NCBI RefSeq assembly: GCF_030294945.1
Contig: NZ_AP018448.1
Location: 62,001-126,000, forward strand
DNA length: 64,000 bases
Reading direction: 5' to 3'
Origin: Streptomyces graminofaciens
Lineage (GTDB): Bacteria; Actinomycetota; Actinomycetes; Streptomycetales; Streptomycetaceae
The notes under the pieces are model-generated. The model saw only the letters and a list, made by a program, of their open reading frames with translations, was not told the DNA's origin and searched no databases. Below, one piece after another: positions 1 through 64,000 of this stretch. The position numbers and the translations under genes are program-made. The stretch's first letter is position 1. Each line of letters begins with the position of its first letter.

Positions 1-259
1 CCGTGTGGACGCCGATGTCGACGAGCTTGCTGGGCGCCAGCCCCAGCCGCTCGCCCCGGTGGTTCATCGCGGTCAGCAGGTAGGCGTAGCCCTGACCGAG
101 GACCCGGGCGGCCATGACCGAGTCGTAGGGGTAGTCCCGGATGAGGAGCCCGACCTGCTTCTCCCACAGGTCGGCCGGCACGACGTTGCGTGCGTAGCGG
201 ACCGGGCCGGTCGCCGGGTCTGCGGCCCAAGGGGATGCAACAGCGGCGGTGGCTGCCAT
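1..259 (-). CDS. Conserved hypothetical protein, N-terminal part (runs off left edge)
   Basis: The frame begins at an ATG on the minus strand with GGAGG placed seven bases upstream and stays open to the window edge, giving 86 residues. It reads as a soluble, non-secreted protein beginning MAATAAVASPWAADPATG, with a later stretch RNVVPADLWEKQVGLLIRDY. I associate this start with uncharacterised Streptomyces proteins, but I cannot assign a function. It diverges from the XRE/TPR regulator at 447, with a 187-bp gap that carries an inverted repeat, so the regulator may control it. Confidence 0.7.
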   Translation of the reverse strand, partial: MAATAAVASPWAADPATGPVRYARNVVPADLWEKQVGLLIRDYPYDSVMAARVLGQGYAYLLTAMNHRGERLGLAPSKLVDIGVHT

Positions 260-350
260 GGGGTGCCTCCGATGGACGGTGCCCCGCGGCGCGGGGCGGT
301 GCACCGAGCACACCGCGCCGACCGGACTCGCGGTGATCAACTCTCCATCT

Positions 351-376
351 GTGCAAGGCGTTTGCACGTCGTGCAA
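351..376. promoter_or_regulatory. GTGCAA inverted repeat between divergent genes, candidate XRE operator
   Basis: GTGCAA (351-356) and TTGCAC (362-367) form a perfect 6-bp inverted repeat with a 5-bp spacer, and a third GTGCAA lies at 371-376. The site is in the gap between the leftward hypothetical gene and the rightward regulator. That it binds the regulator is inferred from position only. Confidence 0.45.
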
Positions 377-446
377 GCGGCCTCGACGCGCCCGGCCAGC
401 GCCCGTAGCGTGGGGTCCCCCTGTCTGTGCGGTGTGGGAGGGACGC

Positions 447-1739
447 GTGCCCGTTGACCCGCTCTGGAACAGCACGACAGCACTGCAGTTAGCCGCGCAG
501 CGGCGCCCCGGCGCGCTCATCCGGATCGGACGCCAGCACCACTGCTGGACGCTGGCCGCTCTCGCAGACCGGATCGGCTGCTCGCCCGCGACCGTCTCCC
601 GTCTGGAGCGCCGCACCCGGATCGCTGACCTGGCCCTGGTGCACCGTGCCGCACGGGAAGTCGGCGTGCCCCGACACATCCTCATGACATCCCTCGCGCC
701 ACCCCCCGCTACGGCAACGACGGCCACTAGAGTGACGGCCAGTCAGCGTGACGCCGAGGAGGACCCCATGCGCCGCCGTACGCTGCTCGCCGCCACGGCG
801 GCCGCAGGCCCCGCCGCCCTGCTGATGGGCCTGGACGACGCTCTGGCCGACACCCCCGCCCCGTCCGGTGCTGGGCCGCTGGACAGCCGTCTGACGGGCG
901 CCCGCGCACTGTACGACCGCGGCGCGCACGCACGGCTCCTGGTCGCCCTGCCCGGCCTCATCGCCGACGCGCATCAGGGCGCCGTCTCCCGCCGCAGTCT
1001 CGACCAGGCCCGGCTGTCCGCCGTGTACAGCCTCGCCTCCGCCGTGCTCATCAAGCTCGGCTCCTACGACCGCGCCCGGCTCACCGCGGACCGTGCCCGT
1101 ACCTGGGCCGAGATCTCCGGCTCCCCGCTCGCAGCCGCGGCCGCAGCACGGGAGTTGGCCATCGTGCTGCGCCACCAGGACCAGCACGGCGCCGCTCAGC
1201 GCCTGATGTCCTCGGCAACCGACGACCTCGAGGCGAGCGGGCTGCGCACCGACGCCACGGCCGCCGCCTACGCACAGATGCTGTGCACCCTGGCCTACAC
1301 CGCCGCTCGGGCCGGGCAGCGCACCGAGGCCCTGGCGATGACCGAGGAGGCCCGCCGCGCCGCCAGCCGACTGCCCCAGGCCGCTCCGCCCGGCCGGCTG
1401 TTCGCCATCAGCCCGGCCGCCGTCGACCTGTACGCGGTCGGCGTGCACTGGGCCCTCGGTGACGCCGGCGCCGCCCTGGACGCCGGGAAGAACCTGCGGC
1501 CCGAGCAGTTCCCGACCGCCGAGCGCAAGGCCCGCCTGGGCACCGACATGGCGCGCGCCTGGTGGGCCTGGCAGCGGCCCGAGCAGACCGCCCGCGCGCT
1601 GCTGGACGCCTATAGGGCCAGCCCCGGCGAAGTCCGCGACCGGCCCGCGATCCGCCGCATCGTCACCGAGCTCGCCGAGCGGCACCCGCGAACCAGCGGC
1701 GTACGCGAACTGCACACCGCCGTGACACGGGCCAGCTGA
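447..1739 (+). CDS. XRE-type HTH regulator with C-terminal TPR-like helical domain
   Basis: This 430-residue protein has an N-terminal helix-turn-helix at about residues 25-70 (WTLAALADRIGCSPATVSRL) followed by a long alanine-rich helical region resembling tetratricopeptide repeats. This is the layout of Streptomyces regulators that sense a ligand or partner through TPR-like helices. The GTG at 447 is preferred because GGGAGGGA lies just upstream and the HTH follows directly. The frame stays open further upstream, but that stretch has no ribosome binding site and overlaps the divergent gene. An RRRTLLAATAAAG stretch near residue 110 looks like a Tat signal but lies inside the protein, so I do not call it an export signal. 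Its targets are unknown; the adjacent divergent gene is the best candidate. Confidence 0.75.
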   Translation: MPVDPLWNSTTALQLAAQRRPGALIRIGRQHHCWTLAALADRIGCSPATVSRLERRTRIADLALVHRAAREVGVPRHILMTSLAPPPATATTATRVTASQRDAEEDPMRRRTLLAATAAAGPAALLMGLDDALADTPAPSGAGPLDSRLTGARALYDRGAHARLLVALPGLIADAHQGAVSRRSLDQARLSAVYSLASAVLIKLGSYDRARLTADRARTWAEISGSPLAAAAAARELAIVLRHQDQHGAAQRLMSSATDDLEASGLRTDATAAAYAQMLCTLAYTAARAGQRTEALAMTEEARRAASRLPQAAPPGRLFAISPAAVDLYAVGVHWALGDAGAALDAGKNLRPEQFPTAERKARLGTDMARAWWAWQRPEQTARALLDAYRASPGEVRDRPAIRRIVTELAERHPRTSGVRELHTAVTRAS

Positions 1740-2250
1740 CGGCGCTGTCAAGTTGGTTAGCCGGTGGGATGATCTTCTGGTTGATCGTGCTGGTAGGGGC
1801 TGTCCGTGGGGGCCGTGTCGCCGTCGTACAAGGGGCGCCGGTACCCGGTCGAGGTCATCTCCCACTGCGTATGGCTGTACTTCCGTTTCCCGCTGTCGTT
1901 CCGCGAGGTCGAGGAGCTCATGCTCGAGCGCGGGATCGCCGTCTCGTACGAGACGGTGCGCCGCTGGTGCGCCAAGTTCGGGCAGCGGTACGCAGGCGCG
2001 CTGCGCCGGCGGCAGCCCCGGCCAGGTGACAAATGGCACCTGGACGAGGGGGCTTCATCAAAATCAACGGCGAGCAGCGGTACCTGTGGCGGGCCGTCGA
2101 CCAGGACGGCAACGTCCTGGACATCCTCGTGCAGCACCGCCGGGACAAGGCCGCGGCCAGTCGCTTCTTCCACCGCCTGATGAAGAAGACACACGCGGTG
2201 CCCCGGGGGATCGTCACCTAGAAGCTCCGCTCCTACGGCGCACCGCGAAC
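1740..2250 (+). pseudogene. IS6-family transposase remnant, frameshifted and truncated
   Basis: From 1806 the reading is SYKGRRYPVEVISHCVWLYF and SFREVEELMLERGI, then YETVRRWCAKFG and DKWHLDE. This is the N-terminal HTH and start of the DDE domain of IS6-family transposases. Near 2045 the frame must shift by one base to continue as FIKINGEQRYLWRAVDQDGN and VPRGIVT. A stop at 2219-2221 sits where the family has an aspartate, and KLRSYGA continues in frame after it. Homology ends near 2247, so the last third is missing. The element is therefore inactive. The bases between the regulator stop and 1806 are probably its left end. Confidence 0.85.
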
Positions 2251-2424
2251 CCTTTGTTCGTGGCCGCCAAGAGTATTCTCCGTGTTCACCCCTGAGCGAG
2301 TGCTGCGGATGCCTCGCGGTCAGGTGGCGTGGGTTCGCCGACTGTCTCCTATGTTGGTCGGGAGGACGTGCCATCGGGCTCCCAGGTCGACATCACCACC
2401 ACCGATCAGCCCCTTCTGCGCAGG

Positions 2425-2457
2425 GCAGGCCCGGGCGGTGATCACCGCGGGCCCTGC
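2425..2457. terminator. Hairpin downstream of the FKBP gene
   Basis: A strong GC hairpin is centred on the perfect palindrome GCGGTGATCACCGC, with flanking GCAGGCCCG and CGGGCCCTGC arms that pair apart from a bulge. It lies just past the end of the leftward FKBP gene, as expected of a terminator. There is no clear T-run, which is common in actinomycetes. Confidence 0.55.
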
Positions 2458-2475
2458 AGGTTCGTGGAACGGCGT

Positions 2476-3507
2476 TCACGGCAGCTTGCACTTCACCGCG
2501 TGCAGGATGTCGATGACGAAGACCAGCGGCGTACCGGGCGGGGCGTGACGCCATGTGTGTCCGCCGTTGACCATGTCGGGCGGTACCGCCAGTTCGACAC
2601 GGCTGCCCACCCGCTGACCGACTATCCCCAGGTCCATGGCCTTGATGACCTTGTTCTCGCCGACACGGAAAGCTGTCGCACCGCCATGCTGCAAGGTGGA
2701 CTCGTACACCTTGCCGTCCTTCCAGCCGGCATAGGTGACTTGGGCGAGGACGGCTTGGCCTGCTCGGACGGTCGGTCCGTCGCCTGGAAAGATGACCGCG
2801 CGGCGCAGTTTCCTCGGGGCCGATGCACCCTTGACCGGCGTGATGGTCGGGGCGGCCTTGCCCTTTACGCGGACCTGCGGCATGCCGGCTGGCGGAGCGG
2901 TGTGCGGGCCAGTGAGCACGGTGGCGGCAGGTGTGTCGGCGACGATGTCGATGGCGAAGACCACGGTGGCGCCCGCTCCGACCCCCAAGGTCGAGCTGCC
3001 CCTGCCGCCGAACGCCGCGGCGGGCGGTGCCACCACCAGCACCCGACTCCCGACCCTGCGGCCGATCAGCGCCTCCTCGAAGGCGGGCAACAGCTTTCCG
3101 GAACCCGCTTGGGTCAGTTGATAAGCACCGGGCACGGACTTGCGCGCTGTCCAGTTCTCGGCGCTGTAGCGAACGGTCACCCAGTCCGTCCGCCGCACCA
3201 CGGCTCCCGTGCCCTTCACCACGGTGGAGACGACGAACTTGCCACTGGGCCGGCCGGATGGAAGACGTATCTCCGCCTTGCCACCCACCGGGCCGGAGAC
3301 GGAAGGCATGGGGGCGGCGTAACGAACCGGATCGGGCACGCTCTCCGTGCCCTTGTCACCTCCAGCCGTGTCGGAAGGGGCGGTGGTCGCGACGCTGGGG
3401 GTGGGCACGCGGTTGACGTCCGGGGAATCGCCGCCCACGCTGCACCCGGAGAGCAACAGCGGTACAGCCAGGGACGAGAAGGCCGCGAGTACGGTAGCTC
3501 GGTACAT
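2476..3507 (-). CDS. Lipoprotein with two FKBP-type peptidyl-prolyl isomerase domains
   Basis: This is a 343-residue exported lipoprotein. The signal ends in LLLSGC with the lipidated cysteine at residue 22, and a low-complexity linker follows. Two FKBP-like domains then occur in tandem, at about 100-195 (TDWVTVRYSAENW, FEEALIGRRVGSRVLVVAPP) and 235-340 (VLAQVTYAGWKDGKVYES, IVGQRVGSRVELAVPPDM, GTPLVFVIDILH). FKBPs speed cis-trans isomerisation of proline peptide bonds, here outside the membrane, probably helping secreted proteins to fold. The start at 3507 is set by GAGGA upstream and by the signal peptide. It lies downstream of a secreted protease on the same strand, a plausible client. Double-FKBP lipoproteins of this kind are common in Streptomyces. 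Confidence 0.88.
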   Translation of the reverse strand: MYRATVLAAFSSLAVPLLLSGCSVGGDSPDVNRVPTPSVATTAPSDTAGGDKGTESVPDPVRYAAPMPSVSGPVGGKAEIRLPSGRPSGKFVVSTVVKGTGAVVRRTDWVTVRYSAENWTARKSVPGAYQLTQAGSGKLLPAFEEALIGRRVGSRVLVVAPPAAAFGGRGSSTLGVGAGATVVFAIDIVADTPAATVLTGPHTAPPAGMPQVRVKGKAAPTITPVKGASAPRKLRRAVIFPGDGPTVRAGQAVLAQVTYAGWKDGKVYESTLQHGGATAFRVGENKVIKAMDLGIVGQRVGSRVELAVPPDMVNGGHTWRHAPPGTPLVFVIDILHAVKCKLP

Positions 3508-3744
3508 GGGAATCCTCAGGGGGAGTCGGCAATCGTTACGGCGGGGAGTGCCGGCGGCCGGGGAGAGGCAAGGCAACCGGACGCCTCAGCCACGCACTTC
3601 GGGCGGCAGGTGGAGGCAGGTCCGGTTCCTCGTCGACCACCGATGGGCCAAGGGAACATGAGCTCCGGGTCCAGCCTTCCCGGGCGCGGATGCCCCCGAG
3701 AAGGCTGTGAGCTGTGCTGTGGTGATGCCCGGCGCGCGTGGGCG

Positions 3745-4992
3745 CTACGGCGCCGTGTTCAACGTGGCGCCCATCTTGTCCAAGGCGGGCCCGATGCGGA
3801 CACCGACCATGTACTGGACACCGCTCCGCCAGACCACGCCCGTGTGCAGGCCGACGATCTTGGCGGTTTCGTTCCTGGTCCACTTGTAGATGGGGGCTCC
3901 GGAGTCGCCGCCCTCGGTGAACTTCACCGTGCAGTTGGCGCAGGGGTCCGGCCGGTACAGGAAGGAGCCGCCGCCTTCGACGCAGATCTGGGTGTCGGGC
4001 CAGCAGATGCTGCCGGGCGACATGTCCGTGACTTTGTTGCCGCAGTGGGCATAGGTCGTCTGACCGGTCACACAGATGTTGTCCAGGCCGAGGAAAGCCG
4101 GCAGCTGGCCCTCGATGTTGAGGTAGTCGAGAGCGTTTGGGCTCTGCCCGCTCCAGATCCTCCCGAAGTAGGCCCCGCGGATGGGCGTCACATCCCGATG
4201 CAAGAGCTCCTGGTCGATCCCATTGTACCGGTTGGTGACCTTGCCGACCTCCTCCCAGTCTGTCGTGTAGTTGTACACACCCACATTGGGGTTGATCGGG
4301 TAGCAGTGCGCCGCGGTGGTCATGTAGGCGGTGTCCGCACGCATCACGCTCACCCCTCCGCTACACCGGCCACTGCCCTCGCGGGTGAGGGACAGGCCGC
4401 CGTAGAACGGGACGGTGTCCCTGTATCGCCCGCGCTGGGCCGCGAACTTGCCGGACTCGATCTTGATCTTGTCCCCGTACTCGCGGACCAGCGGCTCGCT
4501 GAGGGTCGACGGGGCGTCGGTGGTCACGACGACCCTGTCGGTGGCCACGTCGTACTGGCTCATCAACCCGTATTCGGTCGAGTGGTCCGGGCGCAGCGCC
4601 TCCCTGACAGCGCCGTCGATGGATGTGATGTCGCCCTTGGTGAAACGGCTCGCCTTGACGGTCGTAGAAGGCGGCGCATCCTTCTCGATCACCGGCTCAA
4701 TCCGGTCGGCGGGCAACCGTACAAGCGCGCCGGATGCTCCTGGCGCTACTCCCAACGCGTCATTGGCCCTGGAGTAGGCGTCGACCTGGCTCCACTGGTC
4801 CGTGGTCAGGGATGCGGGCGTGTCTTCTGCCTGGGCGGGGAAGGTGCCGAGGAGACCCGCTCCCGCGGTCAGCGTCAGGCCCGCCGCCATGACGTACCGG
4901 ATAGTCTTCCTTTTGTGCCTTGTCTGCCTGGACGGGAGCGGCGCGGCCGCCCCCGCGCGCGGGCCCTTTCTTGAGAACAGTCGGAGGCTCAT
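3745..4992 (-). CDS. Secreted chymotrypsin-fold serine protease
   Basis: This 415-residue protein has a long basic N-terminus, then a signal peptide ending PAQA near residue 55. A region of about 130 residues that looks like a propeptide follows. The S1-type catalytic domain shows the histidine motif TTAAHC near residue 227 and the serine motif EGGDSGAPIY near residue 362. The aspartate is probably in the NGIDQELL stretch near 258. Several cysteines in the second half suggest disulfides. The likely product is an extracellular protease activated by removal of the propeptide. Two ATGs lie two codons apart; the second (4992) is chosen because GAGGG is 6 bases ahead of it. No FKBP or protease partner overlaps it, and a 237-bp gap separates it from the FKBP gene. 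Confidence 0.85.
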   Translation of the reverse strand: MSLRLFSRKGPRAGAAAPLPSRQTRHKRKTIRYVMAAGLTLTAGAGLLGTFPAQAEDTPASLTTDQWSQVDAYSRANDALGVAPGASGALVRLPADRIEPVIEKDAPPSTTVKASRFTKGDITSIDGAVREALRPDHSTEYGLMSQYDVATDRVVVTTDAPSTLSEPLVREYGDKIKIESGKFAAQRGRYRDTVPFYGGLSLTREGSGRCSGGVSVMRADTAYMTTAAHCYPINPNVGVYNYTTDWEEVGKVTNRYNGIDQELLHRDVTPIRGAYFGRIWSGQSPNALDYLNIEGQLPAFLGLDNICVTGQTTYAHCGNKVTDMSPGSICWPDTQICVEGGGSFLYRPDPCANCTVKFTEGGDSGAPIYKWTRNETAKIVGLHTGVVWRSGVQYMVGVRIGPALDKMGATLNTAP

Positions 4993-5001
4993 GCTCATCC
5001 C

Positions 5002-5344
5002 TCGTTTCACTGGCGGGTTCCCGAAGTGGGTGCCCTGGTGAACTCCAGCAAAGCGGAAGGACGTTGCAGCCGCCGCGCGGCGGCATCTCAGCCTCCAAAC
5101 AGTCTTGATGGATTTGTTGCATGAGCTGTTACGGAGCATGCGTTCAGAGCGCCCAGTGGGCTGTGCGCGCAGCGGGGACAGGTCAGGGCCGGCCCGCCCG
5201 CCTGCAGGCGCAGGTGCACAGTCCAGATGCGCTGCACCGCGGCGTGTGTGCCAGCAAGCCGCATCGGCTCGTGTCCCTCCGTTCCGGTCCGCGTCGTTCT
5301 CGCGCGGTGGCCTCCCGGACGTACGCGCGCGCCGCCCGCACCGT
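5002..5344. other. Non-coding stretch upstream of the protease gene
   Basis: No open frame here has a ribosome binding site or a recognisable protein on either strand. It should hold the protease promoter and the distal upstream region of the small HTH gene at 5496. A loose repeat GGTGCA...TGCACC (about 5212-5238) uses the same TGCA core as the two palindromes further right. Confidence 0.4.
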
Positions 5345-5418
5345 AGTGCAGATCCCTGCACTCGCGCAGGGCGGGTGCCGGACGCGCCCACCTGACTGAT
5401 AGTGCAGAAATCCGCACT
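5345..5418. promoter_or_regulatory. Two AGTGCAG-N4-CYGCACT palindromes, candidate HTH operators
   Basis: At 5345-5362 there is AGTGCAG-ATCC-CTGCACT with perfect 7-bp arms. At 5401-5418 there is AGTGCAG-AAAT-CCGCACT, identical in layout with one mismatch. The centres are 56 bp apart, about five helical turns, and both lie upstream of the small HTH gene at 5496. Binding by that protein is inferred from position. Confidence 0.5.
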
Positions 5419-5495
5419 GACAGGGCAGGTGTCTGCACCGTCGGATGGTGGGGTGACGATCTTGCCGACCCGACCCGGACCGCGATGCCCTGCGT

Positions 5496-5717
5496 GTGAC
5501 GCTGGCGCGGCTGAGGAACGCGCTCGAGTGGACCTTCGACGAACTTGCCGGCCTCGGCGGCCTGGCCCGGCGCACGCTGATCGACCTGGAACATGGCCGG
5601 GCCGTCGGCACCGTCACCACCTGGCACGCCCTCGCGCACGCCTTCGATGTCCCCATCGAGGAACTGCTCGGCTCGCTCTGCGACGACCACACCCCACCCG
5701 GGACCAAGGGCGCCTGA
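5496..5717 (+). CDS. Small XRE-family helix-turn-helix protein
   Basis: This 73-residue protein is almost entirely a helix-turn-helix (TFDELAGLGGLARRTLIDLE at about 13-32), followed by WHALAHAFDVPIEELLGSL, the usual tail of minimal XRE repressors. Mini-repressors of this size usually bind DNA as dimers. The GTG at 5496 is the only plausible start in frame, because a stop lies at 5454. No good Shine-Dalgarno sequence is seen. Two matching palindromes 80-150 bp upstream are likely operators, which would make it self-regulating. What it controls besides itself is not clear from the neighbourhood. Confidence 0.65.
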   Translation: MTLARLRNALEWTFDELAGLGGLARRTLIDLEHGRAVGTVTTWHALAHAFDVPIEELLGSLCDDHTPPGTKGA

Positions 5718-5888
5718 CTCCGGTCGCGTCAGGCCTGGCGCGCCGCGCGAATCACCCGAACCGGCGAGCATGCATAGAACGCACATGGGTGCGGATCCTT
5801 TCGAGGGATAGCTGAGCTGGGAAGACGCTGATTGACGTGTGGGCGGTGCCGTCGTACTTCTACTGTGGCGAGGTGGAGGTGGGGCGCG

Positions 5889-6395
5889 ATGGTGTCGTTG
5901 CCGGAAGAGCTCCAGGCGCGGGAGGCCGCGGCTCGACAGCGAGTGGAAGAACTCCAGGTGGAGGCTGCGGAGTTGGCCGTCCGGCTGGAGAAAGCCCGGG
6001 AGGATCTGTCGCGGTTGGAGATCACGCGGGAGATCGTCGCGCAGGTGCTGGCGGAGTTGTCGGCCGCGGAGGATGTGCCAGAACCCCAGGAAGCGCCGGC
6101 GCCTCACGGCATCGGGGTGATGGCGGTGCCGCCGTGGCGGGAGGGCCTGGTCGTTGGGGTGCTGCCGGATGTGTACCGGGACATCGTGGAGATCGTCGCT
6201 GATGCTTCGGGTCCGTTGCAGGCCAAGCAGATCGTGCCGCGGATCGGGCTGGAGGCCACCACGGCGAAGATCGAGGGGACGCGGGGGAAGCTGAAGCGTC
6301 TGGTGGAACGGGGCTGGCTGGCAGAGGACGCGCCGGGACGGTTCACCCTGGCCGCCATGACGGGGACGGTCACGTCCGCGGGAGTGGTGTATTGA
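5889..6395 (+). CDS. Coiled-coil protein with C-terminal winged-helix-like domain
   Basis: This is a 168-residue protein. Residues 5-60 are a heptad-rich helix (ELQVEAAELAVRLEKAREDL) predicted to form a coiled coil. After a proline-rich linker, residues 100-155 (YRDIVEIVADASGPLQAKQI, KIEGTRGKLKRLVERGWLAE) read as a winged helix of the kind that detects homologues with degraded specificity. The start is set by GGAGGTGGGG ten bases upstream. I recall close copies of this gene near insertion sequences in Streptomyces, and here an IS256 fragment follows directly. Its function is unknown; a role in transposition or its control is only a guess. Confidence 0.6.
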   Translation: MVSLPEELQAREAAARQRVEELQVEAAELAVRLEKAREDLSRLEITREIVAQVLAELSAAEDVPEPQEAPAPHGIGVMAVPPWREGLVVGVLPDVYRDIVEIVADASGPLQAKQIVPRIGLEATTAKIEGTRGKLKRLVERGWLAEDAPGRFTLAAMTGTVTSAGVVY

Positions 6396-6422
6396 CGGCC
6401 ACTCGGTGATCTCGTTTTAAGG

Positions 6423-6903
6423 CTATGCGGTGAGTTCGGTGGGTAGGTCGGTCTCGCTGGTTTCTGACTCGATCGGGTGGAGGCGGGCCTTGGCGAGGAG
6501 TTCGATGCCCATGTAGCGGCGGGCTTCGGTCCATTCGTCGTTCTGCTCGGCCAGCACCGCGCCGACCAGGCGGATGACGGCGGTGCGGTCGGGGAAGATG
6601 CCGACCACGTCGGTGCGACGCCGGATCTCCTTGTTCAGCCGTTCCTGCGGGTTGTTCGACCAGATCTGCCGCCAGCTCTCACGTGGGAACGCGGTGAACG
6701 CCAGCAGGTCGTGCTGCGCGGTGTCCGAGTGGGCTGCGGCCTTGGGGAACTTGGCCTCCAACGCATCCAGGACGTGCCGCATCTGGTCCTTCACCGCGTC
6801 AGTGTCGGGCTGTTCGAAGACCGTCCGCAGCAGCGTCGCGACCCAGGGCTGGGCTGATTTCGGAACCTGGCTCAGCAAATTTCGGGCGTAGTGGAGCCGT
6901 CAA
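6423..6903 (-). pseudogene. IS256-family transposase, C-terminal fragment
   Basis: The minus strand reads RLHYARNLLSQVPKSAQPWV, then LLAFTAFPRESWRQIWSNNP and QERLNKEIRRRTDVVGIFPD. This is the conserved C-terminal third of IS256 (Mutator-like) transposases, including the EIRRRTDVVGIFP block. The N-terminal two thirds and the DDE aspartates are absent. Homology stops near 6903, exactly where the left end of the ISAzo13-type element begins, so that insertion probably truncated it. The remaining frame ends at its natural stop (6423). It cannot be functional. Confidence 0.88.
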
Positions 6904-6946
6904 GAATCAACCTGTTGCTTCGTGATCAGCGGCTCGTTGGCCTGTT

Positions 6947-7927
6947 ATGGCGATCACGGACGAGATGCTGTCCCAACTCCGCCACCGTTTCACGGTGTTG
7001 CTGCCGCATCTGAACGAGCGGCAGCGGCGTCTGGCGGTGGCGGCCGAGGCGAGGCTGCTCGGACACGGCGGGGTGCGCGCTGCCGACCGGGCGGCAGCCG
7101 TGAGCGAGACCACCGTGCGCCGGGGGATCGTAGAACTGGAGTCCGGTGTCGGGCCGCTGCCCGGCGGACGCATCCGCGCCGAGGGTGGGGGCCGCAAACT
7201 CGTCGAGGAGCTCGATCCCGGCCTGGTGAACGCGCTGATGGCACTGGTCGAGCCTGATGAGCGCGGTGATCCGGAATCCCCGCTGCGCTGGACGACGAAG
7301 TCGCTGCGCCACTTGGCCGAGGAACTGGCCCGGCAGGGCCACCCGGTCTCCGCGCCGACGGTGGGACGGCTGCTCAAACGGGCCGGTTTCAGCCTGCAGG
7401 GCAACGCCAAGACCCTCGAAGGCACCCAACACCCCGACCGCGACGCCCAGTTCCGGGCCGCCGCCGGCCCCAACGGCGCGGACCTGTGGTGGTCCGGGAA
7501 ACACCGGCACCACGGCGGGAACGTACAGGTCATCGCGGCCCCGGACGGCTGGCCGCTGTGGGTGTCGCCGGTCCGCCCGGGCCGCGAGCACGACACCACC
7601 TGCGCCCGGGCCCACGGCCTGGTCGACGCCCTCAACCGGCTCGCCGCCACCCTGGGCATCCCCACTCTGACCGACCTCGGCTACGAGAACATCGGCGATG
7701 GGTTCCGCCACCCGGTCAAGAAGCCCAAGGGCGGCGAACTCACCGAGCCGGACCGGACGTTCAACGCGGTGATCCGCAGCGTGCACGGCATGGCGGAGCG
7801 TGCGAACGCCCTGCTGAAGGTCACCTTCAAGGCCCTGCGGCGGGTCAGCCTCGACCCAGCAGCCATCACCCGCATCGCCCGGGCCGCCCTCGTCCTGCTC
7901 CACATCGAACACGGCCGCACCGCCTGA
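6947..7927 (+). CDS. Chimeric transposase: ISAzo13-type N-terminus joined to IS5-type C-terminus
   Basis: The 326-residue frame has two parts. Residues 1-169 (LNERQRRLAVAAEARLLGHG, SETTVRRGIVELESG, KTLEGTQHPDRDAQF) match the start of ISAzo13-family transposases. From about residue 171 the reading is GPNGADLWWSGKHRHHGG, GWPLWVSPVRPGREHDTT, LADLGYEN-like and NALLKVTFKALRRVSLDP, the DDE domain of an IS5-type (DDE_4) transposase. In ISAzo13 proteins the QF would be followed by a DTKKKE block, which is missing. The junction, near nucleotide 7454, is in frame and no stop is introduced. Each half lacks essential parts of its own family, so activity is doubtful although the frame is open. IS5-like end sequence follows the stop. 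Confidence 0.8.
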   Translation: MAITDEMLSQLRHRFTVLLPHLNERQRRLAVAAEARLLGHGGVRAADRAAAVSETTVRRGIVELESGVGPLPGGRIRAEGGGRKLVEELDPGLVNALMALVEPDERGDPESPLRWTTKSLRHLAEELARQGHPVSAPTVGRLLKRAGFSLQGNAKTLEGTQHPDRDAQFRAAAGPNGADLWWSGKHRHHGGNVQVIAAPDGWPLWVSPVRPGREHDTTCARAHGLVDALNRLAATLGIPTLTDLGYENIGDGFRHPVKKPKGGELTEPDRTFNAVIRSVHGMAERANALLKVTFKALRRVSLDPAAITRIARAALVLLHIEHGRTA

Positions 7928-8062
7928 GCAAAGATCACGAACCGTCACAAGACGTTACCGAGAAGGGTTCACTACGCCGGGACCGACGGCACCGGGAGGA
8001 ACCGCTGACCGTCCAGGCCAACGGCTGAAAGACCGACTGCACGATCCCTGGACACTCCCGGA

Positions 8063-8377
8063 TCAGCGCTTAGGCTGACAGCCGACAAAAAAATAGTAAA
8101 AATAAGAGATGCTCCCATCGTCATTTGTCACCTCGTGTGCGTCGCTGAACACGACAACTCCGTCCATTCGCCGACACTCGCCCTCTTTAGCCTTTTGGGC
8201 ACTGTCGCGTTCGCTTGCACTGGTGAAGAAATCGGATGAGAATCCCCAATCCTGCCCAGCGGCGTGCGCGGGTATGGTCGCGAGTCCCGTGAAGACAGCG
8301 GCGCAGAGAACCGACATCGCTCCCGCACGCATCGCCCTCTTTCTGAGAAATTTGTTCTTCGGTGTTACGGCAGCCAT
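8063..8377 (-). CDS. Small secreted protein of unknown function
   Basis: This 104-residue protein has a basic N-terminus (KNKFLRKRAMRAG), a hydrophobic core and a signal peptidase site near AHA-AG at residue 39. The mature part is about 65 residues, with two cysteines (EGECRRMD and VGCQPKR) that could form one disulfide, and an aromatic patch SYFYYFFVG near the end. The start is set by GGAGG with a 7-base spacing. The gene has a lower GC content than its neighbours and sits between IS debris and the GlcG-like gene, so it may be acquired DNA. I recognise no family. Confidence 0.65.
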   Translation of the reverse strand: MAAVTPKNKFLRKRAMRAGAMSVLCAAVFTGLATIPAHAAGQDWGFSSDFFTSASERDSAQKAKEGECRRMDGVVVFSDAHEVTNDDGSISYFYYFFVGCQPKR

Positions 8378-8866
8378 GCTGCACCTCCATAGCTCGTGTG
8401 GGTAGGGCCGTTGGGTGAGCACCCCCACGACCGGGTCTGCTCTCATCGCGAGCGGGCCCAACGGTCATCCATTGCAAGACAGTTAGGGAATGCAATTCGC
8501 CGACGACGGGTATGGACCATGCCCATGCTGTCTACAGATCTGACTCAGGATTTTGGCGGATCATAGCTTATGAGTTGCAGTGAAGAAGTTACGAACCGCC
8601 CGCCGTGTCGGCCGGGCACAGGCAGAGCCGGGCAGACCCCAAGGCTTCGGCGTAGTCGCGTGGTGTCCGGTTCATGGCGGTTGCCGTGCTTCGCGGTACT
8701 CCGGGAGCGGGGTGGGTACCGATGTCCGGGGGCTGACCAGCGACAATTGAGAAAGGGCAGACAGCGGTCGAGCCGCACCTGGACCGCACGGTGGGGATCA
8801 TCCGGGCGATGTTCTGAGACGTCCGCCAGGGCCGGACACAGCCGGCCCGGCGAGCAGGAGCACGGC
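8378..8866. other. Intergenic stretch without a supported gene
   Basis: About 490 bp lie between the small secreted protein and the GlcG-like gene. The part next to 8377 should hold the promoter of the secreted protein. Short open frames on the minus strand have neither a ribosome binding site nor a recognisable sequence. GC content drops near 8470-8600, in keeping with foreign or decayed DNA. Confidence 0.4.
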
Positions 8867-9289
8867 CTAGGCGACAGCCTTCGCGACGGCGTCCCGGGCC
8901 TGCTGCGCGATGCGGTCGTCCGTGGTGTCGTCGGCCCCGCCCACGCCGATGGCGCCGATGACCTCCCCGTCGGCCGTGACGATCGGCACGCCGCCGGCGA
9001 CCGGTAGAAGGTTGGAGTCAACCAGGTGGGGAGGCGCCACCTGCATCTGCGGGGAGGCGGCGAAGGCCGCGAACTTGGCCGTGGGGACGCCGCTCACGGC
9101 CGAGGTGTAGGCCTTGCGTCGCGCGGTCTCCATGCCGAGAAGGCCGACGCCGTCGTCGCTGAGCAGGACCTTGGTGACGCCGCTTCGGTTGACCACGACC
9201 GCGCACACGCTGTGTCCCTCGGCCCTTCCCGCTTCCAGAGCGGCGAGTGCGGCGCCGTGGGCGATCTCGTAGCTGAGCGGCTCTCGCAT
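8867..9289 (-). CDS. GlcG/HbpS-family (DUF336) heme-binding-like protein
   Basis: This 140-residue soluble protein spans the whole DUF336 fold, with an N-terminal helix AHGAALAALEAGRAEGH, then VCAVVVNRSGVTKVLLSDDG, ARRKAYTSAVSGVPTAKF and VPIVTADGEVIGAIGVGGAD. The family includes HbpS of Streptomyces, which senses heme and redox state, and GlcG-like proteins found beside many catabolic operons; the biochemical role is usually unknown. There is no signal peptide. A G-rich stretch precedes the ATG. Its upstream gap (9290-9417) carries two copies of a motif also found before the Rieske oxygenase, so it may be co-regulated with that operon. Confidence 0.82.
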   Translation of the reverse strand: MREPLSYEIAHGAALAALEAGRAEGHSVCAVVVNRSGVTKVLLSDDGVGLLGMETARRKAYTSAVSGVPTAKFAAFAASPQMQVAPPHLVDSNLLPVAGGVPIVTADGEVIGAIGVGGADDTTDDRIAQQARDAVAKAVA

Positions 9290-9364
9290 GGAGCGGCCCC
9301 TTCCCTTGTCGACTCAACGGTCAACCGGCCGTCTTCCTCGAGTGGGGCCGGTGTGCCGCCGCCA

Positions 9365-9398
9365 GATGCGAACATGAAGATAGAATCACATTCACATC
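9365..9398. promoter_or_regulatory. Imperfect inverted repeat of ATGYGAAYRTGA, candidate TetR operator
   Basis: GATGCGAACATGA (9365-9377) and TCACATTCACATC (9386-9398) are inverted copies that agree at 10 of 13 positions, with an 8-bp spacer. A third copy, ATGCGAATGTGAA, lies at 10169-10181 upstream of the Rieske oxygenase. The TetR gene lies between these sites. Binding is an inference. Confidence 0.45.
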
Positions 9399-9417
9399 TA
9401 GAGATCCACCGCCGCGT

Positions 9418-10059
9418 TCAGTGTGGCGACGTGCCGAGCAGGTACAGGCAGACGGCGTTGACCAGTTCATCGGTGAGCTGACGCCATGTCAGCGGCCGTT
9501 CGGACTCGAAGCGTTCGCCGTGCAGTACGCGGTTCATGCAGGCCGCGTACACCAGACGGAAGGCGACGTCCAGCCGCAGCTCAGGCTCCGGCGCGTCGAT
9601 CATCGCCACGACCGGCTCCAGGAATCGCTTGAAGACATGGCCGGCGTCGATGCTGGCCGCGGATCCCACCTGGGCCACCGCGGGATCGATGGTGCCCGCG
9701 GTGATGAAGACCCGCATCAGACGTTCGTGCGCCTCGAAGGTCTCGGTGAGACCGGCGACCGCCGAGGCGACCATCGTGGCCGGATCGGTGCGCAGCGGAG
9801 CGAAGCGGCGGATGATGTCGGCGCGGAACTCGTCGATCATGGCGTGTTGCAGCCCCGCGATCAGGCGGTCTTTGCCGCCGAAGCGCCGGTAGACACTGCC
9901 CACGGAGACGCCCGCCCGGGCGGCGACGGCCGCAATGGTGAGCGCTTCGGTGCCGCCCTCCTCGAGGAGGGCGGTTCCCGCGTCCAGGATCCGCTGCTGG
10001 GTCCGCCGACTGCGCGCCTGCTGTGCCGGCGGCAGATCGAGCGACGGTTCGGTAGTCAC
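9418..10059 (-). CDS. TetR-family transcriptional regulator
   Basis: This 213-residue regulator has an N-terminal HTH (TIAAVAARAGVSVGSVYRRF) in the usual place after RTQQRILDAGTALLEEGG. An all-helical ligand domain follows. The start is taken as the GTG at 10059, just before the HTH arm. TATACG lies eight bases ahead of it and there is no Shine-Dalgarno sequence, so the message may be leaderless. A CCGTATACGG palindrome (10067-10076) overlaps this promoter. It diverges from the Rieske oxygenase operon and is probably its repressor, with an aromatic substrate or intermediate as inducer. That role is inferred from position. Confidence 0.82.
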   Translation of the reverse strand: MTTEPSLDLPPAQQARSRRTQQRILDAGTALLEEGGTEALTIAAVAARAGVSVGSVYRRFGGKDRLIAGLQHAMIDEFRADIIRRFAPLRTDPATMVASAVAGLTETFEAHERLMRVFITAGTIDPAVAQVGSAASIDAGHVFKRFLEPVVAMIDAPEPELRLDVAFRLVYAACMNRVLHGERFESERPLTWRQLTDELVNAVCLYLLGTSPH

Positions 10060-10168
10060 CCGACAACCGTATACGGGGCCGGCATCCGCTCCGGCAGCCC
10101 CGCGCCCCCTGATCAGGTCACCGGTCAGGGCGGAACGGGAACTGCCTCTTGACGCCTCGCGAAGAAGA

Positions 10169-10181
10169 ATGCGAATGTGAA
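10169..10181 (+). promoter_or_regulatory. Third copy of the ATGCGAATGTGAA motif upstream of the Rieske operon
   Basis: The 13-mer agrees with both arms of the repeat at 9365-9398 at 11 or more positions. It lies 110 bp ahead of the oxygenase start and is a candidate regulator site for that promoter. Confidence 0.4.
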
Positions 10182-10290
10182 TCCACTTATCAGTTTGAGG
10201 GTCGCACAGGACGGTGCCCTCGCAGGCGATCCCCCCACAGCCCTGCACGGGCCACCGGCTGTGTCCCCGAGCCGCACGGGAGACAGCACG

Positions 10291-11592
10291 ATGACCACCA
10301 CCTCAGAGCTCGACACCGGCACGGGCTACGGCCGCCCGAAGCCCTCGTACAACGCCCGCCTGCGCGAGGTCGGGCCCGGTACGCCCATGGGCGAGGCTCT
10401 GCGCCGCTACTGGCACCCGATCGCCAGCTCGGAGACGCTCGTCGCCGGCGCCCTGCCGCACAAGACCCGCGTCCTGGGCGAGGACCTGGTCGTGTTCCGG
10501 GACGGGCAGGGCAACCCCGGCGTCGTGATCGAGCGCTGCACCCACCGCGGTGCCAGCCTCTTCTACGGCCGGGTCGAGGACGACGGGATCCGCTGCTGTT
10601 ACCACGGCTGGAAGTTCGACGTGCAGGGCCGCTGTGTCGAGCAGGCCTGCGAGCCGGCCCTGGGACGCAGGCGCGATGCCGCCCGTCAGCCCTGGTACCC
10701 CGTCGCGGAGCGCTACGGCCTGGTCTTCGTCTACATGGGCCCGCCCGAGCTCAAGCCCGAACTCCCCCGCTACGACGCCCTGGAGAACCCCGCCGAGGAC
10801 GAGCGGTACTTCGCCAGCTGGCCGGTCCCCCACGCTGCGGTCCTCGGCATGCCGGCCGACTTCAGCTGGCTCAACATCTACGAGAACTCCGCCGACCCGA
10901 CCCACGTCACCTGGCTGCACTCCACGCACAGCGGCTACCAGATGCTCGGCACCGGCACCTTCGGCTACCCCGAGAACTTCTTCGACCCCGCCACCATCGC
11001 CGAGCGCCTGACCTACGAGCGCACCGACCACGGCGTGAAGTACACCCAGCGATTCGAAGTCGAGGGCGAGAACGGCGAGGTCACCGAGTACGGCTTCGCC
11101 GTCGAGCAGCACCTGCCCAACGTCTTCGGCCTGCCCGACTACGTGAAGGTCACCCCCGACGCCCGCCCGGACCAACTGCTGTGGGTCGTGCCCTCCGACG
11201 ACACCAGCCACCGGCTCTTCTTCTCCATCCGCACCAACGACCCCGAGCGCATGGTCCGCTTCGTTATCGGCATCACACAGAACGGCAAGCAGAACCACGA
11301 ACTGACCGACGAGGAACGCCAACTGTTCCCCGGCGACACCGAGGCCCAGGGCTCCCAGGGAACGATCACCCTCGACTCCGAGGAGACCCTGGCCACCGGC
11401 GACCGCGGCGTCGTCATGCTGCGCCGCATGCTCCTGACGATGGCCGACGACGTCGAGGCCGGGCGCGACCCGATCAACATCATCCGCGACGCTTCCGAGG
11501 TCCATCACACCCAGTCCGGTCTGTTCACCATCGGCAAACGACCGGCGGGTGACAGCACCGACGCCACGGCCACGGCCACTGCCGGAAACTGA
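10291..11592 (+). CDS. Rieske non-heme iron oxygenase, phthalate-oxygenase/O-demethylase type
   Basis: This 433-residue oxygenase component has a Rieske centre CTHRG near residue 83 and CCYHGWKF near 102, giving the Cys-x-His and Cys-x2-His ligands of the 2Fe-2S cluster. The mononuclear iron site is indicated by ENSADPTHVTWLH near 208. Such enzymes hydroxylate aromatic rings or remove O-methyl groups, using electrons from a reductase. The phthalate-oxygenase-like layout with a single alpha subunit and no beta subunit suggests monooxygenation or O-demethylation of a methoxyaromatic acid, but the substrate is not known. The ATG at 10291 follows GGGAGA; earlier codons in frame would overlap the promoter. 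Its reductase is the next gene. Confidence 0.88.
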   Translation: MTTTSELDTGTGYGRPKPSYNARLREVGPGTPMGEALRRYWHPIASSETLVAGALPHKTRVLGEDLVVFRDGQGNPGVVIERCTHRGASLFYGRVEDDGIRCCYHGWKFDVQGRCVEQACEPALGRRRDAARQPWYPVAERYGLVFVYMGPPELKPELPRYDALENPAEDERYFASWPVPHAAVLGMPADFSWLNIYENSADPTHVTWLHSTHSGYQMLGTGTFGYPENFFDPATIAERLTYERTDHGVKYTQRFEVEGENGEVTEYGFAVEQHLPNVFGLPDYVKVTPDARPDQLLWVVPSDDTSHRLFFSIRTNDPERMVRFVIGITQNGKQNHELTDEERQLFPGDTEAQGSQGTITLDSEETLATGDRGVVMLRRMLLTMADDVEAGRDPINIIRDASEVHHTQSGLFTIGKRPAGDSTDATATATAGN

Positions 11593-11601
11593 GCGAGCAC
11601 C

Positions 11602-12564
11602 ATGAACAACGACTGGCTCGACACCATCGTGGCCGCCCGGCACGACGCGACGGCCCGGATCGCGGTCCTCGATCTGGTCAGCCCCGACGACGCCGACCTC
11701 CCGGAGTTCGCCGCCGGCGCCCATGTCGACGTACTCGTGGACGACGCCGCCGGACTGGTCCGCCAGTACTCCCTGTGCGGGCCGCCGCACGACCTCACCC
11801 ACTACCGGCTGGCCGTGCTGGCCGAGACGGCGTCACGCGGCGGCTCACTGGGAATGCACCGCCTGCGCGAGGGCGACCGGCTGCGGATCTCGCGTCCGCG
11901 CAACAGGTTCGGGGTCTCGGACCAGGCACATCGCCATCTGCTGGTGGCCGGCGGCATCGGCGTCACCCCCCTGCTGGCCATGGCACACGCGCTCCAGATC
12001 ACGGACTGCGACTACGAGTTGCACTACTGCGCCCGAAGCCGCGCGGACGCGGCCTTCCTCGACGAGCTGGAACGCGACCCCCGTGTCCGGCTCCACTTCG
12101 ACGACGGCCCGGACGACCAGCGGTTCAGCATCGCCGCCGACCTCGGACCGCCCTCCCCCGACACCGCGGTCTACGTCTGCGGCCCCGGCGGCTTCATGGA
12201 CTTCGTGATCTCCTCCGCGCAGGAAGCGGGATGGCCCGCCGAAGCGATCCGCAAGGAGCGCTTCGCACCCGTGCAGGACGCCGAAGTACACACGGCCGGC
12301 GGGACCTTCACCGTGCGGCTCGCCAAGTCCGGGGGCGAGTTCGAGGTCAAGGAAGGCGAGAGCGTCCTCGACGTCCTGCTCGCGGGCGGCGTCGAAGCCC
12401 CCTACTCCTGCCAGCAGGGCATCTGCGGCGAGTGCATCGTGCGCGTGCTCGCCGGGGAGCCCGACCACCGCGACGACATCCTCACCGACCGGGAACGCGC
12501 CGACGGCATGTTCACCACGTGCTCGTCCCGGGCACTCTCACCGACTCTGGAGCTGGACCTGTGA
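11602..12564 (+). CDS. Oxygenase reductase (FMN/NAD and C-terminal 2Fe-2S ferredoxin), VanB/PDR type
   Basis: This 320-residue protein has three domains. The flavin-binding part has QYSLCG near residue 54, and the nucleotide-binding part has LLVAGGIGVTPLLAM near 115 and YVCGPGGFMDFV near 190. A plant-type 2Fe-2S domain at the C-terminus has PYSCQQGICGECIVRVL near 270 and a last cysteine near 306. It passes electrons from NAD(P)H to the Rieske oxygenase encoded nine bases upstream. Order and length fit the phthalate dioxygenase reductase family. Its stop overlaps the start of the next gene by four bases (GTGA), suggesting coupled translation. Confidence 0.92.
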   Translation: MNNDWLDTIVAARHDATARIAVLDLVSPDDADLPEFAAGAHVDVLVDDAAGLVRQYSLCGPPHDLTHYRLAVLAETASRGGSLGMHRLREGDRLRISRPRNRFGVSDQAHRHLLVAGGIGVTPLLAMAHALQITDCDYELHYCARSRADAAFLDELERDPRVRLHFDDGPDDQRFSIAADLGPPSPDTAVYVCGPGGFMDFVISSAQEAGWPAEAIRKERFAPVQDAEVHTAGGTFTVRLAKSGGEFEVKEGESVLDVLLAGGVEAPYSCQQGICGECIVRVLAGEPDHRDDILTDRERADGMFTTCSSRALSPTLELDL

Positions 12565-13007
12565 CCACATCCCCCACGTCCCCCACGTCCCCCACGTCCC
12601 CCACGTCCCCCACGTCCCCCACGTCCCCCACGACCATCGAAGCGATCGAACAGGCGGAAGCCGCATGGCTCGTCGCTCTCGTCGAGGGTGAGAAGGCGAT
12701 GACCGCCCTCATGCTCGACGACAGCCACGTCGTCCACGGACCGGTCGGGAAGATCGACGGCCCGGAGACCTTCGCCCACTTCGCCTCGACCCGCCGCCGC
12801 ACCGTCTTCGCCAAGGCCGAGGGTCTCGCCGTCACTGTGCGCGGCAACACCGCGATCACCACGTGTCTCCAGGAGATGCACATCGTCTTCGACGAGAACC
12901 TCCCGCCGTTCCCGGTCCAGGAGGCCGTGACGCGTGTGTGGGAGGAGACTGCCGAGGGCTGGCGTCTGGCGCACATGCACCAGGCCAAGCGCATGCCGCC
13001 GGCCTGA
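12561..13007 (+). CDS. SnoaL/NTF2-like protein with N-terminal SPT repeats
   Basis: This 148-residue protein begins with a GTG that overlaps the reductase stop. After VTT it has seven exact SPT tripeptides, encoded by seven tandem 9-bp units, and then an NTF2-fold domain (AEAAWLVALVEGEKAMTALM, DDSHVVHGPVGKI, VTRVWEETAEGWRLAHMHQA). NTF2-like proteins may be enzymes, small-molecule binders or oxygenase beta-subunit relatives. Position in the operon suggests a helper of the oxygenase or of a later step. A paralogue at 23998-24417 shares AEAAWLVA and HGPVG motifs. The repeat count is likely to vary between strains. Confidence 0.75.
   Translation: MTTSPTSPTSPTSPTSPTSPTSPTTIEAIEQAEAAWLVALVEGEKAMTALMLDDSHVVHGPVGKIDGPETFAHFASTRRRTVFAKAEGLAVTVRGNTAITTCLQEMHIVFDENLPPFPVQEAVTRVWEETAEGWRLAHMHQAKRMPPA
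12570..12632 (+). repeat. Seven tandem 9-bp repeats (TCCCCCACG)
   Basis: Seven perfect head-to-tail copies of TCCCCCACG encode (Ser-Pro-Thr)7 near the start of the SnoaL-like protein. Because the unit is three codons long, slippage would change protein length without breaking the frame. Confidence 0.97.
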
Positions 13008-13042
13008 CACCCGGACAGCCGGCGGTCGTGTCCTCACATCGC

Positions 13043-13059
13043 TGTCCGATGAACGGACA
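13043..13059. promoter_or_regulatory. TGTCCG-N5-CGGACA operator upstream of the aldehyde dehydrogenase operon
   Basis: The 17-bp site TGTCCGATGAACGGACA has perfect 6-bp arms. It matches sites at 20721-20737 and 23128-23144 (consensus TGTYCGWTGAACGG). All three lie before genes of the same aromatic pathway, and one lies in the promoter of the IclR gene. IclR binding is inferred. Confidence 0.65.
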
Positions 13060-13160
13060 AACGGGTTCAGGACGGGCGGCCGGCCGAAGAGAGTTCGACA
13101 TGCAGGGTTCCCGCGGCGATCGACGACGATCGCCGCTGTTGTGGAGGCGAGGCAACAACC

Positions 13161-14651
13161 ATGTCAGCTACTGAGATCGAGGCACCCACGTCCGGCGCGG
13201 TCCGGACCAGCGACCTCCTCATCGCGGGCGAGCACGTCGCGGCCAGGGACGGCCGCTACTTCGAGACCGTCGAGGCCCTGACCGGTGAACCGATCGCACG
13301 GGTCGCGGCTGCCTCAGCCGAGGACGTCAACCTCGCGGTGGACGCCGCGGCGGCGGCGCTGCCCGAGTGGTCGGGCCTCGCGCCGGCCGCACGGCGGGCG
13401 GTCCTGGAACGCGCGGCCGTGCTGCTCGGTGAGCGCACCGACGAGATCGTCGCCACGATGAGCCGCGAGATGGGCGCCACCCTCCCGTGGTGCGGCTTCA
13501 ACGTGCACGTCGCCAAGGGCATGCTCGTCGAGGCCGCCGCCCAGGCCTACGCGGCCGTCGGCGAGGTCATCCCCTCGGACGTGCCCGGCCTCACCGCCCT
13601 CGCCGTGCGCCAGCCGGTCGGCGTCGTCGTCGGCATCGCGCCCTGGAACGCGCCGCTCATCCTCGGCGTGCGCGCCATCGTATGGCCGCTGGTGTGGGGC
13701 AACACCGTGGTGCTGAAGTCGTCCGAGCAGACCCCGCTCACCCAGGCCGCCATCGTCCAGGTCCTGCACGACGCCGGCGTGCCCGCCGGAGCGGTCAACC
13801 TCATCAGCAACGCCCCCGAGGACGGCCCGGCCGTCGTCGAGGCCCTCATCGCCCACCCGGCCGTGACCCGCGTCAACTTCACCGGATCCAGCAGGGTCGG
13901 CCGCATCATCGGCGAACTCGGCGGCCGCCACCTGACCCGCGTCGTCCTCGAACTCGGCGGCAAGGCACCCTTCCTGGTCCTCCCCGACGCGGACCTGGAG
14001 GAGGCCGCCGCGGCAGCGAGCTTCGGCGCCTTCATGAACCAGGGCGAGATCTGCATGTCCACCGAGCGCGTCATCGTCGACCGGACCGTCGCCGACGAAC
14101 TCTCCTCCCGCCTCGCCGAGCGCGCCGCCAAGCTCGTCGTCGGCCCCCCGAGCGACCCCACCTCGCAGATCGGTCCGCTGGTCCACGCGGGCGCCCGTGA
14201 CCATGTGGTGGCGCTGATCGAGGACGCCCGTGCCAAGGGTGCGCAGGTCCTGACCGGCGGCACCCACGACGGCCTGTTCGTGAAGCCCACCGTGCTACGT
14301 GGTGTCACACCGGACATGCGCATCTACACCGAGGAGACCTTCGGCCCGGTGGTCTCGATCATCGAGGTCGACTCCACCGACGAGGCCGTCGCGGTCGCCA
14401 ACGACACCGAGTACGGACTCTCCGCCGCCGTCTTCGGCAAGGACGCCGCCGCAGCGCTGGACGTGGCCCGCCGCATCAGGTCCGGTATCTGCCACATCAA
14501 CGGCGCCACCGTGCACGACGAACCCCAGATGCCCTTCGGCGGCGTCGGCGCCAGCGGCTGGGGCCGCTTCGGCTCCCGCGCCGCACTGGAGGAATTCACC
14601 GAACTGCGCTGGATCACCCTCCAGTCCGGATCCCGCCACTACCCCATCTGA
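13161..14651 (+). CDS. Aromatic aldehyde dehydrogenase (salicylaldehyde/vanillin dehydrogenase-like)
   Basis: This is a 496-residue NAD(P)-dependent aldehyde dehydrogenase. It has the cofactor region VVVGIAPWNAPLILG near residue 155 and FTGSSRVGRIIGELGG near 240. The general base glutamate lies in LELGGKAP near 262 and the catalytic cysteine in NQGEICMSTERV near 296. The NQG-ICMSTER form and FNVHVAKGML near 112 resemble salicylaldehyde, vanillin and benzaldehyde dehydrogenases. It would oxidise aryl aldehydes released by the benzaldehyde-lyase-like enzyme or made by the alcohol dehydrogenase of this cluster. GGAGG precedes the ATG. A candidate IclR operator is about 100 bp upstream, so the gene probably begins its own transcript. 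Confidence 0.9.
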   Translation: MSATEIEAPTSGAVRTSDLLIAGEHVAARDGRYFETVEALTGEPIARVAAASAEDVNLAVDAAAAALPEWSGLAPAARRAVLERAAVLLGERTDEIVATMSREMGATLPWCGFNVHVAKGMLVEAAAQAYAAVGEVIPSDVPGLTALAVRQPVGVVVGIAPWNAPLILGVRAIVWPLVWGNTVVLKSSEQTPLTQAAIVQVLHDAGVPAGAVNLISNAPEDGPAVVEALIAHPAVTRVNFTGSSRVGRIIGELGGRHLTRVVLELGGKAPFLVLPDADLEEAAAAASFGAFMNQGEICMSTERVIVDRTVADELSSRLAERAAKLVVGPPSDPTSQIGPLVHAGARDHVVALIEDARAKGAQVLTGGTHDGLFVKPTVLRGVTPDMRIYTEETFGPVVSIIEVDSTDEAVAVANDTEYGLSAAVFGKDAAAALDVARRIRSGICHINGATVHDEPQMPFGGVGASGWGRFGSRAALEEFTELRWITLQSGSRHYPI

Positions 14652-14882
14652 CGGTGCGACAAGGCCGCACGGCGCACGTCACTCGGCGTGCGCCCCGCCC
14701 GCGGCCCCTCCTCCCCCGCCTGTGGTTCCTCGCCGCGGCGTTCAGCCCGGCGGTGGGAACGGCATGGCTCGCGGACGCCCGGGAGACGCAAGCCTCCAGA
14801 CAGCTCGACCGGAAGTGGGAGGAGTTCTTCCGGACTCCCTGACGAAACCCTCGTTCCCTCCGCCCCTTCCAAGGAGTCACCG

Positions 14883-15479
14883 ATGTCGCAGAGCGACAAC
14901 GACCGCCACGAGATCCGGCAACTCGTCGAGAACTGGGCGCTGTGGCGCGACGCCGGGGACTGGGACCGCTTCGCCACCCTCTGGCACCCACGCGACGGCT
15001 GGATGAACGCCACCTGGTTCCAGGGCAGCGCCACCGACTTCATCAAAGCCAGCCGTGAGGGCTTCGAGAACGGCGTCAGCATCCTCCACTTCCTCGGCGG
15101 ACACACCGCCGACATCGTCGGCGACCGGGCCGTCGCCCAGACGAAGATGACCATCAACCAGCGCGCGAGCATCAACGGCGTCGAGGTCGACGTCGTCTGC
15201 ACCGGCCGCTTCTACGACTTCCTCGCCCGCCACCAGGGGCGCTGGACCCTCGTACGCCGGCAGCCGGTCTACGAGCAGGACCGGCTCGACGTCGTCGATC
15301 CCGCCGCCTCACTCACGCTGGACCCTCACCTCCTGAACCGGTTCCCGACCGGTTACCGGCACCTGGCCTACCTGCAGACCAAGGCGGGTTTCACAGTGAA
15401 ACAGGGTCTCCCGGGCCTCACCGGCACAGCAGTCGAACAGCTCTACGCGGAAGGCAAGCAATGGCTGACACAAGCCTGA
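14883..15479 (+). CDS. SnoaL/NTF2-like protein
   Basis: This 198-residue protein has an NTF2-like domain in its first 130 residues ([60 protein letters not shown]). A C-terminal extension of about 65 residues follows. The family is close to SnoaL polyketide cyclases and bile-acid-dehydratase-like proteins, and the chemistry cannot be read from the sequence. AAGGAG lies eight bases before the ATG. Its end overlaps the maleylacetate reductase start by 19 bases, so it is part of the same operon and probably works on an intermediate of the hydroxyquinol branch, or on its precursor. Confidence 0.75.
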
Positions 15480-16534
15480 TGCGGTTCACCCACCAGACCC
15501 TTGCGCAACGGGTGGTGTTCGCCGCGGGTGGATCCCCTGCCGCCGTGGCGGCGGAGGTCGAGGCACTCGGCGGTACCAGGGCCATGCTGATCGCCTCGGA
15601 CCGCGAGAAGGAACTGGCCGACCCCATCGCCAAGGAGATCCCCGTCGTACTGCGCCACGAGGAAGTCGTGATGCACGTACCGGTCGAGGTCGCCGGGCGG
15701 GCCCTTCGGGCGGCCTCCGACACGGACGCGGACATCCTGGTCAGCGTCGGGGGCGGCTCGACCACGGGCCTGGCCAAGGCGGTGGCGCTGACCACCGGAC
15801 TGCCGATCGTGGCCGTACCCACCACCTACGCCGGCTCCGAGGCGACCAACGTCTGGGGACTGACCGAGGGCGAGACCAAGACCACCGGCGTGGACGACAA
15901 GGTACTGCCCGCGTCGGTCGTCTACGACGCAGGCCTCCTGACCACGCTGCCCGGCCGGATGACCGTGGCCAGCGGCCTGAACGCGATGGCGCACTGCGTG
16001 GACTCGATGTGGGGCCCGCGTACCGACCCGATCGACCGGGCGCTGGCGCAGGAGGGCATCCGCGCACTGGCGACAGGCCTGCCGGCGGTGGCTGGCGATT
16101 CGACGAGCGTCCAGGGCATCGAGCAGACTCTGTACGGCGCCTACCTCGCCGCCGTCTCCTTCGCCTCGGCCGGCTCCGGCATGCATCACAAGATCTGCCA
16201 TGTCCTCGGCGGCATGTTCAACCTCCCGCACGCCCAGACCCACGCGGTCGTACTGCCCCACGTGCTGGCCTTCAACGCCCCGCACGCGCCCGAGGCCGAG
16301 AGGCGGGTCGCCCGTGCCTTCGGCACCGACACGGCGAACGCCGGCCTGGCCGCCCTGTGCGAGGCACTGGACGCGCCGCGCTCCCTGCGCGACTACGGCA
16401 TGCCCGAGGACGGTATCGCCAAGGCGCTGGGGCCGATCATGAAGGCGATCCCGGCCAACAACCCCACCCCCGTCACCTACGCGAACCTGACCCTGCTGCT
16501 GCAAGCGGCGTGGGTCGGCGAACCCGTCAGCTGA
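15461..16534 (+). CDS. Maleylacetate reductase (iron-containing alcohol dehydrogenase family)
   Basis: This 357-residue protein has the features of maleylacetate reductases: [17 protein letters not shown] near residue 95, [15 protein letters not shown] near 120 and the metal-site region [15 protein letters not shown] near 175. A further histidine region, [20 protein letters not shown], is near 235. The enzyme reduces maleylacetate to 3-oxoadipate with NAD(P)H, the last specific step before the 3-oxoadipate pathway. It lies directly before an intradiol dioxygenase that would supply maleylacetate, which supports the assignment. The start overlaps the end of the previous gene. Confidence 0.93.
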
Positions 16535-16545
16535 AAGAGGCCGTC

Positions 16546-17484
16546 ATGGCTACCTACGTCAACCCCGCCTCGGCCCGGACCGACGGCACTGACGCGATCC
16601 ACCGCGAGGTGCCGCCGGAGCAACAGGCGGTCGAGCAGCGGCTCCTCGACGACGTCGTGGCCTCTTTCGGCGGCTGCGGGGACCAGCGGCTGAAGGAACT
16701 CATGGTCGGTCTGATCGGGCACCTGCACTCCTTCATCCGCGAGGTGCGGCTCACCGAGGAGGAATGGGGAGCGGCGATCGACTTCCTCACCCGGGCCGGG
16801 CACATCACCGACGACGTCCGGCAGGAGTTCATCCTGCTGTCCGACACCCTCGGCGCGAGCATGCAGACGATCAACGTCAACAATCAGGCCTACCAGGGCG
16901 CCACCGAGGCGACCGTCTTCGGACCGTTCTTCGTCGAGGACGCCCCCCGCATCGACCTCGGCCAGGACATGGCCTTCGGGGCCCCGGGCGAGCCCTGCTG
17001 GGTCGAGGGCACCGTCACCGACACCGACGGCCGCCCGCTCGCCGGTGCCCGGATCGAGGTCTGGGAGGCCGACGAGGACGGGCTCTACGACGTGCAGTAC
17101 GACGCCGGCAAACGCGCCGGCCGCGCGCACCTGTTCACCGCGGCCGACGGCACCTACCGCTTCTGGGGCCTCACGCCGACGCCGTACCCCATCCCGAACG
17201 ACGGGCCTGTCGGTCAGATGCTCGACGCGGTGGGCCGCTCGCCGCTGCGCGCGGCCCACCTGCACTTCATGGTCTCCCACGAGGGGGCGCGCACCCTGGT
17301 GACCCACATCTTCCCCGAGGGAGACCCGATCGGCCGCAAGGACACCGTCTTCGGCGTCAAGGACTCGCTGGTCAAACGGTTCGAGCAGCAGCCCGCGGGT
17401 GCACCGACGCCCGACGGGCGTGTCATCGACGGCACGTGGAGCCGGGTCCGCTTCGACATCGTCCTCGCTCCCGGGGACGTGTGA
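16546..17484 (+). CDS. Hydroxyquinol 1,2-dioxygenase-type intradiol dioxygenase
   Basis: This 312-residue protein has the N-terminal helical dimer domain of catechol/hydroxyquinol dioxygenases ([20 protein letters not shown]) and then the beta-sandwich catalytic domain. Tyrosine iron ligands are expected at [10 protein letters not shown] near residue 210 and in the region before it, and histidine ligands at RAAHLHFMV near 238. Intradiol enzymes use ferric iron to split the ring between adjacent hydroxyls. The neighbouring maleylacetate reductase points to hydroxyquinol (1,2,4-trihydroxybenzene) as substrate, with maleylacetate as product. A chlorocatechol-type enzyme is the main alternative, but no cycloisomerase or dienelactone hydrolase is present. 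It is the last gene of the rightward operon, followed by a strong terminator. Confidence 0.9.
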
Positions 17485-17485
17485 C

Positions 17486-17537
17486 CCGAAAACGACGGAG
17501 GGGCGGGCCTGCGGGCCCGCCCCTCCGTCGTTTTCGG
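17486..17537. terminator. Perfect 23-bp stem hairpin, bidirectional terminator
   Basis: The arms, beginning CCGAAAACGACGGAGG, pair perfectly over 23 bp around a 6-base loop. The stem lies between the convergent dioxygenase and VOC genes, with AAAA on one side and TTTT on the other, so it can stop transcription from both directions. Confidence 0.93.
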
Positions 17538-17545
17538 CCGAATGA

Positions 17546-18109
17546 TCAGGCCGGTAGCAACTCCGCGAAGTCCCTGACAGGTCGCGACCCGTCCCAGTCG
17601 ACCGATGCCCGCCAGACGGATGTGAACAACTGCCGGGTGATCTCGTTGTCCTGAACCAGCTCGATCATCGCCGGGGCGTCTTCGCCGCCGTCCAGGAAGA
17701 AGACCTCACCCCCCGGTGCCACATCGTGGAAACGCACCACCGCCCCGCTCGCCTCGCGGCGTTCGACCTCCGCCCTGACGTCCGGCACGATCTTGGCGAC
17801 ATGGTGGAAGCCGTAGCCGTGGCGTTCGCGGGCGTCCTTGTAGATGGACGGCTCGTCGTCCAGGGTCTGGATCAGCTCGATCATCATGTGCCCCGAGAAG
17901 GCGAGTGCCAGGGTGAACTCGGCCCTGCCCGGCGCACCACGGTAGGTGGAGCCCTCGCCGCCGATCCTGTGGTTCACGAACCAGGGGCCGACGCCGAGGT
18001 GTTCGGTCCACCAGCGCATTCCGGCGGTGAGGTCGGGGACGGCGTACGCGACCTGGACGACGGCATCGGTCGGCTGGCCGAAGGGGAACTCCACGGTGGT
18101 TCTCCTCAT
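17546..18109 (-). CDS. VOC-superfamily (glyoxalase/extradiol-fold) protein
   Basis: This 187-residue protein begins VQVAYAVPDLTAGMRWWTEH and continues with FTLALAFSGHMMIELIQTLD and GYGFHHVAKIVPD. These are typical of two-module VOC proteins that bind a divalent metal; His and Glu candidates are in HMMIELI and FHHVAK. Members include glyoxalases, methylmalonyl-CoA epimerases and ring-cleaving enzymes, and the function here is not clear. The ATG at 18109 overlaps the SDR stop (ATGA). A GTG at 18094, preceded by GAGGAG, is an equally good start and would shorten the protein by five residues. It is the last gene of the lyase operon. Confidence 0.8.
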   Translation of the reverse strand: MRRTTVEFPFGQPTDAVVQVAYAVPDLTAGMRWWTEHLGVGPWFVNHRIGGEGSTYRGAPGRAEFTLALAFSGHMMIELIQTLDDEPSIYKDARERHGYGFHHVAKIVPDVRAEVERREASGAVVRFHDVAPGGEVFFLDGGEDAPAMIELVQDNEITRQLFTSVWRASVDWDGSRPVRDFAELLPA

Positions 18110-18906
18110 CTGACCGGAGGACGGATGAAGCTGGTGAGGCCGCCGTCCACCAGGAGGGCCGAACCGGTGATGTATCCGGCCTCGGCCGACGCGAGGAAGA
18201 GCACAGCGTCGGCAAGTTCGTCCGGTTCGCCCTCGCGAAGCATGGGCGTGCTGAGCCTGATCCTCTCCCGGAAGGCGTCCGCTCCCCCGGGCGCCAGGCC
18301 CGTCGTGCGAGAGGCGATGTCGGTGTTCATGCCCGCCGGGATGACGATGTTGACGCGGATACCGTCGGCGACGACCTCGGCGGCGAGAATCCGCGTCAGG
18401 TGCTCCAGGGCGGCCTTGCTGGCTCCGTACGCGGCGGTTCCCGCGCTGGCCCTGCGGCCGGCCGCCGAGCCGCAGAAGACGACGGCCCCGCCAGGTGCGA
18501 GCAGGGGCCGGAGAGCTTGCATGAGGAAGAACGCGCCCTTGACGTTGGTATCGAACACCCGGTCCCAGGTGGCCTCGTCCATGTCGTCGATGCGCTTCAT
18601 GCCCGCGTGTCCCGCGTTGATGTACGCGGCGTCCACACGGTCGACTTGTGCGGCGACCTCGCTGATCGCGGCCCTGATGCCGTCGACGGTGGAGAGGTCG
18701 GCCGCGACGGTGACCGTGCCGTCGCCGATCAGCTCAGCTGCGGTCTTCAGCTGGTCGGTGTCGCGGGCGATGACCACCACGCGCGCGCCCTCACGCGCGA
18801 AGGCCTGTGCCGCTGCAAGCCCCAGGCCCCGGCTGCCGCCGGTGACGAGGCAGGTCTTGCCGGAGAAGCGCCGGCGCCGGTCTGTGACGGGCAGGTCGCG
18901 GTTCAT
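18106..18906 (-). CDS. Short-chain dehydrogenase/reductase
   Basis: This 266-residue enzyme is a classical SDR with the NAD(P) motif TGGSRGLG near residue 22, the NAG equivalent INAGHAG near 96, and serine at VFCGSAAG near 148. The catalytic YGASK is near 165. It is coupled by ATGA overlaps to the benzaldehyde-lyase-like gene upstream and the VOC gene downstream. It may therefore oxidise or reduce an alpha-hydroxyketone (acyloin) or diol on the way to or from the lyase. That substrate is an inference from the operon, not from the sequence. Confidence 0.87.
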   Translation of the reverse strand: MNRDLPVTDRRRRFSGKTCLVTGGSRGLGLAAAQAFAREGARVVVIARDTDQLKTAAELIGDGTVTVAADLSTVDGIRAAISEVAAQVDRVDAAYINAGHAGMKRIDDMDEATWDRVFDTNVKGAFFLMQALRPLLAPGGAVVFCGSAAGRRASAGTAAYGASKAALEHLTRILAAEVVADGIRVNIVIPAGMNTDIASRTTGLAPGGADAFRERIRLSTPMLREGEPDELADAVLFLASAEAGYITGSALLVDGGLTSFIRPPVR

Positions 18907-20600
18907 GCGTCGACCTCGATGCCGCCGAACGGGGCTCCGCCGTTCAGGACGCGCTCCTCGGGAGGAATGGGCGCGAGGCTCACGCGTACGTCGATGCAGG
19001 TCGGCCGGCGGGCCGCCAGGGCCGCCTCGATCGCCGGGCCGAGCTGGTCCAGTTCGGTGACGTCGACGCCGTCCGCGCCGAGGGACCGTGCCACTGCGCT
19101 GTAGGAGCCGTTCTCCAGGCGGTTGTTGATGACGCGGTCCTCGCCGAAGAGGAACTGCTGGGTGTGCAGGGTGGCGCCCCAGGCCCGGTTGTTGAGAACG
19201 ATCACGACGACCGGGAGGCCCGCCCTGACAAGCGAGTCGAACTCGGCCAGGCTGTAGCCGACGGCGCCGTCGCCGGTGACGAGGATCGTCGCCTTGTCGG
19301 GGGCGGCGTACTGCGCGCCCAGTGCCACTCCGAAGTTGCTGCCCATCGCGCTGAGGTAGCCGTGGCCGAGGTAGTGGGCCAGCGGTGCGAGCGCGATGGT
19401 CTCGGAGAGCCACAGTTCGGTCAGGGCGCCGTCGACGACGACGGTGGCCTGGTCGGGCACGTTCTCGGCGATCGTGCGCACGGCGAGGTAGGGATGGATA
19501 GCGGCGTCCTCGTGTTGCTCGGTCTCGGTGGCGAGCGCGGACCGCCGAGTGGCGGAGATGTCGCGCAGGGCCGCCAGCCAGTCGTCGCGGCCCGCGGGCG
19601 CGGCGGTGTCGCCCAGGCGCTCGTTCAGCAGGCCGATCGTGCCGACCGGGTCGGCCTGGACGCCGAGTTCGACGTCCTGCAGTCGGCCCAGCTCACGGCC
19701 GTCCGGATCGATCTGGAAGATCCGCGCACTCTTCGGGAGCAGTCGGCCGGTGCCGAACTGGGTGGCCATTCCGAAGCGCAGCCCGAGCATCAGGACCAGG
19801 TCGGGCCGCTCGTCCTCGACGGCGGTGGCCAGGGTCTGGACGAGGCCGACGTGCTGTGCGGAGCCGGCGATCGCCCCGAGACCCTCCCAGTCGGAGAAGA
19901 GGGGCACACCGGCACGGGCGGCGAACTCGTGCAACAGGGCCCGTGCCTCGGCGGTCACGAAGGACTTGCCGACCAGCGCGACCGGGCGCCGGGCGGTGTT
20001 CAGCGCGTCGAGGATGCGGTCGACGGCACCGGCCGGGGATACGCCGGTGCCGTCGGCCCCGGTGCGGTAGTCGTCGACCTCGTCGACGTCCACCGACTGG
20101 CGCAGGACGTCCCAGGGAATGTCCAGGAGCACCGGCCCTCTGGGCTCCGACCGGGCGATACGGATCGCCTGGGCGACCAGACGCGGGATCAGGTCGGTAC
20201 GGGTGACGCGGTGCGCGAACTTGGTCACGGGGGCCGCCATGGCGACCTGGTCGAAGCCGGCCTGCTGGTCGTTGACCTGGTCCGTCTCCAGAGGACCTGA
20301 GCCCGCGATGTACAGGACGGGGGTCCGGTCCAGGTGGGCGTTGGCGACGGAGGTCAGGACGTTGGTGAAGCCGCCGCCGGCCGTGACGACGGCGACCCCC
20401 AGATCCCCGGTGACCCGTGCGTAGCCCTCCGCCGCGTGGCCGGCGTTCATCTCGTGGCGCACGTCGACGACCCGCAGCTTGGCGTCCAGGGCGTCCTGGA
20501 GGATGCCGTCGATGTGCGCGCCGGGCAGGCCGAAGGCCACGTCGACCCCGGCTCGTTGCAGGGCTCGTACGACGAGTGCACTACCGGTTGCGGTTGCCAT
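18903..20600 (-). CDS. Benzaldehyde lyase-like thiamine-diphosphate enzyme
   Basis: This 565-residue ThDP enzyme has a cofactor-activating Glu50 in VRHEMNAGH and a ThDP/Mg motif GDGAVGYSLAEFDSLV near residue 440, with NNRAWGATLH after it. It matches my memory of benzaldehyde lyase (BAL) of Pseudomonas fluorescens closely. Ala28, His29, Glu50, Gln113 and Trp163 fall at identical numbers (GLPGAHID, NDQQAGFDQ, IPWDVL), blocks such as VTAGGGFTN and DQVAMAAP are shared, and the C-terminus has PIPPEE. BAL cleaves benzoin and anisoin into aryl aldehydes and can also form such acyloins. Acetolactate synthase and benzoylformate decarboxylase are less likely because they do not share this set of residues. 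The aldehyde and alcohol dehydrogenases nearby fit an aryl aldehyde product. It is first in its operon, with its own candidate IclR site. Confidence 0.82.
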   Translation of the reverse strand: MATATGSALVVRALQRAGVDVAFGLPGAHIDGILQDALDAKLRVVDVRHEMNAGHAAEGYARVTGDLGVAVVTAGGGFTNVLTSVANAHLDRTPVLYIAGSGPLETDQVNDQQAGFDQVAMAAPVTKFAHRVTRTDLIPRLVAQAIRIARSEPRGPVLLDIPWDVLRQSVDVDEVDDYRTGADGTGVSPAGAVDRILDALNTARRPVALVGKSFVTAEARALLHEFAARAGVPLFSDWEGLGAIAGSAQHVGLVQTLATAVEDERPDLVLMLGLRFGMATQFGTGRLLPKSARIFQIDPDGRELGRLQDVELGVQADPVGTIGLLNERLGDTAAPAGRDDWLAALRDISATRRSALATETEQHEDAAIHPYLAVRTIAENVPDQATVVVDGALTELWLSETIALAPLAHYLGHGYLSAMGSNFGVALGAQYAAPDKATILVTGDGAVGYSLAEFDSLVRAGLPVVVIVLNNRAWGATLHTQQFLFGEDRVINNRLENGSYSAVARSLGADGVDVTELDQLGPAIEAALAARRPTCIDVRVSLAPIPPEERVLNGGAPFGGIEVDA

Positions 20601-20720
20601 GCGAGGGTCCGCCTCTCTGGACGTACTCGGGGTTTCGACAAGGGGGGCGCTGAGGCCGGGCCGTGTCTCGGGCAGCCCGTGCCGCAGTCTGGGTGGGGTC
20701 GTGGGGGACGGCAATGGCTG

Positions 20721-20737
20721 TGTTCGTTGAACGGCCT
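20721..20737. promoter_or_regulatory. IclR-type operator upstream of the benzaldehyde-lyase-like gene
   Basis: TGTTCGTTGAACGGCCT matches the sites at 13043 and 23128 at 13 of 17 positions. It lies in the 198-bp gap between the alcohol dehydrogenase stop and the lyase start, which suggests a separate promoter for the lyase operon. Confidence 0.55.
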
Positions 20738-20798
20738 GTGCCTTGAGCGGCCTCGTCCGGTCGTAACCCCGCCGGCCGGGCTGCTCGGGGAAGCGGTG

Positions 20799-21899
20799 TC
20801 AGGTTTCCGGCATCCTGAGCACGGCCTTGATCACCCGTCCGGAACCGGTCTCGGTCCACGCATGGGCGAAGTCGCTGAACTCGAACTCCTCGATCATCCG
20901 GTCGAAGGGGAACCGGCCCGCCCGCCAGTACTCGACGAGCTGGGGGATCAGGACGTGGGGGTTGGCCGAGCCTCCGATGATCCCCTGGAGCCTGCGGCCC
21001 CCGGCGAGGAGGAAGCCGGTGTCCGGGACCCATTCGCCCGCGGGCGCCACCACGCAGCCGAGGGTGCCTTCGACAGCGAGGCACCTCGTCGCGGTCGCGT
21101 AGACGGAGGGTACGTCGGTGGTGACGTACGCGAAGTCGAAGCCGTCGGGGTCGATGTCCCGCAGTGCCTGTTCGGCTCCGGCGCCGCCGAGCACGGTGTC
21201 GGTCGCGCCCAGTTCCCGGGCGAGGTCGAGCCGGGGCGGGTTGATGTCGACGGCGACGATGTGCCGGGCGCCTGCGAGACGGGCGGCCATGACGGCCGCG
21301 AGCCCCACGCCTCCGGTGCCGAACACCGCGATCGACTGTCCCGGGCGCAGGCGGAACGCCTCCAGGACCGAGCCCGCGCCCGTGATGACACCGCAGCCGA
21401 GCGGCCCCATCAGGTGTAGCGGGACGTCCTTCGGCAGCAGGACCGCGCTGCGTGCGGGTGCCAGCGCGTAGGTCGCGAAGGAGGACTGTCCGAAGAACAT
21501 GGCCGCGATCCGGTCACCGGCCTGGGTGAGCGGTGAGCTGCCGTCGAGCCGCGCACCGCCGAAGGCCACCCGCATCGCCTCCCGGCAGTAGGTGGGCCGG
21601 GCGTCCAGGCAGCGGGGGCACACACCGCAGGAGTTGCCCGAGAGCACCACGTGGTCACCGGGTACGAGGCGGGTCACCCCGGCGCCGACCGCCTCCACGA
21701 CACCCGCGCCCTCGTGCCCCAGCACGATCGGGCGGGGAACGGGGACTCCACGGCCGGCGTGCGCGTTGATGTCGGTGTGGCAGATACCTGTCGCTGTGAT
21801 GCGCACCAGGACCTCGTCCGGCCTCGGTTCACCGAGGTCGGCCTGTTCCAGCCCGGGGACGGTGCCGCTCTCGCGGGAGACCGCTGCGGTGATCTTCAT
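20799..21899 (-). CDS. Zinc-dependent aryl-alcohol dehydrogenase (MDR family)
   Basis: This 366-residue medium-chain dehydrogenase has the catalytic zinc ligands in GICHTDINAH near residue 40 and GHEGAGVVEAVG near 62. The structural zinc cysteines are in SCGVCPRCLDARPTYC near 90, and the NAD fold is VFGTGGVGLAAVMAARLAGA near 190. The overall pattern resembles benzyl-alcohol dehydrogenases (XylB type). It probably interconverts an aryl alcohol and aldehyde, feeding the aldehyde dehydrogenase at 13161. It is coupled by an ATGA overlap to the FAD hydroxylase gene upstream. Confidence 0.88.
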   Translation of the reverse strand: MKITAAVSRESGTVPGLEQADLGEPRPDEVLVRITATGICHTDINAHAGRGVPVPRPIVLGHEGAGVVEAVGAGVTRLVPGDHVVLSGNSCGVCPRCLDARPTYCREAMRVAFGGARLDGSSPLTQAGDRIAAMFFGQSSFATYALAPARSAVLLPKDVPLHLMGPLGCGVITGAGSVLEAFRLRPGQSIAVFGTGGVGLAAVMAARLAGARHIVAVDINPPRLDLARELGATDTVLGGAGAEQALRDIDPDGFDFAYVTTDVPSVYATATRCLAVEGTLGCVVAPAGEWVPDTGFLLAGGRRLQGIIGGSANPHVLIPQLVEYWRAGRFPFDRMIEEFEFSDFAHAWTETGSGRVIKAVLRMPET

Positions 21900-23083
21900 G
21901 AGAAGGCGGCCTCCGGGTCGTACTCGTAGATCCAGCCGTTCTCCCTGAGTGGGTCGGCCTGCGCGTACTGCCGGTCGCGTGCCTGCTGCTCGGGGCCGTC
22001 GGGGAGGTGGTTGATGTGGGACCTGCCGTGCGACACCTCCTGGAGGCGGGCCGTGCGGCGCCGGCGCAGTTCCTCGTAGCGGCCCAGCGCGGCGATCGGG
22101 TGGTCCGGGTCGGCCGCGAGGCACAGGGCGAGGGCGGCGCCGTCCTCGATCGCCTGGGCGGCGCCCTGGGCGAAGAACGGGAACATCGGGTGTGCCGCGT
22201 CGCCCAGCAGCGTCGCGTTGCCGCGGTTCCAGTGGTCGAGGGGTTCACGGTCGAGGAGCGCCCAGCGGCCTGGGGTCTCGGCCGACTTGATCAGCTGCAC
22301 CAGCCGGGGGTCCCAGCCGGCGAACTCGTCGAGCAGTTCCTGGACCGTCGCGGTGGCCGTCCAGGACTCCACGCTGTCGGCTCCGGCCGGCGCGAAGGCG
22401 ACGAGGTTGACGTACTCCCCGCCGGAGACCGGGTAGTGCACGAGGTGGTGGTCGGGGCCGATCCAGAGGGTCTGGGCGCGCCGCCTGGCGAAGTCGGGGG
22501 CCTTCTGCGCCGGCACGAGGGCCCGGAAGGCACAGATGCCCGACTCCCGCGCCTGGGTCGGGCCGACGATGGCGCCGCGCACCCGTGAGTGGACCCCGTC
22601 GGCGCCGATGAGGATGTCCGGGCGGACCGTCTCGCCGTCCTCGAACCGCAGAACGGCCTGGTCGCCTTCGAACTCGACCGCGACACAGCGTCTGCCGAGG
22701 TGGAGCGAGTGCTCGGGTACGGCGGAGCGCAGGGCGTCCAGCAGGTCGGCGCGGTGGGCGGTGTAGGTGTGCTCGCCGTACAGGCGGATGCACCCCTCCT
22801 CCAGGTTCTCCGCCGAGAGGACGGTGCCGTTCTGCCAGCGCCGGAACTCCCAGCCTGTCTCCATCCGGACCGCGCGCTCGATGAACCGGTCCAGGACGCC
22901 GAGGCGCCGTAGCAGGCGGGCGGCGTTGGGCGCGATCACCAGACCCGCGCCGACCTCGGTCAGGGCGGACGCCTGCTCATAGACGTGGCTCTCGAAACCC
23001 TGTTCATGCAGGAAAGCCGCGGCAGCCAGGCCCCCGATGCCGCCGCCGAGGATCGCGATCCTGGGGCTGTCTTCTGTGCTCAT
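21896..23083 (-). CDS. FAD-dependent aromatic hydroxylase (salicylate/3-hydroxybenzoate hydroxylase-like)
   Basis: This 395-residue class A flavoprotein monooxygenase has the FAD motif ILGGGIGGLAAAAFL near residue 12, the DG motif LIGADGVHSRVRG near 160, and the GD motif TLLGDAAHPMFPFFAQGAAQ near 285. The last of these is typical of the salicylate 1-monooxygenase and 3-hydroxybenzoate 6-monooxygenase group. With the hydroxyquinol dioxygenase, the simplest role is decarboxylating or ring hydroxylation of a dihydroxybenzoate to hydroxyquinol. Two adjacent ATGs are present; the second (23083) is chosen because AGGAG would be too close to the first. It is divergent from the IclR gene, and a candidate operator lies between. 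Confidence 0.87.
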   Translation of the reverse strand: MSTEDSPRIAILGGGIGGLAAAAFLHEQGFESHVYEQASALTEVGAGLVIAPNAARLLRRLGVLDRFIERAVRMETGWEFRRWQNGTVLSAENLEEGCIRLYGEHTYTAHRADLLDALRSAVPEHSLHLGRRCVAVEFEGDQAVLRFEDGETVRPDILIGADGVHSRVRGAIVGPTQARESGICAFRALVPAQKAPDFARRRAQTLWIGPDHHLVHYPVSGGEYVNLVAFAPAGADSVESWTATATVQELLDEFAGWDPRLVQLIKSAETPGRWALLDREPLDHWNRGNATLLGDAAHPMFPFFAQGAAQAIEDGAALALCLAADPDHPIAALGRYEELRRRRTARLQEVSHGRSHINHLPDGPEQQARDRQYAQADPLRENGWIYEYDPEAAFS

Positions 23084-23127
23084 CATGCTCCTAGAGTTCG
23101 GCACGCTGACCATTGGAGGAATCACCT

Positions 23128-23144
23128 CATCCGTTCAACGGACA
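23128..23144. promoter_or_regulatory. IclR-type operator between the hydroxylase and IclR genes
   Basis: CATCCGTTCAACGGACA contains the perfect palindrome TCCGTT-C-AACGGA. Its reverse strand matches the site at 13043 at 14 of 17 positions. Lying in the 106-bp divergent gap, it could control both the hydroxylase operon and iclR itself. Confidence 0.65.
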
Positions 23145-23189
23145 GAGGAGGTAGGGTGGCCGGGGTCAAGAACGACGTAGGAGAGGCCC

Positions 23190-23969
23190 ATGCCCCGCGC
23201 GAACGAGCCCGGACGGACCGTCAGTTCCCGGCTGTGGGATCTGCTGTTCGCCTTCGACCAGGACCACACCGAGCTGAGCCTCGCCGACCTGGTCAGGCGT
23301 ACCGGCATCCCGCACGCCACCGCGCGGCGGCTCACGCTCGAACTCGTGGAGGCCGGCGCGCTGGAGCGCACCGGCGACAACCGGTTCGCGATCGGCCTGC
23401 AGCTGTGGCGTCTGGGCACACTCGCACCGCGCGCCGAGACCCTGCGCAGCGCCGCCCAGCCGTTCGTGGAGGACCTATACACGGCTCTGCGCCAGCATGT
23501 GCAGCTGGCCGTGCTCCAGGGTGACCAGGCCGTGATCATCGAACGGCTCTCGGCGGTCAACGCCGTCGGTCTCACCTCGCAGGTCGGCGGCCATCTGCCC
23601 CTGCACTGCTCGGGTGTCGGCAAGGTGCTGCTGAGCCACAGCAGTCCGGAGTTCATCTACGAGGTACTGGCAGGCAGGCTGCGGCGCTTCACTCCGAAGA
23701 CGATCGTGGACCCGGCCGAACTGCGGCGTGAACTGGCGTCCTGCCGTTCGACGGGAACGGTGGTCGTCAAGGAGGAGCTGAGCGAGGGGGCCGAGTCGGT
23801 CGCGACCCGGATCGTCGACGGCACCGGCAGGGTCGTCGCGGCCCTGTCCGTCGTGGTGGCAGCGGGCTCGATCAAACTGCAGGCGGCCGTGCCCTCGCTG
23901 GTCGCGAGCGGACTGGGACTGTCGAGGAGTCTCGGCTGGCGGCCGGGCATCCCCATTCGCACGTCATGA
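23190..23969 (+). CDS. IclR-family transcriptional regulator
   Basis: This 259-residue regulator has a winged HTH at about residues 12-70 (LSLADLVRRTGIPHATARRL). The IclR effector domain follows (LPLHCSGVGKVLL near 140, EESVATRI-type block near 200). IclR proteins often control aromatic catabolism (PcaR, PobR and CatR types) and bind pathway acids or lactones as effectors. AGGAG precedes the ATG. Three similar 17-bp sites in front of the aldehyde dehydrogenase, lyase and hydroxylase operons make it the likely pathway regulator. Whether it activates or represses cannot be told. Confidence 0.88.
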   Translation: MPRANEPGRTVSSRLWDLLFAFDQDHTELSLADLVRRTGIPHATARRLTLELVEAGALERTGDNRFAIGLQLWRLGTLAPRAETLRSAAQPFVEDLYTALRQHVQLAVLQGDQAVIIERLSAVNAVGLTSQVGGHLPLHCSGVGKVLLSHSSPEFIYEVLAGRLRRFTPKTIVDPAELRRELASCRSTGTVVVKEELSEGAESVATRIVDGTGRVVAALSVVVAAGSIKLQAAVPSLVASGLGLSRSLGWRPGIPIRTS

Positions 23970-23997
23970 CCTCGCACGCGGCAGGGCAACCGACGCG

Positions 23998-24417
23998 TCA
24001 TAGCGCAGGTTGCCGCCGGGAGAGCTGCATGTGGCCGAGCCGCCATCCCTCCCCGGTCGCGAACCACACCCGGGTGGCCACCGCCTGCACCAGGAACGGC
24101 GGCAGGTCTGGCACCCGCCGGATGCGCATCTTCTGAAAGCAGGTCACGACGGCCCGCTCCTCTCGCTCCTGGCACGTCACCTCGCTGGTCTCGGCCTCGA
24201 TGGTCGCTCCCATCGACGCGTTGTAGGCAAGGAAGCGCTCGCGGTCGTGGACATGGCCGACCGGCCCATGCACGATCACGCAGTCAGGAAGCATCAGCGC
24301 GCGCTGCTCCTGGTCTCCTTTCGTGATCGCGACGAGCCATGCCGCCTCCGCCCGGGCGACCGCGTCCGGCATGCGGACGTCGTCCTTGCTGCTCGGTGCT
24401 GACTGTGTGGTGGTCAT
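23998..24417 (-). CDS. SnoaL/NTF2-like protein, paralogue of 12561-13007
   Basis: This 139-residue protein has an NTF2-like domain (ARAEAAWLVAITKGDQEQRA, CVIVHGPVGHVHDRERFLAY, ATRVWFATGEGWRLGHMQLS). It aligns over its length with the SnoaL-like protein beside the oxygenase reductase, but lacks the SPT repeats. AGGAG precedes the ATG. The two copies bracket the aromatic cluster, suggesting a duplicated accessory function. It ends 28 bp from the convergent IclR gene. Its biochemical role is unknown. Confidence 0.72.
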   Translation of the reverse strand: MTTTQSAPSSKDDVRMPDAVARAEAAWLVAITKGDQEQRALMLPDCVIVHGPVGHVHDRERFLAYNASMGATIEAETSEVTCQEREERAVVTCFQKMRIRRVPDLPPFLVQAVATRVWFATGEGWRLGHMQLSRRQPAL

Positions 24418-24546
24418 GGTCCGGCTCCTGTCCGAGTGGGTCGTCGGTCGTTGTGCGTGGTACGCCGCGACCCGCCGCGATGGGCTGCTCCCGGGGAGGA
24501 GTCGCGGCGGGCGCGGCGGCTGTCCGGCGGCGCTGGTTCGTCGGCG

Positions 24547-26256
24547 TCAGCCGTCGAGGGTGTGCGGGTCGTCATCGAGATGTGTCTCTCCCGGGCCGCC
24601 GCGCCCACCCAGGAGAGTGAGTGCCGCGGCAACGAGAGCGGCCACGCCCCCGAGCACGTAGGCGTGGGAGTAGCTGTCGCTGAGTGCCTGGAAGGCGACG
24701 TCCTTGAGCGGGTTGAAGGGGATGACCTGGCCGTCCGGCGAAGTGACAGTGGCCGGCACGGAGTTGGCGCCGAGGGGTCCCGAGGACACGGCGTGCACCG
24801 CCGCCTCCAGCTGCGGTCTCTGGTCCGCGGGGGCGTGTGCCGGGGCGGCCTGGAAAGCCTCGTACGCCTTGCTCAGTGCGGGGTTGGCGGCCACCTCGCG
24901 GGCCATCTCCTTGGCGGCCTGGCCCAGCGCGACGGCGCCCGCGATCGCGGGGCCGAAGGCAAACCCGAGGTCCCGGAACGTGCTCGTGGCACCGCTCGCC
25001 ATGCCGGCGAGGCGGTTGGGCAGCGCGTTGACCGCGACCGCGCTCATGGCGGCGAAGGCGAGTCCCGAGCCGGTGCCCGCAAGGATGAGCGGCCCGACGA
25101 TGGAGCCCAGCGCCCGGTCGCTCGCCGGAACTCCGGCGAACCACAGCCCGCCGACCCCGATGAGGACCAGGCCGGCGAAGAGGACCCACCGGGGGTTGTA
25201 GCGCTCCAGCAGCTTCGCCGTGAGCGGCAGCAGCACCAGGCCGATGCCTCCGAAGAAGAGGTAGGCGATGGAACTCTTCAGCGGGCTGAATCCCTGGACG
25301 GTGGTCAGGCGGATGCTGGTGGAGTACATGATCGCGAGGAAGCCGAACATACCGATCACGGTGACCACCGAGTTGATGGCGAACGCCCGGTTCTTGAACG
25401 CGCTCAGGAGGAGGAGCGGCTGGGCGACCTTGCCCTCCACGACCACGAACAGCACCAGGAAGATCCCCGCGGCGACGAACGCGATGACGATCTGCGGGCT
25501 CCCCCAGCCGCTCTCGGGACCCTGGATCACGGCGTAGAGCAGAGCGAACAGGCCGAGCGCGGCGGTGATCTGCCCCGGCCAGTCGAGGGAACGGCCTTCG
25601 GGCGCGGCGGAGTTCTGGGCGAGGATCAGCGACAGCGTCACGCTGACCAAGGCGATGACCATGATGCCGACGTAGGCCCAGCGCCAGTTCCCGGTCCCGT
25701 CCCAGCCGGTGTGGATCTTGGCGGCGACGCCTGCCAGCAGCGGTCCGAGGAAGCCGCCGATGGAGAGTGCGGCGGCCCAGACCGCCACGCCACGGGCGCG
25801 GGTGGCGGTGGTGTGGGTGCCGGCCGCCACCATGGCGAGGCTCGTGGGGAAGATGGCCGCGGCCCCGATGCCGCTGAGGAGCTGACCGATGATCAGCAAC
25901 GTCACCCGGGTGTCCGTCGACGACCCCTCACCCGGCACCAGGACCGCGACGGCCGAGCCGACGACGATGAGCACGGCACCCCCGACGAGCAGGCGCTTGC
26001 GGCCGAAGAGGTCACCGAACACGCCGAAGCCCAGCTCCAGCGCGGCGACGGGGATGAAGAAGGCGTCGACGATCCACGTCAGCTGCGCCGAGGACGGCGC
26101 GAGATCCTGCTGGATCAGCCCGGTGATGAGCGAGGGGACGGAAAGGGCCATCTGCGACAGGCACACGGCGAGCACCACCGCGGCCAGCGTGCCGCGCCCC
26201 AGGGTGTATCTGGCGCTCTCCCCGCTCGCCTCGGCGGGTGAATCGGTCTGGACCAT
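24547..26256 (-). CDS. DHA2-type MFS transporter (14 membrane segments)
   Basis: This 569-residue membrane protein starts LAAVVLAVCLSQMALSVPSL and carries the loop signature GVFGDLFGRKRLLVGGAVL near residue 90. About fourteen hydrophobic segments follow, with a large external loop near the C-terminus (residues 470-540). This matches the drug:H+ antiporter-2 group. These pumps usually export toxic compounds. In an aromatic-degradation cluster it may export a toxic intermediate such as an aldehyde, or move a substrate, but this is only inferred. The start is set by AAGGAG before MVQTD. It diverges from an SDR gene across a 376-bp gap. Confidence 0.87.
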   Translation of the reverse strand: MVQTDSPAEASGESARYTLGRGTLAAVVLAVCLSQMALSVPSLITGLIQQDLAPSSAQLTWIVDAFFIPVAALELGFGVFGDLFGRKRLLVGGAVLIVVGSAVAVLVPGEGSSTDTRVTLLIIGQLLSGIGAAAIFPTSLAMVAAGTHTTATRARGVAVWAAALSIGGFLGPLLAGVAAKIHTGWDGTGNWRWAYVGIMVIALVSVTLSLILAQNSAAPEGRSLDWPGQITAALGLFALLYAVIQGPESGWGSPQIVIAFVAAGIFLVLFVVVEGKVAQPLLLLSAFKNRAFAINSVVTVIGMFGFLAIMYSTSIRLTTVQGFSPLKSSIAYLFFGGIGLVLLPLTAKLLERYNPRWVLFAGLVLIGVGGLWFAGVPASDRALGSIVGPLILAGTGSGLAFAAMSAVAVNALPNRLAGMASGATSTFRDLGFAFGPAIAGAVALGQAAKEMAREVAANPALSKAYEAFQAAPAHAPADQRPQLEAAVHAVSSGPLGANSVPATVTSPDGQVIPFNPLKDVAFQALSDSYSHAYVLGGVAALVAAALTLLGGRGGPGETHLDDDPHTLDG

Positions 26257-26632
26257 GGACGACTCCTTGCGCGCGGCGCGCGCTGCTGTCGGAACCGGCG
26301 TTCTCAGCCGGACCTTGCTGGGGTGCTCTTGTCCGGGCATGCGCAGACACCGCCGCCGAACCGCCCCGGGGGCCTGCGCGGACCCGCTCCGCGTGGCTCT
26401 GTGACCAACCCTGATTCAGGTCGCCCGGCGCGGTGAGCGACCTGCCGGGCAGCGACAAGGTAGGAAGTGACCCCCGTCACGCTCAATGGACATGTTCATC
26501 AGACGAACAGAGCGCCCCTCGGCGGCCGCCCCGATGCCCACCATTCAGCAGTGACCGCCGTACCGGGACAGGTCCTCGCACACGGCGTGCGCCGCCCCGG
26601 TTCCTTTCGAGCACCGACAGGAGAACCGAGTC
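26257..26632. promoter_or_regulatory. Divergent promoter region of MFS and SDR genes
   Basis: This 376-bp gap holds no supported gene. It contains TGTTC-N7-GAACA at 26493-26509, a 17-bp inverted repeat of the same length as the IclR-type sites but matching them only in the TGTTC/GAACA ends. It may be an operator for either divergent gene. Confidence 0.4.
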
Positions 26633-27379
26633 ATGGCTGGAAAACTGACCGGCAAGACAGCCGTCGTGACGGGGGGCAGCACCGGCATCGGGCAGGAGAT
26701 CGCCCGCAGGCTCGCGGCAGAGGGGGCGGACATCGCGGTCGCGGACGTCGATCCGGCCGACGAGACAAGGGAACTCGTGGCGGAAACCGGCCGGCGATTC
26801 CTCAGCGACAAGGTCGACATCTCCGATGAGGAGGCGATCCACGGATTTGCCGCGCGCGTGCGAAGCGAACTGGGTGCCGCCGACATCCTGGTGAACAACG
26901 CGGCCGTCGTACTCCTGGCGGACTTCGAGCACGTGACCCTCGACCAGTGGCGTCGCACCTTCGCCGTCAACGTGGACGGCGCCTTCCTTGCTTCCAAGGC
27001 GTTCCTGCCGGACCTGAAGGCGTCCGGGTCGGGACGCATCGTCAACATCACCTCGTCGAGCTACTGGACCGCGCCGCCGCCCTTCGTCTCCTACATCTCC
27101 GCCAAAGGCGCCCTGAACGGATTCACCTCCGTCCTGGCCGCCAACCTCGCCGCTCACGGCATCACCGTCAACGGCGTCGCGGCAGGTCTGGTCCGGACCG
27201 CAGCGGCCGTGGAGAACACGAGCGAGGCCTTCTTCGAGCAGGCCGTGCAGATCCAGGACATCAAACGGGTGCAGATGCCGACCGACGTCTCCGGCGTCGT
27301 GGCGTTCCTCGCCTCCGAAGACGCATCGTTCATCACGGGGCAGATCATCGTCGCGGACGGCGGCAGCACACGCCGCTGA
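26633..27379 (+). CDS. Short-chain dehydrogenase/reductase (FabG-like)
   Basis: This 248-residue classical SDR has TGGSTGIG near residue 14, LVNNAAV near 87, serine in NITSSSY near 138 and the catalytic YISAK near 151. The C-terminus ITGQIIVADGGS is the usual one of the family. CAGGAG precedes the ATG. It is a single-gene unit diverging from the MFS transporter and followed by IS debris and a terminator. The substrate is unknown; an alcohol or ketone linked to the nearby aromatic cluster is possible. Confidence 0.85.
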   Translation: MAGKLTGKTAVVTGGSTGIGQEIARRLAAEGADIAVADVDPADETRELVAETGRRFLSDKVDISDEEAIHGFAARVRSELGAADILVNNAAVVLLADFEHVTLDQWRRTFAVNVDGAFLASKAFLPDLKASGSGRIVNITSSSYWTAPPPFVSYISAKGALNGFTSVLAANLAAHGITVNGVAAGLVRTAAAVENTSEAFFEQAVQIQDIKRVQMPTDVSGVVAFLASEDASFITGQIIVADGGSTRR

Positions 27380-27399
27380 GACTGTGGGAGTCGCCTGTG

Positions 27400-27515
27400 G
27401 GAGGGACGTGACGCCCTCGTCCGGGCCAACAAGACGCACGACTCTCGCGGAAACCCGCTCCTACCTGCGCAAACGCGGGATCAAGGCCACTGTCCCGGTC
27501 CCCGCGGAAACGGTC
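27400..27515 (+). pseudogene. IS5-type transposase scrap
   Basis: Allowing one frameshift, the plus strand reads VRANKTHDSRGN and then SYLRKRGIKATVPVPAE. This resembles the conserved block near the end of IS5-type transposases (ADKAY-SRxNR-YLRRRGIKATIP). Only about 110 bp survive, so it is a relic of a deleted element. Confidence 0.6.
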
Positions 27516-27540
27516 TGGTCCTCGCGCCGCTGCTGCGAAT

Positions 27541-27570
27541 GTGCGGCTGCCGTTCATCCGGCAGCCGCAC
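27541..27570. terminator. Perfect 12-bp stem hairpin between convergent genes
   Basis: GTGCGGCTGCCG and CGGCAGCCGCAC pair perfectly around the loop TTCATC, 13 bp past the rhamnosidase stop. It probably terminates that gene and also stops read-through from the left. Confidence 0.88.
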
Positions 27571-27582
27571 TCCCCGGGTCCG

Positions 27583-30500
27583 TCAGCCGGCGTTGAACCG
27601 GTACGACCCGGCCGAAGCCCGGTAGACCTTGTAGGCGGCCCCGCCAGCCGTGTCGTCCCGGACGAAGCCGACGCCTCGCGGCGCGTCCACCGGCTTGCCC
27701 TGCGTGGGCACCCAGATCTCGGCTTTCGTGTTGTACGGGACGGTGACCTCCAGCTCGATCCTGCCGTCCGCGCGCCGCTCCCATTGCGAGGCCACCTTGC
27801 CGCGGACCGTGTCGATCGACGCGCTCACGCGGTCGAGGGTCTTCGGCGACAGGTCGGTGTCCTGCGTGTCCTTGGGGACGCGGCTGTTGACCGCCGCCGA
27901 AGGCACAAACGGGCGGATCCTGAGGGACTCGTAGGCAATGTCCGTCGGACGGATGCCGGCCAAGCTCTGGTAGAACCACGTCGCCACGGTGGAGCGGTAG
28001 TGGTGGTTGACCGAGAGCCGCTCGCCCCACTGCTCCCACAGCGAGGTGGCGCCGCGGGCGATCTGGTCCACGTACCCGGGGGCGCCGGTCTGCGTGACGG
28101 CCTTCAGGGCGATGTCGGTGTAGCCGTGGTCGCTGAGGAGGTTGAACTCATAGCGCGAGCCGTACATGTCGTTCTGGATGTGGTGGTCCGCTGCGACTAT
28201 CCGATCGGCGAGCAGCTTGACGAGTGCCTTCTCGTTCTCTGAGACGCTCTTCGTGCCCGCGAGGTAGCGCGGATCGGAGGGCTTCAGATCCGAGCCGGGT
28301 ACCAGGTCGAACGCGATGGCCAGGGTGTTCTCGCTGGAGATGCTGCCCTGGGTGAAGTGGCCCTTGTCGGCGTCCCAGTAGTTGCCGATGAACGCCTTGC
28401 GCAGGGTGCGCGCCAACCGGGCGTAGTGCGCGGCGCGTTCGGTGCGGCCGATGAGGCGGCCGACCTCGTCCATGTAGTCGCAGAAGTGGATGTAGTAGGC
28501 GAGGCTGATGACCGCGTTGCTGCCCGGGCTCTCGGCTCCCGAGTAGGCGCCGAGCGAGGCCTCGAAGATGTAGTTGTTCTCGGGGGTGAAGAGGGCCTCG
28601 TAGTACTTCAGGAGCCTGTCCTGGTGGTCGTAGAGCTCGGCGAACAGGCTGCTGTTGCCGTAGTACGTGTACAGCTCGCGCGGCATCACGAAGTACGCGG
28701 CGTCCCACGCGGGGACCGCCTTCCAGGCCTTGTCCCAGCCGGGGGTGTGGTCGTAGCCGTAACCGCCCTTGGGCATGGGGACGACCATGGGCAGCTGGCC
28801 GCTGGAGATCTGGTTGTCGGGGAAATGCCGTAGGTAGGTGGTGAACACGCCGTTCACGTCCCAGGTCAGTGACTGGGACTCGGAGCTGGCCATGGCGTCG
28901 CCGGTCCAGCCGTTCTTCTCGCGGGACGGGGTGTCGGTGGGCTTTTGCACCAGGTTGTTCTGCTCGGCCCATTCGAGGTTCTGCTGCAGCCGGTTGAGCA
29001 GGGCGTTGTCCGTGGCGAAGGTGCCGGTGCGGGCGAAGCCGGTGCGGGCGACGGCGACCGTGAGCAGCTGGGCGTCGCGGTCCAGGTCGGGTGCGCGCCC
29101 CAGGACGGCTTCGAGGTTGCTCACTTCCAGGTAGCGGAAGCCGAAGTGGCTGAACTGCTGCTCCCAGCGCTGCGTGGCGCGCCGGCCGACGGTGTAGTAG
29201 TGCGTCTGCAGGTTCGCGTCGTGCTGGAAGTTCTCCTCCTCGACCGACAGTGGGGAGCCTGATGCCCGGTTGCCGCCGCGCAGGCGCAGGGTGAGCCCCT
29301 CCTTGTCCGGGCCGACTCCGGTCAGGGACAGGCGTACCAGCCCGGTCATGATCTGGCCGTAGTCGAGGATCCAGACGCCGGAGCCGGGCACGGTCTCGGT
29401 GAGGGCGACCGGGCGCAGCGTCCGGTTGACCAGGACGGGCTCGGCCTCGTGCGCGCGTACGACGGCGGGCGTGAAGCCCTCGGGGATCTTCGTGGCCGGC
29501 AGCACGCCGTGGTACTTCGGCGCCGGGCCCGCGCAACTGCCGGGCGGGATCAGGGCGGTGGCCGGTCGCCAGTCGCGGCCGGTGCGGTAGTCCGCCGAGC
29601 GCCAGTCGCCGAGCCGGTCGGCCCGTCGTGCGTCGTATTTCTCGCCCGAGTACACGGAGTCGAAGGTGGTCGGCCCGTCCGCGCTCAGCCAGTCCCTGTC
29701 CGTGACGAGAGTGGTGGCGTGGCCGTCGGTGTAAGTGACGACGAGTTTGGCGCGCAGGCGGGGCTGGCCGGCGTACGGGGCGAGCTGCCAGAACCACAGC
29801 TGGGGCGTGGTCAGCCCGTACCAGCCGCGGCCGAGCTCGGCGGCGAGCACGTTCTTCCCGCTGGCCCGCAGCAGCGCGGTGACGTCGAAGGTGTCGTACA
29901 GGACGGTACGGTCGTACGTGCTGTGGTCGGTGAGCAGCCGGGGCACGTTCGTGCCCTCACGGTCCGCCGGCTTGCCGTCGACGGTGAGCGGGGCGCCGTT
30001 CACTGTGAGGGTCACATTGCCGGCTGCGCTCAGGTGCAGGCGAGCCTTGGCGATCTCGCGGCCCTTGGGGAGGGTGAACGAACGGCGCAGCAGCGGCGCC
30101 GGGTTGGCGATCGGCAGGACGTTGTTGCGGGCCGGGATGAAGGGGTTCTTGGGCGGGAAGGTCAGGCCGTCGAGGGTGGCGATGCCGGCCTCGAAGGGGT
30201 TGGCGCCGGTGGTGAGGTCGACGGCGAAGTCGGGTGCTCCGGTGCCGGTCACCTTGACGCTGCGGACGACGGCGGAGGTGCCGCCGGCGAAGCCGAAGCT
30301 GCCATGGCGGCGGATCTGGTCGCCGGTCAGGGTGCGGCTGTCGACCTCGACGTCGTTGACGATGGTTGTCACGGTCAGACCCCGCACCGCCACGACCACC
30401 GTGTGGTCGTTGGTGTTCCACGTGTCCTTGGTCAGTCCCGTCGTGGCCGGGAGGGGGACCGTGGCGACCGGGACGGTGCGGGTGCCGTCGGTGGTGGGGT

Positions 30501-31254
30501 TGGTCTCGCTCTGCGGGTCGTAGTGGTTGACGCCCCAGTCGGGCTCGGACGTCCCGTCGTCCACCCAGGTGTTGCCGGCCCAGTGACGGGTCTGCATGAC
30601 CAGCTGCATGTCGTCGCCGGTGCGCCGGACGGTCCAGTTGAGGCCCTCGCTCCAGGTCTTGCCGACGGCCTCGGCGCGCAGCAGCAGCGACAGGCCGCCC
30701 GCCGGGTCGGCGCCGCCGCGGAAGACGACGCTCGCCTCAAGGTCCTCCCAGTCGTGGTCCTGGGCCACCCGGCCGCCGATCCAGCGTGCGCCGGACCAGT
30801 CCTTCTCGCCGTTCAGCAGGCCCGTCTCCCACCGCGCGGGCGCGCTCCACGGGCCGCGCGCGCCGCTCTCGTCCCAGGTGCGCACCTGCCAGAAGTACGT
30901 GCGCTCCGAGTGGAGTCCGGGGCCGTTGTACGGGGCTTCGGTGCTCGACGTGCCGGTCACCCTGCCGCTGGTCCAGACGTCGGATCCGCCCGGACGTGTG
31001 CCCACCCTGATCTCGTACGCACTCTGCCGCTTCACTGGGGGTATCCAGCTGAACGCCGGTGCCGTCTGGATTCCGAGGGGCTGGGTCCGGGAGTTGACCT
31101 GGAGAGCTGTGGGCGCGAGTCCGCCTGACCGAGGAGCGGGCCCGCTCAGCGCCAGGGCGCTGGGCGCGGTGGTGAGCGGGAGAGCGGCGCCGGCCGCCGT
31201 CATGAGAGCGAGCATGCGTCGGCGGCTCGGCGTGTTTCTGTTGTCCTCGGCCAC
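27583..31254 (-). CDS. Exported alpha-L-rhamnosidase, glycoside hydrolase family 78
   Basis: This very large protein (1223 residues) starts with a Tat-like signal (SRRRMLALMTAAGAAL). An Ig-like N-domain (SAYEIRVGTRPGGSDVW, YFWQVRTWDESGARGPWS) follows, then an inserted sugar-binding-like region at about 165-350. The rhamnosidase N-domain is near 380-560. The (alpha/alpha)6 catalytic barrel carries the segment DTPSREKNGWTGDA near residue 775, where the family has an active-site glutamate, and the C-terminal beta domain starts near 1110. GH78 enzymes release terminal L-rhamnose from plant glycosides or pectins outside the cell. The GTG start follows AAGGA. A perfect TGAAACGTTTCA palindrome in the promoter suggests LacI control, but no rhamnose uptake genes are adjacent. 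Confidence 0.92.
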   Translation of the reverse strand: MAEDNRNTPSRRRMLALMTAAGAALPLTTAPSALALSGPAPRSGGLAPTALQVNSRTQPLGIQTAPAFSWIPPVKRQSAYEIRVGTRPGGSDVWTSGRVTGTSSTEAPYNGPGLHSERTYFWQVRTWDESGARGPWSAPARWETGLLNGEKDWSGARWIGGRVAQDHDWEDLEASVVFRGGADPAGGLSLLLRAEAVGKTWSEGLNWTVRRTGDDMQLVMQTRHWAGNTWVDDGTSEPDWGVNHYDPQSETNPTTDGTRTVPVATVPLPATTGLTKDTWNTNDHTVVVAVRGLTVTTIVNDVEVDSRTLTGDQIRRHGSFGFAGGTSAVVRSVKVTGTGAPDFAVDLTTGANPFEAGIATLDGLTFPPKNPFIPARNNVLPIANPAPLLRRSFTLPKGREIAKARLHLSAAGNVTLTVNGAPLTVDGKPADREGTNVPRLLTDHSTYDRTVLYDTFDVTALLRASGKNVLAAELGRGWYGLTTPQLWFWQLAPYAGQPRLRAKLVVTYTDGHATTLVTDRDWLSADGPTTFDSVYSGEKYDARRADRLGDWRSADYRTGRDWRPATALIPPGSCAGPAPKYHGVLPATKIPEGFTPAVVRAHEAEPVLVNRTLRPVALTETVPGSGVWILDYGQIMTGLVRLSLTGVGPDKEGLTLRLRGGNRASGSPLSVEEENFQHDANLQTHYYTVGRRATQRWEQQFSHFGFRYLEVSNLEAVLGRAPDLDRDAQLLTVAVARTGFARTGTFATDNALLNRLQQNLEWAEQNNLVQKPTDTPSREKNGWTGDAMASSESQSLTWDVNGVFTTYLRHFPDNQISSGQLPMVVPMPKGGYGYDHTPGWDKAWKAVPAWDAAYFVMPRELYTYYGNSSLFAELYDHQDRLLKYYEALFTPENNYIFEASLGAYSGAESPGSNAVISLAYYIHFCDYMDEVGRLIGRTERAAHYARLARTLRKAFIGNYWDADKGHFTQGSISSENTLAIAFDLVPGSDLKPSDPRYLAGTKSVSENEKALVKLLADRIVAADHHIQNDMYGSRYEFNLLSDHGYTDIALKAVTQTGAPGYVDQIARGATSLWEQWGERLSVNHHYRSTVATWFYQSLAGIRPTDIAYESLRIRPFVPSAAVNSRVPKDTQDTDLSPKTLDRVSASIDTVRGKVASQWERRADGRIELEVTVPYNTKAEIWVPTQGKPVDAPRGVGFVRDDTAGGAAYKVYRASAGSYRFNAG

Positions 31255-31299
31255 AGGATCAGGTCCTTTCGCTCACGTCGGCCATCCCGACCGCGTAAA

Positions 31300-31311
31300 T
31301 GAAACGTTTCA
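31300..31311. promoter_or_regulatory. TGAAACGTTTCA palindrome, LacI-type operator before the rhamnosidase gene
   Basis: This perfect 12-bp palindrome with the central CG typical of LacI-family operators lies 46 bp upstream of the rhamnosidase start. The only LacI regulator in the window (62417) has a different operator (TGGAMCGGTCCA), so the cognate regulator is probably elsewhere. Confidence 0.65.
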
Positions 31312-31630
31312 ATGCTTTCCAATCGGTAACCTTATGAAGCGGGCGGCGCCGAGGCAATAGCCAGGAGCGCGAAAGGCTCGCACGATCTACCAGCGATTTC
31401 GACCGTGGGATGACGCCACCCCGCTCCTGGTGCTCGCCAACGCCGTCGGCCAGAACCTCATGACGGCATGACGAGCCACCACGACGACACCCCGGGGTTC
31501 GCGCCTCTCCAGCGCTGCGAGGGCGCCGCCGCGGCCGACGCCGGCTGATGTCTTTCATTTCACCGCACGGACACGGGCACGGTCTCGCCGGTCGTGATCC
31601 CGCCCTCCCGGACGTGCCCACGGCCACCCA
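31312..31630. other. Non-coding stretch beyond the rhamnosidase promoter
   Basis: No supported gene is seen. Short peptides such as GGITTGETVPVSVR on the minus strand near 31560 look like ends of lost genes but cannot be identified. Together with the decayed fragment that follows, the stretch is probably a deletion scar. Confidence 0.4.
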
Positions 31631-31990
31631 CTACGGCACGTCCATGTTGAGTGAGCGCAGGTCCAACTCGGTGCGCTCGTACACCTGCCAGCTGTGGCGG
31701 AGCTTCTGCGGGTGCCGCCCGTAGCGGATGGTGTAGCCGGTGACTCCCTCGACGGCGTTCCATTTCAGATACGCGGTGCGCTGGTCGACGCGTCGGGCCC
31801 GGACCCGCGTGGCGGCCGGGGCCGGGGCGTCACCGGTCCCGAAGACACGCAGGCCGCTGACTGCGAACATTGCCGTCGAACGGCATCCGGCCGCCGGGCA
31901 CCCGCACGAACCTGGCGCGCTGTGGCGAGTCGAGGACGGCGTAGGCGTGCGGTGTGTCGTCGCCCTTGCCCCTGAATCGCGTACGACATT
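31631..31990 (-). pseudogene. Decayed C-terminal tail of a glycosidase (F5/8C and FN3-like domains)
   Basis: Two frames must be joined near 31862. One reads HAYAVLDSPQRARFVRVPGG and MPFDGN. The other reads FAVSGLRVFGTGDAPAPAAT, AYLKWNAVEGVTGYTIRYG and HSWQVYERTELDLRSLN, then stops early. This is the end of a discoidin-like domain plus a fibronectin-III-like module, as found at the C-terminus of secreted family 43 and related glycosidases. No catalytic domain remains. It lies close to the GH78 gene, suggesting that a larger carbohydrate-degrading locus has been eroded. Confidence 0.65.
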
Positions 31991-32299
31991 CCATTGCTGG
32001 GCGAGGTGGCGCGGCGTGGGCGTCCCTGATGGGCTCTTGTGGCTCCGCAGCCGGTCGGGGAAGGACGACCCACTGGGAAAGCGAGGCCACCGTGCGGATG
32101 ATTTCGGGCGCAGCGCCTCACGAGCCCGGTCGTAGTCGAAGAGCTGCCCGGCGTAGCCTGCCAGATCCTCGTCCAGCCGGTACCGCCTGGGCGAGCTCGG
32201 CGCGGACGGCGACACCATGGACCGCGAACTCGGTGGTCACGGCAACGAGGACGGACCAGGACGCGACAAAGGAGCTGTGGCCGGCGCGGAGGGCCGTCG

Positions 32300-33004
32300 T
32301 CAGGTCACGAGCGCGTCCCGGGCGGCGCCCAGCGCGGCGAGCACGTCCCTCGCGAGGGCACGGAGGGCGGCCTCGTCCGGCGTGGCGGAGGTTTCCAGGG
32401 CCGCCTCGATCGTGCGGCCGAGCAGGTCCGCCCGACGGTCCGGACGGAGGCCCTCCCCCGGGACCGCGAGACCCCCCGTGATGAATCCGGTCAGCACCGC
32501 GTCGATCGTGTACATCTGGTCCGCCGCCGGCATTGTGACGGCCATCAGCCCGTGCGCGCGCCATACCTCGACGAGGCGGGCGAGCAGGGTGTGGAAGCCG
32601 AGTTCCCGGATGACGGGACGGCCGGCCGAGGTAACGGCGAGCGCGCCGAGGATTTCGCTGTCACCGGCGTGGATGGCCCGCGTGACGGGGTTGCGGGTCT
32701 GCTGCAGGAAGATCTCCCGGACCACCCTGCCGGGCAGGGCGGCAGCGGGGTCGTCCGTGATTTCTGCAGCGAAGGCGCCGAGCTCCTCGTGGAGTTCACG
32801 CCGCAGCAGTTCGGCGAACAGCAGCTGTTTCGTCTTCCAGTGAAGGTAGACGGTGCCCTTCCCGATACGGGCGCGGCGCGCGATCTCATCCACGGTGACC
32901 CGCTTGTAGCCCCACGCCAGCAGCAGTTCGCGCGCCGCCGCCAGGATGCGCTCGGCGCGTGTGTGGTCGGTCTGTGGGGCGGCGGCCGAGCGGTCCAAGG
33001 TCAT
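32300..33004 (-). CDS. TetR-family transcriptional regulator
   Basis: This 234-residue protein has an N-terminal HTH (VDEIARRARIGKGTVYLHWK) after AERILAAARELLLAWGYKRV, followed by an all-helical ligand domain. It diverges from an FAD monooxygenase gene with only 82 bp between the starts. The gap holds a TGACCA-N11-TGGTCA inverted repeat overlapping the monooxygenase promoter. It is therefore a probable repressor of the monooxygenase operon, relieved by a small hydrophobic ligand, as in many such pairs. Only a distant G-rich stretch precedes the ATG. Confidence 0.85.
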   Translation of the reverse strand: MTLDRSAAAPQTDHTRAERILAAARELLLAWGYKRVTVDEIARRARIGKGTVYLHWKTKQLLFAELLRRELHEELGAFAAEITDDPAAALPGRVVREIFLQQTRNPVTRAIHAGDSEILGALAVTSAGRPVIRELGFHTLLARLVEVWRAHGLMAVTMPAADQMYTIDAVLTGFITGGLAVPGEGLRPDRRADLLGRTIEAALETSATPDEAALRALARDVLAALGAARDALVT

Positions 33005-33033
33005 GGGTACAGCATCTCACCCTCTTCACAGGA

Positions 33034-33056
33034 TGACCAAATTTCTAATCTGGTCA
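33034..33056. promoter_or_regulatory. TGACCA-N11-TGGTCA inverted repeat, candidate TetR operator
   Basis: The site has perfect 6-bp arms (33034-33039 and 33051-33056) and lies in the TetR/monooxygenase gap. The right arm overlaps the expected -35 region of the monooxygenase, so binding would block transcription. Confidence 0.6.
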
Positions 33057-33087
33057 ACGAGTATCAATCACGAGTATTGTCGAGGCA
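33051..33087 (+). promoter_or_regulatory. Likely leaderless promoter of the FAD monooxygenase
   Basis: TGGTCA (33051-33056) and TATTGT (33075-33080) are 18 bp apart. The -10-like box ends seven bases before the ATG at 33087, and no usable Shine-Dalgarno sequence is present. The message may therefore begin at the start codon, which is common in actinomycetes. Confidence 0.45.
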
Positions 33088-34259
33088 TGACCTCTTCGCC
33101 ACTCCCCTCACAGGGCGGTCGTCGCGCCCTCATCGTCGGATCCGGCATCTCCGGTCTGGCCGCGGCCCTGAGCCTGCACCGGGCCGGCTGGCAGCCTCTG
33201 ATCATCGAGCGGGCCCCTCAGCGCCGCACCGGCGGCTACTTCGTCCGCTTCAACGGCCCCGGCTACACCGCCGCAGAACGCCTGGGCATCCTGGAGTCGC
33301 TCCCGGACCGCCGCGACCCCGCAGGGCGCATGTTCGAAGTCGACTCCCGCGGCCGTCTCACACCGGGCCTGGCCTTTCCCGAACAGGTCAACGGCACCCC
33401 GCTGCGGATGCTGCTGCGCAGCGACCTGGAACGTGTCCTGTACGAGGCCGTCCAGGACCTGGTGGAGATCCGCTACGGCACCGGGCCCGCGACCATCACC
33501 CAGGACCGCGACCAGGTGACGGTGACACTCACCGACGGGTCCGTGGAGAGCGCGGACCTGCTCATCGGCGCCGACGGCATCCACTCCACCGTCCGTTCCA
33601 TGGTCTTCGGCCCCGAGGACCTCTACCGCAAGGACTTCGACCACGTCGTGGCCGCCTGCGTCATGGACGGCCCGCTGCCCGGCCTGCAGGAGGGCGACAG
33701 CGCGGTGGCCACTGCCCCCGGGCGCTCCGCCTGGATCAACAGCTACCGCGACCACCCCCCGGTCGCCTTCCTGCTGTACCGCACCGACTGGCCCGCCGCC
33801 GAGATCCGCAAGAAGCCCTCGGCCGCCCTGCGCGAGGCGTTCGACGGCTTCGGCGGGGACCTCGTGCCCGCGATGCTGGAGGCGATGGACCGCTCCGAGT
33901 CCGTCCTGTTCGACCAGGTCAGCCAGATCCACCTGACCCGCTGGAGCCAGGGCCGGGTGGTCCTGCTCGGTGACTCCGCCTGGTGCATGACCCTGCACTC
34001 CGGCCAGGGTTCCGGCATGGGCATCGCCGGCGGCGAACTCCTGGCCCGCCTGGTCACCGAACACGGCGACCTGCCCACCGCCCTGGGCAGCTGGGAACAG
34101 CGACTGCGCCCGCACGTCACCCGCTACCAGAAGGAAGCCCTGCTCCTGCAGCACTTCTTCATGCCCGCCAACCGTTTCGGCCGCGTCGCCCGCAGCACCC
34201 TGATCCGCGCGGTCTCCACCCCGGTCGGCGCCAAGCTCGGCAAAGCCCTGATGGGCTGA
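33087..34259 (+). CDS. FAD-dependent monooxygenase (aromatic hydroxylase fold)
   Basis: This 390-residue flavoprotein has the FAD motif IVGSGISGLAAALSLHRAGW near residue 15, the DG motif LIGADGIHSTVRS near 160 and the GD motif VLLGDSAWCMTLHSGQGSG near 290. The SAWCMTL segment differs from the DAAHP of ring hydroxylases and is more like tetracycline-modifying and rifampicin-type monooxygenases. It may thus act on an antibiotic or polyketide, or on an aromatic compound. It is followed by a small NTF2-like protein and faces its own TetR regulator. The substrate is unknown. Confidence 0.82.
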   Translation: MTSSPLPSQGGRRALIVGSGISGLAAALSLHRAGWQPLIIERAPQRRTGGYFVRFNGPGYTAAERLGILESLPDRRDPAGRMFEVDSRGRLTPGLAFPEQVNGTPLRMLLRSDLERVLYEAVQDLVEIRYGTGPATITQDRDQVTVTLTDGSVESADLLIGADGIHSTVRSMVFGPEDLYRKDFDHVVAACVMDGPLPGLQEGDSAVATAPGRSAWINSYRDHPPVAFLLYRTDWPAAEIRKKPSAALREAFDGFGGDLVPAMLEAMDRSESVLFDQVSQIHLTRWSQGRVVLLGDSAWCMTLHSGQGSGMGIAGGELLARLVTEHGDLPTALGSWEQRLRPHVTRYQKEALLLQHFFMPANRFGRVARSTLIRAVSTPVGAKLGKALMG

Positions 34260-34286
34260 CCCACCCCACGAGAAAGAGAACATGGG

Positions 34287-34673
34287 ATGACCACTCAGAC
34301 GACCGAGACCGTGGCCGATCGCTACATCACGCTCGTGGACCGCGCGGTGCACGAACCGCAGGCACTGCAGGAGCTCGGATCGGTGTTCGCGCCCGGGGCC
34401 ACCGTGCAGTTCGGCGACCTCCCGCCGGTGACCGGCCTGTCCGACATCACGGAGTTCTACCGGAACTTCTACTCCGAGATGGCCGACAGCAAGCACGTGT
34501 GGACCACCACGGTGCTCGACGACGGGACACTCGAAGTCCGCTTCATAGCCGCCTGGCGCACCACCGACGGACAACTCGCGTCCCAGGGCGCCGTCGAGCA
34601 CGTGACCGTCGACGCGAGCGGACTGATCACGCAGCTGCGGGTCCTCGGTCCCGATACGGAGATAGCAGGATGA
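34287..34673 (+). CDS. SnoaL-like NTF2-fold protein
   Basis: This 128-residue single-domain protein (ADRYITLVDRAVHEPQALQE, SVFAPGATVQFGDLPPVTGL, ASQGAVEHVTVDASGLITQL) has the SnoaL-like fold used by cyclases, isomerases and binding proteins. It lies 27 bp after the monooxygenase and probably acts on the same compound. The ATG at 34287 is preferred to the nearby 34282, which is out of frame. Its stop overlaps a tiny open frame (ATGA). Confidence 0.75.
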   Translation: MTTQTTETVADRYITLVDRAVHEPQALQELGSVFAPGATVQFGDLPPVTGLSDITEFYRNFYSEMADSKHVWTTTVLDDGTLEVRFIAAWRTTDGQLASQGAVEHVTVDASGLITQLRVLGPDTEIAG

Positions 34674-34747
34674 GCGCCTTCCACCCCACCCTGATCAGCG
34701 CCGCCGACGACCTCGCCGCGACCACTCCCGGCAAGAACGACTCCTGA
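34670..34747 (+). CDS. Tiny 25-residue frame coupled to the NTF2-like gene
   Basis: An ATG overlaps the preceding stop by four bases, and 25 codons follow (MSAFHPTLISAADDLAATTP and a short tail) before TGA. Codon use has the usual GC-rich third positions. It may be a real small protein, or the beginning of a gene whose remainder was deleted, since the next 140 bp hold nothing recognisable. I assign no function. Confidence 0.4.
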   Translation: MSAFHPTLISAADDLAATTPGKNDS

Positions 34748-34884
34748 TGGTTTGTCTCCAGACTGCATGATGGTCGTCCCGAACGACGGAGACCCGGCGA
34801 CGGGGTAGCCGAACGCCTTCGACGGCCCGTGGACCGTCTCGTCCGACGACAAAGACGAGCGGGAGGTTCGCGGGCGCGGCGAGC

Positions 34885-35799
34885 CTACGCGTGGCGGGAG
34901 TTCTGGCCGGCCGCCTCGTCCGGTTGCGACTGGGCTGTGTCCTTGCCGGCGGCGCGGTGAAGGACGGACTGGGCGTACCAGCTGGCGAGGATGCGTAGCT
35001 TCCCGAGGTCGTCGTCGGTCTTGCCGGCGTAGACGAAAAGAATCTGGTCGGGGTCGCCCGGCAGGGAGAGGGCTTCGTAGGTGATGTCGAGGCGGCCGAC
35101 GACGGGGTGGTTGAACCGTTTGCTGCCCCAGGTGCGTTCGACCACGGTCCGCTCGGCCCACCAGGTGCGGAACTCAGACGAGACTGCACGCAGCTCGGCG
35201 ACGAATGCGGCGATCTGCGGGTCGTCGGGGTTGCGGCCGGCCTCGGCGCGCAGCACGCCGACGACCTCGGAGGTGACCTGTGCCCAGTCCAGGTACAGGG
35301 AGCGGGCGGCTGGGTCCAGGAGCATCCAGCGCAGCAGGTTGCGCTCATTGGCCGGGCGGTGGTTGAACGGGGTGAACAGCGCGTCGAGGAGGTCGTTGGA
35401 GGCCAGGACCTCGTTGCGGCGGCCGAGGACGAAGGCGGGCTGGTCGTGCAGCCCGTTCAGCATGCGCAGCAGCTCCGGCCGCACCTGCTGCGGCGGCGCC
35501 GCTTCCGCGCCGCGGCGGGGCTGGGGGCGCAGCAGGTCGCGCAGGTACTGGGTCTCGGCCGGGGTGAGCCGGAGGGCCTCGGCGATGGAGAGGATGACGC
35601 CCTCGGAGGCACTGGTGAGCCGACCTTGCTCCAGGCGGGTGTAGTAGTCCACGCTCACCCCGGCGAGCTGTGCGACCTCCTCACGGCGCAGACCGGGCAC
35701 CCGCCGGCCCGGGTAGTTCGCCAGACCGACCTGCGAGGGGCGGACCGCGTCACGCCGGGCGCGCAGGAACTTCTTGATCTCCTCGGCATTGTTCGCCAT
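34885..35799 (-). CDS. XRE-type regulator with MmyB-like ligand domain
   Basis: This 304-residue protein has an HTH near residues 35-65 (LRREEVAQLAGVSVDYYTRL). An MmyB-like PAS-type domain follows (FVLGRRNEVLASNDLLDALF, DPAARSLYLDWAQVTSEVVG, RTWGSKRFNHPVVGRLDITY). This layout is widespread in Streptomyces; the ligand of MmyB-like domains is reported to be fatty-acid-like. It diverges from an SDR gene that opens a rightward SDR/hydrolase series, which it probably controls. It sits next to a GACCTT-CAA-AAGGTC repeat in the divergent gap. Confidence 0.88.
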   Translation of the reverse strand: MANNAEEIKKFLRARRDAVRPSQVGLANYPGRRVPGLRREEVAQLAGVSVDYYTRLEQGRLTSASEGVILSIAEALRLTPAETQYLRDLLRPQPRRGAEAAPPQQVRPELLRMLNGLHDQPAFVLGRRNEVLASNDLLDALFTPFNHRPANERNLLRWMLLDPAARSLYLDWAQVTSEVVGVLRAEAGRNPDDPQIAAFVAELRAVSSEFRTWWAERTVVERTWGSKRFNHPVVGRLDITYEALSLPGDPDQILFVYAGKTDDDLGKLRILASWYAQSVLHRAAGKDTAQSQPDEAAGQNSRHA

Positions 35800-35937
35800 G
35801 CCTGCCAGTGTTCCCCGGCGCGTGGTGGGGTTCCACTGACGTGGGGGGGAAGGTTTTTCCCCGGCAGCACTGGCCCCCGTTCACGGCTTGGACGGTTGCT
35901 TTTCGGCGTGCATGAATGGTGGGGCGGCCATCGCAGT

Positions 35938-35952
35938 GACCTTCAAAAGGTC
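35938..35952. promoter_or_regulatory. GACCTT-CAA-AAGGTC inverted repeat, candidate operator
   Basis: Perfect 6-bp arms around CAA lie in the 283-bp gap between the XRE/MmyB regulator and the SDR gene at 36083. Its place suggests control of the SDR series, possibly by the divergent regulator. Confidence 0.5.
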
Positions 35953-36082
35953 CGCGGCCCGCCCGCCGTGTGTGGCACCGGCCGGGGCGGGCGCCGCTTC
36001 ACCCCGTACACAGCACCCCGTCACCGTCACCTGTTGTGATCGCCGTGGGAGGGGTGTGCCCGTTCTGAGGGAGATTCGCATC

Positions 36083-36928
36083 GTGACTGCTTCGCAGAAG
36101 GTCTGGTTCATCACCGGCTGCTCGACCGGCTTCGGCCGCGCCCTGGCCCGGGAGGTCCTCGCCGCCGGCCACCAGGCGGTCGTCACCGCCCGCGACGTCG
36201 CTCAGGTCAAGGATCTCGTCGAAGGCAACGAGCAGGCGCTCGCGCTGCCCCTCGACGTGACCGACACCGCGCAGGTCAAGGAGGCCGTCGAGGCCGCGGA
36301 GAAGCACTTCGGCGGCATCGACGTGCTGGTCAACAACGCCGGCATCGGGTACTTCGCCGCCGTGGAGGAGAGCACCGACGACGAGATCCGCCGCATCTTC
36401 GACATCAACGTCTTCGGTCTGTCCGACGTCATCCGCGCGGCCCTGCCGGGCATGCGCGCGCGCCGCTCGGGAACGATCGTGAACTTCTCCTCCATCGGAG
36501 GACTGCGCGCCTTCCCGGCCGTCGGCTACTACGTCGCCACCAAGTTCGCCGTCGAGGGCCTGACCGACGCCCTACGCCAGGAGGTCGCCCCGCTGGGCAT
36601 CACCACGCTGCTCGTGGAGCCCGGCCCCTTCCGCACCGACTGGGCCGGCCGGTCCGCGGGCGAGACGCTGCCCGAGCGGGAGATCGCCGACTACGCCGAC
36701 ACCGTCGGCGCGCAGCGTGCCGGGTTCCGCGCGGACGCCGGCAAGGAGCCCGGCGACCCCCGCGCCGCCGCCCGGGCGATCATCACCGCCCTGGCCGCCA
36801 ACCCCCACCCCCAGCGCCTGCTGCTGGGCGCCCCGGCATACGGCATGGCGATCGAGCAGTTGGAGTCGATGCTCGCCGAGATCCGCGCGAACGAGGCACT
36901 GACCAAGTCGGCCGACTTCGACGCCTGA
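36083..36928 (+). CDS. Short-chain dehydrogenase/reductase
   Basis: This 281-residue SDR has the cofactor motif TGCSTGFGRALA near residue 11, LVNNAGIG near 83, serine in NFSSIGG near 134 and the catalytic YYVATK near 148. The TGCSTGFG form and the long C-terminal region are seen in the group often annotated as oxidoreductases of the retinol-dehydrogenase type. The GTG at 36083 follows GAGGGAG at nine bases; an upstream GTG at 36056 is possible. It faces the MmyB-like regulator. A shortened copy of its C-terminal 45 residues follows as a separate small gene. Confidence 0.85.
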   Translation: MTASQKVWFITGCSTGFGRALAREVLAAGHQAVVTARDVAQVKDLVEGNEQALALPLDVTDTAQVKEAVEAAEKHFGGIDVLVNNAGIGYFAAVEESTDDEIRRIFDINVFGLSDVIRAALPGMRARRSGTIVNFSSIGGLRAFPAVGYYVATKFAVEGLTDALRQEVAPLGITTLLVEPGPFRTDWAGRSAGETLPEREIADYADTVGAQRAGFRADAGKEPGDPRAAARAIITALAANPHPQRLLLGAPAYGMAIEQLESMLAEIRANEALTKSADFDA

Positions 36929-37037
36929 CCTCACGTCGGGTGCGCTGGCCGGTGACGACGCCGTACGCCCTGTCGCCGGCCGGCGTAGCCCGGCAGCCCC
37001 CGCTGCCGCACCTGCACTTCGCACGAAAGCCGAACCG

Positions 37038-37247
37038 ATGAGCAAGCACACCGTCCCGGGCCACGAGAACCTGCAGGCCGCGGCCCGCACGGTGATCACC
37101 ACCCTGGCCGGAGCGACTGACCCCCAGCGACTCCTGCAGCACTGCCGGTCCCTGCACACGGCAGTTACGGAAATGGAGGCGATGCTCACCGATGCTCCCG
37201 CCACCGAGGGCACGCCGGGCGTGTCCTGCGGCCACAGCCTGACCTGA
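37038..37247 (+). CDS. Small protein derived from an SDR C-terminus
   Basis: This 69-residue frame reads AARTVITTLAGATDPQRLLQ and ends near EMEAMLTDAP. It lines up with AARAIITALAANPHPQRLLL and QLESMLAE at the C-terminus of the SDR just upstream. It has no Rossmann fold or catalytic residues. It may be the surviving end of a duplicated SDR, or a small protein that pairs with the SDR at its C-terminal interface. No strong ribosome binding site is seen. Whether it is expressed is unclear. Confidence 0.5.
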   Translation: MSKHTVPGHENLQAAARTVITTLAGATDPQRLLQHCRSLHTAVTEMEAMLTDAPATEGTPGVSCGHSLT

Positions 37248-37281
37248 CCGTCCGCACTCGTACGACGAAAGGTGCTCCAGG

Positions 37282-38226
37282 ATGAATGCGCACTCCGCCG
37301 CGGCCACCGGCGACGGGCCCGGTGGTGCCCGGATCAGCCACGGACGTGCCTGGATCGACCAGGACGCCGGAGTCCGTATCGGCTACACCCTCGCCGAACC
37401 GCCCCCGCTGCCCGAGGGCGCGGCGCCGAAGACGGTGGTGCTCATCCACGGCGCCCCGCAGACGCGGCATGCCTGGCGCAAGGTCCTCGCCCCGCTCGCG
37501 CAGGCCGGCTACCGCGTCATCGCCCCCGACTACCGAGGTGCCGGTGCGTCGACCAAGCCCCGCGACGGCTACGACAAGTGGACGATGGCCGCGGACCTGC
37601 ACGTCCTTGTTCACGACCACCTCGGCGTTCAGGGGCCTGTCTCGGTGGTCGGCCATGACCTCGGCTCCATGCTGGCGTTCGGCTACGCCCTGCGCTACCG
37701 CGACGGCGTGGTCAGTCTCACCACCATGGAGGCACCGCTGCCCGGCACGGACTACTACGAGCAGCGCAAGGTCGCCAAGAGCGCCTGGCACTTCGACTTC
37801 CACGCCCACCCGGACATCGCCGTGCACCTCACCCACGGCCGGGAACGCTGGTACATCACACGGTTCTTCGACGACCTGACCTACCAGCCCGACGCGATCA
37901 CCGACGCCGATGTGGACGTCTACGCGCGCGCCTTCCAGGCTCCCGGCGCGATGCGCGCCCTGTGCGAGATCTACCGGGAACTCGACCACGACGCCCGGAT
38001 CCACCGCGACGCCATCGCCGCCGACGGCAAGCTCCCCGTCCCCGTCCTCGCCTCCGGCGGCGCCACCCAGGCACTGGCCGTCAACTACCAGGGCATGTGC
38101 GAGGAGATCGCCGACGACGTCACCGGCCACCTCGTCGAGGACGCCGGCCACTGGGTGCCCGAGGAGAACCCGGAGGGGTTCGTGCGCATGTTCCTCGACT
38201 TCGACCACCGCGCCCGCACCGCCTGA
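37282..38226 (+). CDS. Alpha/beta hydrolase, epoxide hydrolase/dehalogenase type
   Basis: This 314-residue alpha/beta hydrolase has the oxyanion motif HGAPQTRHAW near residue 53 and the nucleophile elbow VGHDLGSM near 125, with an aspartate nucleophile. The C-terminal histidine region is DAGHWVPEENPEGF near 290. An Asp nucleophile is typical of epoxide hydrolases and haloalkane or fluoroacetate dehalogenases, not of esterases. It is part of a rightward series with SDRs, with 29 bp to the next gene, so it may open an epoxide or hydrolyse a halogenated or lactone intermediate. The substrate is unknown. Confidence 0.83.
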   Translation: MNAHSAAATGDGPGGARISHGRAWIDQDAGVRIGYTLAEPPPLPEGAAPKTVVLIHGAPQTRHAWRKVLAPLAQAGYRVIAPDYRGAGASTKPRDGYDKWTMAADLHVLVHDHLGVQGPVSVVGHDLGSMLAFGYALRYRDGVVSLTTMEAPLPGTDYYEQRKVAKSAWHFDFHAHPDIAVHLTHGRERWYITRFFDDLTYQPDAITDADVDVYARAFQAPGAMRALCEIYRELDHDARIHRDAIAADGKLPVPVLASGGATQALAVNYQGMCEEIADDVTGHLVEDAGHWVPEENPEGFVRMFLDFDHRARTA

Positions 38227-38255
38227 ACACCGCTCTGCGTATGGAGACAGCCACC

Positions 38256-39014
38256 ATGGCGAACAGCCACGACAACCACCTCCAGGGCCGCGTCAGCGTC
38301 ATCACCGGCGCCTCCTCCGGCATCGGCGCGGCCACCGCACGGGCCCTGGCCGCGCGCGGCGCCCGCGTCGTCCTCGCCGCCCGCAACGTCGACAAGCCCA
38401 ACACCCTGGTCACCGGGATCCGGGAGGCCGGCGGTACCGCGAGCGCCCGCAGCACCGACGTCACCCGCCTGGACGATGTCGAAGGCCTGATCGAGTTCGC
38501 AGCCGACGAGTACGGCCCCGTCGACCACCTGGTCAACAACGCCGGCCTGACGCTCTTCTCCAAGTGGTCCGACCGTGCCGTCGACGACTGGGACAAGATG
38601 ATCGACACCAATCTCCGCGGCTGCCTGCACGCCATCAGCGCCGTCCTGCCCGGAATGATCGCCCGTCGGTCGGGCCACATCCTCAACCTCGGCTCGGTGG
38701 CCGGCATCCGCGTCGGCGGCGCCAGCGGCGTCTACAGCGCCACCAAGTTCTTCATCCGCGGCATCACCGACAGCCTCCGCCAGGAAGTCGGCATCACCCA
38801 CGGCATCCAGGTCTCCATGATCAGCCCCGGCGTCATCGACACCGGCTGGGCCGACAAGGTCTCCAACACCGAGGGCAAGAGAATCGCCCAGGACCTCAAC
38901 GAGGGCGCCATCCACCCCGACCGCGTGGCCGGCGCCGTCGTCTACGCCCTCGACCAGCCCGCCGACGTCACCGTCAACGACATCGTCATCCACCCCACCC
39001 GTCAGGACTGGTAG
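38256..39014 (+). CDS. Short-chain dehydrogenase/reductase
   Basis: This 252-residue classical SDR has TGASSGIGAATARAL near residue 15, LVNNAGLT near 90, serine in NLGSVAG near 142 and YSATK near 154. The second of two ATGs (38256) is chosen because GGAG lies eight bases ahead; the first (38241) lacks a site. It lies between the Asp-nucleophile hydrolase and another SDR with short gaps, suggesting one operon from 37282 to 39850. The compound it oxidises or reduces is unknown. Confidence 0.85.
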   Translation: MANSHDNHLQGRVSVITGASSGIGAATARALAARGARVVLAARNVDKPNTLVTGIREAGGTASARSTDVTRLDDVEGLIEFAADEYGPVDHLVNNAGLTLFSKWSDRAVDDWDKMIDTNLRGCLHAISAVLPGMIARRSGHILNLGSVAGIRVGGASGVYSATKFFIRGITDSLRQEVGITHGIQVSMISPGVIDTGWADKVSNTEGKRIAQDLNEGAIHPDRVAGAVVYALDQPADVTVNDIVIHPTRQDW

Positions 39015-39046
39015 TACCCACCCCTCACGGAAACGGAGCACCTCGC

Positions 39047-39850
39047 ATGAGCAGCACCGCCTCTCCCCGCCCCCTCGCCCTGGTGACCGGGGCCTCCGCG
39101 GGCATCGGCTTCGAGCTCGCCAAGCTGTTCGCCATCAACGGCTTCGACCTGATCGCCACCGGCCGCAGCGAGCACACCAACCAGGCGGCGGCCGACCTCG
39201 CACACCACGGCGTCCATGTCACCCCTGTACGCGCCGACCTCTCCCACAACGAGGGTGTCGAGGCGGTATGGCGGGCCGTGCAGGAGACCGGCCGGCCGCT
39301 GGAGGCCGCGGTCCTCAACGCCGGCCGCAGCATCGGCGGCGCCTTCCTCGACACCGACCTCGATGACGAACTCTCCCTCATCCAGCTGAACGTGGCCTCC
39401 GTCGTCCACCTGGCCAAGCACGTCGCCCGGCACATGGCCGGCAACCACCGCGGCCGCATCCTGATCACCTCGTCGCTGTCGGCGACCCTGCCCACCCCCT
39501 ACGAGACCGTCTACGGGCCCTCCCGCGCCTTCACCCGCATGTTCGCCCTCGGACTGCGCGAGGAACTCAAGGAACACGGCGTGAGCGTCACCTGCCTCAT
39601 GCCCGGAGCCACCGACAGCAACTTCCACTCCCGCGCCGGCATGAACAACACCGCCTTCGGCCCCGGCATGAAGAAGAACAGCCGCACGGAAGTCGCCCGG
39701 CAGGGCTTCCTCGCCCTGATGAACGGACGCGCCGAAGTCGTCGGCGGCGACGCCGCCACCAAGCGCACCGCCATCGAACACCGCTTCCTGCCCGAGACCT
39801 ACAAGGCCGCCCGTCACGCCGGCAAGGCCAAGCCGCGCCCTGCGCGGTAA
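39047..39850 (+). CDS. Short-chain dehydrogenase/reductase, paralogue of 40799-41596
   Basis: This 267-residue SDR has TGASAGIGFELAKLFA near residue 14, LNAGRSIGGAFLDTD near 88, serine in TSSLSAT near 145 and YETVYGPSRAF near 155. The NAGRSIGGAFLDTDLDDEL segment is shared exactly with the SDR at 40799, and the two agree at roughly two thirds of positions. GGAG precedes the ATG. It ends the operon that starts with the alpha/beta hydrolase. The ISL3 remnant separates the two paralogues, which face each other, so the pair may have arisen by a rearrangement around the element. Confidence 0.85.
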   Translation: MSSTASPRPLALVTGASAGIGFELAKLFAINGFDLIATGRSEHTNQAAADLAHHGVHVTPVRADLSHNEGVEAVWRAVQETGRPLEAAVLNAGRSIGGAFLDTDLDDELSLIQLNVASVVHLAKHVARHMAGNHRGRILITSSLSATLPTPYETVYGPSRAFTRMFALGLREELKEHGVSVTCLMPGATDSNFHSRAGMNNTAFGPGMKKNSRTEVARQGFLALMNGRAEVVGGDAATKRTAIEHRFLPETYKAARHAGKAKPRPAR

Positions 39851-40013
39851 GGCAGCCACGAAGTCCGTGGGCGCGCAGTGGCACGAGCTGCGTGCGGCTT
39901 CCTCCCGCCGCTGCGCCCGGGGCCGGAGGCGGCCCGCGGCCTCGCGCCGTCGTCAAGCGCTTCGGTGTACCGCTCACCACCTACGGAGTCCTCTCCGGGG
40001 ACTGCAAATCGTT

Positions 40014-40052
40014 CGGCTCTGCCCCGTAATTGGTGGTAGCGCTGTGTGGTGA
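40014..40052. repeat. Probable end of an ISL3-type element
   Basis: The sequence GGCTCTGCCCCGTAATTGGT resembles the terminal inverted repeats of ISL3-family elements and lies directly past the transposase stop at 40053. The matching far end was not found, so the element appears truncated. Confidence 0.45.
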
Positions 40053-40640
40053 TCATTGAAGGAGGATGCGGTGGCGGAGCAGGGGGAACCCGGCTCGACC
40101 GCGCATCTGCCTCACGATCCGTTTGGTTCGGGTGTCGGCGCCCTCAGTGCTGCCCTTGTGGTAAGCGAGGGTGAGTTCGGCGTCGACGGCGGCGCGGTCG
40201 AGTTCAAAGCCGTTCGCGAAGCAATGCAGGTGGGGTAGGCCGGTGGCGCGGACCGTGGTGATCCAGTCGGTGAGCTTGCAAACTCACCGGTGAGGCGGGC
40301 AAGTTCCGTCATCTCGGGGCAGGCTTCGGTGAGTTCCCGCAGTAGTGCGGTGTCCTTGTCGCGCAGGTTCTCGGGGCGAGTGAGCAGGAGGCGGGCGAAA
40401 CGGTGCGGGGTGGTGACCGGCTTGTCGCCCTCGGCGCGGCCCTGGGTGATGTAGCGGTAGAGCAGGTTGAGGCTGCCGGTGTAGCCCAGTTCCTTGATCT
40501 CGCGGAAGAGTTGGAGGACGGGGACGGCCGGGTCTTCCGCGCGGCGGGTGCGCAGGTGGTCGCGGTAGGGGTCGACGAGCGTGGGCTTGCAGCGGGGTGC
40601 GCGGCGGTCGCCGGTGGGCTCCTTCATGGATCCGCAGCAC
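40053..40640 (-). pseudogene. ISL3-family transposase, C-terminal part, frameshifted
   Basis: The minus strand reads LVDPYRDHLRTRRAEDPAVP, FREIKELGYTGSLNLLYRYI and PEMTELARLTGEF. After a one-base shift near 40283 it reads TDWITTVRATGLPHLHCFAN, AELTLAYHKGSTEGADTRTK and MRGRAGFPLLRHRILLQ. This is the C-terminal half of an ISL3 transposase, including the final YHKGSTEG and MRGRAG blocks. The N-terminus (zinc ribbon and first DDE residues) is missing. The frameshift and loss of the left half make it inactive. Confidence 0.85.
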
Positions 40641-40798
40641 GGTGTGGATGTGGAACGGCTCGGTGGTGTCGTACAGCCGGTCCAGGAGGCAATCGATTCG
40701 CTGCGTAGCTCATAACGGGATGAGGTGGCGATCTCCGGCGGCCCGTCAGCGGCATGACGGTCCGGCGCCAGGCATACAAGGCTCCGGAGGCCGGCGGT

Positions 40799-41596
40799 TC
40801 AGGTGCGGGGTTTGGTGAAGCGCTCCTGGCGGGCGGCCTTGACGGGTTCCGGCAGTACGCGGTTGATCAAAGCAGTCCGCTTGGTGGCACGGTCCCCTCC
40901 GACGACATGGTCCTTGCCGGCCATGAGCGCGTCATATCCCTGCTGTGCGACCACACGTCGGCTGTTCTTCCTGGCTCCGGGGCCGAGAGCGGTGTTGTCC
41001 ATGCCGGCGCGGGAGTGGAAGTCGGTGTCGGTGGCGCCGGGCAACAGGGCGGTGACGCCGACGCCGTGTTCCTTGAGCTCGTGCCGCAGTGATTCGGCGA
41101 ACATGAAGGTGAACGCCCGGGAGGGGCCATAGATGGTCTCGTAGGGCGTGGGCGTCGTCGCGGAGATCGAAGAGGTGATCAGGATACGGCCGCGGCGACG
41201 CTCGGCCATGTGCCGCGCCACGTGTTTGGCGAGGTGGACGACGGAGGTGACGTTCAGTGCGATCAGACCCAGTTCGTCGTCCAGGTCGGTGTCGAGGAAG
41301 GCTCCTCCGATGCTGCGACCGGCGTTGAGCACGGCGGCCTCCAGCGGACGTCCGGTTTTCGCGACAGCCTGCCAGACGTTCTCCACTCCCTGGTGGTCGG
41401 CGAGATCAGCCTGGACGGCGATGGTTTGGGCGCCGTGTTGCTCAAAGTCGGCCGCTACTTTATGGATGTTGTCGCTACGACCGGTGGCGATGAGGTCGTA
41501 GCCGTTGCGGGCGAAGAGCAGGGCGAGTTCGTAGCCGATGCCGGCGGAAGCGCCTGTCACCAGTGCCAGTGGCCGGCGGGAAGGTGCGCTGTTCAT
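40799..41596 (-). CDS. Short-chain dehydrogenase/reductase, paralogue of 39047-39850
   Basis: This 265-residue SDR has TGASAGIGYELALLFARNGY near residue 14, LNAGRSIGGAFLDTD near 86, serine in TSSISATTPTPYET near 143 and YGPSRAF near 158. A conserved C-terminal block GGDRATKRTALINRVLPE is also present in its paralogue. GGGAG precedes the ATG. The gene diverges from gntR with 495 bp between. One GntR-type operator lies on its side of that gap (41873-41887), so it may belong to the GntR regulon. The substrate is unknown. Confidence 0.85.
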   Translation of the reverse strand: MNSAPSRRPLALVTGASAGIGYELALLFARNGYDLIATGRSDNIHKVAADFEQHGAQTIAVQADLADHQGVENVWQAVAKTGRPLEAAVLNAGRSIGGAFLDTDLDDELGLIALNVTSVVHLAKHVARHMAERRRGRILITSSISATTPTPYETIYGPSRAFTFMFAESLRHELKEHGVGVTALLPGATDTDFHSRAGMDNTALGPGARKNSRRVVAQQGYDALMAGKDHVVGGDRATKRTALINRVLPEPVKAARQERFTKPRT

Positions 41597-41872
41597 GGTG
41601 TGCTCCCATGGAGTGTGGTCTGCGTGTCCCGGATGCCCAGTCCTCCGCAGGGACGTGGGAGTTCCAGCCGGTCAGCAACTTCCTGGCGTGCATTGCGCTT
41701 GAGTGCCTTCCAGCTCGCCGCAAGGCACTCGGCGCTCGACACAGATCAGTGGGGCGATCGCTTCGATGGTGTGAAGGATCAAGGGGCTTCAAGGAGTGCT
41801 TGCGGCTGCGCTCTTCCTCGGGTGCGTGGTGTGAGAGCAGGCGGGCTCCAGGCCCTCCGCACGACCTCTTGA

Positions 41873-41887
41873 ATTCGTTGGACCAAT
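41873..41887 (-). promoter_or_regulatory. GntR-type operator 1 (ATTGGTCCAACGAAT)
   Basis: Read on the minus strand, this 15-mer agrees with operator 2 at 14 of 15 positions. It lies about 280 bp upstream of the leftward SDR gene, within the shared gap with gntR. Confidence 0.6.
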
Positions 41888-41933
41888 CCTCATCGCCGTC
41901 AAAGGTACCTCTCACCGTCCGGTCTAGCGGTAC

Positions 41934-41948
41934 ATTGGTCCAACAAAT
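41934..41948 (+). promoter_or_regulatory. GntR-type operator 2 (ATTGGTCCAACAAAT)
   Basis: This 15-mer matches operators 1 and 3 at 14 of 15 positions each. It is near the probable gntR promoter and would allow autoregulation. Its core fits the GT-N-AC pattern of FadR-type GntR operators. Confidence 0.65.
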
Positions 41949-42091
41949 ATTTCACTGCGATCAGAGAGCGAAGCGTGCTCCGTTCGGGGCCGCGGGCGCG
42001 TTCACGCACCCAGGTGTGACAAGTTCTGTGCTTCCGGCATGGTCAGGAAGCGCAGCAACAGGGCCCCACGAGGGCGAGGAGGGGATTGGGC

Positions 42092-42796
42092 ATGGACGCG
42101 GAGACCGAACTTCTGGTGAACCTGTTGACCCAGGCCACCGCGGACGGACACTCCGGCCGACTGCCTACGGAGCGTGAACTCGGGGCCCGCCTGGGCGTGA
42201 GTCGCGGCGCTCTGCGCGAGCGGCTCGCGACCCTGGAGGCCATGGGCATGGTGCGCCGCAGGCAAGGCAGCGGCACCTATCTCGAGGCACCCGATCCGGC
42301 TTTCGCCAGGTTGTACTTCAACCTGGCCGTGCGGTTCGGCCAGATCTCCACCGCCGAACTGGAGCGGGCCAGGGAGATGCTGGAGACGGCGGTCGTACGC
42401 AGTGCGGCGGAACGCGCGACCACTGAGGACGTGGGCAGGCTGCGCGCCCAGATCGACGAGATGTACGCGGCGTCATCGGCCGACGACGTCGAACGCGGTG
42501 ACAGCGCCGACTACGAATTTCACCGCCTGCTCTACCGGATCGCCGACAACCCGGTGCTGGACCTGCTCACGGACGGCCTGTCGGCGGCACTGCGCGGGCT
42601 GTTGCACGACCGCCGCCGCTCCGCCTGGGAGGCCGAAGACCTCAAGGCCGGCGGTACGCCGCGCCGCCGGGTGACCGATGCGGTCCACGAGGAGATCGCG
42701 GATGCGATCGCCGCGAACGACCCTGAGGCCGCAACGCTCGCCGTGAAGCACCACTACGAGGTGTGGCGGCAGATCACCGGCAAGACCTCGGACTGA
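42092..42796 (+). CDS. GntR-family regulator, FadR/FCD subgroup
   Basis: This 234-residue regulator has an N-terminal winged HTH (RLPTERELGARLGVSRGALR near 24, MGMVRRRQGSGTYL near 58). The helical FCD ligand domain follows (ERAREMLETAVVRSAAERAT, DYEFHRLLYRIADNPVLDLL). FCD regulators commonly bind sugar acids or organic acids as inducers, with metal ligands such as the His in YEFHRLL. GAGGAGG precedes the ATG at 42092. Three near-identical operators flank it, two upstream and one before the ABC-transporter operon, which makes this the likely repressor of the sugar operon. Confidence 0.88.
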   Translation: MDAETELLVNLLTQATADGHSGRLPTERELGARLGVSRGALRERLATLEAMGMVRRRQGSGTYLEAPDPAFARLYFNLAVRFGQISTAELERAREMLETAVVRSAAERATTEDVGRLRAQIDEMYAASSADDVERGDSADYEFHRLLYRIADNPVLDLLTDGLSAALRGLLHDRRRSAWEAEDLKAGGTPRRRVTDAVHEEIADAIAANDPEAATLAVKHHYEVWRQITGKTSD

Positions 42797-42924
42797 CGGC
42801 AGCCGACCCCTCCGAGCGTTCTTCCTGACACCTCATGCCCGCGCGCCCTCGGCGTGCGGGCCTTCGTCGTGCCCGAAGCGGGTCGTCGCAGCGGGCCCGG
42901 CTCCAGAATGGACGCACCTCCGAG

Positions 42925-42939
42925 ATTTGTTGTACCAAT
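42925..42939 (-). promoter_or_regulatory. GntR-type operator 3 (ATTGGTACAACAAAT)
   Basis: Read on the minus strand it matches operator 2 at 14 of 15 positions. It ends three bases before a TTGACA -35 box, a location suited to repression of the sugar-operon promoter. Confidence 0.65.
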
Positions 42940-42942
42940 TCG

Positions 42943-42971
42943 TTGACAGCATTCGAACCGGTCCCTACCTT
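42943..42971 (+). promoter_or_regulatory. Promoter of the sugar operon (TTGACA-N17-TACCTT)
   Basis: TTGACA at 42943-42948 is a perfect -35 box, and TACCTT at 42966-42971 follows after 17 bases. The lipoprotein start is about 180 bp further on, leaving a long untranslated leader with no obvious riboswitch. GntR operator 3 abuts the -35 box. Confidence 0.6.
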
Positions 42972-43151
42972 CGTGGCAACGGTGACCGCCGCGACATGCG
43001 CTGGTGACGTAGGTGTCACATCTGCCACGGCCAAACCCTCCAGTCACTGCTGCTCCCCTTCGTCCGAGCGGGGCACCCTCCTGGCCACCGCGCACCGCCC
43101 CACTCCGAAGCTCCGCTTCGCGTGTCCGCACACGAAAGGCAGTCGAAGCCC

Positions 43152-44270
43152 ATGACGCGAACCCAATGTTCCAGAAGACGTACACGGCTGAGGGCCGCGG
43201 CCTTCGGGGCCGCCCTCTCCCTCCTCGCCGCAGGTTGTGCAACCTCCAACCAGGCCTCGTCGTCATCCGGCGACAAGAAGGCGGGCGGCGCCGCCAAGTG
43301 CGACGTCACCAAGGAGGGAAACGTCAAGTCCTCGGGGTTGGAGGCCCCGCCCACCAAGAAGAAGGGCCAGCTGCGGATCGGCTTCAGCCCGACCGCGATG
43401 GACACGTACTACAAGCGGGTCCTGGCCGGCGTACACGAGGGCATCGACGCCGCAGGCGGCACGTCCAAGGTCAAACTGGACGTCCAGGCACCCTCCAGCC
43501 AGTCGGCCACCGACGACCAGGTCCGCAGCGTGGAGGCGTGGATCTCGCAGGGTTACGACGCCATCGCCGTCGCCCTCTTCAACGAGAACGCCCTGGAACC
43601 GCTGTTCAAGAAGGCCTCGGCGAAGGGCATTCCCATCTTCACCTTCAACTCGCCGGTGGTGTGCAGTCCCTACTACGTCAGCAACATCGGCTACGACCAG
43701 AGCGAAGGCGGCCGGGCCCAGGCGCAGTGGATCGTCGACCACTACAAGAACAAGGGCACCGTGAAGATCGCCATGCTCGAAGGGTTGCCGGGCCCGCACA
43801 CCTCGGAACGGATGCGCGGCTTCAACTCGGTGATCTCCAAGTACCCCAACCTCAAGGTGGTGGCCTCCCAGCCGGCCGGCTGGACCCGGGCCCAGGGTCT
43901 CAGCGTCACGGAGAACATCCTCACCGCCCACCCCGACATCGACATCCTGGTCGCGCTCTACGACGAGATGGCGCTCGGCGGCCTGGAGGCGCTCAAGGCG
44001 CGCAACCTCCAGGGAAAGATCGCGGTCGTCGGCTACGAGAACATGAGCGAGGCCAACGCCGCGATCAAGAAGGGCGACTTCGCCGCCACCGTCGACACCG
44101 GCGCCAAGCAAGAAGGCCGCAACATCATCAGCACCATCGAGAAATACGTGGCCGACGGCCAGCACGTGCCTCGGACGGTGTTCGACAACGTCACCGTCTA
44201 CGACAAGACGAACATCACCGACTTCAACCCCGACGACTACGTCTACGTGCCCCCGGCCAAGAAGAAGTGA
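43152..44270 (+). CDS. Sugar ABC transporter substrate-binding lipoprotein
   Basis: This 372-residue lipoprotein has signal LSLLAAGC with the lipid cysteine at residue 29. The rest is a type I periplasmic-binding fold (LRIGFSPTAMDTYYKRVLAG, VRSVEAWISQGYDAIAVALF, IAMLEGLPGPHTSERMRGFN) of the ribose/rhamnose family. It should capture a sugar, polyol or related compound outside the membrane and hand it to the permease at 45835. The start is set by the signal peptide. It is the first gene of the GntR-controlled operon; the ATPase follows after six bases. The ligand cannot be deduced from sequence alone. Confidence 0.9.
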   Translation: MTRTQCSRRRTRLRAAAFGAALSLLAAGCATSNQASSSSGDKKAGGAAKCDVTKEGNVKSSGLEAPPTKKKGQLRIGFSPTAMDTYYKRVLAGVHEGIDAAGGTSKVKLDVQAPSSQSATDDQVRSVEAWISQGYDAIAVALFNENALEPLFKKASAKGIPIFTFNSPVVCSPYYVSNIGYDQSEGGRAQAQWIVDHYKNKGTVKIAMLEGLPGPHTSERMRGFNSVISKYPNLKVVASQPAGWTRAQGLSVTENILTAHPDIDILVALYDEMALGGLEALKARNLQGKIAVVGYENMSEANAAIKKGDFAATVDTGAKQEGRNIISTIEKYVADGQHVPRTVFDNVTVYDKTNITDFNPDDYVYVPPAKKK

Positions 44271-44276
44271 TCAGCG

Positions 44277-45842
44277 GTGACCACTTCAGCACCCCGTCAC
44301 ACGGGGCGGGACCCGTCCGCCCATGACCCCGTTCTCGACATGCGCGGCATCACCAAGCGCTTCGGTGCCACGCACGCTCTGCGGCAGGTCGATCTCACCC
44401 TCTTCCCGGGCGAAGTCCTCGGGCTCGTCGGGGAGAACGGCGCCGGCAAGTCGACCATCATGAAGATCCTCTCCGGCGCGTACCGCAAGGACGACGGCGA
44501 AATCCGCATCCGCGGCAAGGCGGTGGATCTCCGCGGGCCCGCGGACGCGCAAGAGCTGGGCATCGCGATCATCTACCAGGAGTTGTCGCTCTTCCCGGAC
44601 CTCACGGCCGTGGAGAACATCTTCGTCCGGCATGAGAAGTGCCGGGGCGGACGTCCGTGGATCCTGAGTCCTCTCGACCGCGGCGCCATGCGCGATCGGA
44701 CGCTCGACCTCCTCCGGGAGGATCTCGGAGTCGTCATCGACGTCGACGTCCCGGTCAGCAGGCTGAGTCTGGCGGAGAAACAGCTCATCGAGATCGCACG
44801 GGCCCTGCACTCCCGTGCGGACATCATCATCATGGACGAGCCGACCGAGGCGCTGGAGGCCGAAGAACGCGAGCGGCTGTTCGCCACCGTGCGCAGGCTC
44901 AAAGACGCCGGCAAGTCCGTCATCTACGTGTCGCACCAACTCGACCAGGTCATCGGCCTGTGCGACCGCATCACCGTGCTGCGCGACGGAAGCCACGTGT
45001 CGACGGCTCCGACGGATCAGGTGAACGTCGCCACCATCATCTCGCTGATGATCGGCGGCTCTCTCGAAGAGCAGTATCCGGAGCTGTCACCGCCGGCCGA
45101 GGAGACCGTTCTCCAGGTGGAAGACATCAGCCTGGCACGGAACTTCGAGAAGGTCAGTTTCGCTGTGAGGCGCGGCGAAATCCTCGGCATCGCCGGGCTG
45201 AACGGGTCAGGCAAGAGCGCACTCGTCAGATCCGTCTACGGAATCCGTCCACCGGACGAGGGAACCGTGGCGGTCGCCGGACGGCAGGTCTCGATCCGCA
45301 GCCCCAAGGACGCGACGGCATGCGGCCTGGCCTTCCTGCCGGCCGAGCGCAAGACGGAGGGAGTGTTCGCCGGGCACTCCATCCGCTGGAACCTGACCAT
45401 CGCGGGCCTGCGGCGGGCCTCAGGGCTGCGTTTGCGCCGTGAGCCGGAACGCCAGGTGACCCACCGTTACACGAGTGAGCTGGGCGTGAAGGCTGCCTCC
45501 GGCGAGCAGGAGATCACCCTGCTCAGCGGCGGAAACCAACAGAAGGTTCTGCTCGCCCGCTGGCTCGCCGTCGATCCGGACGTCTTCATCCTCGAGGAGC
45601 CGACGCGCGGCATCGACGTCTCGGCCAAGGCCGACGTCTACCGGCACATCGCCGACTACGCGCGGCGCGGGAAGTCCTTTGTCGTGGTCTCCTCCGAGAG
45701 CCCCGAACTGCTCGGTATCTGCCACCGCGTCCTCGTCATGTACGAAGGCCGCGTCGCGGCGGTCCTGGACGCCGGCGAGGCCACCCAGGAACTCATCGCC
45801 CACTATTCCGTCCAACGTGCCGAAGAGGCCGCAGATGAGTGA
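44277..45842 (+). CDS. Sugar ABC transporter ATP-binding protein with two NBDs (RbsA type)
   Basis: This 521-residue protein contains two ATPase domains in tandem. The first has Walker A GENGAGKST near residue 53 and Walker B IIIMDEP near 180; its signature region reads SLAEKQLIEIARAL rather than LSGGQ, as is usual in the first half of RbsA-type proteins. The second has GLNGSGKSA near 310, LLSGGNQQKVLLARWL near 418 and FILEEPTRGID near 440. It powers the uptake system with the permease encoded next. The GTG start is six bases after the lipoprotein stop. Its end overlaps the permease start by eight bases. Confidence 0.93.
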   Translation: MTTSAPRHTGRDPSAHDPVLDMRGITKRFGATHALRQVDLTLFPGEVLGLVGENGAGKSTIMKILSGAYRKDDGEIRIRGKAVDLRGPADAQELGIAIIYQELSLFPDLTAVENIFVRHEKCRGGRPWILSPLDRGAMRDRTLDLLREDLGVVIDVDVPVSRLSLAEKQLIEIARALHSRADIIIMDEPTEALEAEERERLFATVRRLKDAGKSVIYVSHQLDQVIGLCDRITVLRDGSHVSTAPTDQVNVATIISLMIGGSLEEQYPELSPPAEETVLQVEDISLARNFEKVSFAVRRGEILGIAGLNGSGKSALVRSVYGIRPPDEGTVAVAGRQVSIRSPKDATACGLAFLPAERKTEGVFAGHSIRWNLTIAGLRRASGLRLRREPERQVTHRYTSELGVKAASGEQEITLLSGGNQQKVLLARWLAVDPDVFILEEPTRGIDVSAKADVYRHIADYARRGKSFVVVSSESPELLGICHRVLVMYEGRVAAVLDAGEATQELIAHYSVQRAEEAADE

Positions 45843-46884
45843 CAGCAAGACGTATCCCCCGACACCCACGGCTGCCGGAGGCTCCTCCGCGCCAAAGGCC
45901 GCGACTGCCCACCGCCCGCCCCGCTCGGTGGGCTTCACATCCGCGCTGCTCGGCAGCAGTGCGGGGCGGATTCTTCCCGTCTTCGTGCTGATCGTCGCGG
46001 CGCTGAGCCTGACGGCGAACGACTTCCTCAGCGTCGACAACATCACCAACGTCCTGCGGCAGATGGTCTTCGTTTCCGTCATCGCCTTCGCGGCGACGTT
46101 CGTGATCGGCATGGGCGGCATCGACCTGTCGGTGGGCGCCACCACCGCCCTGACCGGCCTGTTCATGGCCGACCTGATGCTGCAGGGCGTCAACATCTAC
46201 CTCGCCGTACTCGCCGGCCTGCTGTTGGGCGGCCTCATAGGCCTCGTCAACGGCTTGCTCATCGACCGGCTCGGCATCTCGCCGTTCATCTGCACCCTCG
46301 CAGCCATGATCATCCTCCGAGGGGTGATCATGGTGTACAGCCAGGGAGTCCCACTGACCGGGCTCGGCTTCCCCGAGTTCCAGTGGTTCGGCCAGGGCTC
46401 CATTGCCGGGGTTCCCGTCCCGGTGCTCACGATGGGCCTCGTCTTCGCTGTCTGCTGGTACCTCCTGTACCGCACCAAGTACGGCCGGTACGTGCTGTCG
46501 ATCGGCAGCAACCGGGAAGCCGCGCGACTCGTCGGGATCGGCATATCGCGGATTCAGGTGTCGGTGTACGTGATGGCGGGCCTTGCCGCCGCGCTGGCGG
46601 GGCTGTTGTTGACCTCCCGGCTCGAAGCCGCGATGCCGGAGGCGGCGACCAACTACGAACTGGACGTCATCGCCGCCGTCGTCATCGGCGGCACCAGCCT
46701 CAACGGCGGCAAGGCGTCCCTGGCCGGCACGGCGATCGGCGCGGCCCTGATGGCGGTGGTGCGCAACGGATTGAACCTGCTGAACGTCAACACGTTCTGG
46801 CACCAGGTGGTCATCGGTTCCATCATTCTCGTCGCGGTTTCCTTCGACTCTCTCAGCGCGCGCCGACGGGCCAAGACATCTTGA
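45835..46884 (+). CDS. Sugar ABC transporter permease (RbsC type)
   Basis: This 349-residue inner-membrane protein has a hydrophilic N-terminal tail of about 40 residues, followed by eight to ten hydrophobic segments. The RbsC-type motifs are FVIGMGGIDLSVGATTALTG near 90 and IGSNREAARLVGIGI near 225, where the EAA-like loop contacts the ATPase, plus VIGGTSLNGGKASLAGTAIG near 280. It forms the channel for the sugar. Translation is coupled to the ATPase gene by overlap. Only one permease gene is present, so it probably works as a homodimer. Confidence 0.92.
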   Translation: MSDSKTYPPTPTAAGGSSAPKAATAHRPPRSVGFTSALLGSSAGRILPVFVLIVAALSLTANDFLSVDNITNVLRQMVFVSVIAFAATFVIGMGGIDLSVGATTALTGLFMADLMLQGVNIYLAVLAGLLLGGLIGLVNGLLIDRLGISPFICTLAAMIILRGVIMVYSQGVPLTGLGFPEFQWFGQGSIAGVPVPVLTMGLVFAVCWYLLYRTKYGRYVLSIGSNREAARLVGIGISRIQVSVYVMAGLAAALAGLLLTSRLEAAMPEAATNYELDVIAAVVIGGTSLNGGKASLAGTAIGAALMAVVRNGLNLLNVNTFWHQVVIGSIILVAVSFDSLSARRRAKTS

Positions 46885-46935
46885 CTGTAAGAGGGGAACA
46901 GCGGAGAAGTACCCGAGAAATGAAAGAGGCAACGC

Positions 46936-47247
46936 GTGGCTAGTCAATCGATTCGAATCGTCGCCGAAGTAACGGCGCACCCGGGACGGTCCGAAGAGCT
47001 CTGGCAGAATCTCGCCGAGCTGGTGGAGCCCACCCGGAAAGAGGCCGGGAACATCAGCTACGACATACTCCAGGACCTGGACAATCCTGATCACTTCCTC
47101 TTCTACGAGGAGTGGGAATCCAGGGAATATTTCGAGCGGCATCTCGAGTCCCCGCACGTCGCCGACTACGACCGCGCCACCCGTCACCTGATCTCGATTT
47201 CGGTACGCATCTCCGTGTGCACTCTGCGTACCGACCTGAAGGCATGA
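46936..47247 (+). CDS. ABM/YgiN-like small protein
   Basis: This 103-residue protein has a single antibiotic-biosynthesis-monooxygenase (dimeric alpha-beta barrel) domain: RIVAEVTAHPGRSEELWQNL, AGNISYDILQDLDNPDHFLF and YEEWESREYFERHLESPH. Relatives include quinol monooxygenases, LsrG (an isomerase of phosphorylated AI-2) and sugar mutarotase-like proteins. In a sugar operon an isomerase, mutarotase or protective role seems more likely than oxygenation, but this is inference. The GTG follows GAAAGAGG. It sits 51 bp after the permease in the same operon. Confidence 0.8.
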   Translation: MASQSIRIVAEVTAHPGRSEELWQNLAELVEPTRKEAGNISYDILQDLDNPDHFLFYEEWESREYFERHLESPHVADYDRATRHLISISVRISVCTLRTDLKA

Positions 47248-47267
47248 CCCGGAGAAGAGGAGCAGTC

Positions 47268-48062
47268 ATGAACAGGTTGCAGGGCAAGGTGGCCGTGATC
47301 ACCGGCTCCAGCTCGGGCATCGGCCGCGCCATCGCCCTACGGTTCGCCGAGGAAGGCGCCAACGTGGTCGTGAGCGATGTGCGCGCGACCCCGCGGGAAG
47401 GCGGTTTCGAGGACGACGGTGACGTGGCGACGGCCGACCTGATCGTCAAACGCGGCGGTCAGGCCGTGTTCGTCCCCTGTGACGTCTCATCGCACGACGA
47501 AGTGCGGGCACTGGCGCACGCGGCCGTGGAGCGGTTCGGAAGGCTCGACCAGTGGGTGAACAACGCGGCCGTCCGCCGCTACGGAAAGGTCGCCCACGAA
47601 TACAGCGACGACGATCTGAACCAGATCCTCGACGTCAACGTGAAGGGGACGTACTTCGGCTCCGTGGAAGCCGTCAAGGTGTTCCTGGAGCAGGGGGACG
47701 GCGGCAATATCATCAACATCGTCTCCACTTCCGGCTTGCGCGGTCATCCGCGTCAGGCGCTGTACAACACCAGCAAGGGCGCCACCCGCCTGCTCACCAT
47801 GTCCCTGGCGACCGACTACGGCCCGAAGGGAATCCGGGTCAACGGAATCTGCCCCACCTTCGTGAAGACCTCCTTCACCCGTGACGAATTCGACGACACC
47901 GAATTCCAGAACTCCTTGGCCCAAGGACTGCCGCTCGGCCGCTGGGGCGAGGCGGCCGACGTCGCGAACGCCGCCGTCTTTCTCGCTTCCGACGAATCCA
48001 GCATGGTCACCGGACACCTGCTGAGCGTCGACGGCGGAGAAACCCTGAGCCGGTACATCTGA
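47268..48062 (+). CDS. Short-chain dehydrogenase/reductase of the sugar operon
   Basis: This 264-residue classical SDR has TGSSSGIGRAIALRFAEEGA near residue 13, WVNNAAVR near 100, serine in NIVSTSG near 150 and YNTSKGA near 165, with MVTGHLLSVDGGE at the end. It probably performs the first NAD(P)-dependent oxidation of the imported sugar or polyol. The MBL-fold hydrolase next to it could then open a lactone product. GAGGAG precedes the ATG. The substrate is inferred only from the operon. Confidence 0.87.
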   Translation: MNRLQGKVAVITGSSSGIGRAIALRFAEEGANVVVSDVRATPREGGFEDDGDVATADLIVKRGGQAVFVPCDVSSHDEVRALAHAAVERFGRLDQWVNNAAVRRYGKVAHEYSDDDLNQILDVNVKGTYFGSVEAVKVFLEQGDGGNIINIVSTSGLRGHPRQALYNTSKGATRLLTMSLATDYGPKGIRVNGICPTFVKTSFTRDEFDDTEFQNSLAQGLPLGRWGEAADVANAAVFLASDESSMVTGHLLSVDGGETLSRYI

Positions 48063-48082
48063 CGAGAGAAAGGCACCCGAAG

Positions 48083-48892
48083 ATGAGCAGCGGCGAGATC
48101 AAGCTCACCGTCATGCCGGTGGGCAAGTTCGAGGCCAGTCTGAGCTGGCTGTTGTTCGACCCCGCACGCGTGGTCGGCACCCGTCAGGAACCCCACAAGG
48201 CGGCACCCTGGGTGGACGTGCCCGTTCACTCCGTGCTGATCCAGCACCCCGAGGGCAACCTTCTGTGGGACACCGGGCTGCCGCGCGACTGGGAGACCAA
48301 GTGGGCTCCGACCGGGCTGACGGATTACTGGCCGGTCGTCGCCGAGGAGCAGGAGTGGTTCGACTCCCGTCTGCGACAGGCCGGAGTGGAGACCGGTGAC
48401 ATCGACTTCCTGGTCTTCTCCCACCTGCACTGGGACCACGCGGGCAACGGCTGGATGTTCAACGGCACCGACGCCAAGGTCGTGTGCAGCCAGGCGGAGT
48501 ACGAGGGCGCGTTCGGCTTCGATGGCTATTGCGACGGCCCGTTCATCCGCAGCGACTACGGCGAACTGCCCTTCGAGACCGTCCAGGAGGACACCGAGAT
48601 CCTGCCCGGCGTCACGTTGCTCCAGACCCCGGGGCACACCTGGGGCACGATGTCGCTCCAGGTGGATCTGCCGGACACCGGGACCATGATCTTCACCTCC
48701 GACGCCATCTTCCTGGGCGACAACTTCGGCCCGCCGGCCGTCACGCCGGGCATCGTGCACGACAGCCAGAAGTGGCTGTCGTCGGTCGAGAAGATCAGGG
48801 GTATCGCCGAACGCACCGACGCGACCGTGATCTTCGGCCACGACGCCGAACAGGCGAAGCACATGCGGTCCGCCCCGGACTACTACACGTGA
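48083..48892 (+). CDS. Metallo-beta-lactamase-fold hydrolase, lactonase-like
   Basis: This 269-residue MBL-fold protein has the metal motif FSHLHWDHAGN near residue 112 (HxHxDH), a further histidine in QTPGHTWG near 185, the aspartate in FTSDAIFLGD near 205 and HDAEQ near 253. Together these form a two-metal site. The arrangement resembles AttM/AiiA-type N-acyl homoserine or gamma-butyrolactone lactonases. In this operon a sugar-lactone substrate is reasonable, with quorum quenching as the alternative. There is no signal peptide, so it acts in the cytoplasm. A purine-rich leader precedes the ATG. Confidence 0.82.
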   Translation: MSSGEIKLTVMPVGKFEASLSWLLFDPARVVGTRQEPHKAAPWVDVPVHSVLIQHPEGNLLWDTGLPRDWETKWAPTGLTDYWPVVAEEQEWFDSRLRQAGVETGDIDFLVFSHLHWDHAGNGWMFNGTDAKVVCSQAEYEGAFGFDGYCDGPFIRSDYGELPFETVQEDTEILPGVTLLQTPGHTWGTMSLQVDLPDTGTMIFTSDAIFLGDNFGPPAVTPGIVHDSQKWLSSVEKIRGIAERTDATVIFGHDAEQAKHMRSAPDYYT

Positions 48893-48931
48893 CGTCACCG
48901 ATTCCTCCGCCCGGACCGAAGGACACCCCCC

Positions 48932-49345
48932 ATGCCGATCTATGACTACGAGTGCAGCCACGGACACGGTTTCGAAGCACTTGTCCCCCGTTGGAGTTCG
49001 CCTCACCCCGCGTGCCCGGCCTGCGGGACGGAGACCCGGCGCCGGCCAGCAGCCGGGGCCTGCCTGACGGGCACCGCGAGCCTGCCGCCGCGCAGCCACG
49101 AGGCCCCGACGACCTGGCTCGGCACGCACCGGGGCAACCGTGAGGTCGTCACCGGCTGGCGGCGGGCACTGGAGCAGCGCAGGAACCTCGAAGAGCGCTA
49201 TCCGGAACTCTCCACCCCTCGGTCCCCGGTGGTGGCCCACGAAGGCCACTACCACCACGCACCGCTGACCGTGGACGAAGTGCGCGCCACCACGAGCCGC
49301 CCCGACCAACCGTCCCGGCCCAAGGCCGACGGAGCGCCTGCATGA
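48932..49345 (+). CDS. FmdB-like zinc-ribbon protein
   Basis: The 137-residue protein starts MPIYDYECSHGHGFEALVP and has CPACGTE at residues 30-36. The two cysteine pairs are those of an FmdB/CxxC zinc ribbon, although the first pair is reduced to one cysteine with nearby histidines (ECSHGHGF). The C-terminal part is variable, with HHAPLTVDEVRATTS near 110. FmdB proteins are described as regulators of amide-degradation genes, but in most operons the role is unknown; a chaperone-like or subunit role for a neighbouring enzyme is possible. AAGGA precedes the ATG. Confidence 0.75.
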   Translation: MPIYDYECSHGHGFEALVPRWSSPHPACPACGTETRRRPAAGACLTGTASLPPRSHEAPTTWLGTHRGNREVVTGWRRALEQRRNLEERYPELSTPRSPVVAHEGHYHHAPLTVDEVRATTSRPDQPSRPKADGAPA

Positions 49346-49412
49346 GCGTCGTCGCCACGTCCGATCCGCAGCCGCGTGGTCGGCGGCACGGCAGCAGAAG
49401 GGCCAGGAGGCC

Positions 49413-50261
49413 ATGACACAACTCGAACACGACTATGCGCAGTTGTCCGAGGTGCAGATGCACTACGCGGTCGCAGGCGAGGGTGAGCCGCTGGTCCTGC
49501 TCCACGGTTACCCGCAGACCTGGCTGTGCTGGGAGAGGACCCTGCCGTTCCTCACCGACCGCTTCCGGGTGATCATGCCCGACCTGCGCGGGCTGGGAGA
49601 CACCTCCCGCCCGGCCGGCGGGTACGACAAGAAGACCGTCGCGGCGGATGTGTGGGAACTCGTCCACGACCACCTCGGTATCGACAACTTCTATCTGGCC
49701 GGACACGACTGGGGCGGAGTGGTGGCCTTCCGGCTGGCCGCCGACCACCGCGACGCCGTCAGCCGACTGGCCGTCGTCGATGTGGCCATCCCCGGCGACG
49801 GCGCCCCCGACATCGGCCAGGGCGGACGCCGTTGGCACCATCGTTTCCTGCAGACCCTCGACCTGCCCGAGGCACTCATCGAAGGACGCGAGCACCACTA
49901 CCTCGGCTGGTTCTGGCGGAACTACGGACACCGGCCGGATGCCATCGACCCCGCGCACATCGCCGAGTACCTCCGTGTGTACACCTCCGCGGGCGCGACC
50001 CGCGCCGGGTTCGCCTACTACCGGAGCGTCACCCAGGACGTTGCGGACAACACCGGGCTGCCGCCCCTGGAGATGCCGGTCCTGGCTGTCGGTGGCGGCA
50101 CCAGTTGGGGACGAGGGGCCGAAGTGGCCATCTCCTGCCGAACGATGGCCAAGGACGTCACGGAAGTAGTGATCGCCGAGTGCGGGCACTGGGTCCCCGA
50201 CGAGCAGCCCGAGGAACTGGCCGGGCACTTCCGCTCCTTCTTCACGGCCGCCCGGCCGTAA
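49413..50261 (+). CDS. Alpha/beta hydrolase, epoxide hydrolase/dehalogenase type
   Basis: This 282-residue protein has the oxyanion motif HGYPQTWLCW near residue 29, the Asp-nucleophile elbow AGHDWGGVVAF near 95 and the histidine motif CGHWVPDEQPEEL near 258. The RWHHRFLQTLDLPEALIEGR cap segment resembles fluoroacetate dehalogenase and soluble epoxide hydrolases. An Asp nucleophile rules out a typical serine esterase. Its role in a sugar operon is unclear: it might hydrolyse an epoxide, an ester or a lactone. AGGAGG precedes the ATG. A similar hydrolase with the same nucleophile type lies at 37282. Confidence 0.83.
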   Translation: MTQLEHDYAQLSEVQMHYAVAGEGEPLVLLHGYPQTWLCWERTLPFLTDRFRVIMPDLRGLGDTSRPAGGYDKKTVAADVWELVHDHLGIDNFYLAGHDWGGVVAFRLAADHRDAVSRLAVVDVAIPGDGAPDIGQGGRRWHHRFLQTLDLPEALIEGREHHYLGWFWRNYGHRPDAIDPAHIAEYLRVYTSAGATRAGFAYYRSVTQDVADNTGLPPLEMPVLAVGGGTSWGRGAEVAISCRTMAKDVTEVVIAECGHWVPDEQPEELAGHFRSFFTAARP

Positions 50262-50316
50262 CCCGCCGCTTTCCCCCTCCCTCCCCCGTCAGCGCACCTG
50301 TCCGGAAGGACCTGTC

Positions 50317-51189
50317 ATGTCTGTCGTCGCGCCCAGCGGGCGCACCATCGCCGAGCGTATCGGTGTCTCCACCGTCTGCTTCCGGCACCTTGAGCTGGCC
50401 CCCGCCCTGGAACGGATCGCCTCACTGGGCGCCGACGCCGTCGACCTCGTAGCACTGCGTGGACTGTGCGAGCACGTCTCTCCCGACGGCGAACCCGGTC
50501 AGCTGCGCAAGGCCGCAGCCGCGGTCGAGGCCAGCGGTCTGAAGCCGCTCGCGCTGAACGCGGATCCCGAGTCCTTCGACGAGCAGGACTTCGCCGTGGT
50601 ACTGAACCGCGTGGAGAGGCTGACCGAATTCTGCGCCACCGTCGGTTCGCCTCTGCTCATCCTTCCTGCCGGTGCTGCCCTGTACCACGGCGACAACGAC
50701 GTCACGGCCGGTGACCTCACGGCTCGGCTTGCCCAGGTGATCGAAGGCTCCCTCATGGCGGCGGCCGTCGGGCAGCGATACGGGGTGCAGGTGGCCGTCG
50801 AGGCACCGCACTACCTCCGGCTGGCCAGCACGCTCGAACTGGCCGACCAACTGGGTTCGCAGCTGCCGCTGGTGTTCGACACCTCGCATGTCGCCGCGGG
50901 TGGCTTCGACCCCGCGCAGGCGTTCCCCCAGCGCGCCCACCAGATCGTGCACGTGCAGTTGCGCGACGCGGTCCCTGGCGACATACGGCGTGCTGTCGGC
51001 CACGGAGACATCGACTTCGCCCGGTTCTTCGACGCCTCGGAATCCGCCGGCTACCAGGGCGCCTATGTTCTGGAGTTGGAGACCCACAACAGCCCGTACA
51101 CCAGCAAGGACGACGAGGTGACGGCAGCTCTGTCCGCCATGTTCCTCGCAGCCTCAGAAAGTGGACACGACGGCCGGGAGGACCGATGA
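50317..51189 (+). CDS. Sugar-phosphate isomerase/epimerase-like TIM barrel
   Basis: This 290-residue protein has the AP-endonuclease-2-like TIM barrel of xylose-isomerase-type enzymes: VSTVCFRHLELAPALERIAS, VAVEAPHYLRLASTLELADQ, PLVFDTSHVAAGGFDPAQAF and YVLELETHNSPYTSKDDEV. Metal ligands are expected at the Glu of VEAPHY, the Asp/His of FDTSHVA, the His of VQLRDA and the Glu of LELETH. The family includes hydroxypyruvate isomerase, 2-oxo-tetronate isomerase (OtnI) and inosose dehydratase. With the kinase and dehydrogenase that follow it probably isomerises a C4-C5 keto-sugar or keto-acid. Its stop overlaps the next start (ATGA). Confidence 0.83.
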   Translation: MSVVAPSGRTIAERIGVSTVCFRHLELAPALERIASLGADAVDLVALRGLCEHVSPDGEPGQLRKAAAAVEASGLKPLALNADPESFDEQDFAVVLNRVERLTEFCATVGSPLLILPAGAALYHGDNDVTAGDLTARLAQVIEGSLMAAAVGQRYGVQVAVEAPHYLRLASTLELADQLGSQLPLVFDTSHVAAGGFDPAQAFPQRAHQIVHVQLRDAVPGDIRRAVGHGDIDFARFFDASESAGYQGAYVLELETHNSPYTSKDDEVTAALSAMFLAASESGHDGREDR

Positions 51190-52118
51190 CACGCGTGGGA
51201 TTCGTGGGGGTCGGAGCCATCGGCCTGCCCATGGCGAAGCATCTGGTCACTGCCGGATTCGAGGTCGTCGCCTTCGACGCGTCCCCGGCGCGGCTGGACG
51301 AGGCTGCCGCAGCGGGGATGCTTCCGGCAACCAGCGCCGGGGAAACGGCCAAGGACGCCGACGCGGTCCTGGTGATGGTGGCCACGCCTCAGCAGTTGCA
51401 CGAGGCGGTCCTTGGAGACGGAGGAGTCGCCGAGGGGATCGCCGCGGGCACCTGCTGCGTGATCATGAGCACCGTTGGTGTCGACGGTGTCCACGCGGTC
51501 GCCGATGCCCTCGCCGAGCGCGGGATCGGGGTCCTGGACGTACCCGTCACCGGTGGAGTGGCCCGAGCCGAGACCGGCACGCTGACACTGCTGGCCGGCG
51601 GCGACCTCGACCTGCTGGCCCGTCACACGAACCTCCTGACGCCGATGGGCCGGATCGTCCTGTGCGGCCCGGCCGTGGGCGACGGGCAGGCGGTCAAACT
51701 GGTCAACCAACTGCTGTGCAGCGTCCACTTGGCCGCGGCCGCCGAGGCTCTGGCCTTCGCGGAGGCCCTCGGTCTGGACCCGGACACCGTGCTCGAGATC
51801 GTCAAGGACGGTGCGGCCGGCTCGTGGATGCTGTCCGACCGCGGCCCTCGCATGCTCGCCGAGGATCCGCCGGTCCGCTCCGCCGTCGACATCTTCGTCA
51901 AGGACGCGACGTTGGTCGCCCAGGCCGCCGGCGTGGCCGGATTCGACGCGCCGCTGCTCACGGCGGCGGCAAGCCGGTTCCGTGCCGCCGCGGCTGCCGG
52001 TCTGGGCCGCGCTGACGACTCCCGCGTCATCACCACGTACCGCGCTGCCGGGCCTGGACCGGGAACCGGACGAGCAGGGGCGGATGATGCCGCGTCAAAC
52101 TTGGAGAACGACCGATGA
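51186..52118 (+). CDS. 3-Hydroxyisobutyrate dehydrogenase-family oxidoreductase
   Basis: This 310-residue beta-hydroxyacid dehydrogenase has an N-terminal Rossmann motif VGFVGVGAIGLPMAKHLVTA, the substrate-binding GGVARAETGTLTLLAGGD near residue 125, and the catalytic lysine region QAVKLVNQLLC near 170. The family includes L-threonate dehydrogenase (LtnD), tartronate semialdehyde reductase and 6-phosphogluconate-like enzymes, which act on C3-C5 hydroxy acids. Its place between an isomerase and a kinase is like the tetronate pathways, where LtnD makes a 3-oxo acid. It is translationally coupled on both sides. Confidence 0.85.
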   Translation: MTRVGFVGVGAIGLPMAKHLVTAGFEVVAFDASPARLDEAAAAGMLPATSAGETAKDADAVLVMVATPQQLHEAVLGDGGVAEGIAAGTCCVIMSTVGVDGVHAVADALAERGIGVLDVPVTGGVARAETGTLTLLAGGDLDLLARHTNLLTPMGRIVLCGPAVGDGQAVKLVNQLLCSVHLAAAAEALAFAEALGLDPDTVLEIVKDGAAGSWMLSDRGPRMLAEDPPVRSAVDIFVKDATLVAQAAGVAGFDAPLLTAAASRFRAAAAAGLGRADDSRVITTYRAAGPGPGTGRAGADDAASNLENDR

Positions 52119-53863
52119 CCCATCTGTTCAACGACCCGGCGGCCTTCACCGAGGACATGCTCGCCGGATTCCTCGACGCCAACTCCGACTACGTCACCGG
52201 CGTACCCGGGGGCGTGGTCCGTGCCCAGGAGACCCCCCAGGGCAAGGTCGCCGTCGTCGTCGGAGGCGGCTCCGGGCACTACCCCGCCTTCTGCGGCGTC
52301 GTCGGCCGTGGCTTCGCCGATGGCGCTGTCGTCGGGAACATCTTCACCTCGCCCTCCGCCCAGGAGGCCTACACCGTGGCGAAGGCCGCAACCGGTGACG
52401 CAGGGGTGCTGATCCTCTCCGGGAACTACGCGGGCGACGTCCTGAACTTCACCAGCGCCGCGCAGCGGCTGACCGCTGAGGGCATGCAGGCCCGGGTGCT
52501 GTTCGTCACGGACGATCTCGCCAGTGCACCCGCCACCGAACCCGAGCGCCGCCGAGGGGTGGCCGGTGACTTCGTGGTCTTCCGTGTGGCGGGTGCCGCG
52601 GCCGAGGCCGGCTACGACCTCGACGCCGTGGAGACCGCGGCGAGGCGCGCCAACGACCGTACCCACACCCTCGGAGTGGCCTTCTCCGGCTGCACCCTGC
52701 CAGGCGCTCGGACGCCTCTGTTCACCGTGCCCGAGGGACGCATGGGCGTCGGGCTGGGGATCCACGGTGAGCCCGGAGTGTCGGAGGCCGACATGCCGTC
52801 CGCCTCCGAACTGGCCGTCCGGCTCGTCGACGGTGTTCTCGCCGAGCGCCCCGCCGACTGCTCGGGCCGCATCGCGGTGATCCTCAACGGACTGGGCACC
52901 ACCAAGTACGAGGAACTCTTCGTCGTGTGGGCGACGGTGTCGCGACTCCTCACCGAACGGGGCCTGACCGTCGTCGAACCAGAGGTGGGCGAGTTGGTGA
53001 CCAGCCTCGACATGGCCGGTGTCTCCCTCACCGTGACCTTCCTCGACGAGGAACTGGAGTCACTGTGGCGCGCGCCGGCGGACACCCCCGCCTACCGCAA
53101 GGGGCTCGCCCGCCTCGCCCAGGAGGGAGGCGAGCGCCGACGGCGCTCCCCAGCAGCACAGGGCGGCACGTCCACCGAGACGGCACAGATCCCGCCCGCG
53201 ACACCCGCGTCCCGGCAGGCCGCAGCCGCCGTCGTCACAGCCCTGAGCAGCATGCGGACCGCACTGATCGAATCCGCCGACGAACTCGGCCGCATCGACG
53301 CCGTCGCCGGAGACGGCGACCACGGGCGGGGCATGGTCAAGGGCGTGACCGCCGCAGTCGAGGCGGCCATGTCTCTTGCCGAGCACGGGGCAGGCGTGTC
53401 CACCATGCTGACCGGGGCGGGCGACGCCTGGGCCACGAGAGCGGGTGGTACCTCCGGTGCCCTGTGGGGAGCCGGTCTGTGTGCGGCCGGGGCACGTCTG
53501 AGCGACACCGCGTCCACCATCACCGCCGAGGATGTCTCGGACGCCCTGCGGCGAGGGGTGAACACCATCGTCGCCATCGGCAAGGCCGCTCCTGGTGACA
53601 AGACGCTGCTGGACGCTGCCCTGCCGTTCGCCGATGCCCTGGAGAGCGCCATCGGCCGTGGCGCGGACCTGTGGACCGCGTGGGACGAGGCGGCGGCCGT
53701 GGCCCACACCGCTGCCCTGGCGACCGCGGACCTGGTTCCGAAGACAGGCCGGGCCCGCCCGTTGGCGGCCCGCAGCATCGGCACGCCCGATGCCGGGGCG
53801 ACGTCCTACGCCCTGTGTGTCCGATCAGTCCTTTCCATACGCACGAAGGAGCACGCCGAATGA
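52115..53863 (+). CDS. Dihydroxyacetone kinase-family protein (DhaK and DhaL fused)
   Basis: This 582-residue single-chain kinase has two parts. The DhaK part (1-330) has [14 protein letters not shown] near residue 48 and the histidine that binds the carbonyl in GLGIHGEPG near 210. The DhaL ATP-binding part (365-582) has [13 protein letters not shown] near 395 and [20 protein letters not shown] near 430. A Pro/Ala/Thr-rich linker separates them. One-chain enzymes use ATP rather than PEP-derived phosphate. Apart from dihydroxyacetone, members phosphorylate D- and L-erythrulose and branched ketoses. With an RpiB-type isomerase directly after it (ATGA overlap), a tetrulose or pentulose kinase is more likely than glycerol metabolism. 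Confidence 0.88.
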
Positions 53864-54354
53864 CCGGACACCAGCCCCTGCGACTGGTCGTCGGCTGCGA
53901 CGACGCGGGCCTGGAATACAAGGAGGCCCTCAAGGCCGACCTGCAGGCAGACGACCGGATCGCCGAGGTCATCGACGTGGGGGTGAGCCCAGGCGAGACC
54001 ACCGCCTATCCGCATGTAGCGGTTACCGCGGCCAAGCTTGTCGCGGCAGGGGAAGCAGAGCGGGCACTCCTCATCTGTGGCACCGGGCTCGGTATGGCGA
54101 TATCCGCCAACAAGGTGCCGGGCGTCCGGGCCGTCACCGCCCACGACAGCTTCTCGGTGGAGCGGGCCGTGCTGTCCAACAACGCCCAGGTGTTGTGCTT
54201 CGGCCAGCGGGTCGTGGGCCTGGAACTCGCCCGCCGCCTGGCTCGCGAATGGCTCGACTACCGCTTCGACACCAGCTCCGCCTCCGCCGCCAAGGTCGCG
54301 GCAATCTCCGGATACGAGCAGAAGACTCCCTCGAACGACTCCGGCACACCGTGA
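53860..54354 (+). CDS. RpiB/LacAB-family sugar-phosphate isomerase
   Basis: This 164-residue protein starts [18 protein letters not shown] and has the RpiB catalytic stretch [20 protein letters not shown] near residue 68, followed by [20 protein letters not shown] near 92. The normal catalytic cysteine is present in ICGTG. Members isomerise ribose-5-phosphate, allose-6-phosphate or, in tetritol catabolism, erythrulose-4-phosphate. The start overlaps the kinase stop, so both form a module: kinase makes a ketose phosphate, this enzyme isomerises it. Its product could enter transketolase, which lies next downstream. Confidence 0.9.
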
Positions 54355-54655
54355 TCGAACCTGCCCAGCCCACCCTCGACAGTCCCGCCTTCCCCCACTG
54401 AGGCGCGTCAGCCCCTCCCGGCCGGTGCTCACCATCGGCGGCTTCGGGGGCATCATCGGGCGGTCGTACTGGCCGATCCTCTCCCGCTCCTTCTCGTTCT
54501 CCGCCACCGGAAGCGACCCGCTGCCCCGTCCTTGGCTCCCGAGAGGCCCGGTTCGGTGTCTCGCTGAGGGGCGAGTGATCGACGCATGCCGGACGGCGCC
54601 GCCGAGGCAACCCTCTCCGCCGCGACGCGGCTATGAACCGCAGAATGGAACCCCC
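54355..54655. other. Gap between RpiB-type gene and transketolase
   Basis: No supported gene lies in this 301-bp gap. A short minus-strand frame from 54507 reads MAENEKERERIGQY but has no convincing ribosome site. The gap may contain a separate promoter for tkt-tal. I saw no clear -35/-10 pair or terminator here. Confidence 0.4.
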
Positions 54656-56740
54656 ATGCACGTGTCCCCGTCCGACCTCGAGTGGACCGAGTTGGACCAG
54701 CGGGCCGTCGACACCGCCCGCGTCCTGGCCGCCGACGCCGTACAGAAGGTCGGCAACGGCCATCCCGGTACGGCGATGAGCCTGGCTCCCGCCGCCTACA
54801 CCCTCTTCCAGAAGGTGATGCGGCACGACCCCGCCGACCCCGACTGGGTCGGGCGCGACCTCTTCGTGCTGTCCGCCGGCCACTCGTCCCTGACCCTCTA
54901 CACCCAGCTCTACCTGGCCGGATTCGGCCTGGAGCTGGACGACCTGAAGGCCTTCCGCACCTGGGGCTCGAAGACCCCGGGCCACCCGGAGTACGGCCAC
55001 ACCAAGGGCGTCGAGACCACCACAGGCCCGCTGGGCCAGGGTGTCGCCAACGCGGTGGGCATGGCGATGGCCGCCCGCTACGAGCGCGGCCTGTTCGACC
55101 CGGAGGCCGCCGAGGGCGAGTCACCGTTCGACCACTTCATCTACTGCATCGCCGGTGACGGCTGTCTCCAGGAGGGCATCTCCGCCGAGGCCTCGTCGAT
55201 GGCGGGCCACCAGAAGCTCGGCAACCTGATCCTGCTGTGGGACGACAACCACATCTCGATCGAGGGCGACACCGAGACGGCCGTCTCCGAGGACACGGCC
55301 AAGCGGTACGAGGCCTACGGCTGGCACGTGCAGCGTGTGGAGCCGAAGGACGACGGCGACCTGGACCCGGCCGCGATCTTCGAGGCCATCGAGAAGGCGA
55401 AGGCGGTCACGGACCGGCCGTCCTTCATCGCGATGCGCTCGATCATCGCCTGGCCGGCCCCGAACGCGCAGAACACCGAGGCCGCGCACGGCTCGGCGCT
55501 CGGCGACGACGAGGTGGCGGCGACCAAGCGCGTCCTGGGCTTCGACCCGGAGCAGTCCTTCGAGGTCTCCGACGAGGTCATCACGCACACCCGCAAGGCG
55601 CTGGAGCGGGGCCAGGCGGCGCGCGCGGTGTGGGAGAAGGCCTACCAGCAGTGGCGGAGCAACAACCCCGAGCGCGCGGCCGAGTTCGACCGCATCGCCG
55701 CGGGTGAGCTGCCCAAGGACTGGGAGTCCGCGATCCCGGTGTTCGAGCCCGGCGAGGGTGTCGCCACCCGTGCCGCGTCCGGCAAGGTCCTCCAGGCCCT
55801 CGGCGCCGTGGTCCCCGAGCTGTGGGGCGGCTCCGCCGACCTCGCCGGCTCGAACAACACCACGATCGACAAGAACAGCTCCTTCCTACCGGCAGACAAC
55901 CCGCTGCCGGAGGCGGCCCCCTACGGCCGCACGATCCACTTCGGCATCCGCGAGCACTCCATGGCCGCGGAGATGAACGGCATCGCGCTGCACGGCAACA
56001 CCCGCGTCTACGGCGGTACGTTCCTCGTCTTCTCCGACTACATGCGCAACGCCGTACGGCTCTCGGCGCTGATGCACCTGCCGGTGACGTACGTGTGGAC
56101 GCACGACTCCATCGGCCTGGGCGAGGACGGCCCGACGCACCAGCCGATCGAGCACCTGGCCTCGCTGCGCGCGATCCCGGGTCTGAACGTCGTGCGCCCG
56201 GCGGACGCCAACGAGACGGCGATCGCCTGGCGCGAGATCCTCAAGCGCTACACCAAGGAGTTCGGCAAGGGCCAGCCGCACGGTCTGGCGCTGACCCGGC
56301 AGGGCGTGCCGACGTACGAGCCCAACGAGAACGCGGCCAAGGGCGGTTACGTGCTCTTCGAGGCGTCGAACGGCGCCCCGGAGGTCGTTCTCATCGCCAC
56401 CGGCTCCGAGGTGCACGTCGCGGTCGAGGCCCGCGAGCGGCTGGAAGCCGACGGTGTGCCGACGCGCGTGGTGTCCATGCCGTCGGTGGAGTGGTTCGAG
56501 GAGCAGGACCAGGGGTACCGGGACAGCGTTCTGCCGCCGTCCGTCAAGGCACGTGTCGCGGTCGAGGCCGGGATCGGGCTCACCTGGCACCGTTACGTCG
56601 GAGACGCTGGCCGCATCGTTTCCCTGGAGCACTTCGGCGCTTCCGCGGACGGCAAGCTCCTCTTCCAGGAGTTCGGCTTCACCGCCGAGAACGTCGCATC
56701 GGCCGCCTGCGCATCCCTGCGCCAGGGGGCCACGTCATGA
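54656..56740 (+). CDS. tkt: Transketolase
   Basis: This 694-residue protein is a full-length transketolase. It has the N-terminal ThDP motif [18 protein letters not shown] near residue 31, [19 protein letters not shown] near 105 and [19 protein letters not shown] near 165. The second domain has [19 protein letters not shown] near 425 and [18 protein letters not shown] near 483. It moves two-carbon units from ketose to aldose phosphates in the pentose phosphate pathway. No zwf or opcA genes follow, unlike the usual Streptomyces tkt-tal-zwf order, so this may be a pathway-specific second copy linked to the upstream sugar operon. The ATG follows GGAA. Confidence 0.96.
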
Positions 56741-57858
56741 CAGATGCATTGAAGCGCCTCTCCGAGGAGGGCGTCGCGATCTGGCTGGACGACCTGTCGC
56801 GCAAGCGCATCACGTCCGGCAACCTCGCCGAGCTGCTCGACCAGAGCCACGTCGTGGGCGTCACCACGAACCCGTCGATCTTCCAGAAGGCGATCAGCAG
56901 CGGTGACGGCTACGAGCAGCAGGTCTCCGACCTCGCCGCCCGCAAGGTCACCGTCGAAGAGGCCATCCGCATGATCACGACGGCGGACGTCCGCGACGCC
57001 GCCGACATCCTGCGCCCGGTCTTCGACGCGACCGGCGGCCAGGACGGCCGGGTCTCCATCGAGGTCGACCCGCGCCTGGCCCACAACACCAAGGCCACGG
57101 TCGCCGAGGCCAAGCAGCTGGCGTGGCTGGTGGACCGGCCCAACACGCTGATCAAGATCCCGGCCACGATGGGCGGCCTGCCGGCCATCACCGAGGTCAT
57201 CGGCCTCGGCATCAGCGTCAACGTGACGCTGATCTTCTCCCTGGAGCGCTACCGCCAGGTCATGGACGCCTACCTGGCCGGCCTGGAGAAGGCCAAGGAG
57301 CGCGGCCTGGACCTGTCGAAGATCCACTCGGTGGCCTCGTTCTTCGTGTCCCGCGTGGACACCGAGATCGACAAGCGCCTCGACGCGCTCGGCACCGACG
57401 AGGCCAAGGCCGCCCGCGGCAAGGCCGGCGTCGCCAACGCCCGTCTCGCCTACCAGGCGTACGAGGAGGTCTTCTCCGACGGCCGCTGGGCCGCCCTGGA
57501 GAGCGCGGGCGCCAACAAGCAGCGTCCGCTGTGGGCCTCGACCGGCGTCAAGGACCCGGCGTACAAGAGCACGCTGTACGTCGACGAGCTGGTCGCGCCC
57601 AACACGGTGAACACCATGCCGGAGGCCACGCTGGAGGCCACCGCCGAGAGCGGTGAGATCCGCGGCAACACCATCGCCGGCACGTACGAGCAGTCGCGTG
57701 CCGAACTGGACGCGATCGAGAAGCTCGGGATCTCGTACGACGAGGTCGTCCAGCTGCTGGAGGACGAGGGCGTCGACAAGTTCGAGGCGTCCTGGAACGA
57801 CCTGCTCAAGTCGACCGAGGCGGAGCTCCAGCGCCTCGCACCCTCGGACGATCGCTGA
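56737..57858 (+). CDS. tal: Transaldolase
   Basis: This 373-residue protein is a Tal-type transaldolase of the longer actinobacterial form. It has [15 protein letters not shown] near residue 40, the Schiff-base lysine in [14 protein letters not shown] near 143, [19 protein letters not shown] near 166, and [17 protein letters not shown] near 197. It exchanges three-carbon units between sugar phosphates. The start overlaps the tkt stop (ATGA), showing tight coupling. Together they would turn pentose and tetrose phosphates from the sugar operon into glycolytic intermediates. Confidence 0.96.
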
Positions 57859-57988
57859 TCCAGGCACGCGGGAACTCGACGACCTGTGGCTCAAGTGGAC
57901 GGTCTCCAGGGGACAGGACTGAACCGGCTGCGCCCATTCGAGACATCGGGCATCGGATACCGGCCGAAGTGGGCCGGCACGGGCTCAG

Positions 57989-58039
57989 GCCCGCAGCACT
58001 GCGCCAGGCAGTGCGGCGGGCCCAGGTGGCGTAGCCACC
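57989..58039. terminator. Double hairpin between convergent tal and binding-protein genes
   Basis: GCCCGC-A-GCACTGC and GCAGTGC-G-GCGGGC form one strong stem (57989-58021) around GCCAG. GGTGGC-GTA-GCCACC forms a second (58025-58039). Both lie between the ends of tal and the leftward binding-protein gene and probably act on both transcripts. Confidence 0.8.
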
Positions 58040-58051
58040 CCGCCTCAGGTT

Positions 58052-59071
58052 TCAGCGGGTTCCCTTCGCGGCGAACGCCGCGATGCTGTCGATGTTGCTC
58101 TTGTCGACGAAGGCCGGCCCGGTCAGTACCGGCTCCTCGCCGCCGCCGCTGTAGTTGCCGTTGTTCTTGTAGAGCCAGAGGGCGTCGACGGAGAGGTAGC
58201 CCTGCAGATACGGCTGCTGGTCGACGGCGAACTGGATGGCGCCCTTCTCGACGGCGGAGACGAGTTCCTTGTTGAGGTCGAAGGTCGCGATCTTCGCCTT
58301 GCTGCCCGCGTCCGACACCGACTGCACCGCGGTCAGCGCGATCGGGGCGCCGAGCGTGACCACCTCGTCGATGGTGGTGTCCTGCTTGAGCTTGGCGGTG
58401 ATCGTCGACTTCACGGACGGCATGTCGCTGCCGTTGACGTAGAGCACGTCGGTCTTGCCGCTGAAGGTCTTCTTCACTCCGGCGCAGCGCTCTTCGAGAT
58501 TGACGTCCCCTTGCGCATGGACGACGCACAGGGCGTGCTTGGCACCGGTGGAGTTGAGTTTCGTACCCAGCGCCTGCCCGGAGATGGACTCGTCCTGGCC
58601 GAAGAACGACAGCAGGCCCTGCTCCTTCCAGGCGGTCATGCCCGCGTTGAGCCCGACGACCGGGATGCCGGCCTTCTCCGCCTTGGCCACCACGTCCTTG
58701 AGCGCGTCCGGCTTGGCGAGGGTGACCGCGATGCCGTCGACTTTCTGGTCGATCGCGTTCTGCACCAGGTTCGCCTGGTCGCCGGCGGTCTCGTCGTTGG
58801 AGTAGATCAGCTTGACGTTGTCCTTGGCCGCGGCGGCCTCGGCGCCCTTGCGGATGGTGTCCCAGAACGTGTCGCCGGAAGGCGCATGGGTGATCATCGC
58901 GATCGTCATCCGGGGCGTGCTCGCCTTGCCCGCGGAGGCGTCGGCCGTGTCTTCCTCGGACTTCTTGCCACCGGAGCTGCTGGAACAGCCCGCGAGGGCG
59001 AGGACTACCGCCGTGGCCATGGCCAGTGCGGGGGCGACTCTGCGGGAGAAGGGAGCGGCTGTGTGGTTCAT
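58052..59071 (-). CDS. Sugar-binding lipoprotein, ABC type I family, no permease nearby
   Basis: This 339-residue lipoprotein has a signal ending VLALAGC (cysteine 29). It then has a type I periplasmic-binding fold: MTIAMITHAPSGDTFWDTIR, QNAIDQKVDGIAVTLAKPDA, GIPVVGLNAGM and IATFDLNKELVSAVEKGAIQ. The ligand is probably a monosaccharide or inositol-like compound, as suggested by three upstream Gfo/Idh/MocA dehydrogenases. GAGG precedes the ATG. It is the last gene of the LacI-controlled operon, and neither an ATPase nor a permease follows. It must borrow a transporter from elsewhere, act as a sensor, or be an operon remnant. Confidence 0.87.
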   Translation of the reverse strand: MNHTAAPFSRRVAPALAMATAVVLALAGCSSSSGGKKSEEDTADASAGKASTPRMTIAMITHAPSGDTFWDTIRKGAEAAAAKDNVKLIYSNDETAGDQANLVQNAIDQKVDGIAVTLAKPDALKDVVAKAEKAGIPVVGLNAGMTAWKEQGLLSFFGQDESISGQALGTKLNSTGAKHALCVVHAQGDVNLEERCAGVKKTFSGKTDVLYVNGSDMPSVKSTITAKLKQDTTIDEVVTLGAPIALTAVQSVSDAGSKAKIATFDLNKELVSAVEKGAIQFAVDQQPYLQGYLSVDALWLYKNNGNYSGGGEEPVLTGPAFVDKSNIDSIAAFAAKGTR

Positions 59072-59081
59072 TCTGTGCACC

Positions 59082-60155
59082 TCACTGTGCAGCAGGGGGC
59101 GGGGAAGCAGACCCGGCCCAGGCGGGGCGGGGGAAGGTGATGCCGGTCAGCCTGCGGATCTCGTCCATCGCCCGGAGGGTGACGATCGAGTCCGACAGGG
59201 GCCGCAACGGTGTTTGCGGCGAACCGGCCGCGATGCACCGGGCCGCCTCGGCGGCTTCGAAGTGCAGGGCGTCGTGGGCGGTGCGGGATTCCGTGTAGGT
59301 CAGCGGAGTGCCGCCGCCGGACGGGGTGAGCACGAGGTCGCCGGGCTGGTAGAAGGGGCCCGGCAGGCTCAGGGTCGCGTGGCTGCCGGCGATGGTCGCG
59401 GTGGTCGGGGTGTCGCTGAACAGCGTGGTGTGGACGACGGCCTGGTTGCCGTGCGTGTCACGCAGGATCGCGGATGTCTGGCCGTTCACGCCCGCGGGGT
59501 GCGGCTGGCCGGAAGCCTGGATGTGCGCGGGCGCGCCCAGGATCCAGGTGGCCAGTGAGACGGGGTAGGTGCCCAGGTCCAGCAGCGGCCCGCCGGCCAG
59601 TTCGGGGCGCAGGATGCGATGCTCCGGGCCGAAGTGCTCGCCGATGTCGGCCAGGACGGTGTGGACCTCGCCGAGGATGCCCGAGTCGAGGATCTGGCGG
59701 ACGACGTCGAACCTGGGCAGGAAGAAGGTCCACAGCGCCTCGGCGCAGAACAGGCCCCGCTCTGCGGCCAGTCGGGCGATCTCGGCCGCCTCGGCGGCGT
59801 CCAGCCCGATCGGTTTCTCCACGAGGGTGTGCTTGCCGGCCTCCAACGCCAGCCGGGCGCAGGCGAGATGGGCGGTGTGCTCGGTGGCCACGTACACGAT
59901 GTCGACGTCGCCGGCGGCGACCAGGTCTTCGTACGAGCCGTAGGAGCGGGGGATGTTGTTGGCCTCGGCGAAGTCCTTGGCGCGGGCCGCGTCGCGGGAG
60001 GCCACGGCCGTGAATCGCTGACGGGTGTGCCGCTGGACGGAGCTCACGAAGCGCTCGGCGATCCAGCCGGTGCCCAGGACCCCCCACCGCAGGGCGGGGG
60101 CGTCCATGGGGTCCGGGGTGCGGGCGGCGGGCAGTGCGGAGGGGAAGGCGGGCAT
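59082..60155 (-). CDS. Gfo/Idh/MocA-family oxidoreductase
   Basis: This 357-residue dehydrogenase has an N-terminal Rossmann fold with GVLGTGWIAERFVSSV near residue 25 and EKPIGLDAAEAAEIARLA near 113, which includes the family lysine. The C-terminal alpha/beta sheet domain has LDLGTYPVSLATWILGAP near 192. The length and the GTY motif resemble glucose-fructose-oxidoreductase and dihydrodiol-dehydrogenase-like enzymes more than IolG. The substrate is likely a sugar or cyclitol. Three bases separate it from the next upstream gene and ten from the binding protein, so it is translated from the same message. Confidence 0.85.
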   Translation of the reverse strand: MPAFPSALPAARTPDPMDAPALRWGVLGTGWIAERFVSSVQRHTRQRFTAVASRDAARAKDFAEANNIPRSYGSYEDLVAAGDVDIVYVATEHTAHLACARLALEAGKHTLVEKPIGLDAAEAAEIARLAAERGLFCAEALWTFFLPRFDVVRQILDSGILGEVHTVLADIGEHFGPEHRILRPELAGGPLLDLGTYPVSLATWILGAPAHIQASGQPHPAGVNGQTSAILRDTHGNQAVVHTTLFSDTPTTATIAGSHATLSLPGPFYQPGDLVLTPSGGGTPLTYTESRTAHDALHFEAAEAARCIAAGSPQTPLRPLSDSIVTLRAMDEIRRLTGITFPRPAWAGSASPPPAAQ

Positions 60156-60158
60156 CGC

Positions 60159-61157
60159 TCAGACCTCCGGGACCTGGACGGGGACGGTCCTGCCGCCGTC
60201 CTTCATGGATGCGATGACGGCCTCGGCCACGGCGGACGCCACCAGGCCGTCGTACGCGTCGGCCAGGGGTGACGGCTGTCCCGTGGCCACAGCGTCGGTC
60301 CACGCCTGGAGCTCCAGGCGGTAGGCGTCGGCGAAGCGGGGGCGCCAGTCGGCGGGGTAGCCGGTCGAGCGGGCGCGGGCCGAGTCGGAGACGAGCCGTG
60401 CCGGGTTGGTGAGGGCCAGAGTGCCGTGCTCGCCCGCCACCTCGCAGCGGATGTCGTAGCCGTACCCGGCGTTCAGGAACACCTCGACCGTGGTCAGCGT
60501 GCCGTCGGCGGTGCGCAGCAGCATCAGCTGGGGGTCGTGGAGGCCCGCCACCACCGAGGTGGAACGCCCCGCGTGCCAGCTGACCTCGGTGACCGGCGAG
60601 TCGAGCAGCCAGGGCACGGTGTCGAACTCGTGGATCGCCGACCCGGTGACGCTGAGCTCGTCGGTGCAACCGGGGGCGGAGGACACACCACGGCTGGTGC
60701 AGTGCACGAGCAGCGGGGCACCGCAGCTCCCCGCCCCGACGGCCGACTTGAGCTCGACATACGCGGGGTCGAAGCGGCGCATGAAACCGAGCGAGATCAG
60801 TCCCCCGCCGGCCAGTCGCTCCTCCCAGACGACCCGCACACACTCCTTGAGGGTCGGGGCGAGCGGCTTCTCGCACAGGACCGGCTTCGAGGCCCGCAGG
60901 GCGGCGACGCACAGGTCGGCGTGGGTGGTGTCGTGCGAGGCGATGACGACGGCGTCGACGTCCGGGTCCGCGATCAGTGCGTACGCGTCGTCGGTGGCCC
61001 GCGCGCCGGGCACGCAGCCGGCGACCAGGGCCGCGCGCCCCTTGTCGATGTCCGCGACGAGCGACACGTCGGCGCCGGAGACGTGCCGGTGGAGGGTGGT
61101 CACATGGTCAGCGCCCATGTTGCCCGCGCCGATCACCCCGATGCGCACGTTGCTCAT
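60159..61157 (-). CDS. Gfo/Idh/MocA-family dehydrogenase, inositol 2-dehydrogenase-like
   Basis: This 332-residue enzyme has the Rossmann motif IGVIGAGNMGADHVTTLHRH at the start and CEKPLAPTLKECVRV near residue 95. The catalytic-region GFMRRFDPAYVELKSAVGAG near 125 and HEFDTVPWLL near 170 match the IolG-type myo-inositol 2-dehydrogenase pattern. It would oxidise a cyclitol or sugar to a ketone with NAD. The ATG overlaps the upstream stop (ATGA). Assignment to inositol is tentative because no other iol genes are in the window. Confidence 0.83.
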   Translation of the reverse strand: MSNVRIGVIGAGNMGADHVTTLHRHVSGADVSLVADIDKGRAALVAGCVPGARATDDAYALIADPDVDAVVIASHDTTHADLCVAALRASKPVLCEKPLAPTLKECVRVVWEERLAGGGLISLGFMRRFDPAYVELKSAVGAGSCGAPLLVHCTSRGVSSAPGCTDELSVTGSAIHEFDTVPWLLDSPVTEVSWHAGRSTSVVAGLHDPQLMLLRTADGTLTTVEVFLNAGYGYDIRCEVAGEHGTLALTNPARLVSDSARARSTGYPADWRPRFADAYRLELQAWTDAVATGQPSPLADAYDGLVASAVAEAVIASMKDGGRTVPVQVPEV

Positions 61158-62308
61158 ACCAGGTTCACCCACGTCCCGCTCTGGGCGGAGCGCGCCATGG
61201 CGTCCACGACGGCCGCGCTGTGCACGGCGTCGTCGAGGGTGGCCCCGTGCGGGGTGCCCTCGGCGACCGAGCGCAGGAAGCGGTACGCCTCGATGACCTT
61301 CAGGTCGTCGTAGCCCATGCTGGTCGCCGCGCCCGGCTGGAAGGCGCCGTACTCGCCGTCGCCCGGGCCGACGTAGACCGTGCTGACGGGCTGGTCCTGA
61401 TAGGTGGTGCCGCGGCTGACGCCGAGTTCGTTCATGCGGCGGAAGTCCCAGAACACCGCGCCCTTGGTGCCGTGCACCTCGAAGCCGTAGTTGTTCTGCT
61501 CGCCGACCGAGACCCGGCAGGCCTCCAGGACACCGCGGGCGCCGGAGGTGAAGCGCAGCAGGCAGTTGACGTAGTCCTCGTTCTCGACCGGGCCCAGCTC
61601 GCCGCCCGTGGCACGCGTGTGGCCCGCGGTGGCGCCGGTCGGACGGGCCCGCTCGGGAATGAACACGGCCGTGTCCGCGGTCAGCGATGCGATGTCACCC
61701 AACAGGTACCGGGCGAGGTCCGCGCCGTGCGAGGCGAGGTCGCCGAGCACTCCGCTGCCGCCGCGCTCCTTCTCGTAGCGCCAGGTCAGGGCTCCGTCCG
61801 GATGGGCGGCGTAGTCGCTGAAGAGACGGATGCGCACATGCGTGACGGTGCCGAGTTCGCCGGAGGCGATCAGGTCACGGGCCGTCTGGACGGCGGGCGC
61901 GTTGCGGTAGTTGAAGCCGACCGTGCCCTGGACGCCGGCCTTGGCCACCGCGTCGGCGACCGCGTCGGCGTCCGTGGCCGTGAGGCCGACCGGCTTCTCG
62001 ATCCAGATGTGCTTGCCGGCCTTGGCCATCGCGACACCGATCTCCCTGTGCAGGAAGTTCGGCGCGGTGATGCTGACAGCCTGGACGCGGGGATCGGCGG
62101 CCACCTCACGCCAGTCACGGGTGGTCGAGGCGAACCCGAACTGCGCGGCGGCCTCCTCGGCCCGGCCCGGCACCTCCTCGGCGACCGAGACCAGCTGCGG
62201 CCGCAGGGGCAGCTGCGGGAAGTGGTGCGGGACCCTGGCGTACGCCTGCGTGTGCACCCGTCCCATCCAGCCGAACCCCACGACGGCGACGCCGAGCGTA
62301 CTCACCAT
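61154..62308 (-). CDS. Gfo/Idh/MocA-family oxidoreductase
   Basis: This 384-residue protein has VAVVGFGWMGRVHTQAYARV near the start, WIEKPVGLTATDADAVADAV near residue 100, and FNYRNAPAVQTARDLIASGE near 128. The C-terminal part has VLGDLASHGADLARYLLGD near 185 and a longer insertion at 200-230. The long form with GDLASHGAD is typical of sugar dehydrogenases linked to LacI regulators and ABC sugar uptake. It is the first gene of the leftward operon, with GAGGGG before the ATG. A TGGACCGGTCCA palindrome lies 14 bp upstream of the start. Confidence 0.85.
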   Translation of the reverse strand: MVSTLGVAVVGFGWMGRVHTQAYARVPHHFPQLPLRPQLVSVAEEVPGRAEEAAAQFGFASTTRDWREVAADPRVQAVSITAPNFLHREIGVAMAKAGKHIWIEKPVGLTATDADAVADAVAKAGVQGTVGFNYRNAPAVQTARDLIASGELGTVTHVRIRLFSDYAAHPDGALTWRYEKERGGSGVLGDLASHGADLARYLLGDIASLTADTAVFIPERARPTGATAGHTRATGGELGPVENEDYVNCLLRFTSGARGVLEACRVSVGEQNNYGFEVHGTKGAVFWDFRRMNELGVSRGTTYQDQPVSTVYVGPGDGEYGAFQPGAATSMGYDDLKVIEAYRFLRSVAEGTPHGATLDDAVHSAAVVDAMARSAQSGTWVNLV

Positions 62309-62321
62309 GACTGCCCCTCTT

Positions 62322-62333
62322 TGGACCGGTCCA
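62322..62333. promoter_or_regulatory. LacI-type operator TGGACCGGTCCA
   Basis: This perfect 12-bp palindrome lies just upstream of the dehydrogenase operon. A near-identical site is at 62402-62413, 80 bp away, suggesting binding by the divergent LacI regulator, perhaps with looping. Confidence 0.75.
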
Positions 62334-62370
62334 TTCTTGCTGGGCTCACAGTGAAGCCCGTTCCTCCACG

Positions 62371-62386
62371 TGTCAACCCTTTGACA
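62371..62386. promoter_or_regulatory. Back-to-back TTGACA boxes between lacI-type gene and operon
   Basis: TGTCAA-CCCT-TTGACA places one perfect -35 hexamer on each strand. The leftward one has CACTGT after 17 bases, a fair -10 box. The rightward partner is less clear. They are suited to divergent promoters flanked by the two operators. Confidence 0.5.
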
Positions 62387-62401
62387 GGAAGCGCAAGCAC
62401 A

Positions 62402-62413
62402 TGGAACGGTCCA
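62402..62413. promoter_or_regulatory. LacI-type operator TGGAACGGTCCA
   Basis: This is one base off a perfect palindrome and ends three bases before the regulator's ATG. Binding there would allow autorepression. No Shine-Dalgarno sequence is visible before the ATG, so the message may be leaderless. Confidence 0.7.
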
Positions 62414-62416
62414 CCT

Positions 62417-63427
62417 ATGAGACCTCCGACCATCCGCGACGTCGCCGAACGGGCCGGCGTGTCGAAATCACTGGTCTCCCTCGTGCTGCGCGGATCCGAC
62501 CAGGTGCGCCCGGAGAGACGGCAGGCCGTGCTGGCCGCCGTGGAGGAGCTCGGCTACCGGACGAACGCCGCCGCTCGCAGTCTCAGCGAGCGGCGCACCC
62601 GCACGGTCGGCGTGCTGCTGAACGACATGCGCAACCCCTGGTTCGTGGAACTGCTGGACGGCCTCAACTCCCGCCTCCATGACGGCGGCCTGCGGATGCT
62701 GCTGGCCGACGGCCACCTCAACCGGCGCCTCGGCGAGGACCTCACCCGCACCTTCACCGAGCTACGGGTCGACGGTCTGATCGCCGTCGGCACCCTGCCG
62801 CCCTCCGAGGCGTTGCGCACCGCGGCGGCGCAGATCCCCACCGTCGTCGCAGGCGCGCGGGAGCCCGTGCTCCCTGTGGTGGACATCGTCGCCAACGACG
62901 ACGAGCACGGCGCCCGCCTGGCCACCGAGCACCTCATCGGACTCGGCCATCGGCGCATCGCCCACATCGCCGGGCAGGGCGTCGTCGGCGACCTTCGCCG
63001 GCGCAGCTTCGAGGCGGTCATGCGCGAGCACGGGCTGGACGACACGGCGATCGTGGAGCAGGGCGACCTGACCGAGGAGGGCGGCTACCGGGCCACGGTC
63101 CGCCTCCTCAGCGCCCCCGAACGGCCCACCGCCCTGTTCGCCTTCAACGACATCGCGTGCGTGGGCGCCCTGTCGGCGGCCGAGGAAATCGGCCTCGACG
63201 TGCCGCGCGACCTCTCCCTGGTGGGCTACGACAACACCTATCTGTCCCGCCTGCGACACCTCTGGCTCACCACGGTCGACAACGCCAGCCATGACGTCGG
63301 CCGCCGCGCCGCCCAGCATCTCATCGACCGGATCGCGGACCCGGCCCGTCCGGGTACGACCGTCCTCGCCGCGCCGACACTCGAAGTGCGTGGCACCACC
63401 GCGCCGCCGAAGGACGACACGCCCTGA
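62417..63427 (+). CDS. LacI-family transcriptional regulator
   Basis: This 336-residue repressor has the LacI HTH at the extreme N-terminus (TIRDVAERAGVSKSLVSLVL) with the hinge helix NAAARSLSERRTRTVG near 50-66. A type I periplasmic-binding-like sugar domain follows (VGVLLNDMRNPWFVELLDGL, TALFAFNDIACVGALSAAEE). It very likely represses the divergent dehydrogenase and binding-protein operon and itself, through the two TGGAMCGGTCCA sites. The inducer should be a sugar or cyclitol, or a derivative made by that operon. A terminator hairpin follows the stop. Confidence 0.93.
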   Translation: MRPPTIRDVAERAGVSKSLVSLVLRGSDQVRPERRQAVLAAVEELGYRTNAAARSLSERRTRTVGVLLNDMRNPWFVELLDGLNSRLHDGGLRMLLADGHLNRRLGEDLTRTFTELRVDGLIAVGTLPPSEALRTAAAQIPTVVAGAREPVLPVVDIVANDDEHGARLATEHLIGLGHRRIAHIAGQGVVGDLRRRSFEAVMREHGLDDTAIVEQGDLTEEGGYRATVRLLSAPERPTALFAFNDIACVGALSAAEEIGLDVPRDLSLVGYDNTYLSRLRHLWLTTVDNASHDVGRRAAQHLIDRIADPARPGTTVLAAPTLEVRGTTAPPKDDTP

Positions 63428-63440
63428 CGGGGATGCGGGA

Positions 63441-63463
63441 ACGGGCGGTGGACCACCGCCCGT
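63441..63463. terminator. Hairpin downstream of the LacI regulator
   Basis: ACGGGCGGTGG and CCACCGCCCGT pair perfectly over 11 bp around a single A (in practice a slightly larger loop). It begins 14 bp after the stop. Confidence 0.82.
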
Positions 63464-63718
63464 CCGGCCCCGGAGCGAACTGGACGCCCTCGCCGAGCAG
63501 CCGTCGAAGCAGCTTCGTGAAATCCGGGCCGAGTGGGACGAACCGGGGATCGCAGAGCGGTGTTGAACCACCTAGCCGGATCGTCGTCCCGGACCTACGG
63601 TCATCGGCTTGGTTGCCGGCTGGCGGCGATGGGCTTCAGTTGACCGTGAACCGGGCACACCGTCGCGGCCACGGGCCGAGAGCGCCAGCCCGTCCCCGCC
63701 GTGATCGCGCGGCACGGG
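63464..63718. other. Gap without a supported gene
   Basis: A short plus-strand frame reads ELDALAEQPSKQLREIRAEW but has no start or ribosome site of quality. It may be the tail of a lost gene. Nothing else is recognised before the convergent gene at 63719. Confidence 0.35.
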
Positions 63719-64000
63719 TCAGGGCACCAGCGGATTGTCCCGGGTGAGTTCGATGGTGTGCATCTGGCGGCGCAGCTGCGCGGGCAGGGAGGGCAGGTCG
63801 TTGTCGACGATGATGACCTGGTGTGGGCGGGTGTGCGGCGTGCCGTTGCGGGCGCCCGTGATGTGGTCGAGGAAGTGCGTGTACAGCCGTGCGATCAGCT
63901 GCTGGTCCTCGGTGCCGTATCCGACGTTCTTGCGCGGCGAATCGATGATCAGCAGGGACGGCAGATCGGTGGCTCCGGTGACGAGCGCGTGGCTGAGGAA
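63719..64000 (-). CDS. C-terminal part of an ATPase-like protein (runs off right edge)
   Basis: The minus strand is open from the edge to a TGA at 63719 and gives 93 residues. A hydrophobic strand ending in acidic and small residues (LPSLLIIDSPRKNVGYG) looks like a Walker B strand and D-loop of a Rad50/SMC-like or ABC-type ATPase. It is followed by a helix (QQLIARLYTHFLDHITG) and a strand HQVIIVDNDLPSLP, in keeping with the end of such a head domain. Proteins of this kind occur in DNA repair and in anti-phage systems. The rest of the gene is needed to decide. Confidence 0.5.
   Translation of the reverse strand, partial: FLSHALVTGATDLPSLLIIDSPRKNVGYGTEDQQLIARLYTHFLDHITGARNGTPHTRPHQVIIVDNDLPSLPAQLRRQMHTIELTRDNPLVP

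Follow-up and report, generated by a model that had tools for sequence, protein, structure and literature searches.

What is an enzyme of the benzaldehyde lyase (BAL) type doing in a soil bacterium's set of genes for aromatic catabolism? BAL, which cleaves a carbon–carbon bond linking two aromatic rings, is a tool for making chiral acyloins, and its P. fluorescens host was found by growth on benzoin and anisoin. The question arises from a 64,000-nucleotide stretch of the Streptomyces graminofaciens genome (hereafter the window), in which a ThDP enzyme is surrounded by genes for the conversion of aromatic compounds.

The ThDP lyase and its substrate pocket

The open frame at 18903..20600 (minus strand) runs from an ATG and codes for 565 amino acids that include all three TPP_enzyme domains of Pfam. 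The protein is 53% identical over its full length to P. fluorescens BAL (PfBAL; PDB entries 3d7k and 2ag0) and 59% identical to PDB entry 8y8m. Its PDB scores are 644 and 641 bits for 8y8m and 8y7s, which we take to be Herbiconiux BAL (the database record says only thiamine pyrophosphate-binding protein), 570 bits for PfBAL 3d7k and 562 bits for engineered formolases, below which the next-best score falls to 207 bits. In a phylogenetic tree the window enzyme, PfBAL and 8y8m form one clade with support 100/100. The outgroups were eight ThDP paralogues, taken from the eleven further ThDP matches of the same genome; they stand apart, and no grouping with the acetolactate-type paralogues among them was seen. 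The score gap and the clade bear out the initial annotation, which had read the protein as BAL-like. By sequence, the product is a BAL-clade ThDP enzyme.

Ala28, His29, Glu50, Gln113 and Trp163 align with the same residues of PfBAL at identical numbers, all five as previously noted, and so do Ala480 and His415. The set His29, Glu50, Gln113, Trp163 and Ala480 of the BAL clade, which presumably has a catalytic role in BAL, is thus completely kept. The situation is different at positions 112, 286, 397 and 484, which we take to be the substrate pocket. Positions 112, 286 and 397 are invariant in the rest of the clade, PfBAL and 8y8m included (Leu112, His286 and Tyr397, with Phe or Ala at 484) and are uniformly altered in the subclade of the window enzyme, which has Gln112, Phe286, Glu397 and Thr484. 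Relative to PfBAL the four changes (L112Q, H286F, Y397E and F484T) are found in 32 of 32 aligned subclade rows, some of which are repeats, and the pocket of the rest of the clade was absent from all of these rows. The window enzyme therefore differs from PfBAL (Leu112, His286, Tyr397 and Phe484) both in these residues and in its link to a hydroxyquinol cluster. It also differs from 8y8m of the same clade, which has Ile28, Leu112, His286, Tyr397 and Ala484. Because the pocket residues are uniformly changed in the subclade, plain benzoin or anisoin is probably not the natural substrate; the changes at 112, 286 and 397 speak against benzoin/anisoin, one of the substrate types that had been proposed.

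Neighbouring genes and a candidate decarboxylase

The stop codon of the lyase gene overlaps the start of a short-chain dehydrogenase gene (SDR1; 18106..18906, minus strand; Pfam adh_short) in an ATGA, and the SDR1 stop overlaps in the same way the start of a gene for a VOC/glyoxalase-superfamily protein (17546..18109, minus strand; Pfam Glyoxalase_4). On the other side of the lyase gene lies that of a Zn-dependent alcohol dehydrogenase (Zn-ADH; 20799..21896, minus strand, in an ORF that extends to 22124, with the start estimated from the domain), which resembles NDMA-dependent and class III/mycothiol-type dehydrogenases with all scores below the cut-off. It is followed by the gene of an FAD hydroxylase (FMO; 21896..23086, minus strand), placed by domain and sequence matches as kin of tropone 2-monooxygenase (best match, 275 bits) and of decarboxylative 1-hydroxylases (third match, vanillate 1-hydroxylase, 227 bits). 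Domain matches further identify an IclR regulator (23190..23969, plus strand), a second small SnoaL_3-like protein (23998..24417, minus strand), an MFS transporter whose closest matches, all under the cut-off, are DHA2 efflux types (24547..26340, minus strand), and a second short-chain dehydrogenase (SDR2; 26633..27379, plus strand).

The left part of the cluster begins with a TetR regulator ORF (9418..10248, minus strand; Pfam TetR_N). The true TetR start lies inside this ORF, since the HTH begins only at amino acid 87; many loci have an orthologue of this regulator at the edge of the cluster. Next come a Rieske oxygenase with a putative start (10177..11592, plus strand; VanA_C 24.6 bits against a cut-off of 23.5), whose best PDB matches are phthalate-dioxygenase-like, chiefly in the N-terminal part, and an NAD/2Fe-2S reductase, its presumed partner from domain matches (11602..12564, plus strand). 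The small SnoaL_3/NTF2-like protein at 12603..13007 (plus strand; domain match, putative start) has an AlphaFold model with a pLDDT of 90, and a fold search with the small SnoaL_3 proteins gave nothing beyond general NTF2-like matches. An aldehyde dehydrogenase (ALDH; 13161..14651, plus strand; Pfam Aldedh 508 bits) precedes the lower-pathway genes. The intradiol dioxygenase (16549..17484, plus strand, putative start; supported by Pfam) scores 445 bits with hydroxyquinol 1,2-dioxygenase 1tmx and 115 bits with the best catechol 1,2-dioxygenase, and by this measure it is of the hydroxyquinol type. The presumed maleylacetate reductase (15461..16534, plus strand) has Fe-ADH domains, and no NCBIfam model reached its cut-off; among the 15 loci with this gene, 14 have it next to that of the dioxygenase. 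Of the gene set named in the initial annotation, ALDH, Zn-ADH, FAD hydroxylase, Rieske oxygenase and intradiol dioxygenase were thus recovered, while the label of maleylacetate reductase comes from Fe-ADH domains and gene position. That reading had missed a decarboxylase gene and a second copy of the cluster.

The decarboxylase candidate is the SnoaL_4 protein at 14883..15479 (plus strand), which matches PDB entry 6w54 with 71.5 bits. Alignments with the cofactor-free hydroxybenzoate decarboxylases AGDC1 and PPP2 show that Trp35, Asp40, Trp61 and His86 are kept, as are Arg39, Thr60 and Tyr150, so that the His86–Asp40 dyad and the Trp35/Trp61 clamp are present. Its fold agrees with AGDC1/PPP2 (TM 0.91/0.93; 7jmr TM 0.93). 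It shares this fold and the Trp35–Asp40–Trp61–His86 set with the two enzymes (PMC7862292); it differs in being bacterial, in its identity of 25–30% and in having Arg in place of their Tyr146. Homologues reported from lactic bacteria are judged in PMC7862292 to be without the catalytic histidine. On these grounds the window protein is homologous to AGDC1/PPP2, which decarboxylate gallate and protocatechuate, and has the catalytic residues of these enzymes; such a predicted decarboxylase suggests a protocatechuate-like intermediate. A stilbene-forming NTF2-family deformylase of the LdpA/PcfL kind was considered for this protein and rejected, as sequence and fold place it with AGDC1/PPP2: in the fold search LdpA entries appear only from rank 23 (TM 0.57, compared with 0.93 for PPP2). 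The SnoaL_4 protein of another locus, L035, gave no match against PDB sequences.

A shared upstream motif and its conservation

A 17 bp motif, the putative IclR operator, occurs four times in the cluster. It is found between the IclR and FMO genes (23128..23144, minus strand; a training site of the matrix), before ALDH (13043..13059, plus strand; TGTCCGATGAACGGACA) and between the MFS and SDR2 genes, upstream of the latter (26493..26509, plus strand), the last two by matrix and pattern matches. The fourth site lies before the lyase gene (20721..20737, plus strand); its score of 12.9 is the weakest among the BAL sites found, and strict patterns miss it. The matrix was built from 22 sites upstream of IclR. 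It matches before ALDH in 14 of 14 sequences and before BAL in 33 of 34 (repeats and the window included), and it has no match upstream of the Rieske gene in any of ten sequences. Over 21 distinct loci, the window excluded, the motif precedes BAL in 20, ALDH in all 14 that could be tested and MFS/SDR2 in 19.

Site scores range from 12.9 to 22.1, compared with a maximum of 9.7 in 400 random 250 bp stretches from window positions 32000–63000. Of 500 column-permuted matrices, none attained the mean score of the true matrix on the 14 ALDH sequences or on 11 of the 34 BAL sequences, and 318 equalled or exceeded it for the Rieske gene. Two strict patterns, drawn up after the sites had been seen, give nine matches in 11.6 Mb, seven of them inside the two BAL clusters, with none for reversed controls. 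Motif-like sites also occur elsewhere. One within the rhamnosidase gene (27583–31254) scores 18.5, above the ALDH, BAL and MFS sites of the window, and five of 84 above-threshold sites in the 21 loci are inside the rhamnosidase gene or near none of the regulon genes. The rhamnosidase itself was discarded as a pathway member, being beside the cluster only in locus L015 among the loci examined.

All 21 loci have IclR, 20 have FMO at an identity of at least 84% and 15 have the lower-pathway set; in the remaining six the lower-pathway genes are missing from the DNA stretch examined. The strain of one of these, L014 (G683), carries the decarboxylase on another contig. Among 392 genomes, the decarboxylase is found at 88% identity or more in all 11 with BAL, and at 65% or more in five of the 381 others. 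The auxiliary genes are less constant: of the 21 loci, 12 have a full-length SDR1 match, five a fragmented one and four none; for VOC the match is full-length in 12, fragmented in three and absent from six, and Zn-ADH is matched in eight. In the second BAL cluster of the window's own genome there is no SDR1 or ADH match, and VOC is in pieces.

Since the motif precedes IclR/FMO, BAL, ALDH and MFS/SDR2, the lyase probably belongs to one regulon with the hydroxyquinol route. Synteny and the common motif thereby back the linkage of BAL to a hydroxyquinol cluster that had been claimed. The regulon is probably run by the IclR protein, which would bind the motif.

A proposed route and its alternatives

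We consider it somewhat better than an even chance that this is a catabolic regulon, probably under IclR control, with the BAL-clade enzyme as the predicted C–C lyase. Where present, the overlapping SDR1 would oxidize a vicinal diol to an aryl α-hydroxyketone, a step that appears dispensable because several loci are without SDR1. The lyase, judging from its clade and conserved catalytic residues, would act on the hydroxyketone in the manner of BAL and release two aldehydes, and ALDH would convert the aldehyde to a benzoate. Demethylation or hydroxylation of this benzoate may fall to the Rieske pair; this is the weakest step, and where the pair belongs in the route is uncertain because the Rieske gene has no motif. 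The AGDC1-type decarboxylase and the FAD hydroxylase would jointly remove the carboxyl group and add a hydroxyl group to give hydroxyquinol, from which the dioxygenase and the presumed maleylacetate reductase would produce 3-oxoadipate. The lyase substrate is probably a polar aryl α-hydroxyketone whose ring carries hydroxyl groups, most likely in a 3,4-dioxygenated pattern, because the pocket is changed and a decarboxylase is present.

Some observations run against this reading. Tropone 2-monooxygenase, the top match of FMO, is not a decarboxylating enzyme; a single substrate would not need both a decarboxylase and a decarboxylating hydroxylase; and the transporter most closely resembles efflux types. 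The altered pocket positions, the motif-free Rieske gene, the often broken or missing SDR1 and VOC genes, the six loci lacking lower-pathway genes and the motif-like sites elsewhere, such as that in the rhamnosidase gene, belong here as well.

Ipso-hydroxylation would convert 2,4-dihydroxybenzoate to hydroxyquinol in a single step. This chemistry favours a substrate derived from an isoflavonoid or deoxybenzoin, an acyloin with a 2,4-dihydroxyphenyl ring, which would yield 2,4-dihydroxybenzoate and then hydroxyquinol directly through a decarboxylating FMO. Three of the best matches of FMO are indeed decarboxylating or uncharacterised 1-hydroxylase-like enzymes, and a 4-hydroxysalicylate/hydroxyquinol cluster is cited in the references of PMC10815724. 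However, the decarboxylase keeps Thr60 and Tyr150, which hold the hydroxyls of the catechol-type ligand of AGDC1, and the genes scanned included none that could be recognised as specific to isoflavones. We regard this substrate as unlikely. A search of the isoflavone and resveratrol literature gave no matching pathway.

Slightly less probable still is cleavage of a short aryl hydroxyketone, for example the lignin C2 ketol ArCO–CH2OH, to an aryl aldehyde and formaldehyde. The changed pocket, if we have assigned these positions correctly, and the below-cut-off likeness of Zn-ADH to NDMA-dependent and class III/mycothiol-type enzymes would suit this, with Zn-ADH taking the formaldehyde, but a Zn-ADH match in only eight of 21 loci argues against it. 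We give the least credence to an arylglyoxylate decarboxylase or another ThDP reaction without acyloin cleavage. The superfamily is versatile, the pocket is unlike that of PfBAL and benzoylformate decarboxylase was left out of the tree; against this, Ala28, His29, Glu50, Gln113, Trp163 and Ala480 are intact, the BAL clade is tight and a Glu at position 397 would not be expected to favour a second carboxylate.

A system related to the preferred reading is that of Rhodococcus jostii RHA1, where Spence in 2020 reportedly described a route from protocatechuate to hydroxyquinol with hydroxylase, decarboxylase, dioxygenase and reductase genes together. By described function, its gene set and end route are similar to those proposed for the window; it is not known to include a BAL. 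Lignostilbene dioxygenase pathways (PMC12997858 and PMC8191317) also lead from two-ring compounds to aryl aldehydes, by different chemistry. In five loci a gene of the carotenoid oxygenase family is close to that of a BAL relative. The oxygenase of one of these, L032 (near a second BAL type), has Trp, Phe and Phe at the positions of lignostilbene dioxygenase Phe59, Tyr101 and Lys134, assuming a one-residue chain offset; since two of the three key residues, the Tyr101/Lys134 pair, are missing, we refrain from naming it a lignostilbene dioxygenase. An oxygenase 90% identical to it is also encoded in the window's own genome, where the neighbouring genes are kept and BAL is absent.

A search of the open-access literature found no publication that describes a BAL-type enzyme as part of a catabolic gene cluster. 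A dedicated bacterial pathway for aryl α-hydroxyketones of plant or lignin origin, entered through a BAL with shifted substrate range, with one operator on most operons and a bacterial relative of the fungal AGDC1 enzymes leading to hydroxyquinol, is a tentative proposal to which we give somewhat under an even chance. If true, BAL-type enzymes would have a function in nature that goes further than growth on benzoin or anisoin. The cluster offers testable answers in the form of its regulator, its downstream genes and a class of substrates, and it adds a naturally occurring subclade of BAL in which the pocket is altered, as well as a bacterial candidate for the cofactor-free hydroxybenzoate decarboxylases. 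The tie by a motif of a BAL relative to genes for digesting aromatic compounds hints at a natural purpose of such enzymes.

Identity of the lyase

The open reading frame at 18903–20600 on the reverse strand is uninterrupted, starts with ATG and encodes a protein of 565 amino acids. Its best PDB matches are 8y8m (644 bits), the benzaldehyde lyase (BAL) of P. fluorescens (PfBAL; 570 bits) and the BAL-derived formolases (562 bits); the remaining ThDP enzymes in the PDB score at most 207 bits. In a maximum-likelihood tree of 21 proteins it falls into a clade (100/100) together with PfBAL, 8y8m, a second Streptomyces type and a Croceicoccus protein. Eight of the eleven other ThDP matches in the same genome were used as outgroups, with benzoylformate decarboxylase left out, and all eight lie outside this clade. 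Judged by its sequence, the window lyase belongs with benzaldehyde lyase. The PDB scores and the tree thus uphold the initial annotation of a BAL-like enzyme at this position, and the residues that it had named as shared with BAL (Ala28, His29, Glu50, Gln113 and Trp163) are correct.

Gln112, Phe286, Glu397 and Thr484 are found in 32 of 32 aligned rows of the window's subclade, some of which are repeats. The same positions in PfBAL, 8y8m, the second type and the Croceicoccus bisphenolivorans protein (L035, 10001–11689) hold Leu112, His286, Tyr397 and either Phe or Ala at 484. We take these positions to line the BAL substrate pocket, which would make the natural substrate a more polar compound than benzoin. 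In the C. bisphenolivorans protein Asn replaces His29, and its gene lies near those for an aldehyde dehydrogenase (ALDH), a methyltransferase, a Rieske oxygenase and a SnoaL_4 protein.

Conservation of the cluster

The window spans bases 62001–126000 of an 11.6 Mb single-contig genome and, as it begins 62 kb from the contig end, the region may be a variable chromosome arm. To the left of the cluster lies a transposase-like gene (6947–7927). Scanning genome contigs with sequence patterns yielded 26 loci; the scan is not exhaustive, since only relatives with common short peptides are detected. Twenty are of the window type (19 from Streptomyces, three of them from one S. griseoruber genome, and one from Actinoplanes), five of the second type (57–63% identity) and one from Croceicoccus. 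The window's own genome also carries a second copy (L011), which brings the number of window-type loci to 21. The closest among the compared loci is that of S. iakyrus (L015), with cluster proteins 92–98% identical and the MFS protein 78%.

An IclR gene is present in all 21 loci and the FAD hydroxylase (FMO) is at least 84% identical in 20, two of these being partial, and 63% identical in L019. The set of ALDH, candidate decarboxylase, presumed maleylacetate reductase and hydroxyquinol 1,2-dioxygenase occurs in 15 loci, counting L020, where the ALDH is cut at the contig end, and L019, where the dioxygenase (72%) is separate; the other six lack the set within the stretch examined. L011 (C1, about 2.53–2.55 Mb) is incomplete, with no match to SDR1 or the Zn-dependent alcohol dehydrogenase and VOC in pieces only; its remaining proteins are 78–96% identical. 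It is followed by another Rieske–reductase–SnoaL_3 set (46–62% identity). The BAL copy of L036 matches partially and that of L038 is in four overlapping pieces, apparently through decay or assembly faults. The cluster is rare: it is present in 11 of 392 Streptomyces genomes, own genome counted, and in one of 396 genomes of the phylum and one of 100 relatives, each time the own genome.

In the window, BAL overlaps SDR1, and SDR1 overlaps VOC, by ATGA. Among the 21 loci SDR1 is whole in 12, in pieces in five and without a match in four, and VOC is whole in 12, in pieces in three and without a match in six; both are therefore dispensable or being lost. In the second type, SDR-family genes precede BAL in 5/5 loci and a VOC-family gene follows it in 4/5, the fifth (L037) stopping within BAL. 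These genes are 30–40% identical to those of the window, and ALDH and a carotenoid-oxygenase-family gene lie nearby; the domain scan covered L032. We read the lyase unit as one that prepares a ketol, cleaves it and removes the aldehydes. Another locus of the own genome (L087; C1, 7.125–7.144 Mb) carries FAA hydrolase, FMO, ALDH and carotenoid/stilbene-type oxygenase genes that are 82–91% identical to the second-type cluster, yet has no BAL.

Predicted decarboxylation and ring cleavage

Between ALDH and the reductase lies a gene (14883–15479, forward strand) that gives only SnoaL_4 in Pfam. In the PDB its product matches AGDC1, a gallate decarboxylase, at 71.5 bits and PPP2 at 69.4 bits, with every other entry at 19.6 bits or below, and its AlphaFold model (pLDDT 93.9) has a TM-score of 0.93 to PPP2 versus 0.57 to LdpA. 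Of the residues described in PMC7862292, the alignments show Trp35, Asp40, Trp61 and His86 to be kept, as are Arg39, Thr60 and Tyr150, whereas Tyr146 is an arginine.

Taking the two draws of 392 genomes used for the BAL and decarboxylase counts as identical, the decarboxylase is at least 88% identical in 11/11 BAL genomes; among the 381 others, nine have any match at 1e-20 and five reach at least 65%, one of them partial. Contexts were examined in three of these five genomes and, in the own genome, around its third AGDC1-type gene (L081, 8465–9082). L084, L085 and L086 also hold an intradiol dioxygenase (43–66%) and a reductase relative (45–65%). L084, L085 and L081 have a PF00903 protein of 304–308 amino acids, extradiol-type by size and family, and an FAA-hydrolase relative, neighbours that would fit a catechol-producing enzyme. 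In L086 the decarboxylase lies next to a protein of the AP_endonuc_2 family, which includes dehydroshikimate dehydratases, producers of protocatechuate.

The FMO is closest in the PDB to tropone 2-monooxygenase (275 bits), 8r2t (243), decarboxylative vanillate 1-hydroxylase (227) and a protein named 4-hydroxybenzoate decarboxylase (212). 8r2t and the vanillate enzyme share its HLPDGP..ARD motif exactly, the remaining two proteins in part. The carboxyl group may be lost via the decarboxylase, via the FMO or, if the substrate is unsymmetrical, via one of them for either half. The ring-cleaving dioxygenase is of the hydroxyquinol type. According to PMC10815724, Rhodococcus jostii and Agrobacterium are cited as converting protocatechuate to hydroxyquinol, which was also observed as a metabolite in Pseudarthrobacter. 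A long perfect hairpin (17487–17536) between the convergent dioxygenase and VOC genes is likely a bidirectional terminator.

A shared upstream motif and the proposed substrate class

The spacer upstream of IclR contains a 17 bp near-palindrome (22 sequences; commonest form TGTTCGTTGGATGGATG). A matrix built solely from these sites finds sites 103–131 bp upstream of ALDH in 14/14 loci and, mostly 131–147 bp upstream, of BAL in 33/34 sequences (repeats and window counted), the exception being Actinoplanes L033; Rieske and TetR, which largely share a spacer, have none (0/10 each). The ALDH and BAL sites score 12.9–22.1 versus a maximum of 9.7 in 400 random 250 bp stretches (window 32000–63000). 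Column-permuted matrices attain the real mean in 0/500 cases for ALDH (14 sequences) and BAL (11 of 34 sequences) and in 318/500 for Rieske. At a threshold of 11, sites precede IclR in 21/21 loci (the training sites), BAL in 20/21, ALDH in 14/14 testable and MFS/SDR2 in 19/21, with four or five more elsewhere in these loci.

Two strict patterns, composed after the sites were known and missing the window's own weaker BAL site, match nine places in the whole genome, seven of them inside the two BAL clusters (reversed controls, 0). One of the other two (L080, 6729–6745) directly precedes another intradiol dioxygenase gene, and an IclR relative lies nearby. An alpha-L-rhamnosidase gene (27583–31254) adjoins the cluster, also in L015. 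The site inside it (27939–27955) scores 18.5, above the window's ALDH, BAL and MFS sites, and counts against a regulon reading of the motif; the L015 gene likewise contains a motif-like site. Because they share the upstream motif, a putative IclR-bound operator, BAL, FMO and the ALDH–decarboxylase–reductase–dioxygenase operon probably form one regulon.

Synteny and the shared motif lend support to the aryl acyloin pathway to 3-oxoadipate that had initially been proposed, whereas for benzoin or anisoin as such the proposal has lost support. Hydroxylated, probably 3,4-dioxygenated aryl alpha-hydroxyketones are the substrate class that we infer. The chemistry of every enzyme family involved is already known; judging from the open-access literature searched, the novelty seems to lie in how they are combined, in the changed BAL subclade and in the AGDC1-type protein from a bacterium.
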